From positions 644,001 to 708,000 of the forward strand of contig NZ_AUGD01000001.1 in the NCBI RefSeq assembly GCF_000426845.1: DNA of 64,000 nucleotides, read 5' to 3'. Both the position numbers and the translations under genes were made by a program. This DNA is from Bradyrhizobium sp. in8p8 (lineage in GTDB: Bacteria; Pseudomonadota; Alphaproteobacteria; Rhizobiales; Xanthobacteraceae). A model generated the notes under the pieces. That model saw nothing but the letters and a program-made list of their open reading frames with translations, made no database searches and was not told the origin of the DNA. Of this stretch, positions 1 to 64,000 are shown one piece after another; position 1 is the stretch's first letter; each line of letters opens with the position of its first letter.

Positions 1-321
1 ATGGCGATCAAGCTTCCGTTCCCCGACAATGCGACCGAACCGAATGCGGTTTTCGATGCGCTTCTCGAGCCACAACACTTCCACTTCCGTGAGATCGCTC
101 ATGCGGCGGCTCCCGGACGCTGGGGCTGGCAGCCGTGAGCTTGGGGCTCGGTCGAGAGTGTGTATCGCCTGCAAAGGCAGGCTGGCCTGTCGGACTGCCG
201 TTGCCGAGCGCCATCGACGCCGCTTTCGGCCTGCTCCGTTAGAAGAAATCCGAAGGATTTCCGGTTAGTAAAGTTAGAGCGGCTGGAAAGCGCGGAGAAA
301 CAAGCTCTTAAGCTCGATTCC
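1..321. other. No supported gene; flank of the replication region
   Basis: I see no convincing coding region here. A perfect 7-bp hairpin, GAAATCC-GAA-GGATTTC, lies at 245-261 inside a locally AT-richer patch. Together with the direct repeats at 322-386 and the adjacent RepA gene, this could be part of a replication origin, but the hairpin alone proves nothing. Short reading frames on both strands have no recognisable content. Confidence 0.4.
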
Positions 322-386
322 GGTCCCCGATAGCACGAGGATCGGGTCCCCGATAGCACGAGGGTTGCGGTCCCCGATAGCACGAG
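322..386. repeat. Three iteron-like 18-bp direct repeats beside repA
   Basis: The 18-mer GGTCCCCGATAGCACGAG occurs three times without mismatch, at 322-339, 345-362 and 369-386, with 23- and 24-bp start-to-start spacing, roughly two helical turns. The last copy ends 5 bp from the repA stop codon. Uniform spacing beside a replication-initiator gene is the usual arrangement of iterons, the sites initiator proteins bind. That they are bound by this RepA is inference. The spacers are only 5-6 bp and differ, which excludes a CRISPR array. Confidence 0.65.
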
Positions 387-391
387 CTGAT

Positions 392-1273
392 TCACAGGTT
401 GTCCTCCGAATTTGGAATGAGACCGCGCCGGCGCAAGCGGGCCGTTAAGGGATCAACAGGCGTGGGTGCAAAGTTCAGTCGCTCGGTGCCATCAGGGTCG
501 CGCGTGAGCACGAGCTGATAACCGGGCAATGTCTGGCGCTGGACGATCTGGCGCACGTCGTAAGCAAAGTGCTTGAGGGGCGAGAGGATGCCGGACTTGG
601 CATGGAGGTGCACCAGATCAAAACTCCAGCCGCCGTCCTGGCGTCCGCCGTGCTTGCGCACAAGACGATAAAGCCACCTCTCAAGTCCGCCCGTCAGCTC
701 GAAATAGGCGCGATCAATCGTCAGCACGAGCGCGTCATCGATGACGCCAGCGTAGAACCAATCCGGCAGGATCAGCTCGATCCCAAATGGGCGGCCATTT
801 GCATCGGCCGTCTCTTTCCACTCGTTGATCCAGGAGAAGCGATGCCGTCGCCGCTCTGCCGGCTGACGGATCGACGTCAGCACGGTCGTTGACTGAAGTC
901 TGTCGAGACCCGCCTTCAGCCGATCATAGTCGCGTGCGCCGGTGCCGCGGCCGACGAACGTCAGAATTTCATACGGCGTTGCAGCCATCAGGCGCGACGT
1001 CTTCAGGCCGGCATCACGGGCTTCGACAATCTGGGACGCGGCCCAGATCAGAACGTCTGCATCCCAGATCGTCGCCATGCCGTGTTCCGGCACGGCTTCG
1101 ACACGAATTGCGATCGCACCGGCACGGAAGTCGATCGGCACGATCCGCTTAGTCTTTGCGAGGGAGAAGAACGGATACGCCATCAGATCCTGCGCGTCGC
1201 GCGGCGCAAGATCGCCGGGCAACGCCCGAAAGAGCTCAAGCTGGTCGCGCTCCGAATGGTGTTTGCGCCGCAT
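392..1273 (-). CDS. repA: RepA-like replication initiator (RPA family)
   Basis: A 293-residue protein resembling the plasmid/ICE replication initiator family Pfam RPA (PF10134). The recognisable stretch runs from ERDQLELF near the N-terminus through DLMAYPFFSLAK and the central YEILTFVGRG region to a C-terminal part with ERWLYRLVRKHGG. Such proteins bind iterons and start replication of the circular element. An upstream codon at 1318 would extend the frame, but family-like sequence begins at the ATG at 1273. The gene lies 22 bp after the AlpA-like gene, so the two are probably co-transcribed, and ends 5 bp from three direct repeats that are candidate binding sites. Family assignment is by eye. 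Confidence 0.82.
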   Translation of the reverse strand: MRRKHHSERDQLELFRALPGDLAPRDAQDLMAYPFFSLAKTKRIVPIDFRAGAIAIRVEAVPEHGMATIWDADVLIWAASQIVEARDAGLKTSRLMAATPYEILTFVGRGTGARDYDRLKAGLDRLQSTTVLTSIRQPAERRRHRFSWINEWKETADANGRPFGIELILPDWFYAGVIDDALVLTIDRAYFELTGGLERWLYRLVRKHGGRQDGGWSFDLVHLHAKSGILSPLKHFAYDVRQIVQRQTLPGYQLVLTRDPDGTERLNFAPTPVDPLTARLRRRGLIPNSEDNL

Positions 1274-1295
1274 GGTCACTACTCTCACGCGGCAA

Positions 1296-1577
1296 TCAGC
1301 GACGTTCCTGGCCCGCATACGGGCGCAGCGCGGGCTGCTTCTTGGCCGGCAGTACCGTCCCCTTCCCGGGATCGGACGTCGACGTCTTGGCGCCGCGGTC
1401 AGCCCACGCTTTCAGGTCATCGACGGCGTAGACAACACGTCCGCCGATCTTCCGATACGTCGGTCCAGTACCGTACGTGCGGTGCTTCTCGAGCGTGCGA
1501 CCGGACAGGCCAAGATAGCGCGCGGCCTCAGGTGTACGCAGGAATCGCGGTGGTAGACCGGCCATCGGATCGGGCAT
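1296..1577 (-). CDS. AlpA/excisionase-type helix-turn-helix protein
   Basis: A small protein (93 residues) with a MerR/AlpA-type DNA-binding domain: FLRTPEAARYLGLSGRTLEK, then a wing-like segment and a YAVDDLKAWA ending, the usual signature of excisionase-like helix-turn-helix proteins. I chose the ATG at 1577 because GGAG lies about 7 bases upstream of it; the ATGs at 1598 and 1649 lack such a site. The C-terminal tail is basic and low in complexity. It directly precedes repA. In related elements such proteins regulate excision or backbone transcription; that role is inferred from family and position. Confidence 0.75.
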   Translation of the reverse strand: MPDPMAGLPPRFLRTPEAARYLGLSGRTLEKHRTYGTGPTYRKIGGRVVYAVDDLKAWADRGAKTSTSDPGKGTVLPAKKQPALRPYAGQERR

Positions 1578-1711
1578 TTGAGGACTCCAGGAGGACATCG
1601 CACTACGCCTGGCTAGGCCGGCGTGTGTGCGGTCATCATGGAGAAGCAAGATCTCGGAGGGGGATGCCGAATATGGAGGGGGCCGCTTTCGATACCCCCC
1701 AACCGGAAGGG

Positions 1712-2483
1712 CTATTCGTCCCTGCGCCCGGACCGCAGAAGTTTGCGGTAACCACCGCGCATCAACGCAAGGCCGCCTTGCACCAAGCGGATTGTTCGAT
1801 TGCGCAGATCATGGGTCTTCCAGGCACGGTCGGGGATTCGCTTTTTGCCGAAGAGCGCTTCGGCGATAACGCGATAGCTTCCGCCGGCGCTGCGAGCATC
1901 AAGCGCACGGATCGCGGCGCTCAAGCGTTCGCGCCGCTGTTTAGATAGTTGGTGAAAGGCAGGACCTGGTGCGCGTCCATTCATCGCGCGCCACAGCCGG
2001 CGGGCTGCATACGCACGCGCGCCGAAATCGCCGTCAAATGGCAGTTCGGCTGCATATGACGCGCCAAGCACCGGTGGATCCTTGGACCAGACACGGTGAT
2101 CCACTGCACCGATGCGCAGCACGGCGTGCCAGCCGTCGGCGGCGCGGCGCATCTGGCCTGCTGCAAGGTCAAGCAGCGGTTGAGGCGCTGAACTGCGATC
2201 GGCGGCCGAGGCAACCTTGACCGGAACGACCGCCGCTAGAACCTCAGGCGCCCAAAAGATCGTCTGCTCATCGAACGACCGCCGCGGGTCATGGGCGAAA
2301 GCAGAGGCCCCACCTCCTCCTGAATTCGTCAGTCACTTCGCCGTTCGGGCTGTTGGCAATCATCACCTCGTACTCACGCCGGTAACCGGCGTTGCGGCGG
2401 AGACATTCCCAGGCGATGTCGGTGATTTCGGCGTCTTGTAGGCTCTTGTAGGATTCCGGCGACCGCCAGTCGAATTCAGGCAT
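1712..2483 (-). pseudogene. DUF6499-DUF2285 element regulator, frameshifted
   Basis: The 5' part (2483 to about 2300) encodes MPEFDWRSPESYKSLQDAEI and following residues, typical of DUF6499, and runs into a stop after GLCFRP. Shifting by one base at the AAA run (plus strand 2298-2300) restores AHDPRRSFDEQTIFWAPE and continues without a break into the DUF2285 region, including SYRVIAEALFG, RDRAW-like and LALMRGGYRKLL segments, down to 1712. The intact gene would encode about 256 residues. One extra base in a homopolymer explains everything, so this is either a real inactivation, a programmed shift or a sequencing error. The downstream piece could still start at the ATG at 2152. These proteins are putative DNA-binding regulators of alphaproteobacterial mobile elements. 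Confidence 0.75.
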
Positions 2484-2648
2484 TGCTTCCGCCCCATTGC
2501 ACGCTGCTAACAACGATTGCGCCGCAATAGGTATGAACGAGGCGGTTGTAGGAAGCCCCTAGTTTGGCACCACGTGGTGCACCGGAATGACCACCGATCA
2601 GCAAAAGAAAATAGTTCTGCCTGCAAGTCGCCGGCCGGCGGTTTTCTT

Positions 2649-2921
2649 CTATTTTGAGCCGGTGCCGCGCAAGAGGCGTCCCTGCTCGGTCACCCATTTG
2701 GCGCGCGCGAGATGACTCTGATATGCGCTTCGCGCACGGTCCGGCTCCCGCACCGGATCGATATGCAGCACCACTCGAGCGACTTCCATCCAGTCAGCCC
2801 CTTGGCTTTCGGCCTGCAGAAGGCGCATGTAGGTCACGACATGCTGCTCATCGTAGGCAGTGAGAATTTGATCTGCAGGCGCAGCGTCGGCGACGCCTGG
2901 GTCGAGCGGCGGCTTCCTCAT
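2649..2921 (-). CDS. Small DUF2285-like mobile-element protein
   Basis: A 90-residue protein with an N-terminal LDPGVADAAPAD segment, then LTAYDEQHVVTYMRLLQAE, GADWMEVARVVLHIDP and SHLARAKWVTEQG, a pattern I recognise from short proteins annotated as DUF2285 in rhizobial ICEs. No catalytic motif is visible and the fold is probably helical. GGAG 7 bases upstream supports the ATG at 2921. It lies upstream of the frameshifted DUF6499-DUF2285 gene in the same direction. Function unknown; a DNA-binding or regulatory role is only suggested by family context. Confidence 0.65.
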   Translation of the reverse strand: MRKPPLDPGVADAAPADQILTAYDEQHVVTYMRLLQAESQGADWMEVARVVLHIDPVREPDRARSAYQSHLARAKWVTEQGRLLRGTGSK

Positions 2922-3060
2922 AAGACTCCACGCCTTAGTTTAGACAATTTCTAACACGCGGGCAGGAAGGAGCAGAAGCGCCAAAATTGTCGCGGAAGCC
3001 GTCCGGATCGCGTTTTGTCGAAAATACTCCGTGGTGAAATACTCTTCAAGGACATGCCCT

Positions 3061-3082
3061 CTCGCGTATGGATATACGCGAG
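3061..3082. promoter_or_regulatory. Inverted repeat overlapping the start codon of the XRE gene
   Basis: CTCGCGTAT (3061-3069) and ATACGCGAG (3074-3082) are perfect 9-bp inverted arms around GGAT. The ATG of the XRE regulator (3068-3070) starts in the left arm. The site could be an autoregulatory operator for the dimeric HTH product or an mRNA hairpin that hides the start codon. Which applies cannot be told from sequence. Confidence 0.5.
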
Positions 3083-3316
3083 ATACTTGCAATCAATTTG
3101 CGGAAGCTCCGGCAGGCCCGTGGTTTGTCACAGGAGGAATTGGCTCATCGTGCTGAAATTGACCGCACTTATATCAGCGCACTCGAGCGAAGCGTTTATG
3201 CGGCGGGTATCGACGTTGTCGATCGGCTCGCTCGCAGCCTGGGTGTCGAGGCCGCCGACCTGCTCACTCGCCCGCCCACAAGCACCAAGAAAAGGACTCG
3301 GGGGCAGGCCGAGTGA
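3068..3316 (+). CDS. XRE-family helix-turn-helix regulator
   Basis: An 82-residue protein consisting almost entirely of one Cro/C1-type helix-turn-helix domain: INLRKLRQARGLSQEELA, then AEIDRTYISALERS with the recognition helix, then VDRLARSLGVEAADLL. The tail is short and basic. It is the only plus-strand gene in the first 15 kb. It points toward DUF736 and is separated from it by a strong hairpin. Such single-domain regulators often control conjugation or element maintenance. The perfect inverted repeat across its own start codon suggests autoregulation. AAGGA lies about 14 bases upstream, a weak ribosome site. Confidence 0.85.
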   Translation: MDIREILAINLRKLRQARGLSQEELAHRAEIDRTYISALERSVYAAGIDVVDRLARSLGVEAADLLTRPPTSTKKRTRGQAE

Positions 3317-3376
3317 TTGAGCCGACCCGCTCGATCCGGCGGCCGGTTCGCGCTCACTGACGCCTGGAAGGATGGG

Positions 3377-3406
3377 AAGCCCCGCCCGGCAGACCGGACG
3401 GGGCTT
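3377..3406. terminator. GC-rich hairpin between convergent genes
   Basis: AAGCCCCGCCCGG (3377-3389) pairs with CCGGACGGGGCTT (3394-3406) around the tetraloop CAGA, with one mismatch in 13 pairs. It lies between the ends of the XRE gene (plus) and DUF736 (minus), where a bidirectional terminator is expected. There is no long T-run, so it is not a textbook intrinsic terminator. Confidence 0.6.
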
Positions 3407-3417
3407 GATGAAGTGGC

Positions 3418-3738
3418 CTACTCGCCGGTCTTGCGCGGCCGCGACCAGAGCAGGGTGTAGCCTTCACCGCCTTCGTCGTCGAACAGGTTCGCGTAGATCG
3501 GCGCGTTGAAGGAAGGATCGTCGAGCTTGAGCGAGAGGTAGTCGCGGCCTTCCTCGGAACGCTTCGACCAGGCTGCGCCGATCTCCGCCCGGCCCACATA
3601 GATGCGGTGGCTGGGGGCGTTGTCATTGGAGCGGTTGGTCTCGGCGACGATGCGGACGCCCTTGGCCTTCAGGCTCAGGGTGACGATCTCGCCCTGGAAT
3701 TCGTTACCGACCTTCTTGAAAGAACCGATGTTAGCCAT
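3418..3738 (-). CDS. DUF736 family protein
   Basis: A 106-residue protein that is full-length DUF736: it starts MANIGSFKKVGNEFQGEI and continues through TLSLKAKGVRIV, HRIYVGRAEIGAAW, YLSLKLDDPSFNAPIYANL and a C-terminal LLWSR segment. The ATG at 3738 has a strong ribosome site (AGGAG, 7 bases upstream), so the longer reading to 3774 is rejected. DUF736 proteins are common single-copy genes of alphaproteobacterial plasmids and ICEs; their biochemical role is not established. The leader shares sequence with that of the DUF2493 gene, which suggests common control. Confidence 0.9.
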   Translation of the reverse strand: MANIGSFKKVGNEFQGEIVTLSLKAKGVRIVAETNRSNDNAPSHRIYVGRAEIGAAWSKRSEEGRDYLSLKLDDPSFNAPIYANLFDDEGGEGYTLLWSRPRKTGE

Positions 3739-3764
3739 GTCACTTCTCCTGTTGTGTTTCGAGC

Positions 3765-3847
3765 CCGCGACCACCGCGGCCTCGATGGCGATCTAGGGCC
3801 GAGGACGATCGGCGACGCACCCGCTCGGGCCGGAGCGCAGCGGAGGA
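3765..3847 (-). repeat. Leader block upstream of DUF736, related to 5854-5948
   Basis: The 29-bp segment at 3765-3793 (beginning CCGCGACCACCGCGGCCT) matches 5854-5882 at 25 of 29 positions. A second segment, CCGGAGCGCAGCGGAGGA at 3830-3847, matches 5931-5948 at 17 of 18. Order and orientation relative to the downstream gene are the same in both leaders. This suggests shared regulatory or structural DNA. Confidence 0.6.
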
Positions 3848-4315
3848 CGTCGTTGTGGCGACTTTCTTGCCTCGCGAGGAATGGGCGAAGCCCAGGGGAA
3901 GAAAGTCGCATCAACGGCGTTGCGGCTCAGACGATCGAGGCGAAGCCGGTCTTCGGCCAGATCAAGCCATCAACGAGGCCACGTGCGTCCGCGTGCTGAA
4001 CCACGATATCTGGAGAAGCGTGGCTATCTCGGTTTTGATGAACAAGAGGCGTGAACGATTCAGCGGGGAAAGAGAAACAATCTCCTGCAAAAGGCGGTAT
4101 CGTCTCCCAAGAACGGATCGAGATAAGATCGTTCTGCCGCGGCTGCGTGGGCCAGACCGAATGTCGGCAGCTTGATCGATGAATTCCGAGCAGGACGAGA
4201 TCTCCGCGCTCAAGTTCGATCATCCCGTTCACCGCGCCGATCTACGCGAAACGAAGCTATTCGACATGGCAGCGGTAAGCGATCGCCCCTGGGGCCATGC
4301 GGCCGTAAGAATTGG
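3848..4315. other. Gap of about 470 bases without a supportable gene
   Basis: Reading frames of 60-106 codons exist on both strands, but none shows a recognisable domain, a good ribosome site or protein-like composition. The local G+C falls around 4010-4140. The part near 3848-3905 continues the palindrome-rich leader of DUF736. Confidence 0.4.
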
Positions 4316-4765
4316 CTAGGACGGTTTCTCCACCACCACATCGGGCTCGAACGGGCGGGTCTTCGCCAAAACCACCAAGCGCGTCATCGCCGTGCCGCCA
4401 ACGCAAACCGCGCCCAAGGAAGCGAAGACTTCACGCCAAGCCAGCGAGGGCACCCCGATATTGGACACGGCGAACACCACATGATAGCCGGCGACGGCGG
4501 CGGGAACAGCGAATGCTGTTGCGATCGCGATGCGCAAGGCCGAGGACCGAGTAACAGCAAAGGCGACCTGGCCGAGGACCAGCGTCAGCGCACCGCCGGC
4601 CGTCGCGATAAGCATGGCGCCAATGAGGCCGGCGTCGCTGTGAAACGTCATCATCCCGATAATGAGTGCGACAAAAAACGGCAGGGCATACACGGCAAGC
4701 GCAATGATCGCCCAGCAGAACAGACCGATGCCGAGTGTGTTGAGAACAAGCCCAATAGCGAGCAT
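4316..4765 (-). CDS. Small integral membrane protein
   Basis: A 149-residue, very hydrophobic protein with about four predicted transmembrane helices: residues about 2-25 (IGLVLNTLGIGLFCWAIIA), 27-40, 47-70 and 75-100, followed by a more polar C-terminus. GGAG 9 bases upstream supports the ATG at 4765. It sits between DUF736 and DUF2493, both mobile-element genes, in the same direction, so it is probably part of that backbone. No catalytic motif is visible. It could be an entry-exclusion or envelope protein, but nothing in the sequence shows this. Confidence 0.65.
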   Translation of the reverse strand: MLAIGLVLNTLGIGLFCWAIIALAVYALPFFVALIIGMMTFHSDAGLIGAMLIATAGGALTLVLGQVAFAVTRSSALRIAIATAFAVPAAVAGYHVVFAVSNIGVPSLAWREVFASLGAVCVGGTAMTRLVVLAKTRPFEPDVVVEKPS

Positions 4766-4905
4766 GGTGGTGGCTCCATGTGCATAGATCTACCAGTCGC
4801 GCCTTCCACCACCACCACGGCGCAACTCTGGATATGAGACTGAAACGAGGCGGAGTTGCGGCGGGAGCAATTTCGCCTCAAAGACTTCAGTTGAGCAGAC
4901 GGCGC

Positions 4906-5829
4906 TCATGCGCCGCCGAACATCCAGACCGGGATGCCGAGCCGTTTCGCCTTGTCGGCGAGGTTGTCCTGGATGCCCGTGCCCGGGAAGTGCATGACGC
5001 CGATCGGCAGGAGTTCGAGCATGGCATCGTTGCGCTTGAACGGTGCTGCCTTGGCGTGCCTCGTCCAGTCGGGCTTGAAGGCGATCTGGGCCACTTTGCG
5101 GTTGCTCGCCCATTTCGAGGCGATCAGTTCGGCCCCCCTCGGGGAGCCGCCATGCAGCAGGACCATGTCGGGATGCTTGGCATGAACCTTGTCGAGACGA
5201 TCCCAGATGAGGTGGTGGTCGTTGAAGTCGAGCCCTCCGGTGAGCGCGATCTTTGGCCCTGAGGGCAGCAGGATCTCGGTCTCGGCGCGGCGCTTGGCTG
5301 CGATGAAGTCGCGGGAGTCGATCATCGCCGCGGTCAGGGTGCGGTGGTTCACCAGCGATCCCGATCGGGGGCGCCATAATGTGCCGGTGTGAGTCTCGAA
5401 GCGTTCGATGGCTTGGTCACGGAAGAGCTCCAGGCAGTTGCGTCGCTCGATCAACGTGGTGCCTTCCGCCGTGATGCGTTCGAGTTCGACGGATCGAACT
5501 TCGGAACCGTCCTGCTCGCGCTGACTCTTCCGTTGCGCCTGTTCGTTGTCGTCGAGTTGGCGACCGATGCGGTCGACGGCTCGGTGGAACAGGTTGACGG
5601 TCGACCAGAGCAGATCGTCGAGGTCCGGCTCGAGCCGCGTGTCGCTCAACGTCGCGACCAGGGCATCGAAGATATCGACGACGGCACCGGTAATGATCCT
5701 GCCGTCGGGAAGCGGCCGTGGATCGGGCTGGTCGTCGAAGGGGCGGTAACCGAAGAGCTGCAATTCGGCAAGAACGTGTTCGGTCGGAGATGCGTCGTGC
5801 GGTGGTTCGATGTCATCGTGGTCGGTCAT
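4906..5829 (-). CDS. DUF2493 domain protein
   Basis: A 307-residue protein. The C-terminal third, from KIALTGGLDFNDHHLIWDRL through MVLLHGGSPRGAELIASKWA to LGIPVWMF, is a typical DUF2493 domain, a Rossmann-like fold related to the nucleotide-binding SLOG/YspA group. The N-terminal part is acidic and helical. AAAGGA 8 bases upstream supports the start. DUF2493 genes regularly accompany DUF736, Toprim, strawberry-notch and ParB genes on alphaproteobacterial elements, as here. Ligand and function are unknown; nucleotide binding is inferred from the fold family. Confidence 0.87.
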   Translation of the reverse strand: MTDHDDIEPPHDASPTEHVLAELQLFGYRPFDDQPDPRPLPDGRIITGAVVDIFDALVATLSDTRLEPDLDDLLWSTVNLFHRAVDRIGRQLDDNEQAQRKSQREQDGSEVRSVELERITAEGTTLIERRNCLELFRDQAIERFETHTGTLWRPRSGSLVNHRTLTAAMIDSRDFIAAKRRAETEILLPSGPKIALTGGLDFNDHHLIWDRLDKVHAKHPDMVLLHGGSPRGAELIASKWASNRKVAQIAFKPDWTRHAKAAPFKRNDAMLELLPIGVMHFPGTGIQDNLADKAKRLGIPVWMFGGA

Positions 5830-5853
5830 GGAGGCGATCCTTTGCCGGATCGG

Positions 5854-5948
5854 CCGCGACCATCGCGGCCTTCGTGGCGATCACTCAGACGGCAGGCGGA
5901 ACGGGCCAGAACCCGGAGCAGAGCGGAGGGCCGAAGCGCAGCGGAGGA
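5854..5948 (-). repeat. Leader block upstream of DUF2493, related to 3765-3847
   Basis: Second copy of the two-part leader described at 3765-3847: 5854-5882 matches its first segment at 25 of 29 bases and 5931-5948 its second at 17 of 18. The region continues to about 6060 as palindrome-rich, non-coding sequence before the Toprim gene ends at 6169. Confidence 0.6.
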
Positions 5949-6168
5949 TGGCGGAGGCCGGGCTATTTTGCTTCGCGATGCAAAGCGCGCTCGCCAGATG
6001 GCTAATGTGTCTTCTCGTCGCCGGCGCGCGGCGGAAAATAGCCGGACGCAGCCATTGCCGGTCCGAGCCGCTTGCCGTCCGATCGCCCTCTAGAAGGCCG
6101 TGGTCGCGTGCTCTCCCGGCAGTGGCCGCACCGCGACCGACCTGTCGATGCCCATCGAATTGCCGGGG

Positions 6169-7233
6169 CTATTCCGCGGTTGCCAACGACGAATGCAGCA
6201 AACGGACGACGTCCTCTGGTACGAGCTGAAGCCGCAACGATGCGCGGAGGGCTTCGAGGCCAAAGATGTGCAGATCTTCGTTGAAATCGCCCACCCGAGG
6301 CGACAGCGGAATCGCTTCAACGCCGGCCTCTACCGCGCGCTGCGTGAGAATCGCCTGTACGGTATCTCCGGCAGCATCGTCATCGCGGGCGATATAGAGC
6401 CGACGCAGGCCAGATGGCAGCATCATCGCTGCGAGATGATTAGCCGAAAGCGCGGCCGCCATGGGCAGGGCCGGCAGTGCGTAACGCAGTGACAGCATGG
6501 TCTCGATTCCCTCGCCGGCAGCGAGCACATCATCGACCACGCCGAAGCGAACGGCGTTGCCGAGCAGGTCACCCATGGCGCGTCGTGGTGTGTCGATCGG
6601 AGCCTTGCCGAGCCGCACGCGATCAAAACCGTGTGGATCTAGCCAGGTGCGGTGCACGCCGGTGATCCGTCCATCGAGGTCGGTGACACAGGCTATCATC
6701 GCCGGCCAGGTTTCGGTCGACGAATGCTCATCCGGTCGATAGTAGCAACGAGGATGGAAGCGCAAGCTGCCACCATGGTTGATGCAACTAATTCCGCGAC
6801 GCTGCAAGTACGCCTCGGCTAATGTCCCTTCAATCGGGTTGGATATCGCAAAGAGCCGACGAGCGGCTTCCTGCGATCCGGCCGGCGCGACTGGACGAAC
6901 GGGCCTCGGGAGTGATTGCTCCTCGGAACGAGGCAGCTTCAGAAAGCGCCTCGCCTCCTCGGCGACCTCGCGAAAGTCTCGCAAGGCCAGACTTTCGCGG
7001 ATGATGTCGAGGAGATCACCATGTTCTCCGGTCGCGGCGTCGGTCCATTTCCCAGCGGGTCCCTTCGGTGATTCGTGCAGCCGCACGAACAACGAGCGGC
7101 CCGGCGTATTGTAGACGTCGCCGACCAGCCAGTACCGCCCCGCCCGCCTGCCATTAGAGAGATAGTGTCGGCACACCGCCTCAGCCTCGCACGAGAGGCG
7201 GCGTGCCAGTTCGGAAGCATCGCCGGCCATCAC
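6169..7233 (-). CDS. Toprim-domain primase-like protein
   Basis: A 354-residue protein. The C-terminal half holds a Toprim core: GEGIETMLS at about residues 241-249 gives the first acidic motif, and LYIARDDDAAG near residue 281 gives the metal-binding DxD. The N-terminal half includes AEAYLQRRGI and SLRFHPRCYY, typical of mobile-element Toprim proteins related to DnaG/P4-type primases. There is no obvious zinc finger. Its start overlaps the strawberry-notch stop by ATGA (7230-7233), so the two are translationally coupled. Such proteins probably prime or process element DNA after transfer; that role is inferred. Confidence 0.85.
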   Translation of the reverse strand: MMAGDASELARRLSCEAEAVCRHYLSNGRRAGRYWLVGDVYNTPGRSLFVRLHESPKGPAGKWTDAATGEHGDLLDIIRESLALRDFREVAEEARRFLKLPRSEEQSLPRPVRPVAPAGSQEAARRLFAISNPIEGTLAEAYLQRRGISCINHGGSLRFHPRCYYRPDEHSSTETWPAMIACVTDLDGRITGVHRTWLDPHGFDRVRLGKAPIDTPRRAMGDLLGNAVRFGVVDDVLAAGEGIETMLSLRYALPALPMAAALSANHLAAMMLPSGLRRLYIARDDDAAGDTVQAILTQRAVEAGVEAIPLSPRVGDFNEDLHIFGLEALRASLRLQLVPEDVVRLLHSSLATAE

Positions 7234-10200
7234 GCGGCCTCCCGCTCACTGACGCCCGTAACCGGATAGGTGTCGAGCACCCTGGACAGGACCTCGATGC
7301 CGCTCGCGTCCGTGGGTACGAACATGCGCAGCTTCCAGGAGATGATCTCCCCAAAGAGGCCGTAAGCACGGAGGCGATCGCGTATCGTGTCGTTGAATCC
7401 GGACAGCTCGATGCGATAGGCGCCCATCACCCGGACGCGGCGAAGTTGGAGTTCCTCCGCGAGGTCGAGGACGGTGCGTCCCTCCATCAGCGCGGCAAAG
7501 GCAGCGTCCGGCGTCAGCGCGGGCGCGTCCCTCGAAAGGACGTTTGCGACCCATGTGGCCGAAAACTTGCGTCCGATGATGCGTTCGCCCGCATCGGTCT
7601 GGAGCCGATAGACGCGGGTTGATTCGTTCGGCAGCCGCTTCCAGATAGGGAGCAGCAAGCCCGCCACAACGTGGATCGTGCTTTCCGTGAACTGGGGCAC
7701 CTCGGCAAGCTCCGCCACCCAGGCCGCAGCGAAGCGCCCACGGTCCGCTTCGATCCAGTGGCTCTCCGCCATCATGCTCAAGGGGACCGTGTGCTGATCC
7801 ATCGGCCGGATCAGACGGACGCGCCGCTCGATCTCGCCGTCATCGAGCATGACGCTCGCCGCGGGGACCTGCACGGCGGCTCGTCCCGAGCGCTCATTGA
7901 CCAGCAGGACGGCCTGACGATCGGAAAGACGAGCAAGAGCGTCATCCAGACTCACCGGATGATTGCGCTGGCGCTGTGTGACAGTGAGCAGCCGGGTCTC
8001 GGCGCCGGTCCCCCGCTGGTCATAGATCGTCCGCCGGTCGGTGACGACAAGGCTCTCGGCACGGAGTGTTTCCAACCCGACGTCGTAGGTGCCGGATGCA
8101 ACCGCGCCTTCGATCCGAGCGGTCAAGAGCTGCTCGAAGGCGGTGAACAGCACATTCTGGAGGTCGATGGTGAGCGCCAATAACCTGTTCAGAAAGGTCG
8201 TGATCGGCGGCAGGTCATTCCTGAGCCCATTGGCATCCATGAGCTTCAGACCGGTTGCATCCTCGAACCTCCCAAGCGAGCAACCGTCGACCTTGCCTCG
8301 CGCGAGCAGCGTGTAGAGCTGACGCAACGCATCACGTCCATACTGGCTTTCGAGATTGTCCTCGGGCCGGAACAGGCCCTGTCCTCCGGTCTGACGTTGG
8401 CCGCGCGTAATGGCTCCCAACGTATCGAGCCGGCGGGCAATGGTGCTGAGAAAGCGCTTCTCGGCCTTCACGTCTGTCGCAATCGGACGAAACAGCGGCG
8501 GCTGCGCCTGGTTGGTCCGGTTGGTGCGGCCAAGGCCTTGGATCGCGGCGTCGGCCTTCCAGCCGGGCTCGAGCAGGTAATGGACGCGCAACCGGCGATT
8601 CCGCGCCGACAGTTCGGCATGGTAACTCCGCCCCGTGCCGCCGGCGTCGGAGAACACGAGGATGCGCTTGACGTCATCCATGAAGGCCGAGGTCTCGGCG
8701 AGATTGGCCGAGCCTGCGCGGTTTTCGACCACCAGCCGGTCGCCCTTGCGGATGACGCGGCGCGAGCGGCCCGTCACCTCGGCGACCAGTTCGGTGCCGA
8801 AGCGCTGGATGACCTGATCCAGTGCCCCAGGTACCGGCGGCAGCGAGGCAAGCTTCTCGATGAGGCGGTCACGGCGTGCGACGGCTTCCCGGCTCTCGAC
8901 CGGCTGGCCGTCGCGATAGACAGGCCGGGAGCAGAGGTTACCTTCCGAGTCGGTGAAGGGTTCGTAGAGCTGGACCGGGAAGGAGTGGGCGAGGTAGTCG
9001 AGGACATACTCGCGCGGGGTGATGTCGACCTGGACGTCGCCCCATTCTTCAGTTGGAATCTCCGCGAGCCGGCGCTCCATCAGCGCTTCGCCCGTCGACA
9101 CGATCTGGATGACCGCGGCGTGCCCAGCCTCAAGATCGTTCTCGATCGCACGGATCAGTGACGGGGTCTTCATCGAGGTCAGGAGGTGACCGAAGAAGCG
9201 CTGCTTCGCGCTTTCGAAGGCGGAGCGTGCCGCAGATTTGGCCTGCCCGTTCAGCGTTCCCGTTGCGCCGGTGATGTTGGCGGCCCGCATCGCCGCGTCC
9301 AGGTTATTATGGATGACGCTGAACGCACCGGCATAGGCGTCGTAAATGCGGACCTGCTCCGGCGTCAGTTGGTGCTCAACAAGCTCGTACTCGACGCCCT
9401 CGTAAGAGAGCGAGCGGGCTGCGTAGAGGCCGAGCGCCTTGAGGTCGCGCGCCAGCACCTCCATGGCCGCGACCCCACCCTCCTCGATCGCTTCGACGAA
9501 CTCGGCACGGGTGGCGAACGGAAAGTCGGCGCCGCCCCAAAGGCCGAGGCGTTGGGCATAAGCGAGATTGTGGACCGTGGTTGCGCCCGTCGCCGACACA
9601 TAGACCACGCGGGCATTCGGCAGCGCGTGCTGGAGCCTCAAGCCCGCGCGCCCCTGCTGAGAGGCCGCTTGGTCACCACGCTCGCCCTTGCCCCCGATCG
9701 CATTCTGCATGGCGTGGCTCTCGTCGAAGACGATCACTCCGTCGAAGTCCGAGCCCAACCATTCGACGATCTGCCTGACGCGCGAAAGCTTCTCGCCACG
9801 CTCGTCGGTCCGTAGCGTGGCGTAGGTGGTAAATAGGACGCCTTCCGCAAGCCGGATCCGGGTGCCCTGGCGAAACCGGGACAAGGGCGTAACGAGCAGG
9901 CGCTCCATCCCGAGCGCGGACCAATCGCGCTGCGCGTCCTCGATCAGCTTGTCGGATTTGCTGACCCAGACGGCACGTCGGCGGCCCTTGAGCCAGTTGT
10001 CGAGCAGAATCCCGGCGACCTGCCGGCCCTTGCCCGCGCCGGTGCCATCGCCCAAGAACCAGCCGCGGCGAAAGCGGACGGCATTCTCTGCGTCATCGCG
10101 CGCGGCGGCGATAACATCAAAGGTCGCATCGACCGTCCAGGAGCCCACGAGAAACTCAGAATGCGCCTCGCCGGCATAGATGACGCTCTCAAGTTGGGCG

Positions 10201-11549
10201 TCCGACAGAACTCCATCTGCCACCAGACTCGAAGGCAGGTGCGGACGATAGGATGGTTTCGGTGACGCAACGGACGCCATCGCCGCGGACTGCACGAGCT
10301 TGGTCGGGTGTGCGCACGATCCGGGAATACGGATCGATTGCAATCCGTATTCCTCGTAAAGGGCATCGGTGAGCCGGGTGCCTTCCGGCGGCGACCATTC
10401 GACCGTTTCGTATGTAAGTTCGACGCCTTCTGGCGCGGCGTCTCTCGAAGAAGACGATGAGCGTGGTGCAACGGCGCCCAGCGATCGCGACATAGCCGGC
10501 CGCTCGATAGCGACGATCTCCGGTGATATGGCGACGGGCAGCCTTGGAGGCACATGCTGGTTCACCCAGTCGAGCAAGGTAGCGACGTCGGCCGCCATGC
10601 CTGGCGAAGCCGGAAAAGCCGTCGGATCGGCAGCGGGCAGCTTGTCGATCACAAGCAGCCGTGTGTCGATTTGTGTTCCGTGCTTCGCGTAGATGGCGCC
10701 GTCGATCGCCGCAGAAAACGCTACCTGCCCGCGTTCCTGGAGCCGCACAAAGGCTTCTCGCCATGCCGGGTTATCCGGTGCGAAGCTGGCGCCAGTGATG
10801 GCGACAAGGCGTCCACCGTCGCCAAGACGCGCGAGCGCTGAAGCGATGTGACGGAGAGCCGCATCCGTCATCCGTCGGTCTACGTTCGTCAATGCCGAGA
10901 ACGGCGGGTTCATCAGAACGACGCTCGGCACGACACTCGCGTCGAGGTGGTCGTCGATCTGTGCAGCATCGAACCGCGAGACCTTAACGCCTGCGAAGAG
11001 ATGATCGAGCAGCGCCGCGCGGGCCTCGGCCAACTCGTTCAAGACCAGAACGCCGCCGGCGAGCTCGGCAAAGACGGCGAGCAAACCGGTCCCAGCAGAA
11101 GGCTCAAGAACGCGATCGGCCGGCGTAATGCCAGCCGCGGCGCATGCGGCCAGCCCAAGCGGGATCGGCGTCGAGAATTGCTGAAGCGCCTGGCTGTCCT
11201 CGGAACGCCGCGTGTGGGTCGGCAGACAGCTAGCGATCTTCGTGAGCATCGGCAGCATTGCTGCCGTCGACCCAGCCTTGGCACGCATCGCGGGGCCGAA
11301 CTTGCGAAGGAACAGAACGGCTGCCGCCTCGCAGACGTCATAGGCGGTCTTCCAATTCCAAACGCCGGCCGTGTCCGAGGCGCCAAAGGCAGACTCCATG
11401 GCGCTACGCAGAACAGCGGCATCGATGCGACGGCCGCGTTCGAGCTCGGTCAGGACCTGTCGCGCGGCCCTGACAGCGGCAGAGGTGAGATTTGCAGCGG
11501 CACGCATGGAGAGCGGCGTGGCGATGCCGCCGGCAAGAGATTCGGTCAT
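7230..11549 (-). CDS. Strawberry-notch family helicase/methyltransferase-like protein
   Basis: A 1439-residue protein. The N-terminus contains a Rossmann methyltransferase-like region with VLEPSAGTGLLAVFAELAGG near residue 145 and NPPFSAL near residue 215, the motifs of N6-adenine methyltransferases. A superfamily 2 helicase follows: GDGTGAGKGRQ (Walker A, about 503), DESHAMQN (DExH, about 611) and the C-terminal helicase motif GLGRTNRTNQA near 1010. This layout is that of bacterial strawberry-notch proteins carried by plasmids and ICEs. Methylation has not been shown for these proteins as a class, to my knowledge. It is coupled to the downstream Toprim gene and probably acts on incoming or replicating element DNA. 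Confidence 0.92.
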   Translation of the reverse strand: MTESLAGGIATPLSMRAAANLTSAAVRAARQVLTELERGRRIDAAVLRSAMESAFGASDTAGVWNWKTAYDVCEAAAVLFLRKFGPAMRAKAGSTAAMLPMLTKIASCLPTHTRRSEDSQALQQFSTPIPLGLAACAAAGITPADRVLEPSAGTGLLAVFAELAGGVLVLNELAEARAALLDHLFAGVKVSRFDAAQIDDHLDASVVPSVVLMNPPFSALTNVDRRMTDAALRHIASALARLGDGGRLVAITGASFAPDNPAWREAFVRLQERGQVAFSAAIDGAIYAKHGTQIDTRLLVIDKLPAADPTAFPASPGMAADVATLLDWVNQHVPPRLPVAISPEIVAIERPAMSRSLGAVAPRSSSSSRDAAPEGVELTYETVEWSPPEGTRLTDALYEEYGLQSIRIPGSCAHPTKLVQSAAMASVASPKPSYRPHLPSSLVADGVLSDAQLESVIYAGEAHSEFLVGSWTVDATFDVIAAARDDAENAVRFRRGWFLGDGTGAGKGRQVAGILLDNWLKGRRRAVWVSKSDKLIEDAQRDWSALGMERLLVTPLSRFRQGTRIRLAEGVLFTTYATLRTDERGEKLSRVRQIVEWLGSDFDGVIVFDESHAMQNAIGGKGERGDQAASQQGRAGLRLQHALPNARVVYVSATGATTVHNLAYAQRLGLWGGADFPFATRAEFVEAIEEGGVAAMEVLARDLKALGLYAARSLSYEGVEYELVEHQLTPEQVRIYDAYAGAFSVIHNNLDAAMRAANITGATGTLNGQAKSAARSAFESAKQRFFGHLLTSMKTPSLIRAIENDLEAGHAAVIQIVSTGEALMERRLAEIPTEEWGDVQVDITPREYVLDYLAHSFPVQLYEPFTDSEGNLCSRPVYRDGQPVESREAVARRDRLIEKLASLPPVPGALDQVIQRFGTELVAEVTGRSRRVIRKGDRLVVENRAGSANLAETSAFMDDVKRILVFSDAGGTGRSYHAELSARNRRLRVHYLLEPGWKADAAIQGLGRTNRTNQAQPPLFRPIATDVKAEKRFLSTIARRLDTLGAITRGQRQTGGQGLFRPEDNLESQYGRDALRQLYTLLARGKVDGCSLGRFEDATGLKLMDANGLRNDLPPITTFLNRLLALTIDLQNVLFTAFEQLLTARIEGAVASGTYDVGLETLRAESLVVTDRRTIYDQRGTGAETRLLTVTQRQRNHPVSLDDALARLSDRQAVLLVNERSGRAAVQVPAASVMLDDGEIERRVRLIRPMDQHTVPLSMMAESHWIEADRGRFAAAWVAELAEVPQFTESTIHVVAGLLLPIWKRLPNESTRVYRLQTDAGERIIGRKFSATWVANVLSRDAPALTPDAAFAALMEGRTVLDLAEELQLRRVRVMGAYRIELSGFNDTIRDRLRAYGLFGEIISWKLRMFVPTDASGIEVLSRVLDTYPVTGVSEREAA

Positions 11550-11611
11550 GGCAGGAATTCTTTCGGAGAGCAGGAATGGGTCGAACCATCAGGCGCTCTC
11601 CTTTGCCCCCG

Positions 11612-11647
11612 ACGGCTCAAACCCTTCCCGGCCCGACTCTCACTCTC
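11612..11647 (-). repeat. Leader motif of the strawberry-notch gene
   Basis: In the gene's direction the leader carries GAGAGTGAGAG (plus strand 11637-11647), followed by a degenerate GGGTTTGAG segment. The first motif is identical to the one before parB and differs by one base from the one before ardC. The rest of the gap 11550-11735 shows no gene. Confidence 0.5.
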
Positions 11648-11735
11648 CGCCGTTCCCAATAAGAATGGGGACCAGCGCTACACACCGGTCCCCAAGCAAC
11701 CGCGGGACGGCCAAAGCCGCCCCGCTCTGTGATGA

Positions 11736-13850
11736 TCACTCAGCCGCGTCGAGATGTTGCGGATCTTCGTCGGCGGCGGTCTCCTGATCCTCCTCGTCGG
11801 CGAGGAATTCGGGCAGCCGGCCCGCCTCGCTCTCCTGCTCTGACGCCGCATCGGGATCGAGGAGACGCAACGGCTCCGGCAACCAACCCGAGCCATCCAG
11901 AAGTCGTTCAGCCTCCTTGGCCATGTCGGCCTTCTTCAGATGGTCGATCAGTTGCGCCGACGACTCGCCCTTGGCCTGCCGCACGGCATCCAGAATACGC
12001 GGCTTGGTAACCCGGCCGAGATAGTTGTCGACGGTCGGTCGCCAGCCGGCCTGCACCATGTCGAGCCCGACCGCGCGCGCCAGCACATCGGCCTGGTCGA
12101 GACGCGTGCGAACGCCATGGGCGGAGACGCGACCCTGATTGTAGCGATTGGCTGGCTCATGGACGGCGTTGACCGCAAACGACGCACAGTGGGCGAACAG
12201 CGACGCCTGTGCACCACCATCGAGAGCCGTCAGCGCATCCCAGAGATCGTTCTCGCTCTTTGGCAACCGTGCCTTCCAGACCTCATGTCGCGCCTCGACT
12301 GCTTTGGCCGAGACGCTTTCCCTCAGCCCCGGAGCTTGGGCGGGAAAGTTCGGCGTGCGAAGGCTGATCTCAAGACAGCTCCCGGACGATGCGAACCGGT
12401 AAAAGGCCGTCAGCACGAAGTTATGCAGAACTGCCTGGAACGCGACCGCTGGATTTCCCGCCAACGCATCACGCAATGTCAGTGTACGATGCGCCGTCAA
12501 CTCGATGATGAGACGATCCGGCAAAGGTTTGGTCGCGTCCTCATCATCCTCCTCGGCATCAGCAGCGCCGCCTGCGACCGCGATGACCGTGCGCTGGACG
12601 GAAGGGCCCACTTCAAGACCTTCGGTCGACGACGCATCGGCGCCCTGCCCGACATCAGGATCAGTTGCCGGCACCTCGTCCTCCGGCCGGACGTAACCCC
12701 GGTCCACGGCGAGGCGTCCTTCGGAGTCGATGCTGATGAAGACACCAGCTCGGGCGATCTCCGCCGGTTCGTAAAGCATCGGCCGGTCTTCGAATGCAGC
12801 CAGGGCCGACTCGATTTCGCCGAGACGCTGATCGACCTCGTCGGGCAACTCGTCGGCATCCCGGTAGTCGACTTCCAGCTTGGCTTGCTCGGCGTTCAGC
12901 GCATCGATGGTGGCCTGCTCCTCAGGCGAGAGATCGACGGGCTTGCCTTCGATTTGTCGTAGGCCTTGAGTGTGACCGTAGGGGAAATCTACGGCGACCG
13001 AGATCCACTTCCAGCCTTCGGCAGCAATCGTCTCAGCTTCGGCCTTGAGCTTCTCGGTTACGAGGCGGTCGAGCAAGACGACGTCCTGAAGCCAGCCGCC
13101 GTCGTCGTGCTCGAACAGATCCCGCAGAACGCCGCCACCCGCGCTCTGATAGGCATCGAGGCCCACAAATTGGGCCCGGGGATCGGAACCGCGCACGGTG
13201 TTCTCCGTGAGCAGCCGGCGGATCTGGTATGGCTCGTCATAACCGGAGCGGCTGACATTCTCCCAGACTTGCTCCTGGCGGGCGTGATCGGCCGTGACCG
13301 AGAACGCCATGAGCTGCTCGAGGGTCATGCCGTCTTCGGCATAGACCTCATGCAGCTTTGGCGAGACCGACGCCAGGCGCAGGCGCTGCTTGACGATTGC
13401 AGGGTTCACGAAATGACGCGCGGCAATGTCTTCCTCGCTCATGCCGAGATCGCGGAGTGTCTGGAAGGCCCTAAACTGATCAAGCGGATGCAGGCCGACC
13501 CGCTCATCGTTCTCCGCCACCGAATCGTCCTCGGCGATGCCCCCTTCACGCACAACGCACGGCACCGCCTGCGTCTTTGACATCCGCTTCTGTTTTACCA
13601 GGAGCTCGAGAGCGCGATAGCGCCTGCCGCCCGCTGGCACCTCGAACATGCCGGTCTCGTTGCCATCTGCATCGACGACGGCCCGGACACTCAGACCTTG
13701 CAGAAGCGTACGCTGCGCGATGCTCTCGGCTAGCTGCTCGATCGAGACACCGGCCTTGACGCGGCGAACGTTCGACTGGCCGAGCACGAGCTTGTTGAAG
13801 GGAATGTCCCGAGAAGGGGACAGCGTGATCTTTTGTACGGCTTTCGTCAT
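11736..13850 (-). CDS. parB: ParB/RepB/Spo0J-family protein, large plasmid type
   Basis: A 704-residue protein. The N-terminal ParB domain begins near residue 15 (FNKLVLGQSNVRRVKAGV) and includes the CTP-binding AGGRRYRALE motif; the helical DNA-binding segment follows (LHPLDQFRAFQTLRDLGMSE, IVKQRLRLASVS). The usual ENxxR patch reads ENDERVGL here. The long C-terminal half is acidic in the middle (DDEDATKPLPDR) and shared with large ParB-like proteins of alphaproteobacterial elements. The reading frame extends upstream to 14117, but the sequence before the ATG at 13850 is antisense to ardC and not family-like. Likely role: partition or DNA-bound regulation of the element. Confidence 0.88.
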   Translation of the reverse strand: MTKAVQKITLSPSRDIPFNKLVLGQSNVRRVKAGVSIEQLAESIAQRTLLQGLSVRAVVDADGNETGMFEVPAGGRRYRALELLVKQKRMSKTQAVPCVVREGGIAEDDSVAENDERVGLHPLDQFRAFQTLRDLGMSEEDIAARHFVNPAIVKQRLRLASVSPKLHEVYAEDGMTLEQLMAFSVTADHARQEQVWENVSRSGYDEPYQIRRLLTENTVRGSDPRAQFVGLDAYQSAGGGVLRDLFEHDDGGWLQDVVLLDRLVTEKLKAEAETIAAEGWKWISVAVDFPYGHTQGLRQIEGKPVDLSPEEQATIDALNAEQAKLEVDYRDADELPDEVDQRLGEIESALAAFEDRPMLYEPAEIARAGVFISIDSEGRLAVDRGYVRPEDEVPATDPDVGQGADASSTEGLEVGPSVQRTVIAVAGGAADAEEDDEDATKPLPDRLIIELTAHRTLTLRDALAGNPAVAFQAVLHNFVLTAFYRFASSGSCLEISLRTPNFPAQAPGLRESVSAKAVEARHEVWKARLPKSENDLWDALTALDGGAQASLFAHCASFAVNAVHEPANRYNQGRVSAHGVRTRLDQADVLARAVGLDMVQAGWRPTVDNYLGRVTKPRILDAVRQAKGESSAQLIDHLKKADMAKEAERLLDGSGWLPEPLRLLDPDAASEQESEAGRLPEFLADEEDQETAADEDPQHLDAAE

Positions 13851-13896
13851 TTTGGCTCTCCACGACGGGTGGCCGTGAGACTCTCTCTCGGCTTCC

Positions 13897-13932
13897 AACC
13901 CGTCGCGAACAGCCTCCCCTCCTCTCACTCTC
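13897..13932 (-). repeat. Leader motif pair upstream of parB
   Basis: In the gene's direction, GAGAGTGAGAG (13932-13922) is followed after 12 bases by TTCGCGACGGGTT (13909-13897), about 46 bases before the parB ATG. The same pair with the same spacing precedes ardC (14992-14956) and, on the plus strand, the ardC remnant (48865-48901). Confidence 0.65.
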
Positions 13933-13947
13933 GCGCGAGGCCAGGCA

Positions 13948-14910
13948 TCACGCCGTCTCGTGATCGGCGACAGCCGAATCCAGCGATGCGGGCTCAATGG
14001 ACCCGGGAACGAAACCGAGCAAATAGTCCGCGGCCTTGCTCGCCTGCGAGGCGGCCCGCACGATGGCGCGATTGTCTTCACGCAGGACTTCGAGCCAGGA
14101 GCCGATATAGTCGGCATGGCGCACGGTGGGGACGATCCCTAGCGACGCGCAGCTGAACGCGGAACTCAATTCGGCGACCAGCTCTTCGAAGGCATATTTC
14201 TTGGTACCGTAGGATCCGCTCTGGTCGCGATTGAGACGCGACGGGTGCCCAGTCGCATGACCGAGTTCATGCAAGGCCGTACGGTGCCAGTTGATGGGTT
14301 CGAAATAGGCCTGCGGCGGCGGGACCTGAACATAGTCTTCGGCTGTTGCATAGAATGCGCGATCTCCACCGATCCGAAATGGAATTCCGCTGGCCGTGAT
14401 CAGGGCATCGACCGTCGGTTCGATGAGGCCGGCCGGCGGCGGCGGCGCAGCGGTGGCAATGTCGTCGGGCAGTTGCTCGCACTGATCGGTGTTGAAAACG
14501 GTAAATCGCTTGAGGAACGGGATCGCCTGCGCGTCTTCGCCGGTCTCGGCGGCGCGGCGCTTTTCATCATTCGGCACGAAACGATCCGCGTAGACGACGG
14601 TAGTCCCGCGCTCTCCCTTGCGAACGTGGCCGCCAAGAGAGAGTGCCTGGCGGAAAGTGAGCCAACTTTGACCGGTAAATCCGCGTTCGATCACGACTCC
14701 CCAGAGGATGAGGATGTTCACACCACTGTATTGCCGGTTGGTCGACGCATTTTTCGGCATGGCCAGCGGCGCTTTCGCCGCGGCAGTACCCCAGGGCTGA
14801 ACCCAGGGGACGCGTCCGGCCTCAAGCTCGGCGATGATCTTGTCGGTGATTTCGTTGTAGAGGTTCGCCCGGTCCTGGCCGGCGCGCGCGCAAGCATTAG
14901 GGTTTGACAT
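13948..14910 (-). CDS. ardC: ArdC-family antirestriction protein
   Basis: A 320-residue protein with the full ArdC layout. The N-terminal single-strand DNA-binding domain (DUF1738 type) runs from YNEITDKIIAELEAG through QYSGVNILILWG and LTFRQALSLGGHVRKGERGT. The C-terminal zincin-like metallopeptidase domain has the zinc motif HELGH near residue 215 and a downstream FEELVAELSSAF glutamate helix. ArdC proteins protect transferred single-stranded DNA from restriction and belong to the leading region of conjugative elements. It follows the same strand and leader type as parB. A decayed second copy lies at 48.9 kb. Confidence 0.93.
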   Translation of the reverse strand: MSNPNACARAGQDRANLYNEITDKIIAELEAGRVPWVQPWGTAAAKAPLAMPKNASTNRQYSGVNILILWGVVIERGFTGQSWLTFRQALSLGGHVRKGERGTTVVYADRFVPNDEKRRAAETGEDAQAIPFLKRFTVFNTDQCEQLPDDIATAAPPPPAGLIEPTVDALITASGIPFRIGGDRAFYATAEDYVQVPPPQAYFEPINWHRTALHELGHATGHPSRLNRDQSGSYGTKKYAFEELVAELSSAFSCASLGIVPTVRHADYIGSWLEVLREDNRAIVRAASQASKAADYLLGFVPGSIEPASLDSAVADHETA

Positions 14911-14955
14911 CGCGGGTCTCCGCGACGGGCACCGCGAGCCTCTCTCGCAGATTGT

Positions 14956-14992
14956 AACCCGTCACGGAAAACCAGCCTGCACTCTTACTCTC
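14956..14992 (-). repeat. Leader motif pair upstream of ardC
   Basis: In the gene's direction, GAGAGTAAGAG (14992-14982) is followed after 13 bases by TCCGTGACGGGTT (14968-14956), 45 bases before the ardC ATG. It matches the parB leader in order, spacing and distance to the start codon. Confidence 0.65.
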
Positions 14993-15135
14993 AGCTTCTT
15001 GCCTTAGGCCGCAGGCCTGATCCGGCGTGCGCCAGGGGCGCATCGCCCCAAGAGAAATGGCACCCGCAGGAGCGTGAGCATAGCGACGCCGAAGGCGGCA
15101 CGCGGGACCGAGTGCAGCGACGAGACCGGTTAAAA

Positions 15136-15197
15136 GGGCACCCGGGAACGGGGCAGTGATAACGATCGCCGCAGGCGAGCCCCTTTTCCGAGTGCCC
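15136..15197. repeat. 18-bp imperfect inverted repeat in the gap after ardC
   Basis: GGGCACCCGGGAACGGGG (15136-15153) and CCCCTTTTCCGAGTGCCC (15180-15197) pair at 15 of 18 positions around a 26-base spacer. The gap 14993-15481 contains no supportable gene. The repeat lies between the leading-region gene ardC and the repair cargo. It could be a nicking or attachment site, a terminator or a cargo junction; nothing decides between these. Confidence 0.5.
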
Positions 15198-15481
15198 CCG
15201 GCGAGGAGCACCAAAGCTCTGGCGCGAGGGATCGAAGCCGCAGGCCGAGACGCGGCGCGGCTCGGTTCACGAGAGCCCGGTGCGGCCCTGGCCGCACGCG
15301 CACAACCACTAAAAGACTTGAGCGAAAGTGATGCTGGCAATCCTGCGAGAACAGCCTGGCAATTTCACAGTGGTCTCAGAACGGGCGAAAACCTTGTCCT
15401 CTGCTGACTGAGAATCCCAGCCTTGTGTTAGCAGCCGGAACAAACGGCGGACCACTAGATTCGTGTATTCGGAGTTATTCA

Positions 15482-15760
15482 ATGCTGATGACCAGTGAGC
15501 GAAGGCCGGCGATACGGACACTGCAGGGTTGGGCGATCCACGTGCTCCAGGAAGCGGGCGCCATCCGCGAATGCGAAGAGCATGGTTGGATGCAGGACCG
15601 CGCCGATCCGCATGCACGAGAGCGAGCCTTCGATATTGCCCGTCGAGACCCGCCAGCAGACGTCTCCCGTCAAGCCGCGGAGGCCGCGCTTCACGACGTG
15701 CTCGACTCGATTGGCGATACCTGCCCAGAATGCCCCCCTGACGAGGAGGACCCGCGCTAA
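15482..15760 (+). CDS. Small rhizobial conserved protein of unknown function
   Basis: A 92-residue protein (TLQGWAIHVLQEAGAIRECE, then EHGWMQDRADPHARERAFDIAR and an acidic tail with a CPEC motif). The ATG at 15482 is favoured because GGAG lies 7 bases upstream; a frame to 15425 exists but has no such support. I recognise the style of a short protein common in rhizobial genomes near DNA-repair genes, but know no function. A single CxxC is too little for a zinc site on its own. It is the first gene after the ICE backbone and converges with the DUF3606-like gene. Confidence 0.65.
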   Translation: MLMTSERRPAIRTLQGWAIHVLQEAGAIRECEEHGWMQDRADPHARERAFDIARRDPPADVSRQAAEAALHDVLDSIGDTCPECPPDEEDPR

Positions 15761-15785
15761 GCACCGACGCCGACCCGTCTGCTAC

Positions 15786-15974
15786 TCAGCGGCCTAGCCG
15801 TTTCTCCACCCGCTTGCGCGCGTTGCCGACCTTTTTGACGGCCTTTTTCACCGCCGGCGCCGACTTTCCGGTCTTCTTCGCCTCGTACTGCACTTCGTAG
15901 TCCTGCCCGCCTGCCACCCGCGCCCGGTCCTGCTTTCGTCCGCGCGCCGTTTTGCTCTTCTTCGCTGCCGCCAT
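15786..15974 (-). CDS. Small basic DUF3606-like protein
   Basis: A 62-residue, lysine-rich protein: an AAAKKSKTARGRKQDR head, then DYEVQYEAKKTGKSAPAVKK and AVKKVGNARKRVEKRLG, which resembles the DUF3606 pattern. The ATG at 15974 has AGGAGG 7 bases upstream; the upstream ATG at 15995 is disfavoured. It is divergent from the first ligase gene, whose ribosome site lies about 100 bases away. Charge and size suggest nucleic-acid binding, which is inference. Confidence 0.65.
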   Translation of the reverse strand: MAAAKKSKTARGRKQDRARVAGGQDYEVQYEAKKTGKSAPAVKKAVKKVGNARKRVEKRLGR

Positions 15975-16078
15975 CGGTGCCTCCTGTTGGGACATCGAAG
16001 CAACGCGACAGGGATTCGCAGGTTCCGGAACGATTCGAACTGTGCCAATTTGAATCGGCTGTAGCGTGGAGTTCTTCA

Positions 16079-16999
16079 GTGGCGTTTCAGCGTAACAAGC
16101 CGGCGGCTATCGGCGTCAAGGCGCCTTTCCCCGCCTTCATCGAACCGGCCCTGGCATCCTCGACAGAGAAAGTGCCGTCGGGAGAGCGCTGGATCCACGA
16201 AATCAAGTTCGACGGCTACCGTGTTCAGGTCCATCTGGCCAACGAGACGGCGAAGATCTCCACCCGGCGCGGCCACGATTGGACGCACCGCTTCAAGAAG
16301 GTCGCTCATGACGCCTGGCGGATCAAGGCGAACTCTGCGGTGGTGGACGGCGAGATCGTGGTGCCAGCTGCCGATGGCACGACCGACTTCTCGGTCCTGC
16401 AGAACGAGCTCAAGGGTAAGTCGAGGAGCATCGTGCTCGTGGCGTTCGATCTGCTCTATCTGAACGGCCGAGATATCCGGAAGCTACCGCTTTTTCAGCG
16501 CAAGGCCGAACTCAAGAAGATCCTGACCGGCACCGACATCCAGTTCAGCGAAAGCTTCGCGATAGACGGCCGCGAGATGTTTGCGCACGCCTGCAAGCTT
16601 GGCCTCGAAGGTGTCGTCTCGAAGGTCCGGGACGGCGCCTATCCGGCCGGACGCACGAATGACTGGGTCAAGAAGACCTGCGTGCAGCGTGAGACCCTGA
16701 CTATTGCGGGTTTCGCGCTCGATGGAACGAAGTGGGACGGCATCTACGTCGGCCGGCGTAAGGGCGACGATCTAATATACGCCGGGAAGGTGGACCATGG
16801 ATTCGACAAGGCATCAGCCGCCGACCTTCAGAAGCGTCTGAAGCCGCTGATCCGCAAGACGCAGCCTTATGCAAAGCGGATTGCGCACAAAGGAATCTGG
16901 GTCGAGCCCAAGCTGCTGGCCGAGATAGAGTACCGTGCAAAATCAGCGGAGGGAAAAGTCCGTCATCCCTTCTTCAGGGGGCTTCGGGAGGATCTGTAA
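16079..16999 (+). CDS. ligD: LigD-type ATP-dependent DNA ligase (copy 1)
   Basis: A 306-residue protein with only the ligase part of LigD. The adenylation motif EIKFDGYR places the catalytic lysine at residue 43. Later nucleotidyltransferase motifs include VDGEIVV, FDLLYLNG, EGVVSKVRDGAY and WVKKTC; the OB-fold follows (GIYVGRRKGDDLIYAGKV) to FRGLREDL. Full LigD is about 850-900 residues with phosphoesterase and polymerase domains, which are absent here. The GTG at 16079 with GGAG 7 bases upstream is preferred; the reading to 15977 overlaps the ribosome site of the divergent gene. Likely role: sealing of double-strand breaks together with Ku, encoded 4 kb downstream. Confidence 0.9.
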   Translation: MAFQRNKPAAIGVKAPFPAFIEPALASSTEKVPSGERWIHEIKFDGYRVQVHLANETAKISTRRGHDWTHRFKKVAHDAWRIKANSAVVDGEIVVPAADGTTDFSVLQNELKGKSRSIVLVAFDLLYLNGRDIRKLPLFQRKAELKKILTGTDIQFSESFAIDGREMFAHACKLGLEGVVSKVRDGAYPAGRTNDWVKKTCVQRETLTIAGFALDGTKWDGIYVGRRKGDDLIYAGKVDHGFDKASAADLQKRLKPLIRKTQPYAKRIAHKGIWVEPKLLAEIEYRAKSAEGKVRHPFFRGLREDL

Positions 17000-17163
17000 T
17001 GGATGCCTTTGACCGCTTCTGGGAGTGGGCGGAAAAGCCGCTCGATAGTCCGCTGACGATCCCTGCGGAGCTCCATCGAGCGGTTATGGAGCTGTCTCCG
17101 GAGGACAGGCGGGACCGCGCAAAGGTCAATGAGGCCGCAGGGCGGGCGGTTTCCGACCGATAG
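16999..17163 (+). CDS. 54-residue protein coupled to the ligase
   Basis: A short frame whose ATG overlaps the ligase stop as TAATG. The product starts MDAFDRFWEWAEKPLDSPLT and continues through IPAELHRAVMELSPEDRRDR, so it is acidic and helical and protein-like in composition. The overlap argues for translational coupling with LigD. I recognise no domain. It could be a small accessory factor of the repair set or simply a conserved hypothetical. Confidence 0.6.
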   Translation: MDAFDRFWEWAEKPLDSPLTIPAELHRAVMELSPEDRRDRAKVNEAAGRAVSDR

Positions 17164-17352
17164 TTACCAGCGAGCGCCCAGTCTGAGCGCGCCCGCTCGA
17201 GACCCACCATTCAAGATTGACCTGCTTGAATTGGACAGTGTCCGAATTCGCGAAACGGAGTATGATCTGGTCATCACCGGCAAAGGCACTCTGCCCGCGG
17301 GCACCGGTGACTGAGAGACCAATCGCGCTCCCGCCTGCAGCAGGAGCCACCA

Positions 17353-17556
17353 ATGTCTCATTATTCCGAACGTGTCATCCTTGCCCGTCACCATGTTGCC
17401 AAAGGACGTCAGATCGTCGAAAGGCAGCAACGGATGGTCCGCAAGGGTGGCGCAAACATCGCAGAAGCTCTGAAGCTCCTGGCTCTCTTTGAAGCAACGC
17501 AAAATATCTTCGAGGATGATCTGGAGCGCATCTTGCGGGAAGAGCGCAACTGCTAA
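17353..17556 (+). CDS. Small helical protein of unknown function
   Basis: A 67-residue protein: SERVILARHHVAKGRQIVER, then KGGANIAEALKLLALFEATQ and a charged EDDLERILREE tail. AGGAG about 6 bases before the ATG supports translation. The sequence is entirely helical with amphipathic periodicity and resembles many short rhizobial hypotheticals. No function is visible. It lies between the two ligase genes and converges with the TolA-like gene. Confidence 0.65.
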   Translation: MSHYSERVILARHHVAKGRQIVERQQRMVRKGGANIAEALKLLALFEATQNIFEDDLERILREERNC

Positions 17557-17651
17557 GGCTCGCGACTTGGCAGTTTAGAGTCTGGCAATTTCCGGTCTCG
17601 GCGGCAAATCAGGCGTCAACGCTAAGACACGAGATGGTCGCACTTTGAGAC

Positions 17652-18254
17652 CTAGCCTCGCGCGCGTCGTAACGCGACTTCCAACCGGGCCTTCTCCTTT
17701 TCCCAACGCGCTTCCTCGTCCCGCGCGCTTTCCTCAAGAACTTCGAGCTGTTGTTGAATGTCAGCGGCCTTTTCTTCGTGCTTGCGACGGGCCGCGTCCA
17801 AGGCACTTTGCGCCTTGTCGACGGCGTGCTGCCGTCGCTCACGCTCCTTCTGCCGGACGGCCTCCTCCTTGGCACGTTCGCGCTCCCGTTGCATCTGCTC
17901 CTTCTCTAAAGCAAGTGCAGCCTTCCGGTCGGCCGCATCGTCGTGGGCCCGCTTAGAAGGCTTCCGCGGTTGACGGCGGCCTGTCTTCTTTGAGCTGCCG
18001 CTGGCAAGGTCGGTAGGTAGCTCGGCATGCTCCCTGAATGGCCCGTTGGAGCCGACGGGTCTCTTCAGAACGATGCCCGGCGCAGCCATAGTCGCCTCGA
18101 TGACGTCCGGATCGTCGCTTTCCTTCGCCGCGCCCTGGTGGAAGAGATTGCTGTCAGCGCCCCAGGCTTCGAGGGCCGCTTTCATGGAGGGAGCGGCGAT
18201 CGCCAGATCGAAGAAGCCCAGCGAGGTCTGATAGGTCTTCAGTTTTCTGGCCAT
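17652..18254 (-). CDS. Coiled-coil protein with conserved N-terminal segment (TolA-like annotation)
   Basis: A 200-residue protein. Residues 1-70 form a globular-looking part (KLKTYQTSLGFFDLAIAAPS, KAALEAWGADSNLFHQGAA, APGIVLKRPVGSNG); residues about 105-195 form a continuous Glu/Lys/Arg/Ala-rich coiled coil. Such proteins are often labelled TolA because of the coil, but there is no transmembrane helix and no TolA C-domain, so an envelope role is unlikely. The ATG at 18254 is preferred because the N-terminal part beyond it (to 18368) is not protein-like. It is divergent from the second ligase gene and flanked by repair genes. Confidence 0.65.
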   Translation of the reverse strand: MARKLKTYQTSLGFFDLAIAAPSMKAALEAWGADSNLFHQGAAKESDDPDVIEATMAAPGIVLKRPVGSNGPFREHAELPTDLASGSSKKTGRRQPRKPSKRAHDDAADRKAALALEKEQMQRERERAKEEAVRQKERERRQHAVDKAQSALDAARRKHEEKAADIQQQLEVLEESARDEEARWEKEKARLEVALRRARG

Positions 18255-18392
18255 CGGTCTGATCCGCCCTCGTCGATCGTCAACGTCTCGCACGCCACCA
18301 TGCCTGCGGAACACGACGCGGCCCCGAAGCGTTCCCCAATCCTTGAAGGACGTCCATGCATTTCGCAACGCGCTCTTAAGGATTGGCCTTGA

Positions 18393-19340
18393 ATGAGCCG
18401 GATGTCGACCCTGCCCAAGCGCCTGCAGCCGATGCTTGCTACGCTTACCGAGGCGCCGTTCGACGACCCCAGCTGGGTTTTCGAGGACAAGTACGACGGC
18501 TTCCGGATGATCGCGGAAATCCGGCGGGGCAAAGTTGCGCTCTACAGCCGCAACGGCAAGATAATCAGCCGCAGCTATATTGAGGTCGCCAAAGCGCTGG
18601 AGGGCGTGAAGGGCGACGCCGTGATCGATGGTGAGCTTGTCGCGATCGGTAAGGATGGCGTCTCACATTTCCAGTTGCTTCAAAACGCGCTGCGCCATGA
18701 GGCGAAGCTGCTGTACTGCGCCTTCGATCTCATGTTTGAGAACGCAGCGGACTTGCGCAACCACCCCCTCCTCGAGCGGAAGAAGCGGTTGAAGGCAATA
18801 CTGCCGCGCGACAAGTTGATCGCCTTCAGCCATCACCGCAAAGCGAACGGCATGAAATTCTTCGCCGAGGCCGAGCGGAAGGGTCTGGAAGGCGTCATGG
18901 CGAAGCGCGCCGACAGCGCGTATGCGTCCGGAAGCCGGACGGCGGATTGGCTGAAGATCAAGACAGCAAAGCGGCAGGAAGTGGTGATCGCGGGCTTCAC
19001 GGCGCCGAGGCGTACAAGACCATACTTCGGCGCCCTGGTCCTCGCCGTGCGGGAAGACGACACATGGCGCTATATCGGACATGTTGGCACTGGCTTCAGC
19101 CACAAGGTCCTGGAAGACCTCCACGCCAAGCTCGTGAAGCTGACGATCCCGAAATCACCCTTCCCTGCCAAAGTGAAGGACGAGGCCGCCACGACCTGGG
19201 TCAAGCCCTCGTTGGTCGCCGAGGTCAAATTTGCGCAGTGGACGAGCAAGGGCGAACTGCGCCAGCCCGTCTACCTCGGGCTCAGGTCCGACAAGCGGGC
19301 GAAGGATGTCGTGCGTGAGCGAGAACGTCCGCGCAAGTAG
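18393..19340 (+). CDS. ligD: LigD-type ATP-dependent DNA ligase (copy 2)
   Basis: A 315-residue stand-alone ligase. EDKYDGFR gives the catalytic lysine at residue 33; IDGELVAIG, FDLMFENA, EGVMAKRADSAY and WLKIKT are the following adenylation motifs, and an OB-fold (GALVLAVREDDTWRYIGHV) ends with YLGLRSDK. It is clearly different in sequence from copy 1, so the two are old paralogues rather than a recent duplication. No polymerase or phosphoesterase domain is present. Several rhizobia carry multiple LigD-like ligases; which one works with this Ku cannot be told. Confidence 0.9.
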   Translation: MSRMSTLPKRLQPMLATLTEAPFDDPSWVFEDKYDGFRMIAEIRRGKVALYSRNGKIISRSYIEVAKALEGVKGDAVIDGELVAIGKDGVSHFQLLQNALRHEAKLLYCAFDLMFENAADLRNHPLLERKKRLKAILPRDKLIAFSHHRKANGMKFFAEAERKGLEGVMAKRADSAYASGSRTADWLKIKTAKRQEVVIAGFTAPRRTRPYFGALVLAVREDDTWRYIGHVGTGFSHKVLEDLHAKLVKLTIPKSPFPAKVKDEAATTWVKPSLVAEVKFAQWTSKGELRQPVYLGLRSDKRAKDVVRERERPRK

Positions 19341-19392
19341 CTTCCCTTCGGCGAAAGCCGGCAAAAAGGATTGATGCACTCTCCGCCGACAC

Positions 19393-19857
19393 TCACTCGC
19401 CTCCAAGGTCGTGGATTTCCGGTCGCATGCCGTCAGGCGTGAGTTCGAGCGTCGCAAACGTGATCGGCAGCTTGAAACGCCGAGGTCCCGCGCTGCCGGG
19501 ATTCAGGTAGAGAATGCCACCGACCGTGTCGATCTTCGGTACGTGGGAATGCCCGGAGACGATGACGTCGAAGCCGGCGCCGAGATCGGTCTTCAGCGTC
19601 TTCAGGTCGTGCAGAACGTAGATCGACTTACCTGCCAGACGGACGAGTTTCGTGTCGGGGTAGTCGCGAGCCCACTTGCCACTGTCCACGTTTCCACGAA
19701 CGGCCGTGACGGGTGCGATCCGGCGAAGCGCGTCGACGATCTCGGGGCGTCCCATGTCGCCGGCATGAATGATGTGATCGACGCCCGTCAGGCCTCGCTC
19801 CGCCTCGGACCTCAACAGGCCGTGCGTGTCCGAAATGACTCCAATCCTGAACATCAT
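19393..19857 (-). CDS. YfcE-type metallophosphoesterase
   Basis: A 154-residue protein spanning the whole YfcE/MJ0936 phosphodiesterase family. All metal motifs are visible: GVISDTHG (D-x-H) near the N-terminus, HAGDMG (GD), VRGNVD (GN), and SGHSHVP with NPGSAGPRR near the C-terminus. It probably hydrolyses phosphodiesters in the cytoplasm; the natural substrate of this family is not settled. Its ATG overlaps the Nudix stop (ATGA, 19854-19857), so the two are coupled. Confidence 0.9.
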   Translation of the reverse strand: MMFRIGVISDTHGLLRSEAERGLTGVDHIIHAGDMGRPEIVDALRRIAPVTAVRGNVDSGKWARDYPDTKLVRLAGKSIYVLHDLKTLKTDLGAGFDVIVSGHSHVPKIDTVGGILYLNPGSAGPRRFKLPITFATLELTPDGMRPEIHDLGGE

Positions 19858-20360
19858 TTCCCGACGCTCTCAGCCGAGATCGCCAAAAGACGATCGAGAA
19901 ACTCTACCTGAGCGGACAGCATCTTGGTCCGCGCTAACTCGATATCAAACCATTCCGCGCGGTCGACTTCGGGAAAGCTCTGCCGTCGACCGCTTCGAGG
20001 CGGCCATTCGACATCGAAGGTATTGCTGGTCAGTGCTGCCGGATCAAAGTGTCCCTCGCCGCCGAATGCGATGACGCGCTTGCCTCCTCGCTGTCGGACC
20101 TCCCCCAGCGCCTGGAGTGGACCAATCGAAGCGCTCGGGCCGAGTTCTTCGGCAAATTCTCGTTGAGCAACGTTCTCCGGAACATCATTGGCATCGATTT
20201 CGCCCTTTGGAATGGACCAGGCGCCATCATCCTTCTCACGCCAGAACGGACCGCCGGGATGAACGAGCAGAACCTCGAGCCCCCGAGCTCCTCCCTTGCG
20301 GTATGCGAGAATGCCCGCGCTCAAGGTCGATCTCCTGGAAGTCTTTTTCACCGCAGCCAT
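19854..20360 (-). CDS. Nudix hydrolase
   Basis: A 168-residue Nudix protein. The N-terminus SAGILAYRKGG and VLLVHPGGPFW lead into the Nudix box PKGEIDANDVPENVAQREFA followed by EELG. The first box glutamate is replaced by aspartate, while the catalytic REFAEELG part is intact. The C-terminus (EVDRAEWFDIELARTKM) is usual for Ap4A/NTP-type Nudix enzymes. AGGAG upstream supports the ATG at 20360. It is coupled to the YfcE-like gene and could clean up nucleotides or capped ends; substrate unknown. Confidence 0.88.
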   Translation of the reverse strand: MAAVKKTSRRSTLSAGILAYRKGGARGLEVLLVHPGGPFWREKDDGAWSIPKGEIDANDVPENVAQREFAEELGPSASIGPLQALGEVRQRGGKRVIAFGGEGHFDPAALTSNTFDVEWPPRSGRRQSFPEVDRAEWFDIELARTKMLSAQVEFLDRLLAISAESVGK

Positions 20361-20367
20361 ATGGCTC

Positions 20368-20639
20368 CTACTTTGCAGAGCAATCGAGAGCCGGCGAGCC
20401 GTCGTCCCGCCATACGGGACCGCGTTCGCCAAGCGCCTGCTTAGCTTCGTCCGCGGTCCTATGCACCGTTACTTCGGCCTCGCGCTCGGCCGCCTTCCTG
20501 GCGCACGCACCTACCCGCCGGGTCGCCATTAGACGGCGACGAGATGATCTCGCGTGACCTCGTTGAGACGGATTTGCCATTCGCCAGAGCCTGCCACGGA
20601 CGACGAAGGAGTGCCGTCCGGCGTCACCGGATGCTTCAC
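20368..20639 (-). pseudogene. Decayed member of a small rhizobial protein family
   Basis: Pieces of one protein appear in alternating frames. VKHPVTPDGT starts at the GTG at 20639. Another frame gives FVVRGRLWRMANP, the first frame then gives LNEVTRDHLVAV, and the second gives LMATRRVGACARK and DEAKQALGERGPVW with a truncated end. Joined, these match a family of about 100 residues that I know from rhizobia (VTPDGRYFVVRGRLWRMANP ... ALGERGPVWW). At least three frameshifts are needed, so it is dead. It lies between ku and the Nudix gene on the same strand. The family's function is unknown to me. Confidence 0.6.
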
Positions 20640-20644
20640 GACAC

Positions 20645-21577
20645 CTAAGCCGACTTCCGCTGCGGCTTGGCCGCCGGCTTTTTCGCCGCGGCCTCCTTCG
20701 CCGGCTTCTTGCCTGCGATCGGCATCAGCATTTCCTTCTGCCCGGCCGCCGCCTTGCGCGGCTTTTTTCCTGATTTCTTGGGTGCCTCTGTCGCTGAGGC
20801 GCCCTCTCTTCCGATGCTCTTTCGCAGCGCGTCGATCAGGTCCACCACGTTCTCGCCGCGGGGACGCGCTTTCGCGGTGATGGGTTTGCCGGCGCGCTTC
20901 TGATTGATCAGTTCGATGAGGGCGGTTTCGTATTGGTCTTCGAACTTGTCCGGCTCGAAATGGCCCGCCTTCTGATTGACGATGTGCTTGGCGAGATCAA
21001 GCATGTCCTTGGTGACTTTGACATCCTGAATGTCGTCGAAATACTCATCAGCTGAACGGACTTCGTAAGGATAGCGCAGTAGCGTTCCCATCAGGCCCTT
21101 GTCCAACGGCTCCAGCGCGATGATGTGCTCGCGATTGGTCAGCACCACACGGCCGATCGCGACCTTGTTCATCTCGCGGATGGTTTCCCGAATAACGGCG
21201 AAAGCATCGTGCCCGACTTTACCGTCGGGACGCAGATAGTAGGGGCGAATGAGATATCGCGGATCGATCTCGCTGCGGTCGACGAACTCGTCGATTTCGA
21301 TCGTTCGCGTTGATTCCAGTGCGACGTTCTCTAGCTCCTCCTTCGTCACCTCGATGAAGGTGTCCGTGTCGACCTTGTAGCCTTTGACGATGTCCTCGTT
21401 GTCGACCTCCTCGCCGGTATCGGCATCCACCTTAGCGTACTTGATCCGATGGCCGGTCTTTCGATTCAGCTGGTTGAACGAGACCTTTTCGGATTCCGAC
21501 GTGGCCGGATAGAGCGCAACCGGACAGGTGACGAGGGAAAGACGCAGGAAGCCTTTCCAGTTGGCGCGGGGGGCCAT
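20645..21577 (-). CDS. ku: Ku, non-homologous end-joining DNA-end-binding protein
   Basis: A 310-residue bacterial Ku. The N-terminus RANWKGFLRLSLVTCPVALY and the bridge-region sequences (FNQLNRKTGHRIKYAKVDAD, EIDEFVDRSEIDPRYLIRPY, IALEPLDKGLMGTLLRYPYE) are characteristic. The C-terminus is a long Lys/Ala-rich tail (KKSGKKPRKAAAGQK and beyond), as in Ku proteins that use the tail for DNA sliding and LigD contact. The ATG at 21577 is favoured by GGAG upstream; readings to 21592 or 21883 add non-family sequence. With the two ligases it makes an end-joining set on a mobile element. Confidence 0.95.
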   Translation of the reverse strand: MAPRANWKGFLRLSLVTCPVALYPATSESEKVSFNQLNRKTGHRIKYAKVDADTGEEVDNEDIVKGYKVDTDTFIEVTKEELENVALESTRTIEIDEFVDRSEIDPRYLIRPYYLRPDGKVGHDAFAVIRETIREMNKVAIGRVVLTNREHIIALEPLDKGLMGTLLRYPYEVRSADEYFDDIQDVKVTKDMLDLAKHIVNQKAGHFEPDKFEDQYETALIELINQKRAGKPITAKARPRGENVVDLIDALRKSIGREGASATEAPKKSGKKPRKAAAGQKEMLMPIAGKKPAKEAAAKKPAAKPQRKSA

Positions 21578-21722
21578 CGCGGGGAACTCCATTACTGATG
21601 CCGGATTAAAGACGAACGACCGGGCTTGGTTCCGACATCGCGACCCGCCCCACAGCGGGATTTTTCTCATCGGCCTGCCTGGCCGGACTCGACATTTGTT
21701 CTTGTTATGTTCTAATTCGGGC

Positions 21723-22118
21723 ATGACCGACCGACCCGCGAGCTGGCGCATGCCGACCCCGAAACAGATGGAAAAATTGGCCGCTGAAGCCGACCGCAGA
21801 CGAGCGCCGCCCGCTGCGGGTCCAGATGCCCCCCTCCCGGCCGAATATTGGGAATCGGTCCTGAAAGACGCACGCGCCGGCACGACCGGGGCTCAGATGC
21901 GGCAGCGACGTCTTTCCGAGATTCAGCGTCACGTGCTGCGCGTCTCCTGCCGCCGCTGCGAGCGGACCGTGGAAATCCAGACCGCTGATGCCGTTCGACT
22001 GTATGGCGCCAACGCGCTCTGGAAGGACGTCGCGCAGCGGCTGCTCGACAATACCTGCCGGCAGCGCACCGGCAGGCATGAAGAAGACGGGTGCTGGCCA
22101 GCGTTCGAGACGCCGTAG
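21723..22118 (+). CDS. Rhizobial hypothetical protein with a CxxC site
   Basis: A 131-residue protein. The N-terminal half is charged and helical (PTPKQMEKLAAEADRRRAPP), and the C-terminal half has VSCRRCERTVEIQTADAVRL, ALWKDVAQRLLDNTC and a terminal GCWPAFE segment. Cysteines in SCRRCE, NTC and GC may form a zinc site. The ATG at 21723 is preferred over the longer frame to 21528, which overlaps the ku start. It is a recurrent rhizobial hypothetical of unknown function, divergent from ku. Confidence 0.65.
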   Translation: MTDRPASWRMPTPKQMEKLAAEADRRRAPPAAGPDAPLPAEYWESVLKDARAGTTGAQMRQRRLSEIQRHVLRVSCRRCERTVEIQTADAVRLYGANALWKDVAQRLLDNTCRQRTGRHEEDGCWPAFETP

Positions 22119-22164
22119 CCGCTCTGGATTTGCCGATCCGATCTCTTTGCGCCTGGATGTCTGG

Positions 22165-22614
22165 ATGGCCCCGAAGTATCACCCTACGCCCTTGTCGGGC
22201 GGCGATCGCAAGGCTCTGGCGAAAGAGCTCGGCAAGGCACGCGCGATGGCCAGCATGCTGGCGACCCAATCGGCGGAGATGCGGGCCAAAGGCGGGGCGA
22301 TGATCCAGCAAGCCGACAGGCTGCTTTGCGAAAGCTGGAACGAGCGGATGTGGAGTGACGGCGAACCGATCGATCCGTCGCCGACCATCGATCAGGCCGT
22401 AAATGGAGGCTTCCCCTGGCTGGAGATCAGGTGCGCGCGCTGCAAGACGCCGAGCGATGTCGACCTGGCCGCGATGAAGCACCCGCCGACCACCTTCGTG
22501 CACGATCTCGCCAGCCGGCTGCGCTGTCGCAAATGTGCCAAGGCCGGCCGGCGTCCATCCGCGACTCTGCTACAGTTGACCTGGCAGCCGCGCCACCCTC
22601 GAGCCGAATCCTGA
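22165..22614 (+). CDS. Rhizobial hypothetical protein with zinc-ribbon-like CxxC pairs
   Basis: A 149-residue protein. The N-terminus (APKYHPTPLSGGDRKALAKE) and middle are helical. The C-terminus has two CxxC pairs, IRCARCKTP and LRCRKCAKAG, about 40 residues apart, followed by RPSATLLQL, a zinc-ribbon arrangement. The start is uncertain: the frame continues upstream, but sequence before the ATG at 22165 overlaps the preceding gene. It is followed 3 bases later by yedK. The preceding gene has a related cysteine pattern. Function unknown. Confidence 0.6.
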   Translation: MAPKYHPTPLSGGDRKALAKELGKARAMASMLATQSAEMRAKGGAMIQQADRLLCESWNERMWSDGEPIDPSPTIDQAVNGGFPWLEIRCARCKTPSDVDLAAMKHPPTTFVHDLASRLRCRKCAKAGRRPSATLLQLTWQPRHPRAES

Positions 22615-22617
22615 CCG

Positions 22618-23343
22618 ATGTGCAATCTTTATTCGATCACGACCAATCAAGCCGCGATCAACGCGCTGTTCCGCGTTGTCAACCGATACGTTGGAAATCT
22701 GGCGCCGATGCCGGGGGATTTTCCCGACTACAAGGCACCGATCGTGCGCAACGGAGTGGAGGGCCGCGAGCTCGCTACGGCGCGATGGGGAATGCCGTCG
22801 TCATCAAAGGCGCTGATGGACGCCACGAAGAAGCGAGCCGAGAAGCTGCAGGCCAAGGGCAAGGCAGTGGATTTCAAGGAATTGCTGCGAATGGAGCCGG
22901 ACGGCGGCACGACCAACATCCGCAATGTGAAGAGCAAGCACTGGACGCGATGGCTGGGGACTGAAAATCGCTGCGTGGTGCCGTTCAACTCGTTCAGCGA
23001 GTTCAACAAGGCCGAGGGCGGTGATATCTGGTTCGCGCTCGATGAGACACGTCCCCTCGCCTGCTTCGCCGGTATCTGGACCAACTGGACGTCCGTCCGG
23101 AAGGTCAAGGAAGGCGAGACGACCAACGACCTCTACGCGTTCCTCACGACGGAGCCCAACGCCGAGGTCGGCGCCATCCACCCCAAGGCGATGCCGGTGA
23201 TCCTGACAACGCCAGATGAAGTCGAGACCTGGATGACGGCCCCTGCGGACGAAGTACTGAAATTGCAAAGGCCGCTTCCGGACGGAAGCCTCCGGGTCGT
23301 CGCTCGCGGCGTCAAGGAAGACCCAATAGGGCCGACGACGTGA
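22618..23343 (+). CDS. yedK: SOS-response-associated peptidase YedK (HMCES/SRAP family)
   Basis: A 241-residue SRAP protein. The catalytic Cys2 follows the start Met ([14 protein letters not shown]); the conserved Asn-containing and Glu-containing parts ([20 protein letters not shown]) and the active-site histidine ([11 protein letters not shown]) are in place. YedK/HMCES forms a thiazolidine cross-link with abasic sites in single-stranded DNA and so protects them. SRAP genes often accompany translesion polymerases, and here a decayed dinB begins at the overlapping GTGA of its stop codon. Confidence 0.93.
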
Positions 23344-24407
23344 CGGACGAGACCGACTACCAAACGGGGCCAGCACCGCATCAGCGCAAGATCATTCTGT
23401 CGATATAGACATCTTCTACGCATCAGTGGAGCAGCGGGACAATCCGGACTTGCGTGGCAAGCCAGTCGCTGTGGGCGGGATCGAAAGAGCGCGGTGTCGT
23501 AGCTGCAGCGAGCTATGAGGCGCGAAAGTTTGGAGTTAGGTCGGCATTGCCGTCAGTGACAGCCAAACGGCAATGCAAAGAGCTAATTTTCGTAAAGCCG
23601 CCGCGCTTCGAAGTCTACAAGGAGGTCTCTCGACACGTCCGGACAATCTTCGCGGAGCATTCTGACGTCATTGAGCCCCTGTCGTTAGATGAGGCCTACC
23701 TAGATGTCACCGAGAACATCCAAGGCCTCCCAATCGCGACAGAGATCGCGACCTTGATTAGAGTCAAGATCCTGAGCGAGACAGGCCTGACCGCGTCTGC
23801 CGGCATCTCTTACAATAAGTTCCTGGCAAAACTTGCGTCCGACCAACGGAAGCCCAACGGACAGTTCGTGATCACGCCAAAGATGAGGCCGAGCTTCGTT
23901 CAGGATCTCCCAGTCGGCAAATTCCATTGAATCGGACCGGCGACCAGTGCGAAGATGCATGGCCTTGGCATCTTCACCGGCATGAATATGCGCAATCAGT
24001 CGCTCGAGTTCATGAACGCCAATTTTGGGAAAGCTGGGGCGTATTATTACTGGATCTCGCGGGGGATTGACGAGCGTCCTGTCCGTGCCAACCGAATCCG
24101 AAGGTCCGTCGGCGCCGAAAGCACGTTTCGCGGGACTTGGCAGACCACGAAGCGCTGACCATCGAACTGCGCCCACTGGTCGACAAGGTCCGGCAACACT
24201 GCGAGGCGACGGGCGCGCGAGGCCAAACGGCGATCCTTTTCAGATTTCGAGCTGATCACTCGCAGCACGTCCGTACGCATGAACGACACCGCGGACGATC
24301 TCTCTAGCCTGGCTCTTGAACTATTAGCGCAACTTATGCCGCCAAAGAGGCCGATCCGGTTAATCGGTATCTCTGTTTCGGGGGTTTGTTGGGTCAGGGC
24401 TCGATGA
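23340..24407 (+). pseudogene. dinB: Decayed dinB (DNA polymerase IV)
   Basis: The start overlaps the yedK stop (GTGA). A lost base near 23396 breaks the first motif, after which [20 protein letters not shown] reads on in another frame. A second shift near 23480 leads into [20 protein letters not shown] and the catalytic [18 protein letters not shown] replaces the glycine codon in GKFH-G-IGPAT (23928-23930). More shifts follow near 24130 and 24240, before QLMPPKRPIRLIGISVSG. All parts are in the order of a Y-family polymerase IV, so this is one gene with at least four frameshifts and one nonsense codon. Confidence 0.85.
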
Positions 24408-24550
24408 TGATCAATTGCCACTCATGCTGGCTTGATTTGGCGGGTCCAACCGCATCTCGTTGCTGCTTGCAATAGGTGCCATCCACTCCCCCAATTTACA
24501 CAGAGCATGCTTGGGAAAACGCGCAAAATATCGCTTTGCAGTCGATAACT

Positions 24551-24579
24551 CTGACCCAAAGCATATACTGCGCTATCAT
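24551..24579 (+). promoter_or_regulatory. Possible sigma70-like promoter of the Mokosh operon
   Basis: CTGACC (24551-24556), 17 bases, then TATCAT (24574-24579), 33 bases before the ATG at 24612. The match is 4/6 and 5/6 to the consensus. The surrounding 150 bases are clearly AT-richer than the window average. Weak evidence on its own. Confidence 0.35.
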
Positions 24580-24611
24580 ATACGAATCACCGCATTTGTA
24601 CTGTTTCAAGG

Positions 24612-27600
24612 ATGGATTACGGCGCTATGGCGCGAGCTACCATGCAAGGCAAAGCGACGCTCGACGCACGATTCAAGTTTGCTGATACCGCGTTTTCGAG
24701 CGGCACCGAAGGTTGGAATTCTCAACTTCGTTTTGCCACCGGCATCGCCGACGGCGAGGACTATCTTCTTCGTCTGTTCAAGAAGACCGGAACCCCGCTG
24801 GACGAGGACCTGAAGCGGCTCATCACGCACGGCCTCAGGCGTGTCCGGCGTGTTCTGTCGTCACGCCGTGCGCGCCAGTTATTGGTCGAGGTTCTTGAGA
24901 TCGTCGAGGACCAGGAAGAGATCGGTATCTTAATGGTTGATCCTGGCAGTCCGATCTGCGGGTCATTGCACAGGGTTCGAGCGCGAGAAGGCCGGCTGCT
25001 TACGACGACCGGCCGCAAGATGTTTTGGCGCAATATCTTGCGCGTAGCTGAAGGACTTGCACTTTGTCATGATGCGGGCATCGTGCACGGCGCTGTCAGC
25101 GAACATACGATCTTTTCGCATAGCGATGAAAAAGAGGATTTCCGACTCGGCGGCTACGAAGCGTGCGTACACATTGCCGACGGCGATGTGGGCGGCGCGG
25201 GACATCTGCTGCGGCCCTCCGGCACCGTCTCGTTTCGCCGGGACTGGAGTGATCTTGGGCAGGCAGCGTCGCGGATCCTCGGCCTGACCGAGGACGGCGG
25301 CGGTCCTTCCCTGCTGTCGATCGAGCGACGCATGCTTAATCGTCTTGCCGATCCGCCACGCTACCAGCTTTTCGACGGAAGTATCGTGCTAAACGAGATC
25401 GCCGAGGTCGTGGCCGATCTTGACCGGTCGGGGTCAAGCGGCGAAGGCGAGCTAATTCTCTACCCTTCCACCCAGGTTACCCAAAGCGACCTTGCATCGC
25501 TTACATCGGGCACCATCCCGGCTGACGATAGGGATGCGGTCCTCCGTTTTGTCGAAGAGGATCTCAGCGGACCAACGGTACGCACTGTTGTCGTAGATGA
25601 GGCCTTCGTGCGTATCGTCACCGACCTTGCCGCGTATGGCGTGAAAGTCATCGATGACTATGTCGGCATGATCGAGAACGCCAACAAGAGGCGGCCTGAC
25701 GACTACATCTATGATGCCGTCGAGGTTCGCCACCGGATTCATCTTGCGCGAACTCGGAGAAGCGCCGAAGAGCGAGTACGCAGGCTTGGCCCTGGCGCCA
25801 AACCGTGGATTGACGCGAGTGTCACAACAGGAGTGAGCCGATCAGTCGAAGAGATTCCCACTTGGTACGCCCTCATTCTTCTCGAAGCCTTTACTTGGCT
25901 GCGGGAGCAATTCCGAATCTATCCCGTCGAAGTGCTTCACCCGCCGTCCGGCGGGGATTCAGATTTGGCCTGGATCGCCTCCCGCGAAGATCCCGACCGG
26001 GACATGCGACGCAAGCTGATGGGACTGCGCCCGGCATACGACGCCTTGGCGCGCGAATTGAAGTACGACGACGGCAAACCAAATTGGACTCTTTCACGCA
26101 GCGACGCGCTCGCCGGCGATCGGGAGCGATTTCCGGAACTCAGTTATGAGGGAACGGGCGGTGTCGTCGACGGCCGCCTACCGTTCACGTTCGCGACAAG
26201 CGAAGCTGTTGTACCGGGGCAGCTTCTTTTTCTTCGTCCTCGAAGAGATGGTGGATTTGAACGCGCAATTCGCCGCCGCCTTCAAAATATTGTGGCGGCC
26301 CGGACGAATATTGAACTCTTGAGAGCGATTGACGATCCGGCGCAGGTCGCGCTGGACGAAGTATTACGTGATATTGCGACCCCGAATGCGGTGCCGCCGG
26401 ACGAGATGGACGGTTCGAAAAAGGTGGCATGGGACGCAATCGTATCAGGCAAGTCCATCAATGTCGTTGTTGGCCCTCCTGGCGTCGGCAAGACGTTCCT
26501 AATTTCGAATCTTGTCAAAAGCATTCTGGACAAAACACCGGACGCAAGGCTTCTAGTGTCGGCGCAAAACCACGAGACCTTGATTCAAATGGAGGACGAA
26601 CTCAAGGCGACACTGGCGAGCGGCACGAAGATCGTCGTTCGTGTCGAGCGGACACGATCGACCGATGAAGTCAGCTCCTTGCGTGCGAGCTCCGTTGATC
26701 TTCTTAGGTCCGTTTCGACGGTCGACCACGCCGCTGAAAGCATGATGGTCAACCAACGCTATCAAATCAAGCAGGCGCTCCGGCCCGTTGATGCGTCGGA
26801 AGCGACGGTTGCGGAACGCGTATTTCGCGATACCGACAATCTGCTGCTGCGCTCTTCCGATGTCACGCTTGCCACGACATCGTCGCACATCATCGAGGAG
26901 ATGATTGCCGATGGCGATCAATTCGACTGGGTCATCGTCGAAGAAGCGGCCCGCGCCAACGGTGCGGAACTGATCGGCGCGCTATTGCTGGGCAACAGAA
27001 GAATCATGGTTGGCGATCACAACCAACTCTCTCCATTCGATGCCGCCCAGCGGCAACAATTCTACGATCCCGAGCGCGCAGTTGATCTGCTGCGGGACGC
27101 GAAGGAGCGGCTTGAAACCATCTCCGATCTACCGCCGGAAGTTACTGAGGCGCTTGATACAGTTAAGTCGAGCGAACATCTGATGAGGGAGGCTCTCGCA
27201 ACAGCGGCGCGTCTTGAAGAACCGTTTCGATCAATAGCTGAGCGCGAAATTGAGCGCGAAAAGGACACGGGGCGTCCGAGCACGATCGTCAACACGCTGC
27301 TGGAACAGAGCCGCATGCACCCCGCCATCGGCGATCTCGTCTCGAATACTTTTTATGACAGAAAGCTCGCTCCCTCCGACCGCGTCAAGCGTCGCACGCT
27401 AACGGTCACGTCCACGGTCGCGTACCTCACCTCTCCAATCGTTCTTCTCGATTTTCCGCCCCTCAGCATGTCAAAACGGCGACATTTCGAACACAAAGTG
27501 GAGCGATCATTCCGCAACGAGCTTGAGGCGCAGGCCTTGATAGCGGCCTTGAAAGGGTTGCGGCCGATAGTTGGCGCGGACGGCCGCCGACCGACCCTCG

Positions 27601-28085
27601 TGATCATCTCGCCCTACGCGGCGCAGGTGAGATGGTTCAAGCGCTTACTGCGCGGCCAAGTCAGGAAAGACAAGACCTTGTTCGGCTTCGCGAGCCCGCG
27701 CAGTAATGGTGAGTTCGTCTTTACCAGCGATAGCTTCCAAGGTGGCGAAGCCGATGTCGTGGCCGCCAGCCTTACGCGCAACAATGTCATGGTGGGATCG
27801 CGCGCGCTCGGATTCGTCAAAAGCCCACAGCGCATGAATGTGCTGCTCAGCCGCGCCAAGCAAAAGCTGATTCTTGCCACAAGCCAGCGCTTCATTCGCG
27901 AAGTGGTCGAAGGAATCGATCCGGATGCAAAAAAGGACGATCTTGAATTCCTACGAAAGATGCTGAAGGAGCTCGCGACCCTCGCCGGGACCGATTACGA
28001 GCTCGTCAGGAAGGATGCTCCTAGCATTAAGGTGAAAGGCGCATCCATCGTCGCGATCGACGAGAACGGGAGGCTTCCGGCGTGA
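24612..28085 (+). CDS. mkoA: Mokosh type I MkoA-like protein: kinase-like domain plus SF1 helicase
   Basis: A 1157-residue protein. Residues about 20-270 resemble a protein kinase: GIVHGAVSEHTIF stands where HRD...N is expected and FRLGGYEA where DFG is, so it is probably a degenerate or pseudo-kinase. From about 610 it is a superfamily 1 (Upf1/Dna2-like, COG1112) helicase: GPPGVGKTF (Walker A, about 619), WVIVEEAAR (about 773), GDHNQLSPF (about 800), LLEQSRMHPAI, and SFQGGEADVV with NVLLSRAK near the C-terminus. Its stop overlaps the next gene by GTGA. Kinase plus helicase followed by a PLD nuclease is the reported layout of type I Mokosh anti-phage systems. The ATG at 24612 or 24627 may be the true start. 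Confidence 0.8.
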   Translation: MDYGAMARATMQGKATLDARFKFADTAFSSGTEGWNSQLRFATGIADGEDYLLRLFKKTGTPLDEDLKRLITHGLRRVRRVLSSRRARQLLVEVLEIVEDQEEIGILMVDPGSPICGSLHRVRAREGRLLTTTGRKMFWRNILRVAEGLALCHDAGIVHGAVSEHTIFSHSDEKEDFRLGGYEACVHIADGDVGGAGHLLRPSGTVSFRRDWSDLGQAASRILGLTEDGGGPSLLSIERRMLNRLADPPRYQLFDGSIVLNEIAEVVADLDRSGSSGEGELILYPSTQVTQSDLASLTSGTIPADDRDAVLRFVEEDLSGPTVRTVVVDEAFVRIVTDLAAYGVKVIDDYVGMIENANKRRPDDYIYDAVEVRHRIHLARTRRSAEERVRRLGPGAKPWIDASVTTGVSRSVEEIPTWYALILLEAFTWLREQFRIYPVEVLHPPSGGDSDLAWIASREDPDRDMRRKLMGLRPAYDALARELKYDDGKPNWTLSRSDALAGDRERFPELSYEGTGGVVDGRLPFTFATSEAVVPGQLLFLRPRRDGGFERAIRRRLQNIVAARTNIELLRAIDDPAQVALDEVLRDIATPNAVPPDEMDGSKKVAWDAIVSGKSINVVVGPPGVGKTFLISNLVKSILDKTPDARLLVSAQNHETLIQMEDELKATLASGTKIVVRVERTRSTDEVSSLRASSVDLLRSVSTVDHAAESMMVNQRYQIKQALRPVDASEATVAERVFRDTDNLLLRSSDVTLATTSSHIIEEMIADGDQFDWVIVEEAARANGAELIGALLLGNRRIMVGDHNQLSPFDAAQRQQFYDPERAVDLLRDAKERLETISDLPPEVTEALDTVKSSEHLMREALATAARLEEPFRSIAEREIEREKDTGRPSTIVNTLLEQSRMHPAIGDLVSNTFYDRKLAPSDRVKRRTLTVTSTVAYLTSPIVLLDFPPLSMSKRRHFEHKVERSFRNELEAQALIAALKGLRPIVGADGRRPTLVIISPYAAQVRWFKRLLRGQVRKDKTLFGFASPRSNGEFVFTSDSFQGGEADVVAASLTRNNVMVGSRALGFVKSPQRMNVLLSRAKQKLILATSQRFIREVVEGIDPDAKKDDLEFLRKMLKELATLAGTDYELVRKDAPSIKVKGASIVAIDENGRLPA

Positions 28086-29821
28086 AAATCTACCTTCCCG
28101 CTTGGCACTATCGCGCGCGCGCCATCGTTCAACGCACATGGGGATGGAGTCCAATCGAAGAAATGATCCTGCTCGCGCTCGATCGCACCCCAGAAACGAT
28201 CGAAGAGGTGGCAACGTCGCTCGGGATTCCAAGCCAGGTCGCGGGCTCGACCATCGCGCGGTTGATGCAGTTCGGCCTGGTCGAGCTTCGCCTGGCTCCT
28301 GTCCCTCAATTGGCGACAAGCGGCGTCGGTCAAGACTTCATCCGGTTGGGTGGCGCCTTGCCGGAGCGAACTGAAGATCGGGAGATTCACATCAGTCTAG
28401 TGCTGGAGAAGGTCGGACACTCGGTCTTTCGCAACCGCGACGTCGAGACCGCTCCACTCTATCGGATGACCCATACAGATCACAAGGTCAACTTTCCTCC
28501 GGGCCCAGATGAGACCGATGACACAATGGCGGTCCGCGTAACGCAGCTCGTCGCCGGCATGCTCCGTCCCGGCGAATGGCTGCGCGGCGTTCAAACGATC
28601 AACTCCGTTCTCGAAAGAAAATATCTCGCGATCGAACTGAACGACGTCAAGAACGGATTGCTCCCTGAGGGGGCCAGCCAGGACTTGATCGGCGCTCTTC
28701 AAGCAACAATCAGGACTGGTATTCTGCCGGAAGCTAGCGATCCGCAGCCAAGCCGGTCAGTGACCGTCGATACGATGATTGGCACCGATCAATTGATCGT
28801 CGGCGGCGAACAGCATCTCGAATGCTTCGAACGCATCGTGGGTCAGGCCGAGGAAGACGTTTTCGTACTTTCGACTTTTGTGACGCCTCACGGCGAAAAA
28901 TACACGGAGCAACATGAACGCATTCGAAAAGCTCTTGAACAGGCTGCGCAGCGTGGCGTGCGCTGCCACTTGTTCTACGGTACTGCGCTAGACACCGACA
29001 GAAAGAACGCGATCGCGATGCAGGAGCTCAATATGCGGCTCTCGTCGGTCCGTCGCGCGCGTGGCTTTGTGTTCACGCAGCGCGATTCTGTTCGAAGCCA
29101 TGTGAAATGCCTTGCCGCGGATGACGGCCACGGCGGCGCTGTCGTCGTGCTCGGCTCCTCCAATTGGCTGTCGTCGCCCTTTTCTGCCTTGGAGGTGTCT
29201 GTCGAGCTGACAGAGAACCGCGCGGCCGCGGCGGGCCTGGATCTTTTGCGTTCTATCGTGTCACCTCTTTCAAGCGCCAGCCGTTCGATTGAGACGCTCC
29301 AATTCATAGCATCGGATTTAAGGCGCTCGCGGAGCGCCTTAACATCTAGCGCCGATGCTGGAGGGAGTATTCCAGTTCGGATGAGCATTCTCCAGGCTGA
29401 CGATCATGAGCGATTGATTCGGAGGGTTGCTCACGAAGCCGAAGAGCGATTTGTCTGCTGTACCAACAAGGTCGGAGCTCCCATGGTGCCGGCGATCTTT
29501 AACCCCGCCGAAATCGCAGGACGCCGACTCGACGACGTCCGTGTTTACTACTCGCGCCAGACCGGGCCGATCAAACGGCGGCACGTCAAGGCCCACCGCG
29601 AACGGCTACATGGTGTAGTCGATCTGATCGCCGTGGAGGATCCGCAAGTCCATGCAAAGTTTCTTTTGTGGGACAGAGATCACGTCGTGGTGAGCACGAT
29701 GAATTGGGGCTCTCAGTCGGGTTCACCGGATAATCCTCTCGACGAGATCGGCCTCCATTTGGAAGGGCCTGGCATAGCCGAGTTCCTCCTAATGAAGTTC
29801 GAGAGTCAACTCGACGATTAG
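28082..29821 (+). CDS. mkoB: Mokosh type I MkoB-like phospholipase-D nuclease
   Basis: A 579-residue protein starting at a GTG that overlaps the mkoA stop. The N-terminus has a winged-helix-like stretch (EEVATSLGIPSQVAGSTIAR, LMQFGLVEL). Two HKD-type motifs define a PLD superfamily nuclease: SHVKCLAADDG...VVLGSSNW near residue 339 and VHAKFLLWDRD...VSTMNW near residue 523. In both, His, Lys and the distal Asn are present, so both half-sites look competent. With the coupled helicase this gives the Mokosh pair; the nuclease is thought to be the effector. Confidence 0.82.
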   Translation: MKIYLPAWHYRARAIVQRTWGWSPIEEMILLALDRTPETIEEVATSLGIPSQVAGSTIARLMQFGLVELRLAPVPQLATSGVGQDFIRLGGALPERTEDREIHISLVLEKVGHSVFRNRDVETAPLYRMTHTDHKVNFPPGPDETDDTMAVRVTQLVAGMLRPGEWLRGVQTINSVLERKYLAIELNDVKNGLLPEGASQDLIGALQATIRTGILPEASDPQPSRSVTVDTMIGTDQLIVGGEQHLECFERIVGQAEEDVFVLSTFVTPHGEKYTEQHERIRKALEQAAQRGVRCHLFYGTALDTDRKNAIAMQELNMRLSSVRRARGFVFTQRDSVRSHVKCLAADDGHGGAVVVLGSSNWLSSPFSALEVSVELTENRAAAAGLDLLRSIVSPLSSASRSIETLQFIASDLRRSRSALTSSADAGGSIPVRMSILQADDHERLIRRVAHEAEERFVCCTNKVGAPMVPAIFNPAEIAGRRLDDVRVYYSRQTGPIKRRHVKAHRERLHGVVDLIAVEDPQVHAKFLLWDRDHVVVSTMNWGSQSGSPDNPLDEIGLHLEGPGIAEFLLMKFESQLDD

Positions 29822-30132
29822 TATCTGACACGTATTTTGGGCTGCGTCCAAATTGTCAACGCGCTGCGCGCCAATTGCGCTGAAATTGCTGAGTTCTTTG
29901 TTCAAGGTGGAAAGAGAACCTTTCGCCATCTATCATCAGGCGCAGCCAAAACGCCTGATAAATACAAAGCAGACCGAGCTCGCCGATTTTCCTACAGACT
30001 ACGACGAAGATCGGTATGACCCCCAAAAATCTGCCGTCGTGAAAGCCACGCCGTCATAACGCAACCCGTTTGCAGTGCTTAGCCGGGTGGGCAGCCCCGA
30101 TCGGGAGCGTCCAAAAGACCGCCTCACGAATT
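29822..30132. other. Gap between convergent Mokosh and AddA-like genes
   Basis: About 310 bases, AT-richer than the neighbours. Short frames exist (for example 29853-30059), but none has a ribosome site or a recognisable domain. I see no strong terminator hairpin. Confidence 0.4.
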
Positions 30133-33100
30133 TTACCGTGGCGTTCTAGTCGTGACCCACCGAATGACGCCATCCGTCATGTAAACCACGGCGCCCCGAG
30201 GTGCTCCTGTGGCACGAAGATAGTCGCTCAGCTGAGCGGCATGATCGCGCCTATCCTGCTCGCTGGGCGCGACATCGCTCTTCCAATCCAGGACAACGGC
30301 AGGCTGACCATCTTGAACAGCGATGGCATCTATCCGCCCAGCCAGCGCAGTCGCCGCGGGTGAAGCCGAGAGCATCGCATAAATTGGCCACTCCGGAGCG
30401 AGGCTTGGCCTGAGTGCGGCGATTTCGGGCAGTGCAAGGGTGCGCGCGACGGTCACCGCTATTTCCTCTGGGTCCGGAAGCTTCGCTCCGTTGTCAGCAT
30501 CAATTATAAGCTGCGTCATCAGCACTCGCGCACGTGCAGCGACGACCGGCATCTCCTCGGCCAGTTCGCCGGTAAGCATCTCCTCCATCAGCTTGTGGAG
30601 AATAAGGCCCCGCACGCGGCCGGCGCCGACCGGCAATTCGGTTTCTGGGGCTTCGCCAGGCTCCATCGCGATCGCCTCACCTCTTGGCGCTCGATCAGGA
30701 TCGTGATCGCTTGGCCGCAGCCACTGGAGCGGCATCGCCGCGGCGGCGATCGCGGCACGCTCTGCCCCGAACAGCTCCGGCGTCTGCGTATTCGGAGGCG
30801 CGACGTCGGTCACGCGGGCGACCGGCGTCAAGTGCGACAGGACAAGCTGCGGCAAGTCCCGATGCGCAAGATCAACGATCCGTGCCCAGGACCGCTGCTC
30901 AGCCTGAGGCAATTCCGGAACGATCAGAAGTTCGCGGGCGCGCGTGCAGGCGACATACCAGAGGCGCTCCCGCTCGCGGGCCAAGCTATCGTCTTCAGAC
31001 TCGAGTGCGCGAAGCAGTTCCGGCGGAACCACGTCGCCAATCAGCCAATGCAGTGTTTCGTCGTCGGCGCGGTAGACGAATGCCTCGCGCGAGCGCAGCA
31101 AGGTGCCGGTGTTGATCGGAATTACCACCGGCCATTCGAGACCCTTAGCGCTGTGGATCGTGATGATTTCGATCGCATCGCCTTCCGCATCAACTCGTCC
31201 CTCATTGTGGGGCACGCCGTCGCGCCATTCCCGGGCGAGATCCCGAACGAACTTCCTGAGGCCTCGCACACCGTAAGGCCGCGCACGTTCCAGGAACGCT
31301 TCGAGATTGGCGGCCGCGCGCGCACTACGATCACCCTCGCGCGCGGCGAGGGTTGCACGGACCGCGAGGCGTTCGATCGCTTCGGCCAAGAGCAGCGCAG
31401 GCGTGGTCGCCCGCACGCGTTTTCTGAGGTCTTGTAGGATCGCGAGCGTGCGACGTGCCAGAGGATGGGCGACATGATCGACATCGGTCAGCACCGAGAA
31501 GCGCTGGGGCGCTTCGGCGCGATCGAGATGCGGCGGAAGACCCACGGTGATGTCGAGTAGCTCCTCCTCAGTAAGCCCGACCAGTGGGCCACGCAGCAGC
31601 GCGCCGAAGGCCAATGTGTCGCCAGCGTCGGCGAGTACGCGAGCTAGCGCGAGCAGGTCCTGCACTTCTTGCCGGCGGAACAAACTCTTGCCGGCCTGCG
31701 AGGCGATCGGCAGCCCGCGCTGCTCGAGCGCGCGCTCATAACGCCAAAGCTCGGCGCCAGTTGGCGCAAGCAGGGCGATGCCGCCGGCAGTGAGCGGTAC
31801 GATTGCGCCGTCCTCGTCGCGGATAGGGAGATTGCCGATAAGGCGGGTGCAGAGATCGGCAACGGCTTCGGCCTCCGCGTCGCGGATTTGAGCGGGCCGA
31901 GAATCAGGCGGCACATCCACTGTGATTCGCGCCGCGCAGGGCAGATCATGATCGGGGTCGCCGAGCGTCGACGTGAGCGGCACGTAACCGGGCTGGCCTT
32001 CTCCCGACAACGGGCGCGCGAAGCAGCGGTTGATGTGCCTAAGGATGTCGGGACGCGAACGAAAATTGGCGGTGACCTGAACGATATTTTCCGGCAATTG
32101 CCGCTCAACAGCGGCGCGCGCCTGCGAGTATGAGCCGATATCGGCGCCTCGGAAGCGATAGATTGCCTGCTTCGGGTCACCGACCATGAATAAAGCCCCG
32201 GCACGCAGCACGCTGTCCTGCCAGCGTCCGGCGCGATCCTTCCCCGCGATCCCGAAGAGGATCTCTGTCTGAACAGGGTCGGTGTCCTGAAATTCGTCGA
32301 CGAAGATGTGGCGATAGCGTTCTCCAAGCGCGCGGCGCACGTCGTCATGCTGGCGCACCAGCGCACGCGCCTTCTCGAGCAAGTCGTCGAAGTCCAAGAC
32401 TGCAGCGGCCCGTTTGAAGGCGGCGTAGTCATCGAGTACTTCGTCGAGCTCGGCCGCAAGCTGGGCGACAAGCGCGGTCGCGAACCGACCAAGAACGGTC
32501 CGGTAGCAGCGATTGACCCGCTCAAAGCATGCGGTCGCCTCTTCATTGAGGAGCGCGCCTCGCTCTTTGCCCGCGACACGCTCCCAAGCTGATTTCCGTC
32601 TCGGCGTGAGAAGATCGAAACTGTGTCGGCGCATGCACGCGAGCTGTGGCGGATGGGCGAGACGCCAGAGCGTGGCAAAATCCGGTGGAGGGTCGAAACT
32701 ACCGGCGTAGAAGTTGGCGAGCGTCTCAAGCTCTCCGACCAATTCTAGGGTCTTGGGCTCGACCGGCTGCGACGAAATCCAGCGTCGGAAGTCCGCGACG
32801 GCGTCGACCAGGTCGATGTCGGGCCGACCGCCGAGCTCGGCGGGCAGAGCGCGTGCGCCGCGATATCTGAGACGGAAGCGTGCGAGTTCCTGAAGAGTAT
32901 CGACGATGCGACGCGGATCATCGCGCGAGAGTGTCGCGATGGCATCGCCTGGCCGCTCGGGCGCATTCAATCGCCGTTTCAGCCACTGCTCGAAGACGGA
33001 ATCGAAGGCCGCCGCCGCCTGAACGGCGTCAAGAATGCGCGCGCCCGGATCAATGTCGGCCTCAACCGCATAGCTGGAGATGATCGTCTGGCAAAATGCG

Positions 33101-33447
33101 TGAATGGTGGCGGTTGTCAGTTCGTCGAGCTTCGCCGCTGCACCGGAAAGTGCGCGTCGTTGGTCCACGTTTAGTCCGTTGGGCAGAGCAAGCCGCAAAG
33201 GTTGAGGCACACGTCCCGCAAGCAGCTCCTCGACATAGCGTTGCACGCGCGTCGCCAGCCCGCTCGCGGCAAGCTCTGTGAAAGTGATCGCGGCGATCGC
33301 GCCGGGCTCGGTGCCACGCGCGAGCAGCATGGTCAGGCGTCCGGCCATTAGCGCCGTTTTGCCGGTGCCGGCGGCGGCCTCGACGAGCAACGTGGCGTCG
33401 AGATCAGTCAGGATGCGAAGCCGTGCGGGATCGTCGGCGAGTGTCAT
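30133..33447 (-). CDS. AddA-like UvrD helicase-nuclease
   Basis: A 1104-residue superfamily 1A helicase. EAAAGTGKT (Walker A, near residue 30), AAITFTELAA (motif Ia), VDEFQDTDPVQ (motif II), YRFRGADIG, and LWYVACTRARELL (motif VI) are visible. The C-terminus has a RecB/AddA-type PD-(D/E)XK nuclease: AVVLDWKSD holds the D-x-K pair. The ATG at 33447 overlaps the AddB-like stop as ATGA, so it is preferred to the GTG at 33459. It is the last gene of a six-gene operon headed by AbiEi. It resembles AddA by architecture, but its setting with SIR2 and HerA points to defence rather than housekeeping recombination. Confidence 0.87.
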   Translation of the reverse strand: MTLADDPARLRILTDLDATLLVEAAAGTGKTALMAGRLTMLLARGTEPGAIAAITFTELAASGLATRVQRYVEELLAGRVPQPLRLALPNGLNVDQRRALSGAAAKLDELTTATIHAFCQTIISSYAVEADIDPGARILDAVQAAAAFDSVFEQWLKRRLNAPERPGDAIATLSRDDPRRIVDTLQELARFRLRYRGARALPAELGGRPDIDLVDAVADFRRWISSQPVEPKTLELVGELETLANFYAGSFDPPPDFATLWRLAHPPQLACMRRHSFDLLTPRRKSAWERVAGKERGALLNEEATACFERVNRCYRTVLGRFATALVAQLAAELDEVLDDYAAFKRAAAVLDFDDLLEKARALVRQHDDVRRALGERYRHIFVDEFQDTDPVQTEILFGIAGKDRAGRWQDSVLRAGALFMVGDPKQAIYRFRGADIGSYSQARAAVERQLPENIVQVTANFRSRPDILRHINRCFARPLSGEGQPGYVPLTSTLGDPDHDLPCAARITVDVPPDSRPAQIRDAEAEAVADLCTRLIGNLPIRDEDGAIVPLTAGGIALLAPTGAELWRYERALEQRGLPIASQAGKSLFRRQEVQDLLALARVLADAGDTLAFGALLRGPLVGLTEEELLDITVGLPPHLDRAEAPQRFSVLTDVDHVAHPLARRTLAILQDLRKRVRATTPALLLAEAIERLAVRATLAAREGDRSARAAANLEAFLERARPYGVRGLRKFVRDLAREWRDGVPHNEGRVDAEGDAIEIITIHSAKGLEWPVVIPINTGTLLRSREAFVYRADDETLHWLIGDVVPPELLRALESEDDSLARERERLWYVACTRARELLIVPELPQAEQRSWARIVDLAHRDLPQLVLSHLTPVARVTDVAPPNTQTPELFGAERAAIAAAAMPLQWLRPSDHDPDRAPRGEAIAMEPGEAPETELPVGAGRVRGLILHKLMEEMLTGELAEEMPVVAARARVLMTQLIIDADNGAKLPDPEEIAVTVARTLALPEIAALRPSLAPEWPIYAMLSASPAATALAGRIDAIAVQDGQPAVVLDWKSDVAPSEQDRRDHAAQLSDYLRATGAPRGAVVYMTDGVIRWVTTRTPR

Positions 33448-36098
33448 CGGCAGCCCCACACTCGTGCAAACCCTCCGAAAGCGCGCATGAACGCGCCGTT
33501 CTTGAGCTGAAGATAGGCTGCTGGCGACGACGGCAGGGCTATGCGGAAGTCATTGTGCTCTTCCTGAGCGTCGGGGCCAGGCAGGGCATGGCCACCGCGC
33601 AGGAGGGTGATGGCCGCCGTGACATGCCCGCCGAGTTCGGCGATCGCCTGGTCGACGTCCGGTAGGCGATAGGGCCTCGGCTCTTTGTTGCCGAGAAAGA
33701 CGAGGCGCGCGATCACGCGCGGATTGTCGGGGAGCAACTGACTGGCCGCGACCGAATAGATGACGCGCTGAAGCTCCGCACCGCGGCCAAGCACGATCTC
33801 CTCCGCTCGGCGCGGTTCTACGCCGGTCTTATAGTCCGACACGCGCACGCCGCGACGGTCGCCGGTGAGATCGAGCCGATCGATATTGCCTCGGATGCGC
33901 ACCTGGGTACCGGGAATCGTAACAAGGGAATCGGGGCGCCAGGGTAGATCGTGTGCCATCGCACCATCGCCAGCTTGACTGAAAGCAAGCTCCGTCCAGC
34001 TTCGCGTACCGGGTTGGAACGTCTCGTCAAGCGTCAGTGCCTTGAGGGCGAGCTGAGCTGCGGCAGCGAGCGTGTGTTTCCAGAGCAACGCGGGCGGCGC
34101 CGATCGCTTGAGTGGCCAATGCGTGCGGACCGTCTCCGTCGAGGTCGCGAGCGCAGCTTCGATTTCCTCCCGGGACGCACGCGCATAGCCCGGCACAGGT
34201 TCGAGCGCATCAACCGTGCGCTTCAGCAACTCATGGACCAGCTCACCATAAGAGCGTGCGTCCAGCGTGAGGGGCTGATCGTCTTCTGGGACCGCGCGCC
34301 AGCCCAGCGCGTAGCGCCAGACGAAGGCGAGCGGATCGCGCAACATCAGCCGCAAGGAGGTGGCGGACTGGACATCACCGATTGCGCGGACGATTTGGGG
34401 ATGGTCTGCGCGAACCTGGCCATCGTGGGCGGTGACGATCGGGCGCCGCCAGTTGCGCCAGCAGAGATTGGCTGCGGTGAGCGCCGGCGATGTCGCCGCT
34501 TCGTCCGGCCGTGCAAGAAGACGATCGGCCTCGCTGAATGCATGCTGCGGAATGCGCGCCCGCTTCAGGATCTGCAAAGATGCGCTCTGCGGGATCAGCG
34601 GGCTGGCGGACAACTGCCCACCTTGAGCGTTACGCCGGCTTCGCGAGAGAACGCAGCCGCGCGCCGCCTGACTGGTGATGACGGCAAAGGCGCGTCGATC
34701 TTGCTCGGCGACGGGATCAGGGTCAAGCACAGAGCGCGGCAGGATGTGGGCCGGTATCAGTGGGTCCTCGGCCGTGCGGCGCGGCCAAGAGCGCGATGTC
34801 ATGCCGAGCAGGCGCACCCAGGGACGCGGCGCACCTGCAAGGTGGCTCGCCGGGCACCAGACAGCGCTCGCGCCTGGATCGCGTCCATCGGGCAGCCGCA
34901 AGTCCTCTAGTGAGAATTCGAGCCCTTCGGCCGGCGCGCGTCGAAGCGCCTCGGTCCAGAGCGCACGGGCCGCTGTGCCCAATAGCATCGCGCCGGCCTG
35001 CGCAGCCGCCTCGGGGCCACTCGCAAGCAGCCGCAGAATGGGCATCACGACCGGTCTTGGATCGCCTGCGTCGGCGCGGCGGCCGGTCGCCTCGTCAAGC
35101 GCGCGCTGCCACTGATCAATCTCGAACAGCGCCGCACCAGGCTGGAGGCCGAGCGACCAGTCCGCAGGCAAGTCGGCCAAGGCACGGCTTCGACCCGCGG
35201 CATGGCCGAACAGTCGCCGGAGGCGATCCTGGCCAAGCCCGTTGAGCAGGACGTCGGCAAGTGCGGCGCACGCTTGTCCCTCGCGCGATGCGAGGACCGG
35301 CACGCCGTGCGAGAAATGGAGTGGGAGATCCGCGTCCGCGACGAGAACCAGGAAGTGCTCGTCCCAGTCCTCGGTGGCCGTGGCACAGATCGCGATCTCA
35401 TCGGGTCGCGCGCGGCCAGAGGCAATGAGTTCACGCATCCAACGTAGCGCTTCGACTGCTTCGGCGCGCGGGTTCGCGCAGGAAACTAAGGATATGTCCG
35501 CAGCCATCTCGCGGTCGCTGGTAATTAACTGGCCCGGAAACCAGTTCGCATCGGAGGTTCCAGGATTGCGCCAAGCGAGTGGGACCGTCTTCGCGAGCGT
35601 CGCAAGAAGCGGACGCCAGACCGATGCAATCTCACTGAGCTGATCGATATCGATTGACCCGAGCGCTGCAGCCGCATGGGCCGCGTGCGCAATTGCGGCA
35701 TCGCGCAAGTCGCGCGGTGTCAGAACCCCTGCTGGGAGGTTGGCGCGAACGCGGCGCTCGACCTCCGCAAGCTCGGCAAGCCGAGCATTGTGGCTAGCGA
35801 GCCCCTCAAGATCGAGGTCGGCTTGCCAAACCTTTGCGAGCGTGCGGGCGATTGACCGTGTCGTGCCCGGAAGCTGACGGATACCTTCGAGCTCCGTCAA
35901 GCCGCCGGCGGCGAGTGCAGCGCGAATGGCTGGGTCGAGGTCCTGGGATCGCGCCGGTCGGTTAAAGCCTCCGGCGAGACGTGCAGCAAGCAGTGGAAGT
36001 GTGAAAATCTGCAGCCCAGAATCCGCTCGCTGTGCGGCAGCGATCCGCGCTGTACGGAATGCAAGCGGCCCTTCGACAACTATCGATCGTCGACTCAT
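33444..36098 (-). CDS. AddB-like PD-(D/E)XK nuclease
   Basis: An 884-residue protein with an AddB/RecB-type nuclease in its last 250 residues: LTLDARSYGELVHELLKRT, then NIDRLDLTGDRRGVRVSDYK with the catalytic D-x-K, then LQRVIYSVAASQLL. The N-terminal part resembles the inactive helicase of AddB (FRTARIAAAQRADSGLQIFT) without a clear Walker A motif. I do not see the cysteine pattern of an AddB iron-sulfur cluster around the nuclease. Its ATG overlaps the HerA stop (ATGA, 36095-36098) and its stop overlaps the AddA-like start. It probably forms a heterodimer with AddA-like. Confidence 0.85.
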   Translation of the reverse strand: MSRRSIVVEGPLAFRTARIAAAQRADSGLQIFTLPLLAARLAGGFNRPARSQDLDPAIRAALAAGGLTELEGIRQLPGTTRSIARTLAKVWQADLDLEGLASHNARLAELAEVERRVRANLPAGVLTPRDLRDAAIAHAAHAAAALGSIDIDQLSEIASVWRPLLATLAKTVPLAWRNPGTSDANWFPGQLITSDREMAADISLVSCANPRAEAVEALRWMRELIASGRARPDEIAICATATEDWDEHFLVLVADADLPLHFSHGVPVLASREGQACAALADVLLNGLGQDRLRRLFGHAAGRSRALADLPADWSLGLQPGAALFEIDQWQRALDEATGRRADAGDPRPVVMPILRLLASGPEAAAQAGAMLLGTAARALWTEALRRAPAEGLEFSLEDLRLPDGRDPGASAVWCPASHLAGAPRPWVRLLGMTSRSWPRRTAEDPLIPAHILPRSVLDPDPVAEQDRRAFAVITSQAARGCVLSRSRRNAQGGQLSASPLIPQSASLQILKRARIPQHAFSEADRLLARPDEAATSPALTAANLCWRNWRRPIVTAHDGQVRADHPQIVRAIGDVQSATSLRLMLRDPLAFVWRYALGWRAVPEDDQPLTLDARSYGELVHELLKRTVDALEPVPGYARASREEIEAALATSTETVRTHWPLKRSAPPALLWKHTLAAAAQLALKALTLDETFQPGTRSWTELAFSQAGDGAMAHDLPWRPDSLVTIPGTQVRIRGNIDRLDLTGDRRGVRVSDYKTGVEPRRAEEIVLGRGAELQRVIYSVAASQLLPDNPRVIARLVFLGNKEPRPYRLPDVDQAIAELGGHVTAAITLLRGGHALPGPDAQEEHNDFRIALPSSPAAYLQLKNGAFMRAFGGFARVWGCR

Positions 36099-38125
36099 TT
36101 CCCCTCAGCCGCGACGCTATCATCGCCATGTTCGAAAGTTGCCGGCGTAATGCGAACCTGAGCCGCTCGCCCCTCCTCATGGAACCACAAATCTCTAATT
36201 CTCGCGTCATCGCTTGCAGGCAAAGGATTTGCGTCGCGCACGCGAAAGGTCGTGGGAAGGTTCACGGAGGTGCCGAAGACCAGCGCATGCTGCTTCGGAA
36301 GCGACGGGAGCCGCTTCAGGACCGCCTCGGAGATGAACGGGGTCATCTGCCGTATATGAGCAAGGTCGTCGGGATTCTGGATTCGATGGATGACGAAATT
36401 CGAGCACTGCGAAAGAATGGTCTTCGAGAGTTCACTGGGCCTCTGCGAAGCGGCGAGAATGAACAGCCCGTACTTTCGCCCTTCCTTGGCAATCCGCTCG
36501 TAAACTCTGCTGGCGTCTATGGCATAGCGGGATGGCTTCTCCGCGATGTATCGATGCGCTTCCTCAAGAAGCAGATGGATCGGAAACCGATTGCGTGGAT
36601 CTGCTTGTCGGAGCAGCCGAAAGGCCATTCTAGCGAGCACTGACGCTACGAGCTCGACAACCTCATCCTCCACCGCATTCATGTCGATGATGACGATCTG
36701 GTTGCGTTTGACCCAACCCGCTCCGTCGCGTGCCAAACCGAGGAGCTGCTCAAGGAAGTTTTCGAGCGACGGCCCAGCTTGGCTTCCTTGAAGGTCGTAG
36801 CGCAGGAACGCATATTCAGGTCGCTCCTCGAGCGACTTAAAACGCGTCAGCATCTGCGAGCAGTAATCTCGGATCTGACGGTTACCGTGAGCCTCCTCGT
36901 ATAGGATCGCCAGATCGAGCGCCTCTCCCAACGCGGAAAACTCAAAGGGAAGGTTGGCATATGCCGGGAATTTCAAACCTTCGATGATAAATCCGCCGCC
37001 ATTGGCGTTTCCCAACAAATAGGTTGTTAAACCGGCAGGGTTGGCCATCTGGCCGAAGCCGATTTTGATGAATGGCGCGATCTTTTGATTGTTGATCTCC
37101 GGCGTGTTGAATCTTTGCAGCAGACCGACCATGCGATCGTGTTTTGACGGACTGCCTGTGTCGTCACGAAGAATTTGGCTCAGGCAGGTTGCCAGAATGT
37201 GGTTCTTGATCCCCTTCAGCTCCGCCGCGCTGCCCGCTGAGAACAATGTTGCCAGCCCGAGCGCCATGCGCAGTATCGGTAGTTGGGTGCGCTCGCTGGC
37301 CTGCAGAAGCAGCTCCCACTCTGACTGCTCCAGAAACCAATGGGGCAGACGAAAACGCTCCGTGCGTGCGGTGCCGTCCAGAATGACATGGTCCACGCCG
37401 ATCTGCTTGCGCTTTGCGAGCGGCGACAGCGCCTTCGCATATTCTCCATTGACGTCGAATACGACGAACGTGGCACCGCGAGCATGGTGTTCTTCCGCCT
37501 TTTCGAACAAGGATTGGAGGACCGATGCGACCGTGCAGGACTTCCCGCTCCCTGTGTTTCCCAGGACGGCAGTGTGTCCGCCGAAGAAATCATCGATCCT
37601 GACCTTAACGTCGTAACCCTCGAATATGACGGACCGGCCGATCGTCAATGCGCGATAGCGGGTGGCATCAGGTGGCGTGGGTGGAACATTGTCGATCGGG
37701 GGTGTAGGCTCCGAAGGATGATCGGTTTCGAAGACTCGATCCAGTTCAGCGTCCAGCGCATACAGTGCGTCGCCGTAGAGTGACGGGAACACGGAGACGC
37801 CGAAGCGAAACCTTTCGCGCCGATCTTGAGGCAGCATCCCGACGGGAACGACATCGAGGTACTTCGCCGAAGAAGCCTTATCCAGCTCCCCTTCACTGCG
37901 ACTAACATGACCAACGTCGCGCTCACGCAGGCCGACGACCTCGACAACCACGTACTCGGTTTGCACCGCGACCATCAGGAACGATCCGAGCCTGGCGACA
38001 TAGTGAACGTCGTCGAATCCGACGACGGTGAAGTTGTCGGTGCCCGCATGCATCTCGATCACGAAACGGTCGGCCGCGACCGAGACCACCTTGCCGATTG
38101 CGCGCTTCCGATCGTCACGACTCAT
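36095..38125 (-). CDS. herA: HerA-like hexameric ATPase
   Basis: A 676-residue HerA/FtsK-superfamily ATPase. An N-terminal HAS-barrel (residues about 8-110) precedes the Walker A motif GNTGSGKSC (about 189-197). The Walker B/acidic motif is LLLEEAHRYI near 535, followed by EGRKYGLFILAASQRPSELS, the arginine-finger region and the typical HerA C-terminus (CSNFVIHRIQNPDDLAHIRQ). The ATG at 38125 has GGAGG 6 bases upstream and overlaps the end of the SIR2 gene. HerA with SIR2 forms a known NAD-depleting anti-phage complex; here it is also coupled to an AddB-like nuclease downstream. Confidence 0.9.
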   Translation of the reverse strand: MSRDDRKRAIGKVVSVAADRFVIEMHAGTDNFTVVGFDDVHYVARLGSFLMVAVQTEYVVVEVVGLRERDVGHVSRSEGELDKASSAKYLDVVPVGMLPQDRRERFRFGVSVFPSLYGDALYALDAELDRVFETDHPSEPTPPIDNVPPTPPDATRYRALTIGRSVIFEGYDVKVRIDDFFGGHTAVLGNTGSGKSCTVASVLQSLFEKAEEHHARGATFVVFDVNGEYAKALSPLAKRKQIGVDHVILDGTARTERFRLPHWFLEQSEWELLLQASERTQLPILRMALGLATLFSAGSAAELKGIKNHILATCLSQILRDDTGSPSKHDRMVGLLQRFNTPEINNQKIAPFIKIGFGQMANPAGLTTYLLGNANGGGFIIEGLKFPAYANLPFEFSALGEALDLAILYEEAHGNRQIRDYCSQMLTRFKSLEERPEYAFLRYDLQGSQAGPSLENFLEQLLGLARDGAGWVKRNQIVIIDMNAVEDEVVELVASVLARMAFRLLRQADPRNRFPIHLLLEEAHRYIAEKPSRYAIDASRVYERIAKEGRKYGLFILAASQRPSELSKTILSQCSNFVIHRIQNPDDLAHIRQMTPFISEAVLKRLPSLPKQHALVFGTSVNLPTTFRVRDANPLPASDDARIRDLWFHEEGRAAQVRITPATFEHGDDSVAAEGK

Positions 38126-39419
38126 CGTCATCCTCCCCCTTCTGGGGAGCCGCGGCCTCCTTCTTCGGGGCCATCGCCTCGATCACCTTCCGAACGGCGT
38201 CATCAATGCGCTCGCTCGGGCGTTGCGGCATGAACTCTTCGATAATGGTGTCGAAGTAATGGGCTTTGCGTCCGGCGCTGCGTCCGGCACCCCCAATGAT
38301 CCAAATTCGTGGATCATTTAGCGCGCGAAGCTTCGCAATCTCCCCGTCCAAATCTGGATCTACAAAGATCACGAGCCGGAACGTGGGAATCGTCAGGGCC
38401 TGATAGATGATATTGTTGATGTGCTCGTCGCCGAAGGCATACCCCATCGTAAATAGCACGCTCTGTTCGCGAACAATGCGTGACTGGAATTCCCGAAACA
38501 GATCGGCATAGGGAGACCCAAGGCTCGAATTCTGCTTGGCAGGCGTCGGATAGATCATCACCTTGCCCGGTTCTTTGGAGACGGCCGTTTCTCGGATCGG
38601 GAAAAGTCCGTGATCGTCCTCTGTCCAACTAATGGACCCATGAATCTTACACAGATAGACAAAGCCATCGACCGCAGACCACTTGCGGCTGGTGACATCG
38701 AGCTGTTCAGCGAGGGCGTACCGAAACGTCGCTGGATTGAACCGCCGTTCGACAACGCCGGAGAAGCCGTTCGTGTATGGCAGGCCGAGCCTATCCATTG
38801 CGGTCTCGTTGAAGAGATCGTAGTTCGTGGTGAACACCCAAGGACGCGGAAGAGATCGGTCGCGCAGCACAAGCTTGCGATAGAAGGATTCATAAAGGCC
38901 AACGACGGTATGGTCGCCATTCGCGAAGGCGCCGTTCGTGCATTTGGCCCAAAGAAATGTTTGAACCTTCTTGATGATCGATTCGACAGTCTTGAGTCTT
39001 GTGGCGGCATCACTCAGCGAACTGCGCACTAAGACGAAGCGCAGGCTGAAAAGAAGCTCCATCAGCCGCTCTAGGTTGCGCGCATACTCCGCGGCACCGA
39101 GGTCGATTCCAAACTGCTTCAACAGAGCATCACGTTCGTCGGCTGTCGGGAACGATTGATCCCCTTCCTTCGGTGCCGCCGTGAATTCCTTCGCGAGGGG
39201 CGCCATCGTTGGGATGCCGACCTCCTTGTCATTAGCCCACGACGAAGAACAGCCAGCTCCCAGGAGGAACGCCACATTTTTGGCATTCAGTGACTCAGCC
39301 AACGCCTTTCTGACAATATCCGCCCCATCAGGCCAATCATAATCAGCCTTCTCACCCTCGACGCCGCGAATAAACTTGAATGTGAGCTTCGATGGCTCCG
39401 TCTTGTCTGCATCCGCCAC
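38115..39419 (-). CDS. SIR2-domain protein, SIR2-HerA type
   Basis: A 434-residue protein with a SIR2 fold: AFLLGAGCSSSW at residues about 50-61 (NAD-binding GAG), FTTNYDLFNE (catalytic Asn), LCKIHGSISW (catalytic His) and GYAFGDEHINN. The C-terminus is a charged tail. It starts at a GTG with GGGG about 8 bases upstream, 18 bp after AbiEii. In known SIR2-HerA systems the SIR2 subunit hydrolyses NAD+ on phage infection and HerA assembles it into a large ring. The overlapping HerA gene supports the same role here. Confidence 0.88.
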   Translation of the reverse strand: MADADKTEPSKLTFKFIRGVEGEKADYDWPDGADIVRKALAESLNAKNVAFLLGAGCSSSWANDKEVGIPTMAPLAKEFTAAPKEGDQSFPTADERDALLKQFGIDLGAAEYARNLERLMELLFSLRFVLVRSSLSDAATRLKTVESIIKKVQTFLWAKCTNGAFANGDHTVVGLYESFYRKLVLRDRSLPRPWVFTTNYDLFNETAMDRLGLPYTNGFSGVVERRFNPATFRYALAEQLDVTSRKWSAVDGFVYLCKIHGSISWTEDDHGLFPIRETAVSKEPGKVMIYPTPAKQNSSLGSPYADLFREFQSRIVREQSVLFTMGYAFGDEHINNIIYQALTIPTFRLVIFVDPDLDGEIAKLRALNDPRIWIIGGAGRSAGRKAHYFDTIIEEFMPQRPSERIDDAVRKVIEAMAPKKEAAAPQKGEDDDES

Positions 39420-39437
39420 CGCATTCCCCCCAAATCT

Positions 39438-40454
39438 CTATTTCGCCGCCTCGTTTGCCCGGCGCGCGACATCTGCACTCCGCGCCATGAGGACCTCGAA
39501 GGTTTCAGCATCTTCCAACAGCAGACCGTCCTCGACCATGCGACCATAATCTTCTTCCAGCGCCTTCGCGGCATCACCGCCAGGCACGAGCTGCAAACCG
39601 CCATTCACGGCAGCCGCATAATCGATCGGACTTCGATCGGCCGCCCTCTCAACGAAGAACATGCCCTTGTGGCGCGCGACCGCGTTCGCCAGCTCCCTAT
39701 CGGCGAAAGCCGCATCCGCCAGGCCGGCGTCATCCAGACGCGCTATGTCATGCCAGTGGCGTGCGAAGCGATCACCGCGCAGCCGCTGCTGGAGGCAGAA
39801 GACGTGGACAGCCGTCGCCTTCTCCCAGAAGGTCCGCTCGGCGTGCATCACGCGCGGCCGCGCTGTTGGGAACGTTACGCCTTCAACCAGGCCGGATGCA
39901 TCGCATTTGATGTCGCGGAGGCTCGCCGGCTCGCCCGTTGATCGCGCCCCGAACTCCAGCATCACACTCGGTGCGACGTAGCCCGAGCCAGCGGTGGTCG
40001 CCTCGTAGTCGACAAACAGCTTCTCGCCTTCCACGCGGACGGCAGCCGCCAACGTCGCGGCAGCCAACGCGTCCGCGACGACCGGCTGCGCGGTGCCCGC
40101 CACCCAATCCGGCAAGCGCTTGCGCACCTCGCTCGACCAGCGCTTCTCCTCGCTACGTGTTTTCGGCAACGCCTCGCCGTTGCCGTCCACCAGGTCGGGC
40201 GCGATCGCCCGGATGTCGTAGGTCAGGTCGACGTCCTCGGAAAACCGCCGGATGACCCCATAGGCCTTCGACAGTGACGTGCCGCCCTTGAACACCAGAT
40301 GCTCGCCGAGCGCCGACCCGTAGAGCGTGGCGAGCGCCCAAACCACCCACACATCCTTCTCGAGAAGGTGCGCCGGTCGTCCCGACTGATCGGCCGCGAC
40401 GCTTAGCGCCTCGCGGCGGTCAGCGACCGGAAGGTGGAGAAAGGCGTCAGCCAT
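39438..40454 (-). CDS. abiEii: AbiEii-type nucleotidyltransferase toxin
   Basis: A 338-residue protein of the AbiEii/AbiGii family. The nucleotidyltransferase signature HLVFKGGTSLSKAYGVIRR with the metal-binding DVD in FSEDVDLTY sits at residues about 52-78. Downstream PRVMHAERTFWEKATAVHVF is typical of the family. Its start overlaps the antitoxin gene by 8 bp. Characterised AbiEii toxins are NTP-dependent transferases that stop growth. The next gene downstream is SIR2 after only 18 bp, so the toxin-antitoxin pair and the SIR2-HerA group are probably one transcript. Confidence 0.9.
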   Translation of the reverse strand: MADAFLHLPVADRREALSVAADQSGRPAHLLEKDVWVVWALATLYGSALGEHLVFKGGTSLSKAYGVIRRFSEDVDLTYDIRAIAPDLVDGNGEALPKTRSEEKRWSSEVRKRLPDWVAGTAQPVVADALAAATLAAAVRVEGEKLFVDYEATTAGSGYVAPSVMLEFGARSTGEPASLRDIKCDASGLVEGVTFPTARPRVMHAERTFWEKATAVHVFCLQQRLRGDRFARHWHDIARLDDAGLADAAFADRELANAVARHKGMFFVERAADRSPIDYAAAVNGGLQLVPGGDAAKALEEDYGRMVEDGLLLEDAETFEVLMARSADVARRANEAAK

Positions 40455-41040
40455 GCGCCGCCTTTCCTACGCTGCGCGCGAGCCAGGTCGGAAGCTGCGG
40501 CGCTGCCGCGACCAGTTCGCTGAAAGTGGACGGCGAGAGCTTCCGCTTCAACGTTTTCAAGGCGGCTTCCGCTTTCTCCGGCCCAAGCCAGGCCAACGCC
40601 CGCACCGCCTCGCCAGCCGGCTTATGAGCCAGGGCGAGTTGCCAGCGCGGAGCATGACGAAGTTCGACAACCTGTTTGCCGAGATTCATCGTTCGGCTGC
40701 GGCCGGAGGTTAGATAGACCGACCGAACCGGCACCTGGGTCGTCAGGCCGAGAGTGTTGGCCGCCGCCGCCCCGCTCGGGACGATGACTTCGCCGCGCTG
40801 GTTGGCGAGCGCCTCGACCGCTTGCTGGACGGAGGGGGCCCTCGTTCCGAACCGGCTCGTGATGGGACGGAGATAGACGCCGCGACCGGCCCGGATCAGT
40901 TGGCCCCGCTCAGTCAGACGCGACAAAGCCTGATCCACCGCGGCGCGATTACCGAGGTGAAGCAAGCTCTTAGCCGCCACGGGCGTACCTTCCGGCAACC
41001 CTTCGGCATGCGCGAGAATCTGTTCGGTTAACCGTTGCAT
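40447..41040 (-). CDS. abiEi: AbiEi-type antitoxin/transcriptional repressor
   Basis: A 197-residue antitoxin of the AbiEi/DUF6088 type. An N-terminal winged helix (LPEGTPVAAKSLLHLGNRAA, ALSRLTERGQLIRAGRGVY) binds DNA; the C-terminal part (VYLTSGRSRTMNLGKQVVEL) is the neutralising domain. CAGGAG upstream supports the start. AbiEi proteins repress their own operon by binding inverted repeats; a perfect 10-bp inverted repeat lies between the promoter elements and the start codon. If the whole six-gene run is one transcript, this repressor controls SIR2-HerA and the nuclease-helicase as well. Confidence 0.87.
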   Translation of the reverse strand: MQRLTEQILAHAEGLPEGTPVAAKSLLHLGNRAAVDQALSRLTERGQLIRAGRGVYLRPITSRFGTRAPSVQQAVEALANQRGEVIVPSGAAAANTLGLTTQVPVRSVYLTSGRSRTMNLGKQVVELRHAPRWQLALAHKPAGEAVRALAWLGPEKAEAALKTLKRKLSPSTFSELVAAAPQLPTWLARSVGKAAHG

Positions 41041-41050
41041 GGCCGTTCTC

Positions 41051-41087
41051 CTGTCAGAAATATACGCGGTTTTCTGACAGTTTTCAA
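41051..41087 (-). promoter_or_regulatory. Promoter with inverted-repeat operator of the AbiE/SIR2/HerA operon
   Basis: Read on the minus strand: TTGAAA (41087-41082), 17 bases, TATATT (41064-41059), a near-consensus sigma70 promoter. CTGTCAGAAA and TTTCTGACAG (41051-41060 and 41071-41080) form a perfect 10-bp inverted repeat with a 10-base spacer; one arm lies in the spacer and the other overlaps and follows the -10 box. AbiEi autorepression through such repeats is known for the family. Confidence 0.75.
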
Positions 41088-41121
41088 GCCAGCGGACTTG
41101 CTGGGGAGCCGTCTATTTCGG

Positions 41122-42453
41122 CTAGATCAAGGGCGAACCCCTGTCGAGTAGACCATCCAGGAAATCCTCCCGCGAGCTGATCGGCCCCGCGAGCGTCGCA
41201 AGGATCAACGCCTCGACGATCTGGCGGGCCAACGACCGCGCCATCACCCGCTCTTTCGTCGAGATGGCGGTCATGGCTCGGCCGTGCAGGAATGCGCTTC
41301 GCACGTTGAAGAGCTGCTCATACTGATCGGCGAAGCGTCGATCGCCCAGCAGGCCGGCCACCCGTCCCCGAATTCTATTCGTGGCGCGCATCCCTTTGTG
41401 GCGGTCAGGCGCGATGCGAAAATTCTTCTGATAGTCCGCGCGCAAGCCGAGCGCCGCCTCGATCGTCGTGATGTGCGCAAGGAATTCATCCACGCCCTCG
41501 GCCAGGAACGCGCGGACGAGGAAGTGAGGGATCGGCGTCTCAAACAAAACCGATTGCTTCGCCTGCTCGACGGTCGTCCATCGGCTCTGGTCCCACACCG
41601 TCAGCTCGGTCTTTGCATCCTCTTCTAGGTGCAGCTCGACCGGGCGCTCTTCCTCGTATGTCCCGCCATAGCCATCGTCGTAGACCCGGTCCTCCCAGCT
41701 CAACGTGTCGGGGGACGGCGGCGAACTGGGACGAACGAAGATGTCGCTGTCGATCGTGTAGACCCATGGCACACGGAAGCCCCGCCAATCGACTTCCTGC
41801 ATGGTCGACCAGCTCTCCCAGGGGGCCAGCAGGAGGAAGAACAGCGCTTCTTCCAAGGCAGTCGGGAACCGCCCTTGATGCGGTTCGACCCGCCCCAGAT
41901 CTAGGCTCAGGTCCATGAACAGGACCGGGACCGCGCGTTCCTCCGGCTCCTGCTCGAGCACCACGACCTCCTCAACGATCAGCCAGTGGAATTCGGCGAA
42001 GCGCTCGGCATCGAAGTCCTGACGCGGATAAAGCCGCCTCAGCCGGCGCGCATCGATCACGCCGCGCAGCTCGTCGGCGCTCAACCGGCACACCCTGGCC
42101 GGACCGAATGCGTGCGGCGGCAGGTCGGCGGCAAGATCGAGCGGCGCAAGGTGAATGCGCCTGGCCCGGGTAGCGCGCAGCGCCGCGTCCAATCCCTTCG
42201 CCGCTTCCTCCACAGGCATGGCAAGATGGGCCGTGTCCTTCTGCAGGTGACATGGAAGGCCCAACGCCCGCAATGCCGTCGAGAGCGCGAAGTTCGGCCC
42301 CTTCTTGCCGGCGTTTGGGTAGTCGTCGCGGCAGATCTCACGCAGCCGCATGAAGGCCGGGTGCGCAAGAATATTGTCGGGCCCGGGCGGTCGTATGCGC
42401 CACAGGTCCGTCATCGCCATCAGCATCGCCATTCTCGGACCCGTCTCGCTCAT
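41122..42453 (-). CDS. Protein with C-terminal HEPN-like domain
   Basis: A 443-residue protein. The last third resembles an ApeA/Abi-type HEPN domain: FLAHITTIEAALGL, then NRIRGRVAGLLGDRRFADQY, then FNVRSAFLHGRAM. Arg385 and His390 make the R-x4-H motif of HEPN RNases. The first 300 residues are unfamiliar, with a DFDAERFAEFHWLIVEEVVV segment and tryptophan-rich WESWSTMQEVDWRGF. Its ATG shares one base with the TIR stop (TGATG). HEPN RNases act as abortive-infection effectors, and a HEPN beside a TIR effector in one operon is unusual. Family placement is by motif only. Confidence 0.65.
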   Translation of the reverse strand: MSETGPRMAMLMAMTDLWRIRPPGPDNILAHPAFMRLREICRDDYPNAGKKGPNFALSTALRALGLPCHLQKDTAHLAMPVEEAAKGLDAALRATRARRIHLAPLDLAADLPPHAFGPARVCRLSADELRGVIDARRLRRLYPRQDFDAERFAEFHWLIVEEVVVLEQEPEERAVPVLFMDLSLDLGRVEPHQGRFPTALEEALFFLLLAPWESWSTMQEVDWRGFRVPWVYTIDSDIFVRPSSPPSPDTLSWEDRVYDDGYGGTYEEERPVELHLEEDAKTELTVWDQSRWTTVEQAKQSVLFETPIPHFLVRAFLAEGVDEFLAHITTIEAALGLRADYQKNFRIAPDRHKGMRATNRIRGRVAGLLGDRRFADQYEQLFNVRSAFLHGRAMTAISTKERVMARSLARQIVEALILATLAGPISSREDFLDGLLDRGSPLI

Positions 42454-43565
42454 CAGGAGATCCGGAGCCGCCGCAAAAGCTTGCCGAGGACCGCCTCGTA
42501 CTCCTCGGGCTTGGAGAAATCGGCGTAGAGCTTGCCTTTCAAGAACTCTGGCAGCTCACATTCCTCGTAGAGCAGCGGCAGCACGACCACCTCGCCGCTC
42601 GCGATCTCGCGGTTCATCGCCACGTCGAGCTCCTTCTTCACCCAAGGAGCGCCGATCGACTTTTTCGACAGGACGACGGCGATGTAGCGGCTGAGCTTCA
42701 TCCCCTCTTCGATCTTGGCGATCAGCGAGTCCCCGATGTCGATTTCGGCCTCGTCCAGCCACACATGCTCTACGCCATGAGCGAGCAGATCCTTGCGAAG
42801 CTGGCGCACGAAGGGTTTGTCGACGCCAGTATGGCTCAGGAAGATGCCGTGATACTTCTCATGCGCCGGATCGGCCTTCTCCAACGCGAGGCTGTCGCGA
42901 ACGAGCTGGTTCTGGGCTTCCTGCGACGTCGGCGGCGTCAGCAGCCAGCCCGTCGGGGTGCCGAGCATCAGCTGACCGCCGAGGCTGTAGCCCTCCGGCG
43001 TCGCGGCGATCGACCCATAGCCTTCGCCGGGATCGGATAGGCACAGCGTCCAGCCGCCGGTCCGCGACAGAACCTCGAAATAGCGCGCGAAGGGGCTGTC
43101 GAGATCGACCGGCCCCATCCTGCGCCCCTTCTTAATGAGAAGCTCCGAACGCTTTACGAAACTCGCCACTTTCGGCGCCACATATCCAAGATGGGTTTCG
43201 CGATAGCCGAAGAAGTTCACCCGCTTCGGCTCGGACAGGCACCAAACGACCGTCGCGCCACCCGCAATCGCGGCCTCCATCTCCTTGCGTCGGTCCTCGC
43301 CATCGAAGGCGGAGTCGAGGTCGTAGCGGTCATTCTGCCCCTTCAGCTTGCCCAGCTCGTAAAGTTCGTTCGAAAACTCTCCGGCCTTACCGAACAGAAA
43401 ATGCGTGTAGCTCTCCGGATTGATGATGATCGTGTCGTATTCGTAGAGCGGATAGGCCGCCCGCTCTCGATCGACATCGGGCTGGCAGAGCCCGAGATTT
43501 TCGATCTCCACGCCATCGATCTTGTCGCCGGTGTAAGTCAGCCCGACAGTCAGCACCCGTTTCAC
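42453..43565 (-). CDS. TIR-domain protein with novel N-terminal domain
   Basis: A 370-residue protein. Residues 238-370 form a TIR domain: YHGIFLSHTGVDKPFVRQL, VWLDEAEIDIGDSLIAKIEE, YIAVVLSKKSIGAPWVKKEL with the catalytic Glu at 312, and VVVLPLLYEECELP. This is the arrangement of NAD-consuming bacterial TIR effectors. The first 230 residues are unknown and contain VLTVGLTYTGDKIDGVEIEN and DTIIINPESYTHFLFGKAGE, which could be a sensor or nucleotide-binding fold. It overlaps the upstream nuclease-like gene by 4 bp and the HEPN gene by 1 bp, so all three are translationally coupled. Confidence 0.8.
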   Translation of the reverse strand: MKRVLTVGLTYTGDKIDGVEIENLGLCQPDVDRERAAYPLYEYDTIIINPESYTHFLFGKAGEFSNELYELGKLKGQNDRYDLDSAFDGEDRRKEMEAAIAGGATVVWCLSEPKRVNFFGYRETHLGYVAPKVASFVKRSELLIKKGRRMGPVDLDSPFARYFEVLSRTGGWTLCLSDPGEGYGSIAATPEGYSLGGQLMLGTPTGWLLTPPTSQEAQNQLVRDSLALEKADPAHEKYHGIFLSHTGVDKPFVRQLRKDLLAHGVEHVWLDEAEIDIGDSLIAKIEEGMKLSRYIAVVLSKKSIGAPWVKKELDVAMNREIASGEVVVLPLLYEECELPEFLKGKLYADFSKPEEYEAVLGKLLRRLRIS

Positions 43566-44197
43566 GTGTCGTTCCTTTCCGCCGCCTGCTTGGCCGCCTC
43601 TCTAGCTTTCACTTCCAAAACCTCGCCGCGGCTGCCGACGAGCGCGATCTCGATGCCGGCCAAGGCGCACCGCGGCGCGAGCCGCTCGGCCAGGCGCAAG
43701 GTGCCGTCCGTCAGCGGAACCACGGCCACCTGACGCCCCTGCGATGGCGTGGCCATCAGCAGGCCTACGGTCTCGCAAAGACCCCGGTAGAGCCGCGACA
43801 ACTGGCCTGGATGCCGCGCGTTGATAATGCCGCCCTTGCATTCGGCCGAGATGACGTGGTCGCCGATATTCGCGACGACATCACCGAGCCCGGACTTCGG
43901 GTTGACGGTGATCGTCTGGCCCGCCGGATTTCGATAGACTCCGCCATAGGCGGTGCTACCGACGCCGGAGACCTTGGTGAACGCTCGCCGCCCCAGCCAG
44001 CCCGCGAAATCGAACTGCTTTCCGTGCTCGCCGTCGGGATGGACACGGACGTCCCGTGCGCCCTGCGTGCGGAGCAAGTGCATCGCGTAGGCGACCATCA
44101 CCGCGCCCTCATACAGATGATGTTCGTGGGCGCCGTCCGATTTTCCGGCGCGGTTCGGCGGCGGCTCGAGCGCCGTCACGAGATCCTCGAAATCCAA
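43562..44197 (-). CDS. Putative PD-(D/E)XK nuclease-like protein
   Basis: A protein of about 211 residues. KQFDFAGWLGRRAFT, then GDHVISAECKGGIINARHPG suggests a PD-(D/E)XK core with E119-x-K121 (counted from the TTG start) and the aspartate some 50 residues earlier; a helix with QLSRLYRGLCETVGLLM follows. The start is uncertain: TTG at 44197 (GGGGAG upstream) or GTG at 44179; the frame beyond is antisense to the divergent gene. Its ATGA/TGA overlap with the TIR gene puts it first in the operon. It may supply DNA cleavage or recognition. Confidence 0.55.
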   Translation of the reverse strand: MDFEDLVTALEPPPNRAGKSDGAHEHHLYEGAVMVAYAMHLLRTQGARDVRVHPDGEHGKQFDFAGWLGRRAFTKVSGVGSTAYGGVYRNPAGQTITVNPKSGLGDVVANIGDHVISAECKGGIINARHPGQLSRLYRGLCETVGLLMATPSQGRQVAVVPLTDGTLRLAERLAPRCALAGIEIALVGSRGEVLEVKAREAAKQAAERNDT

Positions 44198-44290
44198 TCC
44201 AGCCTCCCCGCGATATCTGCGGACGCGCAGCGCGCACCATTGACAGGAGCTTATAACCGGCCATATTTGCCCGGTAAAGGAAGGCCTGTC

Positions 44291-44845
44291 ATGTTTACCT
44301 ATAGCCCCGAAAAATTTGCGTCGCTCTACGCCTCCGAACTTGGCCAGCGCATCTGGGCCTTTCTCACGCGGCCCGAAAACGTCGCCCGCCTGGAGACCGC
44401 GTCCGAACTCGGCAAGCCCGCGGTCGAAGGCATCGAGGAGCAGCTCCTGGCGGAATTCCGCGAGGAGGTCTTGGCCGACCGCGTGAAGCAGATGGTCGGC
44501 CATATGGTGCGGCAGATCCTGGAGCAGCGAGATTGGGTGCTCGACCAGACCGATGTGAAAGTTCAGTCGGTGCCCTTCAGCAAGGCGGCACGCTATCGCC
44601 GGCCTGACTGGTTCACCTTTCACGCCTTCCGCAACAGCAGTGATCCGCGCGACGTCGTTATCACCGATCGCCGGCAAAATCCGACGCTGCCGAACGGCGC
44701 GCGCTGGACCTTCTACGCTACCTTCGCCAGCCCGCTAAAAGCGGCGGTGGCGTTCGGCGTCAACGACATCAAGCAGCTTCGTCAGCAGGTCCATTCGCAC
44801 GGCTTCCACCGTGTTCGCATCGAGCGGATGCTGCGCCGGGCATGA
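44291..44845 (+). CDS. Unknown 184-residue protein, divergent from the TIR operon
   Basis: A protein that begins FTYSPEKFASLYASELGQRI and is mainly helical up to residue 95 (IEEQLLAEFREEVLADRVKQ, MVGHMVRQILEQRDW), then beta-rich (RPDWFTFHAFRNSSDPRDVV, RWTFYATFASPLKAAVAFG). AAGGAAGG upstream supports the ATG. It is divergent from the nuclease-TIR-HEPN operon with about 90 bases between the starts, so the two directions may share control. I recognise no family. Confidence 0.6.
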   Translation: MFTYSPEKFASLYASELGQRIWAFLTRPENVARLETASELGKPAVEGIEEQLLAEFREEVLADRVKQMVGHMVRQILEQRDWVLDQTDVKVQSVPFSKAARYRRPDWFTFHAFRNSSDPRDVVITDRRQNPTLPNGARWTFYATFASPLKAAVAFGVNDIKQLRQQVHSHGFHRVRIERMLRRA

Positions 44846-44854
44846 GACGAGCAG

Positions 44855-45781
44855 ATGATGACTGATCTATTCGATGTCGACGGCGCCAATCTCGATCGCG
44901 GGTTTGAAAACCTGAAAGCCGCCGAGCTTCCGATCGAGCAGCAGCTTCACGCCATGCTGCAAGAGATGTGGGGGCGTTACGAGCCTTATGCCGACCCCGA
45001 CTTTCGGCAGGGTTTCGCACGCGATGTCGATGGCCGATTTTGGGAGATGTATCTGGGCTGCACGCTGCTCGAGGCGGGCCGCACCCTGCTTCCCGTCGTC
45101 GAGCGCCAGCGCGAAGGCGGTCAGCCGGACCTCTGCGTCCTGGAAGATGGCCGCCGAATCTGGATCGAGGCCATTACCCCAGATGAAGGCGCACCGGGTC
45201 CTGACCAGATCGTGCGTCCGGTCCCCCTCAACGAGGGCGGCGGCCTCTTCGCCGCACCGATCCGTCAGGCGCAGTTGCGCACGTCCGGGGCGTTCTGGAC
45301 CAAGGCGCAGAGGATCGCGCGCTATCTCGAACAGGGTGTGATCGGCCCGGAAGACACGAGGATCATCGCGATCAGTGCGAGCCGCTTCGGCGTCTATGTC
45401 GCCGACCAGCCGTTGCCGCTGATCATGACCACGTTATTTCCGATCGGAGATGCCTACATCACCATCGATCGCGAGACCGGCAACGTCGTTGACGAAGGAT
45501 TTCACCCGGCCCCCTTCATCGACCGCGAACGCAATCCGATCCCGCGCACGGCGTTTCTCGACGAGCGTTTCGCTGACATCTCAGGTGTGATCTGGTCGCG
45601 CGTTGGCCTCGGCAACCTCTCGCGTCGAAGCCGCCCGCTGACCTATGTCCACAACCCCTTGGCGCAGGTTCCGCTGGCGACAAGCTGGGGCGTCTGGGAT
45701 CGCGAGTTCGTCATCACGCCGCGCGGCGACGAGTGGGAGGCCAACGACATTCTGGCGCAAGCCGCAGCGGAGGCATCATGA
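44855..45781 (+). CDS. Nuclease-like unknown protein (paralogue 1)
   Basis: A 308-residue protein. FWEMYLGCTLLEAG, then QPDLCVLEDGRRIWIEAITP reads like a PD-(D/E)XK core: an N-terminal Glu, an Asp after a strand and a strand ending in Glu. The final Lys is replaced (EAI), so it may be an inactive or variant nuclease. The next gene has the same order of motifs (LFELYLLACFREQG, SPDFLIENDG, CWIEAV), so the two are distant paralogues. It starts 9 bases after the preceding gene. Function unknown; close packing in a defence island suggests a role there. Confidence 0.6.
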   Translation: MMTDLFDVDGANLDRGFENLKAAELPIEQQLHAMLQEMWGRYEPYADPDFRQGFARDVDGRFWEMYLGCTLLEAGRTLLPVVERQREGGQPDLCVLEDGRRIWIEAITPDEGAPGPDQIVRPVPLNEGGGLFAAPIRQAQLRTSGAFWTKAQRIARYLEQGVIGPEDTRIIAISASRFGVYVADQPLPLIMTTLFPIGDAYITIDRETGNVVDEGFHPAPFIDRERNPIPRTAFLDERFADISGVIWSRVGLGNLSRRSRPLTYVHNPLAQVPLATSWGVWDREFVITPRGDEWEANDILAQAAAEAS

Positions 45782-45832
45782 CGATGCGCCCGAGTGCCCG
45801 CGTCTGGCGCCTTCCGTTCCGTGAGGTTGATC

Positions 45833-47227
45833 ATGGCCGTCGGCGATGAGCAGCGACTGATCACGCCGATCAGCCAGCGGCAGTTTGAGCTCTATGCGCT
45901 GTCGCTCGAACGTGGGCCCAATTTTGATCCCGCGCAGATCTTCGGGAGCTATCAAGCCGGACACGGCAGCGCGAGCGGCTGCATCCTCCTCGATCCGGAG
46001 CGCGGGACCTTCACCGCCCTGGCCTTGCGCAGGCGTGTCGATCATCGCTGGGTCCGCGTCGATGAAGGCGGCCCCTATCCCACTCCCGAAGCCGCGCTGG
46101 ATCAGCTCACCATCAGCATGCGCGCTGGCGAGCCGCCCGAGCCATTGCCGCCGGGCGCACGGCGACGGCCGCTTCTGCTGAAGACCGGATCGCGAGGCAC
46201 ATCGCCGGAGTTCGACCTGCTGACGAGCACGATCAGCCATTTCCCGGCGCTGATGGCGGTCGGCGAATGCTACCTCGCGCTTCCCAATCCGGATGCCAAT
46301 TTCGTCCCCGATCTGCAGACCAGCAATTTCGCGTCCCGCCTCTTCGAACTCTATCTTCTTGCCTGCTTCCGCGAGCAAGGCCTGATCGTCCGGCAGAAGC
46401 ATGTCTCACCGGACTTCCTGATCGAGAACGATGGCGCCGCCTGCTGGATCGAAGCCGTGACCGCGAATTCCGAGACGCCCCGCTCCGGCGGGATCGGGGA
46501 CTGGGTGCATGCTCCGGTCGATCGAAATGAACGCTTAACCGGCGCGCCAGCTGAGCGCTTCGCCAAGACGCTGCGCGGCAAGCTTCAGCGCAACTATCAT
46601 GAGCTGGATCATGTAAAGGGGATACCCTTCGCTCTGGCGATCGCTGACTTCTATGAATCCGGCTCGATGGTTTGGAGCCGCGAGGCTTTGCCGACCTATC
46701 TCTACGGCCTGCGGGCAGATGTCGAAGGCGAAGGCGCCGGGCGACGTGCGATCGGCACGCCGATCAACAATCTTACGGGCAGGCACGGCATTCCGGCCGG
46801 GCTATTCCGCGATCCCGACTTCGCTCACCTCTCTGCCGTCATCTTCAGCAACGCGGCGACGCTCGCCAAATTCAACCGCATGGGCTTTCTCGCTGGATGG
46901 CGGCCGCCGGGCCTCACGATGACCCGCCGCGGCATTCTCTTCGACCGAACGCCGGGCGCGCTGGAGCCCATTGATTTCGATCTGTCGGTCGACAGCGCCG
47001 AATACCAAGCGCTCTGGCCTTGGGGCGAAGCCTGGTGTCAGGAACTGGAGGTCTTTCACAACCCACAGGCGACGCACCCCATTCCCTTCGATCTCATACC
47101 CGGCGCGACCCATTGGTTCGAGCGCGGCGGCGACGTCGAGTGCAACACCATGTGGGCGAACTCGGTCATTTCATCGATCACTCATCTGCGCATGGCCGGC
47201 GCGCAAGGCGAAAGCGAGCGGCCATGA
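45833..47227 (+). CDS. Nuclease-like unknown protein (paralogue 2)
   Basis: A 464-residue protein. The first 110 residues (SQRQFELYALSLERGPNFDP and a GARRRPLLL stretch) are unique to it. After that FASRLFELYLLACFREQGLI, SPDFLIENDGAACWIEAVTA matches the core of the preceding protein, again with Glu-Ala in place of Glu-x-Lys. A second half with LPTYLYGLRADVEGEGAG and RGILFDRTPGALEPIDFDLS has no obvious relative. The ATG at 45833 (GAGG upstream) is preferred to the GTG at 45794. It sits 55 bases before the Lit-like gene in the same direction. Confidence 0.6.
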   Translation: MAVGDEQRLITPISQRQFELYALSLERGPNFDPAQIFGSYQAGHGSASGCILLDPERGTFTALALRRRVDHRWVRVDEGGPYPTPEAALDQLTISMRAGEPPEPLPPGARRRPLLLKTGSRGTSPEFDLLTSTISHFPALMAVGECYLALPNPDANFVPDLQTSNFASRLFELYLLACFREQGLIVRQKHVSPDFLIENDGAACWIEAVTANSETPRSGGIGDWVHAPVDRNERLTGAPAERFAKTLRGKLQRNYHELDHVKGIPFALAIADFYESGSMVWSREALPTYLYGLRADVEGEGAGRRAIGTPINNLTGRHGIPAGLFRDPDFAHLSAVIFSNAATLAKFNRMGFLAGWRPPGLTMTRRGILFDRTPGALEPIDFDLSVDSAEYQALWPWGEAWCQELEVFHNPQATHPIPFDLIPGATHWFERGGDVECNTMWANSVISSITHLRMAGAQGESERP

Positions 47228-47282
47228 TCTGCCCGCCATGCATGCGTCGCCGTCCTCGCCCATCAAAGGAGCATCGTTGAAC

Positions 47283-48205
47283 ATGGAAACGGAACCATCC
47301 GACCGGACCATCGTCCTCCATCTCCTGCGCGGGGCTGTACCCGAGCGCGCCGACGAGATCAGCGGCCTATGGAGCCAGTATGGTCATGGTGTGGAAGTCG
47401 CGCCGAGCACCAAGGGCGTGACGATGAAGGCCGATGACAAGCGCATCCAGTTCGACACCAAGACGATCGACTTTTTCTGGCTGCTCGGCTTCAGCGCATG
47501 GCGTGCCATCGAGGTGTATTCGCCGGCCCTGCTGGTGGCGACATGGACCGGAATGCCGCTTGATCAGGCCCTCAAGATCGATGCCGAACGGGGGCAATAC
47601 GAATTCGATTACAAGCAGCGCGTCAGCACCGCTCAATCGCTCATCGCGGCCGAACAGACCGCACAGATTTCCTGGCCTGCGGACATCCCCGAGCCGACCG
47701 CTGACCGCGACAGCTTGGGAGATGTCCAGCACAAGACGATGTTCGACCTCGTCGCGTTTGCCCTGGCCTTCGCGCTGCTGCACGAATTCCGGCACGTCAT
47801 GTATTGCGCCGACAAGAGCGCACCGTCGACACTGCCCGAGGAGGAAATCGGCTGCGATAACTGGGCCCGCGAGTTCATGACCAGCGGCCTCGCCGCCTAT
47901 GCGAAGGAGCATAGGACAACTACGCTCAAGTCCAGCAGAAGCGCGCGATGGGAATAGCGCTCGCCGCCGTGATCATCCATGCGATGACGCCGACCCACGC
48001 GCATTGGGGCAATCGGCAGTATCCACCGATCGCCGAGCGGCTGACGGCGATGATCGGAGGCTACAATCTGCCGCCCGGCTCGTCCTTCTGGCCCTTCACG
48101 GCCTGCCTTTTGATCACGCTGATGAGGCAGGAGGGCCGGCCGCTCGACATCATCGCGTACTCAAATCAGGAAATGGTCGAGGCCCTGCTCGACCGGCTCC
48201 GTTGA
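47283..48205 (+). pseudogene. Lit-like zinc metallopeptidase, split by a frameshift
   Basis: The first frame (47283 to about 47915) contains IDFFWLLGFSAWRAIEVYSP, the zinc motif HEFRH (HExxH) in ALLHEFRHVMYCAD, and the downstream EEEIGCDNWAREFM acidic helix. At about 47911-47916 one base is gained or lost; the other frame (with ATG at 47948) continues NYAQVQQKRAMGIALAAVII, HWGNRQYPPIAERL and FWPFTACLLITLM to 48205. Combined, this resembles phage-exclusion Lit proteins (peptidase family U49), which cleave EF-Tu on infection. The shift makes the gene broken unless it is a sequencing error. The Lit identity is moderate; the metallopeptidase call is firmer. Confidence 0.6.
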
Positions 48206-48223
48206 CGCTGCGGGGAGCGCGAC

Positions 48224-48727
48224 GTGCCGGTCTATTTCATTGGCGAAGATGAAAACGGATGCTCCCCGATCAAGATCGGCGTGGCGAAGAACATCGAGGC
48301 GCGCCAGCGCAACCTCCACACGGGGAATCCTTTGGAGCTGCGACTGCTCGGGTGGATCGAAGCGACCGACGCCTTCCAGCTTGAACGAGAGCTGCACAAG
48401 CATTTTGGATCGACCCATGTGCGTGGAGAATGGTTCGACATCGAGCCGGGTGACATCCTGGCCATTCTCAAGCGCGCCGGCCGCGCTGGATTTGTCGCCA
48501 AGAACGCCGATGCTTTCCAGATCGTCGGTTATGATCGCGACGCCATTCCCGAATACCTCGGCGTGTGGGAATGGGCCGATCTGGAAATCGACGAATGCTG
48601 CCCGTTCTGCGGATGTCTATGCGGCATGCATTTTCAGGAAGCCTCGCAGATGTACTATTGCATCCGATGCGACACGCTGACCGACTTTTCCGAGCTCGAT
48701 CCGCGTGAGTATCCGCCGGACGAGTGA
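48224..48727 (+). CDS. GIY-YIG (T5orf172-like) nuclease with zinc ribbon
   Basis: A 167-residue protein starting at GTG (GGGGAG 6 bases upstream). Residues 3-90 match the T5orf172/MUG113 subset of GIY-YIG nucleases: VYFIGEDENG, then IKIGVAKNIEARQRNLHTGN, LERELHKHFG and GEWFDIEPGDI. The C-terminus has CCPFCGCLCG and YYCIRCD, a probable zinc ribbon. These domains appear in phage and mobile-element nucleases. It follows the Lit-like gene by 18 bases. Whether it is a defence effector or a selfish nuclease is open. Confidence 0.75.
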   Translation: MPVYFIGEDENGCSPIKIGVAKNIEARQRNLHTGNPLELRLLGWIEATDAFQLERELHKHFGSTHVRGEWFDIEPGDILAILKRAGRAGFVAKNADAFQIVGYDRDAIPEYLGVWEWADLEIDECCPFCGCLCGMHFQEASQMYYCIRCDTLTDFSELDPREYPPDE

Positions 48728-48864
48728 TGTCCTGAAAGGCGGAAAGATGCCAATCCTGAGAAGCTGAAACCCGGCTTTGCGCTTCTGAGGGGAACGCCAT
48801 CCCCTGCGGCCGGCCTTCGTCTCAGCCGCCCCCTTTTGCGGGGAGCCCCCGCAACGCCCCCTTC

Positions 48865-48901
48865 AGAGTGAGAGTGCGGACCGGCTTCGCCGTGACGGGT
48901 T
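48865..48901 (+). repeat. Copy of the ardC-type leader before the ardC remnant
   Basis: AGAGTGAGAGT (48865-48875) followed after 15 bases by CGTGACGGGTT (48891-48901), 44 bases before the remnant's ATG. It reproduces the leader pair of parB and ardC in the opposite genome orientation. Confidence 0.65.
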
Positions 48902-48945
48902 GAGGGCTGAAAGAGGGGCCCCGGCGCCGGTCGCGGAGATCGGTG

Positions 48946-49309
48946 ATGTCCAGAAAGACCTGACAAGCTCGGGCTGGCCAGGACCGGGCGAGCTATACGA
49001 TGAACTTACCGACAATATCATCGCAGAACTTGAGGCCGGGCGCGTGCCTGGGTCCAACCTTGGAGGACGGCGGCTGCGAAGGCGCCACTTGCCAAACGCC
49101 GCGACCGGGCGGAATTATTCCGGGATCAACGTGCTGATCCTTTGGAGCGCCGCGGCACGGCTTTTCGGGCCAGAGCGGGCCCACCTTCCGCCAGGCGCTC
49201 GCGCTCGGCGGCAATGTCCGCAACGGCGAGCGCGGCACGTCCGTCGTGTACGCCGACCGATTCGTACCCGACGACGAGAAGCGGCGCGCCCGAGCAGGCG
49301 CGAGCGGCG
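48946..49309 (+). pseudogene. ardC: Decayed second ardC (5' part only)
   Basis: After the leader, an ATG at 48946 reads into a stop after five codons. Another frame gives LYDELTDNIIAELEAGRVPG, and later RNYSGINVLILWS, LTFRQALALGGNVRNGERGT and VVYADRFVPDDEKRRA occur in alternating frames. These match the first about 110 residues of ArdC at 14.9 kb. The peptidase half is absent and the next gene starts 62 bases later. It is a fragment of a second element backbone, in the opposite orientation. Confidence 0.8.
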
Positions 49310-49370
49310 ATTGATTGCTGCGCAATCTTGCTATGCTCGGACCCTTCCCTCCTAGTGATTCGCGCCTGCC

Positions 49371-51161
49371 ATGAGCATTTTATCAAGCGATCCGATTACT
49401 CAGCTCGCATTCTCGATGTTCGAGAGCAAGGGTGTCTATGCTTTGCTTCTCGGCTCTGGTCTCTCTCGTGCAGCCGGGATTCCAACTGGATGGGAAATCA
49501 CTTTGGACCTAGTTCGACGAGTCGCGCTCGCGCAAGGCGTCAAGAATCAGTCCGATTGGGCGACGTGGTATCGCAAAACGTATGGTGCGGAACCCGATTA
49601 TTCAGCGATTCTAGCAGGACTGGCGGCCTCGCCTGCCGAACGGCGATCCATCTTACATTCGTACATCGAGCCTGACGAAGACGATCGTGCAGAGGGTAAG
49701 AAACTTCCGACAGCCGCGCACCATGCAATCGCGGGCCTGGTTCGCGACGGGTATGTCCGAGTGATACTAACGACCAATTTCGATCGGCTATTAGAAAATG
49801 CACTGCGAGAAGTTGGCGTTGAGCCAACTGTCGTCACCTCCGTCGACAGCTTGTCAGGAGCCGAGCCGCTCACACATAGCCCGTGCTACGTGCTGAAGCT
49901 TCATGGTGACTACAAGGATGCACGCATCCTGAATACCGACGAAGAGTTAGGCGTGTATCCGCCGCAATACGATGCGCTGCTCGACCGCATTTTGGATGAG
50001 CACGGTCTTATAGTTTGCGGTTGGTCAGGCGAGTGGGATGACGCGCTACGGGCAGCATTGTTGCGCGCTCCTAACAGGCGTTACCCTACTTTCTGGAGCA
50101 TACGGGGGAAAGTTGGGAGCGGCGCAGAGCCCATCATCAGTCAGCGTAAGGCTGTGACCATTCCGGTTGCCGACGCCGATAGCTTTTTTCTGAAGTTGGC
50201 CGAGCTGGTGAAAACACTCGCCGAGACTCGGAAGCAGAGTCCGCTGACGATTGATATCCTCGTCGGCTCTATCAAGCGGTACGTTGCGAGGCCGGAATTT
50301 CGCATTCGACTCGATGAAGTCATCACACAGGAAGTTAACAAGCTTTTCGACCGCCTCGACGCGAAGGAGCTCTCTCCGCAGGGTGTGTGGTCCGTTGAGG
50401 AATTCCGCCGACGCCTTAAACTCTATGAGGCCACTACCGAGCCGCTCGCGAAAGCCTTTGGTGTTCTCGGACGATGGGGGGATGACGCCGAGCTTGCACT
50501 CATTGCCGATACGATCCGCGGCGTCGTTGCCAGGGCGAACAAGGTGGGCAGCGGCCTGAATATATGGCTTGATCTAAGGACGTATCCGGCCGTTCTGCTC
50601 ATGACTGCATATGGGCTCGGACTTGCGAGAGCAGAGCGTTGGAAGACCTTGCATGACCTGTTTTCTCTCTCGATGCCTAGGGACGAGCGGGACCCAAAAC
50701 GTCTCGTGAATTCGCTCTTCCTGTGGGACTGGAGGGGGTCAGACGACAATCTCTGGAATAACGTTGAAGGTTTCACGACAGGCAACAACCGCCGAAAAAC
50801 ACCACTCAGCGACCATCTATTCGACGTATCCTTCGAGTGGGGCACGGCGTTTTTGGGCGTCCCCACAGACAATGCTCTGCTGTTCGATCGTTTTGAGGCG
50901 CTGGGGGCGTTGGTCCACCTTGAAGAGAACAGTGAAAGGGCACTGAAGGATCAACTGGAGAACGGCGACAGGAAGGCTAGGATGTCTGTCGGTCGCATCG
51001 GCTGGCGAAGCGAGGGGCGACGCTCAATAGAACACGAGCTGAAATCAACTCCTACCAGGCAACAACTGCTTAAAGCAGGGTTCGCATTGGGCAGTGAAGC
51101 ATACCTCGATCTATTCTTGGAAAACCTATCACGGGTAGCACGATGGATGGAGTGGCGCTGA
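49371..51161 (+). CDS. SIR2-domain protein with large unknown C-terminal domain
   Basis: A 596-residue protein. The N-terminal 270 residues are a SIR2-like domain: YALLLGSGLSRAAGIPTGWE (NAD-binding GSG), VILTTNFDRLLE (catalytic Asn), CYVLKLHGDYKDARI (catalytic His) and LIVCGWSGEWDDALR. The remaining 320 residues have no recognised family; segments include LWNNVEGFTTGNNRR and FEALGALVHLEENSER. Defence SIR2 proteins typically pair the NADase with a C-terminal sensor. It follows the ardC remnant, and the CoiA-like nuclease starts 40 bases downstream. A weak promoter-like TTGATT/TATGCT pair and a GATTGC-TGC-GCAATC hairpin lie around 49311-49337. Confidence 0.8.
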   Translation: MSILSSDPITQLAFSMFESKGVYALLLGSGLSRAAGIPTGWEITLDLVRRVALAQGVKNQSDWATWYRKTYGAEPDYSAILAGLAASPAERRSILHSYIEPDEDDRAEGKKLPTAAHHAIAGLVRDGYVRVILTTNFDRLLENALREVGVEPTVVTSVDSLSGAEPLTHSPCYVLKLHGDYKDARILNTDEELGVYPPQYDALLDRILDEHGLIVCGWSGEWDDALRAALLRAPNRRYPTFWSIRGKVGSGAEPIISQRKAVTIPVADADSFFLKLAELVKTLAETRKQSPLTIDILVGSIKRYVARPEFRIRLDEVITQEVNKLFDRLDAKELSPQGVWSVEEFRRRLKLYEATTEPLAKAFGVLGRWGDDAELALIADTIRGVVARANKVGSGLNIWLDLRTYPAVLLMTAYGLGLARAERWKTLHDLFSLSMPRDERDPKRLVNSLFLWDWRGSDDNLWNNVEGFTTGNNRRKTPLSDHLFDVSFEWGTAFLGVPTDNALLFDRFEALGALVHLEENSERALKDQLENGDRKARMSVGRIGWRSEGRRSIEHELKSTPTRQQLLKAGFALGSEAYLDLFLENLSRVARWMEWR

Positions 51162-51200
51162 CACTCCACCTGGCGATACCGGCCAGGGAGCAGCCGGACG

Positions 51201-53066
51201 ATGTCTATACGCCTGAGAGAACTGTTTGCCTGTACGGAGCAAGGCGGCGCTTTCGTCGCCGAATCTGCCGATGGTCGACTCCTGCATATTGGCGAGGTGC
51301 CCTCCGGGCTCGCCTGCAACTGCGTCTGTCCCGGCTGCGGAAGGCGGATGGTTGCGAAAAAGGGAGATGTGCAGGCCCACCATTTTGCGCACAATGCTCA
51401 GCAAGATGGCCGGTCATGCGCGTCCGCCGGCGAGACGGCCCTGCATAAGTTTGCGAAACTCATTTTGGATGAGCGCCTGGAAATTACTTTGCCAGCGCAG
51501 GTCGTGGAGGAGCAGAAGGATCGCGAAGTTGTTGTCCGGGCGGCGAAGCGTACTTTCGATCGAGCGATCCTAGAAACCAAAGATGGGCAGATCGTTCCCG
51601 ACGTCGTGCTGCTCTTACGCGATCGCAGGCTCATCGTAGAATTCAAGGTCACTCATCCGTGCGACTCAATAAAAATCGCCCGGATCCAAGCGATGGATGT
51701 CGGCGCAATCGAGATCGACCTCTCCCAGTACCGCGACCACAAGCTCAGCGAGATCGGAGACCGGATACTTTACGACGCGCCGCGAACATGGCTGCACAAT
51801 CCGCGGGAACGTGAAGCGCGCGCACGCCTCGAAGTGAGAGCGCTACAGCGAGCAGAGGAGAGGCGGACGCAAATCGAAAATTACCGCGGCTCCTATCGCC
51901 ATCGTTCACCGTCAGAATCCCCGGGAAGCGGGGCATGCGAATCTTCGGCCCGGAAAAACGGCCTCGCCGACCTCATCAATCTGCCGGTATATGGGGCTGG
52001 TTGCTTCACAGTGGCCGTTGCGGAATGGCAAGCGGCTATTCTGGAAGCATTGCTCGCTCCAACGAAAACGCCTTTCCGAACTCGAAATGGGCTCGCGGCA
52101 CTCCGAAGCAGACGATGGCTCGACTCATCGTTTGCTGACATTTCGGACGAAATCGTATGTGGGGTGCGAGCGGCCGGGATTCCGTTCAACTCCCCCTTCC
52201 AGGCCGTCGAAGCATATCTAACGCAACTCGAGCGCCTTGGCTTCGTTCATTCGGATCCGACTGAGATTTGGCGGCCCTCACATACGCTACAGGCACGGAT
52301 CGATAAGGCGCGCGAGCTCCGCGCGCGACCGGTCAAGCGTACGCGCGAGCTCCGTCAATTAGTTGAGGAGCTGATTGCCACTCTTCCAGCGGATGAGACC
52401 GCTGCTTTCGTATTTGAACAATGGTGGAGTTCAATGCTCCCGGAACGCGGCCATTCACCTCGTGATGCGATCGACTTCGATGAAACGAAGTGGCGATCGC
52501 TCACGAACGACCTGGATAATATCGCGACGCAAATCCGGTTCTCGCCGCGAGAACGCTTAGACCTTTTTGGGCTTCCCTACCACGGCGCCCTGGCGCGCGC
52601 ACTTGAGCGCAAGCATGCAGAAGAAGCCGAACGTCAACGCGCCAATCAAGCGAAAATCGAGGCAGATAAAGCTGCCCGCGTCGCCGATCTGCAGCATCGC
52701 GCGCTTCGACAGATCGGGAGAGAAGCGGAACTCTGGCTCGTGACGACAAACTCTAACACTGGGGGACGCCCTCCCATCGAGGTCGCTTTGGATAGCGAAG
52801 CTGGTCACGAGGATGCGGTCCGCGCGCTCCATTACCGAGCAAGAGAGATTGAGGTTCAGCATCGAGCAAGCGAGCGGAAGGCAAAAGCCGTGGCGGAGCT
52901 CGCCGCGCTCGCCCAATCCCGGTATTACGACGACGAGCGAGCTAATTTATGGATGCGAGGCAGGAGGCGGGAATTAGGTGGTAAATCGCCGGAGGAGTTC
53001 ACGGTTGATGATGCTACCCGGCAGCGGTGTAGTGAGCTGCTACCTACGAAACGTTCGCGTCGATAG
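51201..53066 (+). CDS. CoiA-like zinc-binding nuclease
   Basis: A 621-residue protein with the layout of CoiA-like nucleases. A zinc-site region (LACNCVCPGCGRRMVAKKG, AHHFAHNAQ) is followed by TALHKFAKLIL and a PD-(D/E)XK core: IVPDVVLLLRDRRLIVEFKV, with Asp and Glu-x-Lys in the right order. A long helical, Arg/Glu-rich middle and C-terminus (HAEEAERQRANQAKIEADKA) follow. CoiA was named as a competence protein, but many stand-alone homologues lie in defence islands. It sits between a SIR2 and a DUF4238 gene with about 40-base gaps. Confidence 0.78.
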   Translation: MSIRLRELFACTEQGGAFVAESADGRLLHIGEVPSGLACNCVCPGCGRRMVAKKGDVQAHHFAHNAQQDGRSCASAGETALHKFAKLILDERLEITLPAQVVEEQKDREVVVRAAKRTFDRAILETKDGQIVPDVVLLLRDRRLIVEFKVTHPCDSIKIARIQAMDVGAIEIDLSQYRDHKLSEIGDRILYDAPRTWLHNPREREARARLEVRALQRAEERRTQIENYRGSYRHRSPSESPGSGACESSARKNGLADLINLPVYGAGCFTVAVAEWQAAILEALLAPTKTPFRTRNGLAALRSRRWLDSSFADISDEIVCGVRAAGIPFNSPFQAVEAYLTQLERLGFVHSDPTEIWRPSHTLQARIDKARELRARPVKRTRELRQLVEELIATLPADETAAFVFEQWWSSMLPERGHSPRDAIDFDETKWRSLTNDLDNIATQIRFSPRERLDLFGLPYHGALARALERKHAEEAERQRANQAKIEADKAARVADLQHRALRQIGREAELWLVTTNSNTGGRPPIEVALDSEAGHEDAVRALHYRAREIEVQHRASERKAKAVAELAALAQSRYYDDERANLWMRGRRRELGGKSPEEFTVDDATRQRCSELLPTKRSRR

Positions 53067-53105
53067 GAACTCGGATGTTCTGTGTCAATACACCGCATAG
53101 AGACA

Positions 53106-54380
53106 ATGAACCGGCCTTCTAAAAAGCACCACTTCGTACCACAGGCGCAGCTTCGAAATTTCTCTGCGGACGCGGAGCGCCGTTTTCTCTATGTGCTCGA
53201 CAAACAAACGGATCGATCATTCCGAACTTCGATCCTCAACGCTGGCTCAGAGAACGACTTCAACACCATCAGTCTCGGCGCCAGCAAGTGGAACTTCGAA
53301 GATCTGTTCCAGGAAGTCGACACCCGGTCGGCTTTGCTTATTGCGGAGATCCTCTCGCGCAAATCGCTAGCCTGGCTATCCGAGGATGATCGGCTTGCTT
53401 TGGCCGACTTGTTCGCCACCCAGATGCTTCGCACGCATTTCAGTCGAACCACGCGGGCGCACCTCGCTGATCGTCTTCGGGAGATCACACGGCAGCTCGG
53501 CTACGATCCGGATCAGAATCCGACCATGGCGACGCCCCCCGATGCAGCACTGCGCCTCGGCGCAGTACGGACATTCCTTGATCGCAGCGAGCAGGTCGTC
53601 GCGCTTCTGCGCCTGTATCCCGCCTTATACCGAGCAAACGGGGACCATCGGTTCATAATCTCTGATCATCCCACCGCAGTGATGAATGCTTTTCCCTATG
53701 GGGAACTCGGACTTACTTCGCACGGCATACTAGTCGTCCTGCCGATCTCACCAGAGATTATGATTGCCTTGCACTGCCCGACAATTGTGAAGCGCTATGA
53801 GTTCGCTGAACAAGCGAGTCTCGAGGCAGATCAAAAGGAGCGAGTGTTCCGATACAGAGACGGCCTCAGGTCCGGCAATCCGATCGATATTGATGAAGAT
53901 GCGGTCCTGTTCCTCAATCATCAGCAAACGGTTCATAGTGCGCGGTACCTCTACGCGGCCACCGACACATTCGATCGCGCGCGTGAAGCGTTGGAACAGC
54001 AACCTCACCTTCGGTCCGTCACGACACACCTTACGTTCGGCGAAATGGGACGGCCGTCTAAACGACATTCAGAGATGCAATCGGGAATACACCTCGTAGT
54101 ACGCGGTCCTGCCGATCACGGGATCCTCACAATCGAGGAAATCGATCCTTCCGGAGAAGGGATCACCGCTCGGACCGGCCAGATCACATTGTTAGCCCAA
54201 ATGGCATCGGATCAGGGCATGCTCCGTGTCGAACTCTACGTCGATGGACGCCCCATGCGCACCTTGGGCGCTGCCATGGTGGAGCCTCTTGGAAACACAG
54301 CCGATGGCTGGTTCCGCGTAGTTCACCGCGATGCCAGTTTGAGAGAGTTAGGCAAGCGTCTCGATCGCAACCGCTTGTAG
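53106..54380 (+). CDS. DUF4238 family protein
   Basis: A 424-residue protein beginning with the DUF4238 signature KKHHFVPQAQLRNFSADAER, then FNTISLGASKWNFEDLFQEV, a helical DDRLALADLFATQMLRTHFS region and FIISDHPTAVMNAFPYG. DUF4238 proteins are widespread in mobile and defence regions; their biochemical role is unknown. The upstream GTG at 53082 is possible, but the signature begins right after the ATG at 53106. It is the third gene of a closely spaced set with SIR2 and the CoiA-like nuclease. Confidence 0.83.
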   Translation: MNRPSKKHHFVPQAQLRNFSADAERRFLYVLDKQTDRSFRTSILNAGSENDFNTISLGASKWNFEDLFQEVDTRSALLIAEILSRKSLAWLSEDDRLALADLFATQMLRTHFSRTTRAHLADRLREITRQLGYDPDQNPTMATPPDAALRLGAVRTFLDRSEQVVALLRLYPALYRANGDHRFIISDHPTAVMNAFPYGELGLTSHGILVVLPISPEIMIALHCPTIVKRYEFAEQASLEADQKERVFRYRDGLRSGNPIDIDEDAVLFLNHQQTVHSARYLYAATDTFDRAREALEQQPHLRSVTTHLTFGEMGRPSKRHSEMQSGIHLVVRGPADHGILTIEEIDPSGEGITARTGQITLLAQMASDQGMLRVELYVDGRPMRTLGAAMVEPLGNTADGWFRVVHRDASLRELGKRLDRNRL

Positions 54381-54789
54381 CCTTCCATTTCCGGCGAGCA
54401 GGTCCCCGATATCAAACTTCGAGCAGTTGGCAGCACAGGCCTGTTCCACAGCATGCAGCGCAACCTCTCACGTCAAAAGCACTAGGTGACAATACAAGCG
54501 TCCGCGAGCCGCGCTTCCTCGTCCATCCGATTTGCACGCTACAGCACTCTGGACTTGGGGGCGGCATCAGGGGACCCTTTGTTTGGCATCGTAGACAATT
54601 TAGATCGATGCATGGCAATTGGGTTACGCGTAGATGGCGCCGAAACGGGTCAGCAGGAATCTCGTCAGCCACCACAACGGTAGGTCTTCTGGCGAGCCCG
54701 CACCGACAGCGTCGCGCCATGGATATGCGCATCTCACTCAGCGCGGTTTTGATCTTATCGGGGGATCATCGAAGCGCTTGCAGGGACTC
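54381..54789. other. Gap of about 400 bases without a supportable gene
   Basis: Frames on both strands show no recognisable domain and have atypical composition. I see no terminator-like hairpin of note. It may hold the promoter of the small HTH gene. Confidence 0.35.
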
Positions 54790-54999
54790 ATGGTTGAGAG
54801 TGATAACAACAAGCGGCGCCGGCTCGTCGAGTTCAAGGATGGTTGCCGCTATGGCAAATTTGGAAGAACTAAAGCTTATGAGCTGATCGCCCACGAGAGG
54901 ATCAGGGCCTACAAGATGGGGGGCAAGACCATGATTGATCTCAACAGCATAGATGAATATCATGCTTCGCTGCCGAGGGTCGAAACGAGAGCAAGCTAG
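54790..54999 (+). CDS. Small excisionase-like helix-turn-helix protein
   Basis: A 69-residue protein whose core, GCRYGKFGRTKAYELIAHER and IRAYKMGGKTMIDLNSIDEY, is an AlpA/excisionase-type HTH with the typical wing ending. AGGGA lies just upstream of the ATG at 54790. The reading frame reaches 54634 but the added sequence is not protein-like. Near the presumed island edge, such a protein fits an excisionase or regulator. No matching intact integrase is in the window, only a scrap at 56.6 kb. Confidence 0.65.
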   Translation: MVESDNNKRRRLVEFKDGCRYGKFGRTKAYELIAHERIRAYKMGGKTMIDLNSIDEYHASLPRVETRAS

Positions 55000-55040
55000 G
55001 CCGCCGATCTGCGCAGCCGCTAAGTCCTCACACTGCTGCC

Positions 55041-55874
55041 ATGACCGAAAACACCGATAATGCTCCGTTCGACCCCGCGCTGGGGGCCATCGAACCGCAC
55101 GCCGGAACGCTGACCGCACCGCCGGACGGGCAACAGCTTTACAAAATCATGACGATTGAGAACCTGCTCCGGTCGGTGAGCGGCGGATACCTCTATTTCA
55201 ACCGGGTCGATAGCTACAAGGACTTCCGGAATGCCGACGGGCATGACGGTGAGCAGTTGCAACAAGATCGCGCCGCCAATGAGGCCGCCAAGTTCGAAAG
55301 GGCACCCGATTTCTCTGGGGCGGACTATTATGACCGCTGCCGAAACCGGACCTATGCGTGCTGCTTCTCGCTGGAGAACTCCGACTACATCTGGCACGAG
55401 TACGGGAACGGCAGCGCACATGGTAAAGTCGGCATCGCTTTCGATTTCGCGAAGCTGCGTGCCGTCATCAATGAGATCATGAGCGTCAGGAATGGACTGC
55501 TGTACCGGGGAAACGCCTGCAAGCAGATATTCTCCGTAAACTACGGAATCGTCGATTATTTGTCGTGGGAAGAGGTGCGGGAAAATATCGATCGGATGCC
55601 CAATCCGATCCGCTACACCTACGTCAAGGACAAGAGCTATGCTGATGAGCGCGAGTTGCGTATTTCGCTTTCGGCGATTGGCATGGGACATTTTGTCTTG
55701 GCCGATGGCACGAAAATGGAATTTGCCCCCGGACTCGAACTCGGCTTTGATTATCGAAAGGCCATGACAGATGGCACGATCACGGAGGTTTTTCCCGGCC
55801 CCGGCTGCGACCTCGATTTCCTCCGCGATGAACTCGGCAAGCTCGGCATCAAAGCGGTAGACGGCGCGGCCTAA
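55041..55874 (+). CDS. DUF2971 family protein
   Basis: A 277-residue protein typical of DUF2971: LYKIMTIENLLRSVSGGYLY, FNRVDSYKDFRNADG near the N-terminus, the core YACCFSLENSDYIWHEYGNG, KVGIAFDF and a C-terminal YVKDKSYADERELRISLSA. DUF2971 proteins are common accessory genes, often within defence islands; activity unknown. It starts 41 bases after the HTH gene. Confidence 0.85.
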   Translation: MTENTDNAPFDPALGAIEPHAGTLTAPPDGQQLYKIMTIENLLRSVSGGYLYFNRVDSYKDFRNADGHDGEQLQQDRAANEAAKFERAPDFSGADYYDRCRNRTYACCFSLENSDYIWHEYGNGSAHGKVGIAFDFAKLRAVINEIMSVRNGLLYRGNACKQIFSVNYGIVDYLSWEEVRENIDRMPNPIRYTYVKDKSYADERELRISLSAIGMGHFVLADGTKMEFAPGLELGFDYRKAMTDGTITEVFPGPGCDLDFLRDELGKLGIKAVDGAA

Positions 55875-55924
55875 AGGCTAGGCAGATAATCCAGCGGCAC
55901 TTCGCCGCCGCTGTGCGTCCCAAT

Positions 55925-56527
55925 CTATAGGTCTTGTTCGGGCGCCGGCTTCTTTAAACCGCGCGGCTCCAGTAATTCGGCGGGGGTTTCTTGCAGGCCA
56001 CAGAATGCGCTTATCCGGTGATTACCGTCGAGGATGCTCAAGCCATCGGGAAGCCTTATCGCAACTAGCGGCTTTTCGAAGACGCCATTCTTCATCAGGT
56101 AATCGGCCCCCCTCTTGAATCGCCTCCCGGTCTCCTCATCAATGGTGCCGCTTGCTTTCTCCATCAATATCTGCGCCACAATGACCTTCGTACCCTGGCA
56201 GAGATTTGCAAAGCCACAGTCAGTCGTTTCGCGCTTCCAGCTAACCTCTCGCCACCATGAAAGGGGCCTGTATCCAAGGATGGCTGCCCATGCGTGATTG
56301 CCGAGCGGCTCCGGCGGCGGCCAACCCGTATCGCCAGCGCTGCGGTTTGCGAGGTAGAACAGCCACAGTTCAATGACTGCATCGGGCCAATGCGGAAGAT
56401 AGCGCTTTATATCGGCTAGAGATACCTCCGGCGGTCGCCACTTCTTCTTCAGAATCTCGGCGAGTTCTATAGCTTCGAGCAGCGTTAAGCTCCACAATTC
56501 CTCGACGAGCTTCGGCACATCAGCCAT
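55925..56527 (-). CDS. Fusion of bL12 N-terminal domain and ParB/Srx-like domain
   Basis: A 200-residue protein. Residues 1-30, MADVPKLVEELWSLTLLEAI and ELAEILKKKW, match the N-terminal dimerisation domain of ribosomal protein bL12 (as remembered from rhizobial bL12) at about 18 of 30 positions. The bL12 hinge and C-terminal domain are missing. Instead a helical tryptophan-rich part (SLADIKRYLPHWPDAVIELW) leads to VFEKPLVAIRLPDGLSILDG followed by NHRISAF, the DGNHR-type motif of ParB/sulfiredoxin-like folds. The N-terminus of bL12 binds uL10 on the ribosomal stalk. A protein that joins it to a nucleotide/peptide-modifying fold might target the ribosome; this is inference. Confidence 0.65.
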   Translation of the reverse strand: MADVPKLVEELWSLTLLEAIELAEILKKKWRPPEVSLADIKRYLPHWPDAVIELWLFYLANRSAGDTGWPPPEPLGNHAWAAILGYRPLSWWREVSWKRETTDCGFANLCQGTKVIVAQILMEKASGTIDEETGRRFKRGADYLMKNGVFEKPLVAIRLPDGLSILDGNHRISAFCGLQETPAELLEPRGLKKPAPEQDL

Positions 56528-56562
56528 GGCATGATCCTGCGGTCATGATTTCATTACCACTA

Positions 56563-56792
56563 TCACGCAAACGCCAAACGGAGGCGCACGGCGGCTTTCT
56601 GCTTTCCGGTTGCCGACGTGCCCTCATCGTTAAGCAGGGTCGAGGCGATCGAGCGGAAGCCGCGGGCGTAGTGGTCGCTGCCGGCGCTTTCAGTGTTGGT
56701 CTGGCCAGGCGCAACCGACTCGCCCCGAAGTCGTTCAACACGAGGTACGTATCTCGCTCGGCATCGTGGGGCAAAGTGTAAAGACTACGCAT
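56563..56792 (-). pseudogene. Integrase scrap joined to a short gene fragment
   Basis: A minus-strand frame ending at 56563 reads DHYARGFRSIASTLLNDEG, which resembles the conserved HGFRSMASTLLNE box of P4-type tyrosine recombinases, followed by a few residues and a stop. Directly upstream, from an ATG at 56792, another frame begins MRSLYTLPHDAERDTYLVLN and DFG, the start of an unrelated small conserved protein, then loses its match. Both are broken. Position at the end of the accessory region suggests decay at an integration site. Confidence 0.5.
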
Positions 56793-56850
56793 GACAAGGC
56801 GCTCCCTTGACCTCGCGATATCAAGTTTGGGCGATCCTATCGGGATTCGA

Positions 56851-56880
56851 GTCGGAGCCGGGTTCGATTCCGGTCGTGGC
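56851..56880 (+). other. tRNA T-arm-like sequence; possible attachment-site remnant
   Basis: GCCGGGTTCGATTCCGGT contains GGTTCGATTCC (56861-56871), the T-loop box of tRNAs, flanked by CCGG arms that can pair. There is no complementary 5' acceptor, D-arm or anticodon stem around it, so it is not a full tRNA gene. Just downstream are a GCTGGC/GCCAGC hairpin (56930-56950) and the direct repeat TGCTGGTAT at 56971 and 56983. A 3' tRNA fragment is what an attachment-site copy looks like. Confidence 0.35.
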
Positions 56881-57292
56881 GCTTGTGGAGACCAGAACGG
56901 CATGGGGCGCGCCTGCTGCCGGGGAGCCTGCTGGCTTATTTTTTGCCAGCGAGTACCGCGCGTCTCAGCTTGCTGGTATTTCTGCTGGTATCGGCAGCAA
57001 TCCGTGACTAAAATCGCCATAAATTCGGATAGTTAAGGAAATAGGTGACTGCCGGCCAGGGGCACCACGCTTCGCCCTTCGGATTTCGCGTGGCGCGGCC
57101 ATGCCAAACCGACCGGCAAAGCATGTCCCTCCGGCGAAGCCTCTTGGCGCAGCCGGACTGTCTGCGCAAAACTCAAATAGCGAGACACGCCGTTACAGTC
57201 TCACGACGCATGCCGCCCAAGGCTTTGCTTCTCCTGACCAGAAGTCGCCCGCATGCGCACGGGATGGTCGGCATGAATGCTTCCCCTCGCGA

Positions 57293-57670
57293 CTATTTTG
57301 CCGAGTAGGTCACTGCCTCGATCTTGTGACCATCCGGATCTCGGACAAACGCCCCATAATAGTTCGGGTCGTAATTCGGCCGCAGCCCGGGAGCGCCATC
57401 GTCGCTGCCACCGTGCTTCAATGCTGTTGCGTAAAAGCGATCGACCATCGAGCGGTTCTCGACGGCAAAGGCGATATGAGTGCCGTTGCCCACGGTCGCG
57501 GGTCGTCCATCGATCGGAACCTGCACGCTGAAGTGAAACGTGCCGCTCCCATAGCCCAGCCCACCCTGATCCTCCGCCATCGGCATGATGCCAACGATGG
57601 GCAATACGGCATCGTAGAAGCGCTTGGCGCGCTGAACATCGTTCGTCCCTACTGAGACATGGTGGATCAT
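57293..57670 (-). CDS. VOC (glyoxalase/dioxygenase-fold) protein
   Basis: A 125-residue VOC-fold protein: IHHVSVGTNDVQRAKRFYDA with the first metal histidine, a beta-rich middle (FHFSVQVPIDGRPATVGNGT, HIAFAVENRSMVDRFYATAL) and FVRDPDGHKIEAVTYS with the C-terminal metal Glu. The four beta-alpha-beta units of a single VOC domain pair are present. Substrate unknown; many such proteins handle glutathione adducts. Divergent from the truncated hydrolase. Confidence 0.85.
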   Translation of the reverse strand: MIHHVSVGTNDVQRAKRFYDAVLPIVGIMPMAEDQGGLGYGSGTFHFSVQVPIDGRPATVGNGTHIAFAVENRSMVDRFYATALKHGGSDDGAPGLRPNYDPNYYGAFVRDPDGHKIEAVTYSAK

Positions 57671-57716
57671 AAGGACCTCCGTTCGATGCTGCTTCGTAAC
57701 AGTAGGTCTCCAGTCG

Positions 57717-58520
57717 TTGTTCCGTCAGGGCCTCCCTTCGCTGCCGCACGGCTATCCCTGTTCATCCCATGAATTCCGCAATCTGATGCCGCGGCTGGCG
57801 GATAAATTGCGGCTGATTGCTCCCGACTATCCCGGGTTCGGTTATAGCGGGACACCTGATGACCTCGATTACAGCTTCGACGGCTATGCGGCGTGGCTGG
57901 ACCAGTTCGTGACGCAGCTGAAGCTCGAGCGATTCGTGATCTACCTTCATGATTTCGGCTCACCGATCGGGGCCAGGCTGGCGATCATGCGGCCTGAGAG
58001 GGTGGTGGCCCAGATCATCCAGAACGGTGACATACCTTACGAAGATGCGCTTGGTCCGAAATACGCGGACATCGAGAAATCCTGGTCGCTGCCCGATCAA
58101 GAGTTGCGTGCGGCGATGAGGGAGGCTGTTACCGAAGGAAACTTTCGCGACGAGTTCCTGAATGATGTGCGTGCAGAATTGGCGGGACTCATCCCGCCGG
58201 ATCTTTGGCAATTGCACTGGTCGTTGGTGACCGAACGGAGGAAAGACGCGATCTCAGACCTTCTGTTTGACCTCAAGGCGAACCGTCAATGGTTTCCCGA
58301 GCATCGCCGTTATCTCCAACAGCACAAGCCGCCCACATTGATCCTGTGGGGGCCGCAAGATCATTACATGCCCGAAGAGTCCGGCCGCGCCTATTTGCGC
58401 GACCTGCCTGATGCCGAATTGCATCTCCTGGACGGGGGGCATTGGCTGCTGGAAACCAACCTCGATGAAGTTGTCTCGTTGATGAGGTCGTTCCTCGAGC
58501 GGATTCAACCTGACTGGTAG
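57717..58520 (+). pseudogene. Alpha/beta hydrolase (dehalogenase/epoxide-hydrolase type), N-terminally truncated
   Basis: A 267-residue reading frame starting with PSLPHGYPCSSHEFRNLMPR, so the oxyanion HG motif is present but the usual about 30 residues before it (first strands) are missing. YLHDFGSPIGARLA carries the Asp nucleophile typical of haloalkane dehalogenases and epoxide hydrolases; LILWGPQDHYMP and GGHWLLE provide the acid and catalytic His. The sequence before the first Met continues poorly. It lies just outside the presumed island edge and may have lost its 5' end in a rearrangement. It could still be expressed from the start at 57717. Confidence 0.6.
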
Positions 58521-58754
58521 CGACAGCTATCTGCCTTTGTCCCCAAAGCTGCCTGTCCGCTTCCAACCCACATCGGAGTGAATTTCCTCGTCCTTCTCCA
58601 AAGCCGCATGGCGAAGAGCGGGCTCTAACAGTGACGGCGAGTGCGCCCGGCGCCGGCACCGAGGCGAGCTCCCCCAGTCACCCCGGGGCGTTCGACTTCG
58701 CCAAGATCTTCCCTATATCGTGGGCAATGATCGGTGATGCAGCGGACAGCTTCG

Positions 58755-58988
58755 ATGGCCAGGAGACGCACGACAGATACGGACGCCGACGACCTGCCGC
58801 GCTATTTCGTCTGGGTCCGCGGCCTCGAGGGCCCTGAGCCGCAGAAATGGATGGCGATGGATTTGGGCGTCGGCGACTGGAAGCGGCCCCTCGTGCTCGC
58901 CTATCTGGAGCTGCCGGCGGACGAACGACAGCTGTCATTGTCGATGCTTGCCCGGCGATATCCGCCGCCACGTGTCGATCTTCCCTAG
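58755..58988 (+). CDS. Small conserved hypothetical protein
   Basis: A 77-residue protein: RRRTTDTDADDLPRYFVWVR, GLEGPEPQKWMAMDLGVGDW and RPLVLAYLELPADERQL. The composition is protein-like and the style resembles Bradyrhizobium hypotheticals. The ATG at 58755 or 58737 may be the start. It precedes the two-component genes but is about 160 bases away. No function visible. Confidence 0.55.
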   Translation: MARRRTTDTDADDLPRYFVWVRGLEGPEPQKWMAMDLGVGDWKRPLVLAYLELPADERQLSLSMLARRYPPPRVDLP

Positions 58989-59150
58989 CAGAATCGGCGG
59001 CGGCTCGACCACCCGTCGAGTCTCCCCGCAACATCAGCCCGGGACATGGCAGTCCCATGTCATCCCCGCCCCCATGATTATGGGTGTCACCGCATCCACG
59101 CTGCGGATAGACTTGCCTCGCGCCGCGGGGGACACGCGGGTCGCGGGACG

Positions 59151-59840
59151 ATGATCATGACCGAACAGGGCGAGACGGGTGAGGCCATCACCATCCTCCT
59201 CGTCGAGGACGATGCGCCGACCTGCTGGCGGCTCCAGGATGCGCTGGTCAAGGCCGGTTACGAGGTGCGGAGCGCCGGCACGCTCGCGGAGGCGCGGCAG
59301 GCCTTGGGCGGCGGCGCACCGCGCGTGCTGCTGACCGACCTGCGGCTGCCCGACGGCCACGGCATCGAACTGATCCGCGAGATGAGGCAGCGCTTTCCCG
59401 ACAGCGAGATCATGGTGATCTCCGCGCTGGGCGACGAGGAGAGCGTGATTTCCGCGATCACGGTCGGCGCCACCGGCTATCTGCTCAAGGATGCCTTTCC
59501 TACCGACATCGCCACTACCGTGCGCGACCTGGTCGCGGGACATTCGCCGATCTCGGCTTCGATCGCCCGGTTCATCGTGCGGAGAACACAGGGCGCCGCA
59601 CAGAACTCGGCAGAGCAACCGCCCGGACCTGCGCTCAACACGGCGAGGCTGACCCCGCGCGAGATCGACATCCTGTGGGGCATCGCGAAGGGCTTCAGCT
59701 ATGCCGAGATCGCGAGCCATCTCGGCCTGTCCAAGCAGACCGTGCCCGGCCACATCAAGAACATCTATCGCAAGCTCGAGGTGCACACGCGCAGCGAAGC
59801 GGTGTTCGAGGCGGTGCAGCAGGGCCTGATCAAGCTGTGA
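59151..59840 (+). CDS. NarL/LuxR-type response regulator
   Basis: A 229-residue response regulator. The receiver domain has the acidic pair in ILLVEDDAP, the phospho-acceptor Asp63 in VLLTDLRLPDGHG, and the conserved Lys in TGYLLKDAF. The C-terminal LuxR-type HTH reads LTPREIDILWGIAKGFSYAE and IASHLGLSKQTVPGHIKNIY. The start is ATG at 59151 or 59157. Its stop overlaps the GTG of the kinase gene (GTGA), so kinase and regulator are made together. Confidence 0.93.
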   Translation: MIMTEQGETGEAITILLVEDDAPTCWRLQDALVKAGYEVRSAGTLAEARQALGGGAPRVLLTDLRLPDGHGIELIREMRQRFPDSEIMVISALGDEESVISAITVGATGYLLKDAFPTDIATTVRDLVAGHSPISASIARFIVRRTQGAAQNSAEQPPGPALNTARLTPREIDILWGIAKGFSYAEIASHLGLSKQTVPGHIKNIYRKLEVHTRSEAVFEAVQQGLIKL

Positions 59841-61774
59841 GCGAGCTCGCCGCCAAGGCACCCATGAAGGCACCGGCCAAGTCCGCACGGCGCCGGCTTT
59901 TGGCCTCGCGACTCGTGCCCTATCTGCTGTTCCAGGCGCTGATCGTGGTCGCCACCGTTATGGGCTTGCGCCTGCTGCAGCCGAGCGACCCCGAGGATTC
60001 TGCGCTCAGCGGATTCTCGCTGAGGGAGGACGGCTTGATCCGCCCCGTGACGCTGCCGCATTTCACATCCTCGCGCTATTCCGTGGCGGACCCGCCATTC
60101 TACGCCAGCACCTTTACCTACCGAAGCGCCGATGCGGCTGCGGGCTGGTCGGTGTACCTGCCGCGCTTCAGCAACGCGGTGGAGGTCGCCGTCAACGGCG
60201 TCGTCGTGCTCGACTCCCGGCGCGACGCCAACGCCAACCGGCCCGACCGCAACACGCCGCAGATCGCAGCGATCCCGGCTTCGCTGCTGCACGAAGGCGC
60301 AAACGAGATCACGGTGCGGCTGTTCGTGTGGGGACCGCTGAAGGGCTTTCTCGACACTGTCTATGTCGGCCCGGACGCCGCTTTGCGCCCGGCCTTCGAG
60401 ACCCGCACGCTGCTGTTCGTCACGCTCCCGGTGGTATTCTCCGCCTGGCAGGCGATCCTGGCCGTCATCCTCGCGATCATGTGGCTGATGCGGCGCCACG
60501 AGCCGGTCTATGGCGTGCTGGCTGCAGCGATGGTGCTTGGCGTGGTGCAGGCGTTCGCGCCGCCGCCGGTGCCGCCCGTCACCGTCTCCCGGCTGGCCGC
60601 GGTGCTGCTGGCGTCGGCACCGATCGAGAGTGCGCTGATCGTCATGTTCGCCGTGCTGTTCTTCGGCTGGCGCTGGCCGCGCTACGGCACGCTGCTGTTC
60701 GTGCCCGGCATCCTGGTGTTCGCGGTCGGGCTGCTGGGGGGCCCGCCGCTGCCGCGCATTCTCTTCCTGGTGCTCGGGATTCCCACGGTCGGGCTCTGCC
60801 TGTTCCTGATGGCCTGCATCACGGCAACCGCGGTGGTGCGGCGGCAGGATGCTGCGAGCTTCACGATCGGCTGCGCCGTGACCATCGTGCTGGTCTGCTG
60901 GATCCAGGACATACTCACGGTGCTTGAGATCGCGACCAACGATCGCATCTTCGTCTCGCGTTTGTCCTATTCGGCGATGCTGGTCGCGATCGGCGCGGGG
61001 CTGACCTGGCGCTTTGCCCGCGCGTTGAACCAGGTCGACAGCTTTGCCGGCCAGCTCGTGACACGCGTGCGCGAAGCCGAGGAGCGGCTGAAGGCGAGCT
61101 TTGCCCGCGAGGAGGAGCGCGCCCGCGCTGCGGCGCTCGCCAACGAGCGCACCCGTCTGATGCGAGACCTGCACGACGGCCTCGGCGGCCAGCTGGTGAG
61201 CATCGTCGCGCTGTCCGAGCGCGGCAATGAGGGCGCGACCATCGCGGACGCCGCCCGCGCGGCACTGAAGGACCTGCGCCTCGTCATCGATTCCATGGAC
61301 GACATTGGCGGCGACCTGATGCTCGCGCTCGGCTCCTGGCGCGAGCGCGCGACAGCCCAGTTGCGACCGCACGACATCGCGCTAGACTGGCGCGTGGCGA
61401 CGCCGCAGGGCCTGCCGCTGCATCCCGAACTCAGGCCGTGGCATGTCATCCAGATCATCCGTATCCTCGACGAGGCTGTGACCAACGCGGTCAAGCACGC
61501 GCAGGCCCGCCACGTCGCGGTCACCATCGAGACACGTGACGGCAGCGACAGACCTTATGGCGTGATCAGCGTGGCGGACGACGGCCGCGGCTTCGCGCTG
61601 GCCGGCAATAGCACGGCCGCGGGCACCGGCCAGACCGCGCGCGGCCTGCGCAACATGAGAAGCCGCGCGGCGCGCTGCGGCGCAATGCTCGATCTGAGCT
61701 CGGATGCCTCAGGCACGCGCGTGCAACTGCAATTGCCGCAGCGCTTTCCCGACAGCGACATGGCTGCGGGCTGA
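59837..61774 (+). CDS. Membrane sensor histidine kinase (7TMR-DISM-like)
   Basis: A 645-residue kinase. A first membrane helix (PYLLFQALIVVATVMGLRLL) is followed by a periplasmic jelly-roll-like domain (YSVADPPFYASTFTYRSADA; VYLPRFSNAVEVAVNGVVVL), then about seven hydrophobic helices from residue 190 to 400. The cytoplasmic part has a HisKA_3 box, LMRDLHDGLGGQLVSIVAL (His near 444), and a HATPase domain with DEAVTNAVKHAQARHV, SVADDGRGFAL and RGLRNMRSRAA. It is the partner of the upstream regulator. The signal is unknown; the periplasmic fold of related kinases binds carbohydrates or small ligands. Confidence 0.92.
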   Translation: MSELAAKAPMKAPAKSARRRLLASRLVPYLLFQALIVVATVMGLRLLQPSDPEDSALSGFSLREDGLIRPVTLPHFTSSRYSVADPPFYASTFTYRSADAAAGWSVYLPRFSNAVEVAVNGVVVLDSRRDANANRPDRNTPQIAAIPASLLHEGANEITVRLFVWGPLKGFLDTVYVGPDAALRPAFETRTLLFVTLPVVFSAWQAILAVILAIMWLMRRHEPVYGVLAAAMVLGVVQAFAPPPVPPVTVSRLAAVLLASAPIESALIVMFAVLFFGWRWPRYGTLLFVPGILVFAVGLLGGPPLPRILFLVLGIPTVGLCLFLMACITATAVVRRQDAASFTIGCAVTIVLVCWIQDILTVLEIATNDRIFVSRLSYSAMLVAIGAGLTWRFARALNQVDSFAGQLVTRVREAEERLKASFAREEERARAAALANERTRLMRDLHDGLGGQLVSIVALSERGNEGATIADAARAALKDLRLVIDSMDDIGGDLMLALGSWRERATAQLRPHDIALDWRVATPQGLPLHPELRPWHVIQIIRILDEAVTNAVKHAQARHVAVTIETRDGSDRPYGVISVADDGRGFALAGNSTAAGTGQTARGLRNMRSRAARCGAMLDLSSDASGTRVQLQLPQRFPDSDMAAG

Positions 61775-61910
61775 AAAGCCCCCTCCCCGAACGTGTGGGG
61801 CGCACGGAGAGAGGGGACGGGCCGGGTGATTTGCCTGCGGAGGACAGGGGTGTTCGGCCGCAGGTCCCGTTGGCCCGAAACAATGCAATCAAATCGATCG
61901 AATGAAGATA

Positions 61911-62201
61911 TCAGCGCCGGCCGACGCGATTGACCGGGCCGCCGCGATTCATCGGCGTACCTGCGCGCACGCCGACGCCGGGCGCACCGACGCCGGGGGT
62001 CGCGACCGCAGCCCGCGCAACCGGAGCTCCCGGCGCGACCACCACCGCCGCAGTCGGCCGCACCACGCAGCCCTTGGGCACCCCAACGGTCTTGCAATAA
62101 ACCACCGCCTGCGCCGGGCTCGTGCCCAGCGAGACCATCGCCGCGCCCGCCAGGGCCATGATCGTCAGCCCGGCGCTCAGCGCTCCAGCTCTCTTCGACA
62201 T
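61911..62201 (-). CDS. Small exported Ala/Gly/Pro/Val-rich protein
   Basis: A 96-residue protein with a signal peptide (residues 1-32, AGLTIMALAGAAMVSLGTSP then AQA) and a mature part that has two cysteines (VYCKTVGVPKGCVVRPTA) followed by a low-complexity Val/Ala/Pro/Gly tail. Probably periplasmic with one disulfide. Similar proteins occur across Bradyrhizobium; no function known. Confidence 0.75.
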   Translation of the reverse strand: MSKRAGALSAGLTIMALAGAAMVSLGTSPAQAVVYCKTVGVPKGCVVRPTAAVVVAPGAPVARAAVATPGVGAPGVGVRAGTPMNRGGPVNRVGRR

Positions 62202-62435
62202 TCAGCTCTCCTGCTCCCGTTCGGCGTCCCGGTGCAATCACCGGGTCTCGCAGCCGAGGTATAGCCTGAATGGCAAAAGACGGCGCGAGGATACATGCCA
62301 TGAAGATGGGGGTGCCGCGGCCGGGAGGCCGAGCCGACGCCATGAACATGGCATGGACCCGCGCCGGAGCTTCGCGAGATGGTCCGGCCCGATTGATCCC
62401 GGTCGGGACCAACGACGATTCCAAAGAGGTGCTTC

Positions 62436-62660
62436 ATGAAGATTTCGGTTCTTGCCGCGCTGCTGCTCACTGCCACCGCCCTGCCCGCTGCTGCGCAATC
62501 CGGTCCATCGGCCCAGGAGCAAATGGCCTGCCGCGGTGACGCCAGCAAATTCTGCGCCGAGCACATCGGCAAGCCGCCGCAGATGAACGCCTGCCTCCGC
62601 GAGAACAAGTCGAAGCTCTCGGATTCCTGCCGCAAGGTCGTTGAAGCGCGCGGAGGCTAG
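62436..62660 (+). CDS. Small exported cysteine-rich-repeat protein
   Basis: A 74-residue protein with a signal peptide (MKISVLAALLLTATALPAAA) and a mature domain with four cysteines: MACRGDASKFCAEHIG and NACLRENKSKLSDSCRKVVE, the pattern of a Golgi-type cysteine-rich repeat seen in many Bradyrhizobium exported proteins. Probably periplasmic with two disulfides. Function unknown. Confidence 0.82.
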   Translation: MKISVLAALLLTATALPAAAQSGPSAQEQMACRGDASKFCAEHIGKPPQMNACLRENKSKLSDSCRKVVEARGG

Positions 62661-62687
62661 TCCTTCATCACACCGTTGGAGAAGGCG

Positions 62688-62714
62688 GCGAGGGCGGCGC
62701 CCCGCCGCCCTCGC
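62688..62714. terminator. Perfect 12-bp hairpin downstream of convergent genes
   Basis: GCGAGGGCGGCG (62688-62699), loop CCC, CGCCGCCCTCGC (62703-62714). It lies between the exported-protein gene (plus) and the GFA gene (minus), where a bidirectional terminator is expected. There is no T-run. Confidence 0.6.
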
Positions 62715-62721
62715 GAGAGCA

Positions 62722-62749
62722 AGCCCAGGCCCGAGCTTCGGCCTGGGCT
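62722..62749. terminator. Second hairpin between convergent genes
   Basis: AGCCCAGGCC (62722-62731), loop CGAGCTTC, GGCCTGGGCT (62740-62749): a perfect 10-bp stem. With the preceding hairpin it probably ends transcription from both sides. Confidence 0.55.
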
Positions 62750-62811
62750 ACGGGATGGGCCCCGCAGACTGCTTGTTGGATCGGCGGTGAGGGCCACCTC
62801 ATGCTCCGCCG

Positions 62812-63234
62812 CTATTCCTGCACCATCTCGCCGCTGCCGCCGAATTCGGCTGGGAAATCCTTCAGCTTCGGCAGGCCGTCGTGCATCGGCAGCACGGTCT
62901 CGGAATAGTTGACGTGGACGCCGGGCGTGAATGCGAGCGTCGGGATGGTTGCGGCGAAGACGTCGACCAGACCGAGCGGCGGATGGTTGGTCATGAGATG
63001 GCCGCCGCACTTCCTGCAATATTTGCGTTGGCTGAGCGGCGTCTTGACGAAGGTCTCGACATTCTGAGCACCCTCGGTGATGCGCACCGCCTCCGGCTTC
63101 CAGAGGCTGAAGGCGTTGACCGGGCCGCCCGACCAGGAGCGGCAGGAACGGCAGTGGCAATAGCCCATCGCCTCCGGCGCGCCCGCGACTTCGACCGTGA
63201 CCGCGCCGCAGAAGCAGTTTCCGACATGTTTCAT
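62812..63234 (-). CDS. GFA-family zinc protein
   Basis: A 140-residue protein of the GFA/CENP-V family (glutathione-dependent formaldehyde-activating enzyme-like). The zinc ligands are in GNCFCGAVTVE, GYCHCRSCRSWSG and YCRKCGGHLMT, in the family's order. The ATG at 63234 begins the conserved region; the longer frame to 63393 adds non-family sequence. True formaldehyde activity applies to a subset only, so the substrate is unknown. Confidence 0.88.
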   Translation of the reverse strand: MKHVGNCFCGAVTVEVAGAPEAMGYCHCRSCRSWSGGPVNAFSLWKPEAVRITEGAQNVETFVKTPLSQRKYCRKCGGHLMTNHPPLGLVDVFAATIPTLAFTPGVHVNYSETVLPMHDGLPKLKDFPAEFGGSGEMVQE

Positions 63235-63307
63235 CGGGCCGTCTCCGTCTCTCGAACGAAAGTTGTCGCGCGTCCTCCTTTCGGCGGACGCGCAGAACGA
63301 GGCGAGG

Positions 63308-64000
63308 CTATACTGACCGGCGCCACGGAATAAGCATGGAGACCCGCTGCCTGTACTGCCGGTACTCGTCACCGAAGAGAGCGACGAGATCATTCTCCTC
63401 CAGCGCGATGCCGACGAAAATGTAGAGCGTGGTCACGGCCGCGAACAGCAGATGCCCCGCGGTCATGGTCGGCGCCGCCCAGAACGCAACGATAAAGCCG
63501 AGATAGATCGGATGGCGGACGAACTTGTAGAGCAGCGGCGTCTTGAAACGCGGCGGTGCCGTCTCCTTGCCGACGAGTTGGTTGGTCACCTGATGCAAGC
63601 CGAACAGTTCAAAGTGGTTGATCATGAAGGTCGAGGTGAACACCAGCACCCAGCCGCCGAGGGACAGCGTGACCAGTGTCACGGCAAGATCCGGATCTTC
63701 GACGTTCCATACGACGGACGGCAGCGGGCGCCACTGCCAGAACAGGAGGAGCAGTGACAGGCTCGCGAACAGCACGTACGTGCTTCGCTCGACCGGCTTG
63801 GGGACGAACTGCGTCCACCAAGCCTTGAACTGCTGGCGCGCCATCAGGCTATGTTGAACCGCGAACAGCGACATCAGCAGCAGGTTGACGATGACCGCGC
63901 GAACGACAGGCGCTTCGGCTCCGCTGTCGATCGTCTTGGGCACCATCACCCCCATGACGAAGCCGATGGCGTAGAGAATGGTGACGAAAAACACGAGATA
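63308..64000 (-). CDS. mddA: MddA-like methanethiol S-methyltransferase, cut by window end
   Basis: A membrane methyltransferase of the NnrU/isoprenylcysteine-type family; at least 229 residues are visible and the N-terminus lies beyond 64000, since the frame stays open. Hydrophobic segments alternate with MSLFAVQHSLMARQQFKAWW, VERSTYVLFASLSLLLLFWQ, FELFGLHQVTNQLVG and VRHPIYLGFIVAFWAAP (the SAM-binding RHPxYxG region), and EENDLVALFGDEYRQYRQRV at the C-terminus. These fit MddA, which methylates methanethiol to dimethyl sulfide; the specific substrate is inferred from resemblance. Confidence 0.8.
   Translation of the reverse strand, partial: YLVFFVTILYAIGFVMGVMVPKTIDSGAEAPVVRAVIVNLLLMSLFAVQHSLMARQQFKAWWTQFVPKPVERSTYVLFASLSLLLLFWQWRPLPSVVWNVEDPDLAVTLVTLSLGGWVLVFTSTFMINHFELFGLHQVTNQLVGKETAPPRFKTPLLYKFVRHPIYLGFIVAFWAAPTMTAGHLLFAAVTTLYIFVGIALEENDLVALFGDEYRQYRQRVSMLIPWRRSV

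Follow-up and report, generated by a model that had tools for sequence, protein, structure and literature searches.

Gene content and junctions

The window (the whole stretch of DNA analysed, 64,000 nucleotides) carries six tightly packed minus-strand genes, and the question raised by this locus is whether they encode one integrated machine or several defence systems placed under common control. Re-reading of the open reading frames and of their junctions upheld the layout proposed by the sequence-only reading, i.e. the order AbiEi, AbiEii, SIR2, HerA, AddB-like and AddA-like, with short overlaps and a promoter set in a perfect inverted repeat. The locus consists of three separate bacterial defence modules stacked behind one toxin-antitoxin promoter. 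The first gene encodes an AbiEi antitoxin-repressor (DUF6088/AbiEi_4, 197 aa, 40447..41040), which matches PF13338 at 27.1 (cut-off 25) and the PADLOC AbiEi model at 232 bits and lies under the NCBIfam AbiEi equivalog cut-off (33.6 vs 150). It overlaps by 8 bp the gene of the AbiEii nucleotidyltransferase toxin (338 aa, 39438..40454), identified by profiles (PF08843 at 134.5 bits, cut-off 22.5) and by the motifs KGGTS (position 56) and SEDVDL (72). After a gap of 18 bp comes a SIR2-family NADase (SIR2_2, 434 aa, 38115..39419), whose catalytic Asn and His motifs, TTNYD at 197 (N199) and KIHGS at 258 (H260), align with the same motifs of 8yhx_G. The adjoining HerA ATPase (DUF87/HerA, 678 aa, 36095..38131), recognized by its profiles, a Walker A GNTGSGKS (191) and a Walker B LLLEEAH (520), overlaps SIR2 by 17 bp when counted from its first ATG and by 11 bp, the value given earlier, from the second. 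The PADLOC models give 757 bits for SIR2 and 1021 bits for HerA, and this pairing of NADase and ATPase genes identifies a SIR2-HerA (Nezha) system.

The last two genes encode an AddB-like nuclease/helicase-fold subunit (PDDEXK_1, 884 aa, 33444..36098), overlapping HerA by 4 bp (ATGA), and an AddA-like protein (1108 aa, 30133..33459), overlapping the former by 16 bp from a GTG or by 4 bp from an inner ATG. The AddA-like protein combines a UvrD helicase (AGTGKT at 30, DEFQDTD at 388) with a C-terminal PD-(D/E)XK nuclease (LDWKSD at 1057), as in AddAB. Since the AddB-like sequence gave no match among solved structures, its fold was predicted; the model (pLDDT 89.3) finds its best structural match in AddB 3u4q_B (Z 24.7, rmsd 6.1, 812 residues aligned). 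Among 40 rows compared, the nuclease residues D740 and K757 are present in all and D755 in 39. Catalytic motifs were found in SIR2, HerA, AddB, AddA and AbiEii, and all six genes may be carried on a single transcript.

The AbiE pair and its putative operator

The promoter and operator lie at 41051..41087 on the minus strand, with a -35 TTGAAA (41087-41082) and, 17 bp further, a -10 TATATT (41064-41059), the two boxes matching the consensus at 10 of 12 positions. The -10 box is enclosed in the perfect inverted repeat (arms CTGTCAGAAA / TTTCTGACAG), which spans 41052-41079 with exact arms of 9 bp, a result obtained in 0 of 100 shuffles, and direct reading of the sequence adds a tenth base pair. 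All 26 rows compared have the left half-site GTCAGA 5' of AbiEi, and the right half-site TCTGAC is exact in 19 of them, being 1-2 bases off in all four loci with the order AbiE-SIR2-HerA-exonuclease (L030, L031, L114, L115). These half-sites stand before AbiEi genes whose cargo differs or is absent. Both sequence and conservation thus designate the repeat as a putative operator, and repression by AbiEi through inverted repeats of this sort has been described (PMC3985639). The earlier proposal that AbiE stabilises its element and represses the operon is supported in part: the invariant left half-site, the published repression and the other defence cargos headed by AbiE speak for a repressor, and AbiEi may control all six genes.

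AbiE has been reported to stabilise plasmids (PMC3985639) and has been linked to the stability of ICEs (PMC11062541). It is found on plasmids and in defence islands, settings in which neighbouring defence genes are common anyway.

Members of the present AbiE family are often solitary and also head further genes. AddBA follows AbiE without SIR2-HerA at L020/L045, both in one genome; elsewhere the cargo is Hachiman (HamA 373.7 bits, HamB 1664 bits) or Gabija-like (GajA 220 bits, GajB 144 bits). For these loci the published annotation was preferred, a simple ORF caller having misread some of them (L207, L208). Eighteen plasmid loci, minus five broken or unannotated ones (L214, L215, L222, L224, L225), left 13 intact annotated AbiE pairs, and the downstream excess among them is small because a same-strand gene lies within 150 bp downstream in 5 and upstream in 3. 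Ten genomes of the class carry this AbiEii, with a clear same-strand downstream gene in five, namely SIR2 in three, AddB in one and a 490-aa ORF in one. A single joining of AbiE to SIR2-HerA was rejected by trees and by AU tests (p-AU 0.001 and 0.0002), for which the group was set by the AbiE head and which were run after the first trees had been inspected. These comparisons support the view that the AbiE-SIR2-HerA core, found in 4 further loci, was put together more than once and is no one-off accident. Since three loci of the clade of these four (L177, L178, L179) have no AbiE head, SIR2-HerA can do without it.

The strongest competing explanation is that the three modules are neighbours in a defence island, working independently and without meaningful shared regulation. 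In agreement with this, every example of the complete six-gene order among the examined loci belongs to a copy of a single, nearly identical island, and further defence genes lie on the same element. However, the tight junctions, the separately assembled AbiE-SIR2-HerA joins at other loci and the minus strand from 29700 to 41400, where no second promoter-like site was seen in a weak scan (2 sites against a shuffle mean of 1.9), argue for a common control, and we regard simple neighbourhood as rather unlikely.

The SIR2-HerA pair and the slot behind HerA

Relatives of the SIR2-HerA pair were compared in 20 other loci, a set that includes L032, merely 30-33% alike, and leaves out the truncated L118, L133 and L180. 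A DEDDh exonuclease gene lies 3' of HerA in 8 of the 20, five of these with an overlap of 14-17 bp between the two genes; among the truncated loci, L180 has the exonuclease and L118 and L133 show none. It could be supposed that a DNA nuclease is taken up as a third component in this SIR2-HerA lineage, in many cases the DEDDh exonuclease and here AddBA, which would trim or consume the DNA handled by HerA. AddBA occupies the same slot with its 4-bp overlap, and no exonuclease remnant was detected by tblastn over 144 kb around the window. On the other side, 12 of the 20 loci have neither nuclease, AddBA adjoins Hma-, Gabija- and Wadjet-type genes too, and a single event is observed, so that such a replacement appears unlikely.

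The AddB-AddA pair and the mobile element

The AddB loci were drawn from the best 80 of 254 relatives, divergent ones being under-sampled. The non-redundant set of 76 was obtained by leaving out the near-identical island copies (L034, L035, L036, L054, L067) and also L071, considered a copy of L070 on the basis of its neighbourhood; one neighbourhood survey covered 78 loci, 73 of them with an AddB ORF. Among the matches listed, AddA lies downstream of AddB in 72 of the 76 loci, and AddB-AddA, judged from this order, is a two-gene unit of its own. An upstream ORF overlaps the AddB start by 4 bp in 3 of the 76, i.e. HerA here, JetD in L038 and a 104-aa ORF in L043, and in L066 and L068 a gene lies 2-3 bp from that start. 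No relative of the AddB-like protein was found in 147 candidate stretches of viral contigs.

The operon is borne by a mobile element that measures 97 kb or more and recurs almost unchanged in an Afipia isolate; a 22.65-kb stretch shows full identity in two Afipia isolates and one MAG. Such sequence identity shows that the element has recently spread horizontally. A tRNA attachment site was found neither in the window nor in nine stretches flanking it. The same element carries Ku and two ATP-dependent ligases (15977-21883), and, of 62 plasmid records in which an AddB-like match was found, 40 are classed as conjugative. Both observations would suit a role in which AddBA, Ku and the ligases manage the DNA ends of the mobile element instead of phage DNA, with AbiE as addiction module; the recurrence of AddBA next to Gabija-, Hma- and Wadjet-type genes is at odds with this and makes it improbable.

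The sequence-only reading had united AddBA and SIR2-HerA in one functional unit, and by the test which that reading itself had proposed the claim finds no support. AddBA is present in 0 of the 20 full and 0 of the 3 truncated SIR2-HerA loci, and the present SIR2-HerA subtype stands beside AddBA in 1 of the 76 non-redundant loci, namely the present island (among the matches listed). In SIR2-HerA loci a tblastn search for hidden AddBA (E 1e-3, the window as positive control) found no AddB, the only AddA traces being two helicase-like fragments (L175, 58 residues; L180, 106 residues). Within the order of genome G334, this HerA occurs in 9 of 299 genomes, AddB in 11 and both in none; genome G175 has both, about 55 kb apart. 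The parts are recombined freely among relatives, the AbiE head being the one that recurs, and a four-module machine is rejected as a conserved unit, AddBA and SIR2-HerA being rarely joined. An integrated machine, in which AddBA, on sensing or resecting the ends of phage DNA, feeds a HerA ring that fires SIR2 while AbiE guards the set, could invoke the gapless ATGA junction between HerA and AddB, the presence of HerA-family ATPase genes just 3' of AddBA (L043, L037) and, in L101, a SIR2-HerA of another kind 72 bp behind AddBA, but, in view of these counts and of the Vibrio cholerae SIR2-HerA pair, described as protective without the other genes of its island (PMC11559045), it is very improbable.

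A probable composite defence operon

We consider it probable that a portable, self-repressing AbiE head with interchangeable cargo has here received a NADase of the Nezha type together with a divergent helicase-nuclease of the AddAB type, forming a composite defence operon. Gene order, conservation of promoter and operator, separability of the modules and repeated joining of AbiE to SIR2-HerA are established by the comparisons above. The AbiE pair would supply a promoter of its own, an operator enclosing the -10 box and a closing repressor-antitoxin, AbiEi; consequently, this promoter should both drive and restrain the genes that follow AbiEii, and the AbiEii toxin would help to keep the element in the cell. 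Once infection is sensed, SIR2-HerA would be expected to deplete NAD, as reported for such a pair (PMC11559045), and AddBA to load at the ends of linear DNA and to degrade or process it. In the simplest view AddBA would form a second, separate defence line; alternatively, it could be a complex for end processing that escapes phage inhibitors of the housekeeping AddAB. The operon as a whole may act against phages.

A bolder version of this composite operon, put forward tentatively, is that AbiE serves as a plug-in control head of immunity: unrelated defence cargo (SIR2-HerA, AddBA, Hachiman, Gabija and others) would repeatedly be set by mobile elements behind the promoter that AbiEi represses, and titration or inactivation of AbiEi would release the toxin and this cargo together, AddBA being a further, unnamed AddAB-type module able to fill the nuclease slot behind HerA. 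Among open-licence PMC papers listed, no title or abstract beginning dealt with all six genes together, with an exonuclease joined to SIR2-HerA or with defence operons headed by AbiE, which is weak evidence of absence. The locus bears on the activation of defence systems and on the origin of new composite ones; should unrelated defence cargo repeatedly be driven from an antitoxin's own promoter, the toxin-antitoxin pairs of defence islands would be regulators. It also draws attention to the DEDDh exonuclease tied to the present SIR2-HerA subtype and to the AddB-AddA pair that recurs in defence neighbourhoods and plasmids of alphaproteobacteria.

Comparison with known systems

The AddBA pair resembles the AddAB helicase-nuclease by its full-length (predicted) AddB fold, its AddA helicase motifs, one nuclease domain per subunit and the addB-addA order. 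It differs by an AddA score far under the equivalog cut-off (245.8 vs 860.75) and by an AddB without the conserved four-cysteine iron-sulphur set that is a feature of AddB, cysteine exceeding 60% of the 40 rows only at C546 (38), C277 (29) and C207 (26). A separate housekeeping AddB elsewhere in the same genome (1322 bits, cut-off 486.5) rules out that AddBA is the sole AddAB of the cell.

With SIR2-HerA (Nezha/Gao_19), the locus shares an NADase and an ATPase in overlapping genes, the Asn and His motifs and sequence kinship with the 8yhx chains, whereas the present pair is a divergent subtype, under the NCBIfam equivalog cut-offs (146.2 vs 500 for SIR2_antiphage, 217.5 vs 800 for HerA_antiphage), with an AbiE head and a nuclease tail.

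The AbiEi repressor-antitoxin, the AbiEii nucleotidyltransferase, the promoter in an inverted repeat and the residence on a mobile element are those of AbiE type IV toxin-antitoxins, whereas AbiEi is here of the DUF6088 type and four more genes stand behind the pair; the operator is a short repeat around the -10 box, in contrast to the 11-bp repeats 27 bp apart described for AbiE of S. agalactiae (PMC3985639). Finally, the BrxR WYL regulators are likewise described as repressors with inverted-repeat operators accompanying diverse defence systems (PMC9122601), but the portable repressor here would itself be an antitoxin that moves together with the toxin of its pair.

Results

The six genes of the operon (30133-41087, minus strand), their order, overlaps, gap and promoter were re-read in the window and agree throughout with the sequence-only reading. 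Pfam, PADLOC and NCBIfam assign the products to AbiEi, AbiEii, SIR2, HerA, a PD-(D/E)XK protein and a UvrD helicase whose C-terminus is a nuclease domain. For SIR2 and HerA, matches were found in solved complexes, e.g. chains of 8yhx, and the best solved relative of the AddA-like protein is AddA (3u44_A, E 5e-33). For the AddB-like protein, a sequence search against solved chains gave no match. Its AlphaFold2 model (pLDDT 89.3, pTM 0.80, 40-row alignment) has AddB as best match both in Foldseek (4ceh_B, E 1.7e-25) and in VIA-align (3u4q_B, Z 24.7, rmsd 6.1, 812 residues), and of its nuclease residues, D740 and K757 are conserved in 40/40 alignment rows and D755 in 39/40. The genome also encodes a housekeeping AddB (1322 bits, cut-off 486.5).

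The sequence-only reading had suggested that SIR2-HerA and the AddB-like and AddA-like pair (AddBA) may work as one system; a conserved neighbourhood of the two was not borne out. AddBA was found at none of 20 SIR2-HerA relatives (including L032, only 30-33% alike) within the 6.9-22 kb stretches examined. GTDB contigs scanned with the AddB alignment gave 254 relatives, and the best 80, minus six near copies and plus two plasmid loci, make 76 AddB loci; an AddA-like gene lies downstream of AddB in 72 of these (AddB-AddA span >5 kb), and the window's SIR2-HerA subtype is attached to AddBA in one, both samples of neighbourhoods being modest in size and partly picked by identity rank. Among 385 genomes of the class, 11 carry the AddB-like gene (E <= 0.001; some as fragments only) and five the window's HerA type (E <= 1e-60; one at only 32% identity); both occur together in G000 and G175, in a single operon only in G000. 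In another order (299 genomes), nine genomes have HerA (E <= 1e-100) and 11 have AddB (E <= 1e-60), and at these thresholds the two sets do not overlap. The modules of the operon occur apart from one another, and the complete six-gene composite is one recent lineage.

In the window, AddBA takes the position behind HerA where some relatives have a DEDDh 3'-5' exonuclease. This gene directly follows HerA in 8/20 SIR2-HerA relatives (L115, 10021-10914; L030, L031, L114, L174-L176 and L179), overlapping it by 14-17 bp in five of the eight, and the one protein tested scored 73.5 bits for RNase_T and 114.5 bits for PADLOC DEDDh. It may be a third component of this subtype of SIR2-HerA.

AddBA has other company elsewhere. 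Within 7 kb at the 73 loci with an AddB ORF (from the best 80 of 254 relatives), neighbour clusters, named from one representative protein each, include a helicase named Hma with a WYL regulator on the opposite strand (15 loci), a downstream GajB and GajA, also on the opposite strand (7 loci), and a second GajA cluster (8 loci). AbiEii relatives occur at 6 of the 76 AddB loci: on the same strand adjoining AddBA in L045, L039 and L041, inside the window operon in L033, and on the opposite strand in L037 and L100; by annotation, L119 has an AbiE pair behind AddBA. HerA-like ATPase genes lie behind AddBA in L037 and L043. In L101 (Haematobacter missouriensis, 16102-19157), AddB-AddA is followed after 72 bp by a SIR2-HerA pair of a different subtype, the reverse of the window's order. 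In L038 (Pseudolabrys MAG, 988-4943), a Wadjet JetD-like gene overlaps the AddB-like gene by 4 bp, AddBA here being an addition to a different defence operon. In L066 (9288-9992) and L072 (8857-9597), a RES-domain gene lies upstream of AddBA, perhaps representing another toxin-antitoxin family that heads it.

The AbiE head is likewise followed by diverse genes. The order AbiEi-AbiEii-SIR2-HerA-exonuclease was found in 4/8 exonuclease loci (G334, Niveispirillum G175, Novosphingobium pSA1 and Haematobacter pOT1-2), and AddBA follows AbiE in L020/L045. On rhizobial plasmids, AbiE precedes Hachiman genes in L207, Gabija-like genes in L206, a UvrD helicase in L212, a DUF4238 protein in L205 and an uncharacterised 458-aa protein in L213; no cargo of such kinds was seen at plasmid loci L204, L208-L211, L221, L223 and L226. 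In L210 and L211, on Sinorhizobium plasmids, the AbiE pair has a ligD or Ku gene as neighbour. The window's AbiEii type occurs in 10/385 class genomes, with a clear same-strand downstream gene being SIR2 in three, AddB in one and a 490-aa ORF in one. Since 5/13 intact annotated plasmid pairs have a same-strand gene no more than 150 bp downstream and 3/13 have one as close upstream, the downstream excess is only suggestive. Conservation of the putative operator (41051-41087 in the window) is much firmer: the left half-site GTCAGA is present in 26/26 rows (25 distinct), with AbiEii identity down to 45%, and the right half-site TCTGAC is exact in 19/26, the seven departures including all four AbiE-SIR2-HerA-exonuclease loci.

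In SIR2+HerA trees, the window groups with the AbiE-less loci L029, L113 and L174 (support 94/91 in one tree, 85/86 in another), apart from the AbiE-exonuclease loci. In the AbiE tree (92/90), its closest neighbours are L206 (Gabija-like), L204 (a solitary pair) and L205 (DUF4238) rather than the AbiE pairs of the exonuclease loci, its exact place not being fixed in a second AbiE tree. Forcing the five AbiE-SIR2-HerA loci together was rejected on both the SIR2+HerA tree (p-AU 0.0011) and the AbiE tree (p-AU 0.00019), which argues either that AbiE was joined to this SIR2-HerA family on more than one occasion or that modules were swapped.

The operon lies on a mobile element. An exact copy of the 22,652 bp around it (100% identity) is present in Afipia sp. 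OHSU_II-C1, Afipia sp. Root123D2 and one Bradyrhizobiaceae MAG, and a 99.95% identical one in a Sphingorhabdus MAG; for both MAGs, binning may err. The stretch shared with OHSU_II-C1 (99.9-100%, ~97 kb) extends 40 kb or more beyond the left edge of the window and rightward to about 57,073; with Root123D2, near-identity ends 1.9 kb beyond that left edge, and farther out there are pieces 83-98% similar. The right end, at 57,067-57,081, is common to three genomes, and no tRNA gene was found in the window or scanned flanks. The element encodes a replication initiator, a ParB-like protein, ArdC, and an NHEJ set of Ku and two ATP-dependent ligases (15977-21883). A Mokosh-type pair (24612-29821, plus strand; MkoA 713 bits, MkoB 301 bits) converges on the operon, with 311 bp between it and the end of the AddA-like gene. 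Immediately upstream of the promoter of AbiE lie two genes (41122-43565, minus strand, 1-bp overlap) that perhaps form a separate two-gene module, one encoding a TIR protein (370 aa), the other a 443-aa protein that matches no family. Near the right end, three genes in a row (49371-54380, plus strand) encode a second SIR2-domain protein (596 aa), a protein of 621 aa and a DUF4238 protein; BLAST between this DUF4238 protein and that of L205 gave no match.

Discussion

AbiEi is reported to act on inverted repeats and so repress the promoter it is expressed from, and the AbiE pair to stabilise plasmids (PMC3985639) and, together with a second pair, an ICE (PMC11062541). SIR2-HerA is described as depleting NAD, with the SIR2 Asn and His required for protection (PMC11559045). 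An extra AddAB-type complex could plausibly serve in defence, since phages are reported in a preprint to block RecBCD at DNA ends, with AddAB suggested as a similar target (PMC12407980). Taken together with the WYL family, described as repressors common to diverse defence systems (PMC9122601), these precedents make the best reading of the operon a portable AbiE head that would carry two cargoes, a Nezha-type SIR2-HerA and an AddAB-type AddBA. Such a head would resemble the WYL-family repressors of that report (PMC9122601) in being a repressor that serves diverse defence systems.
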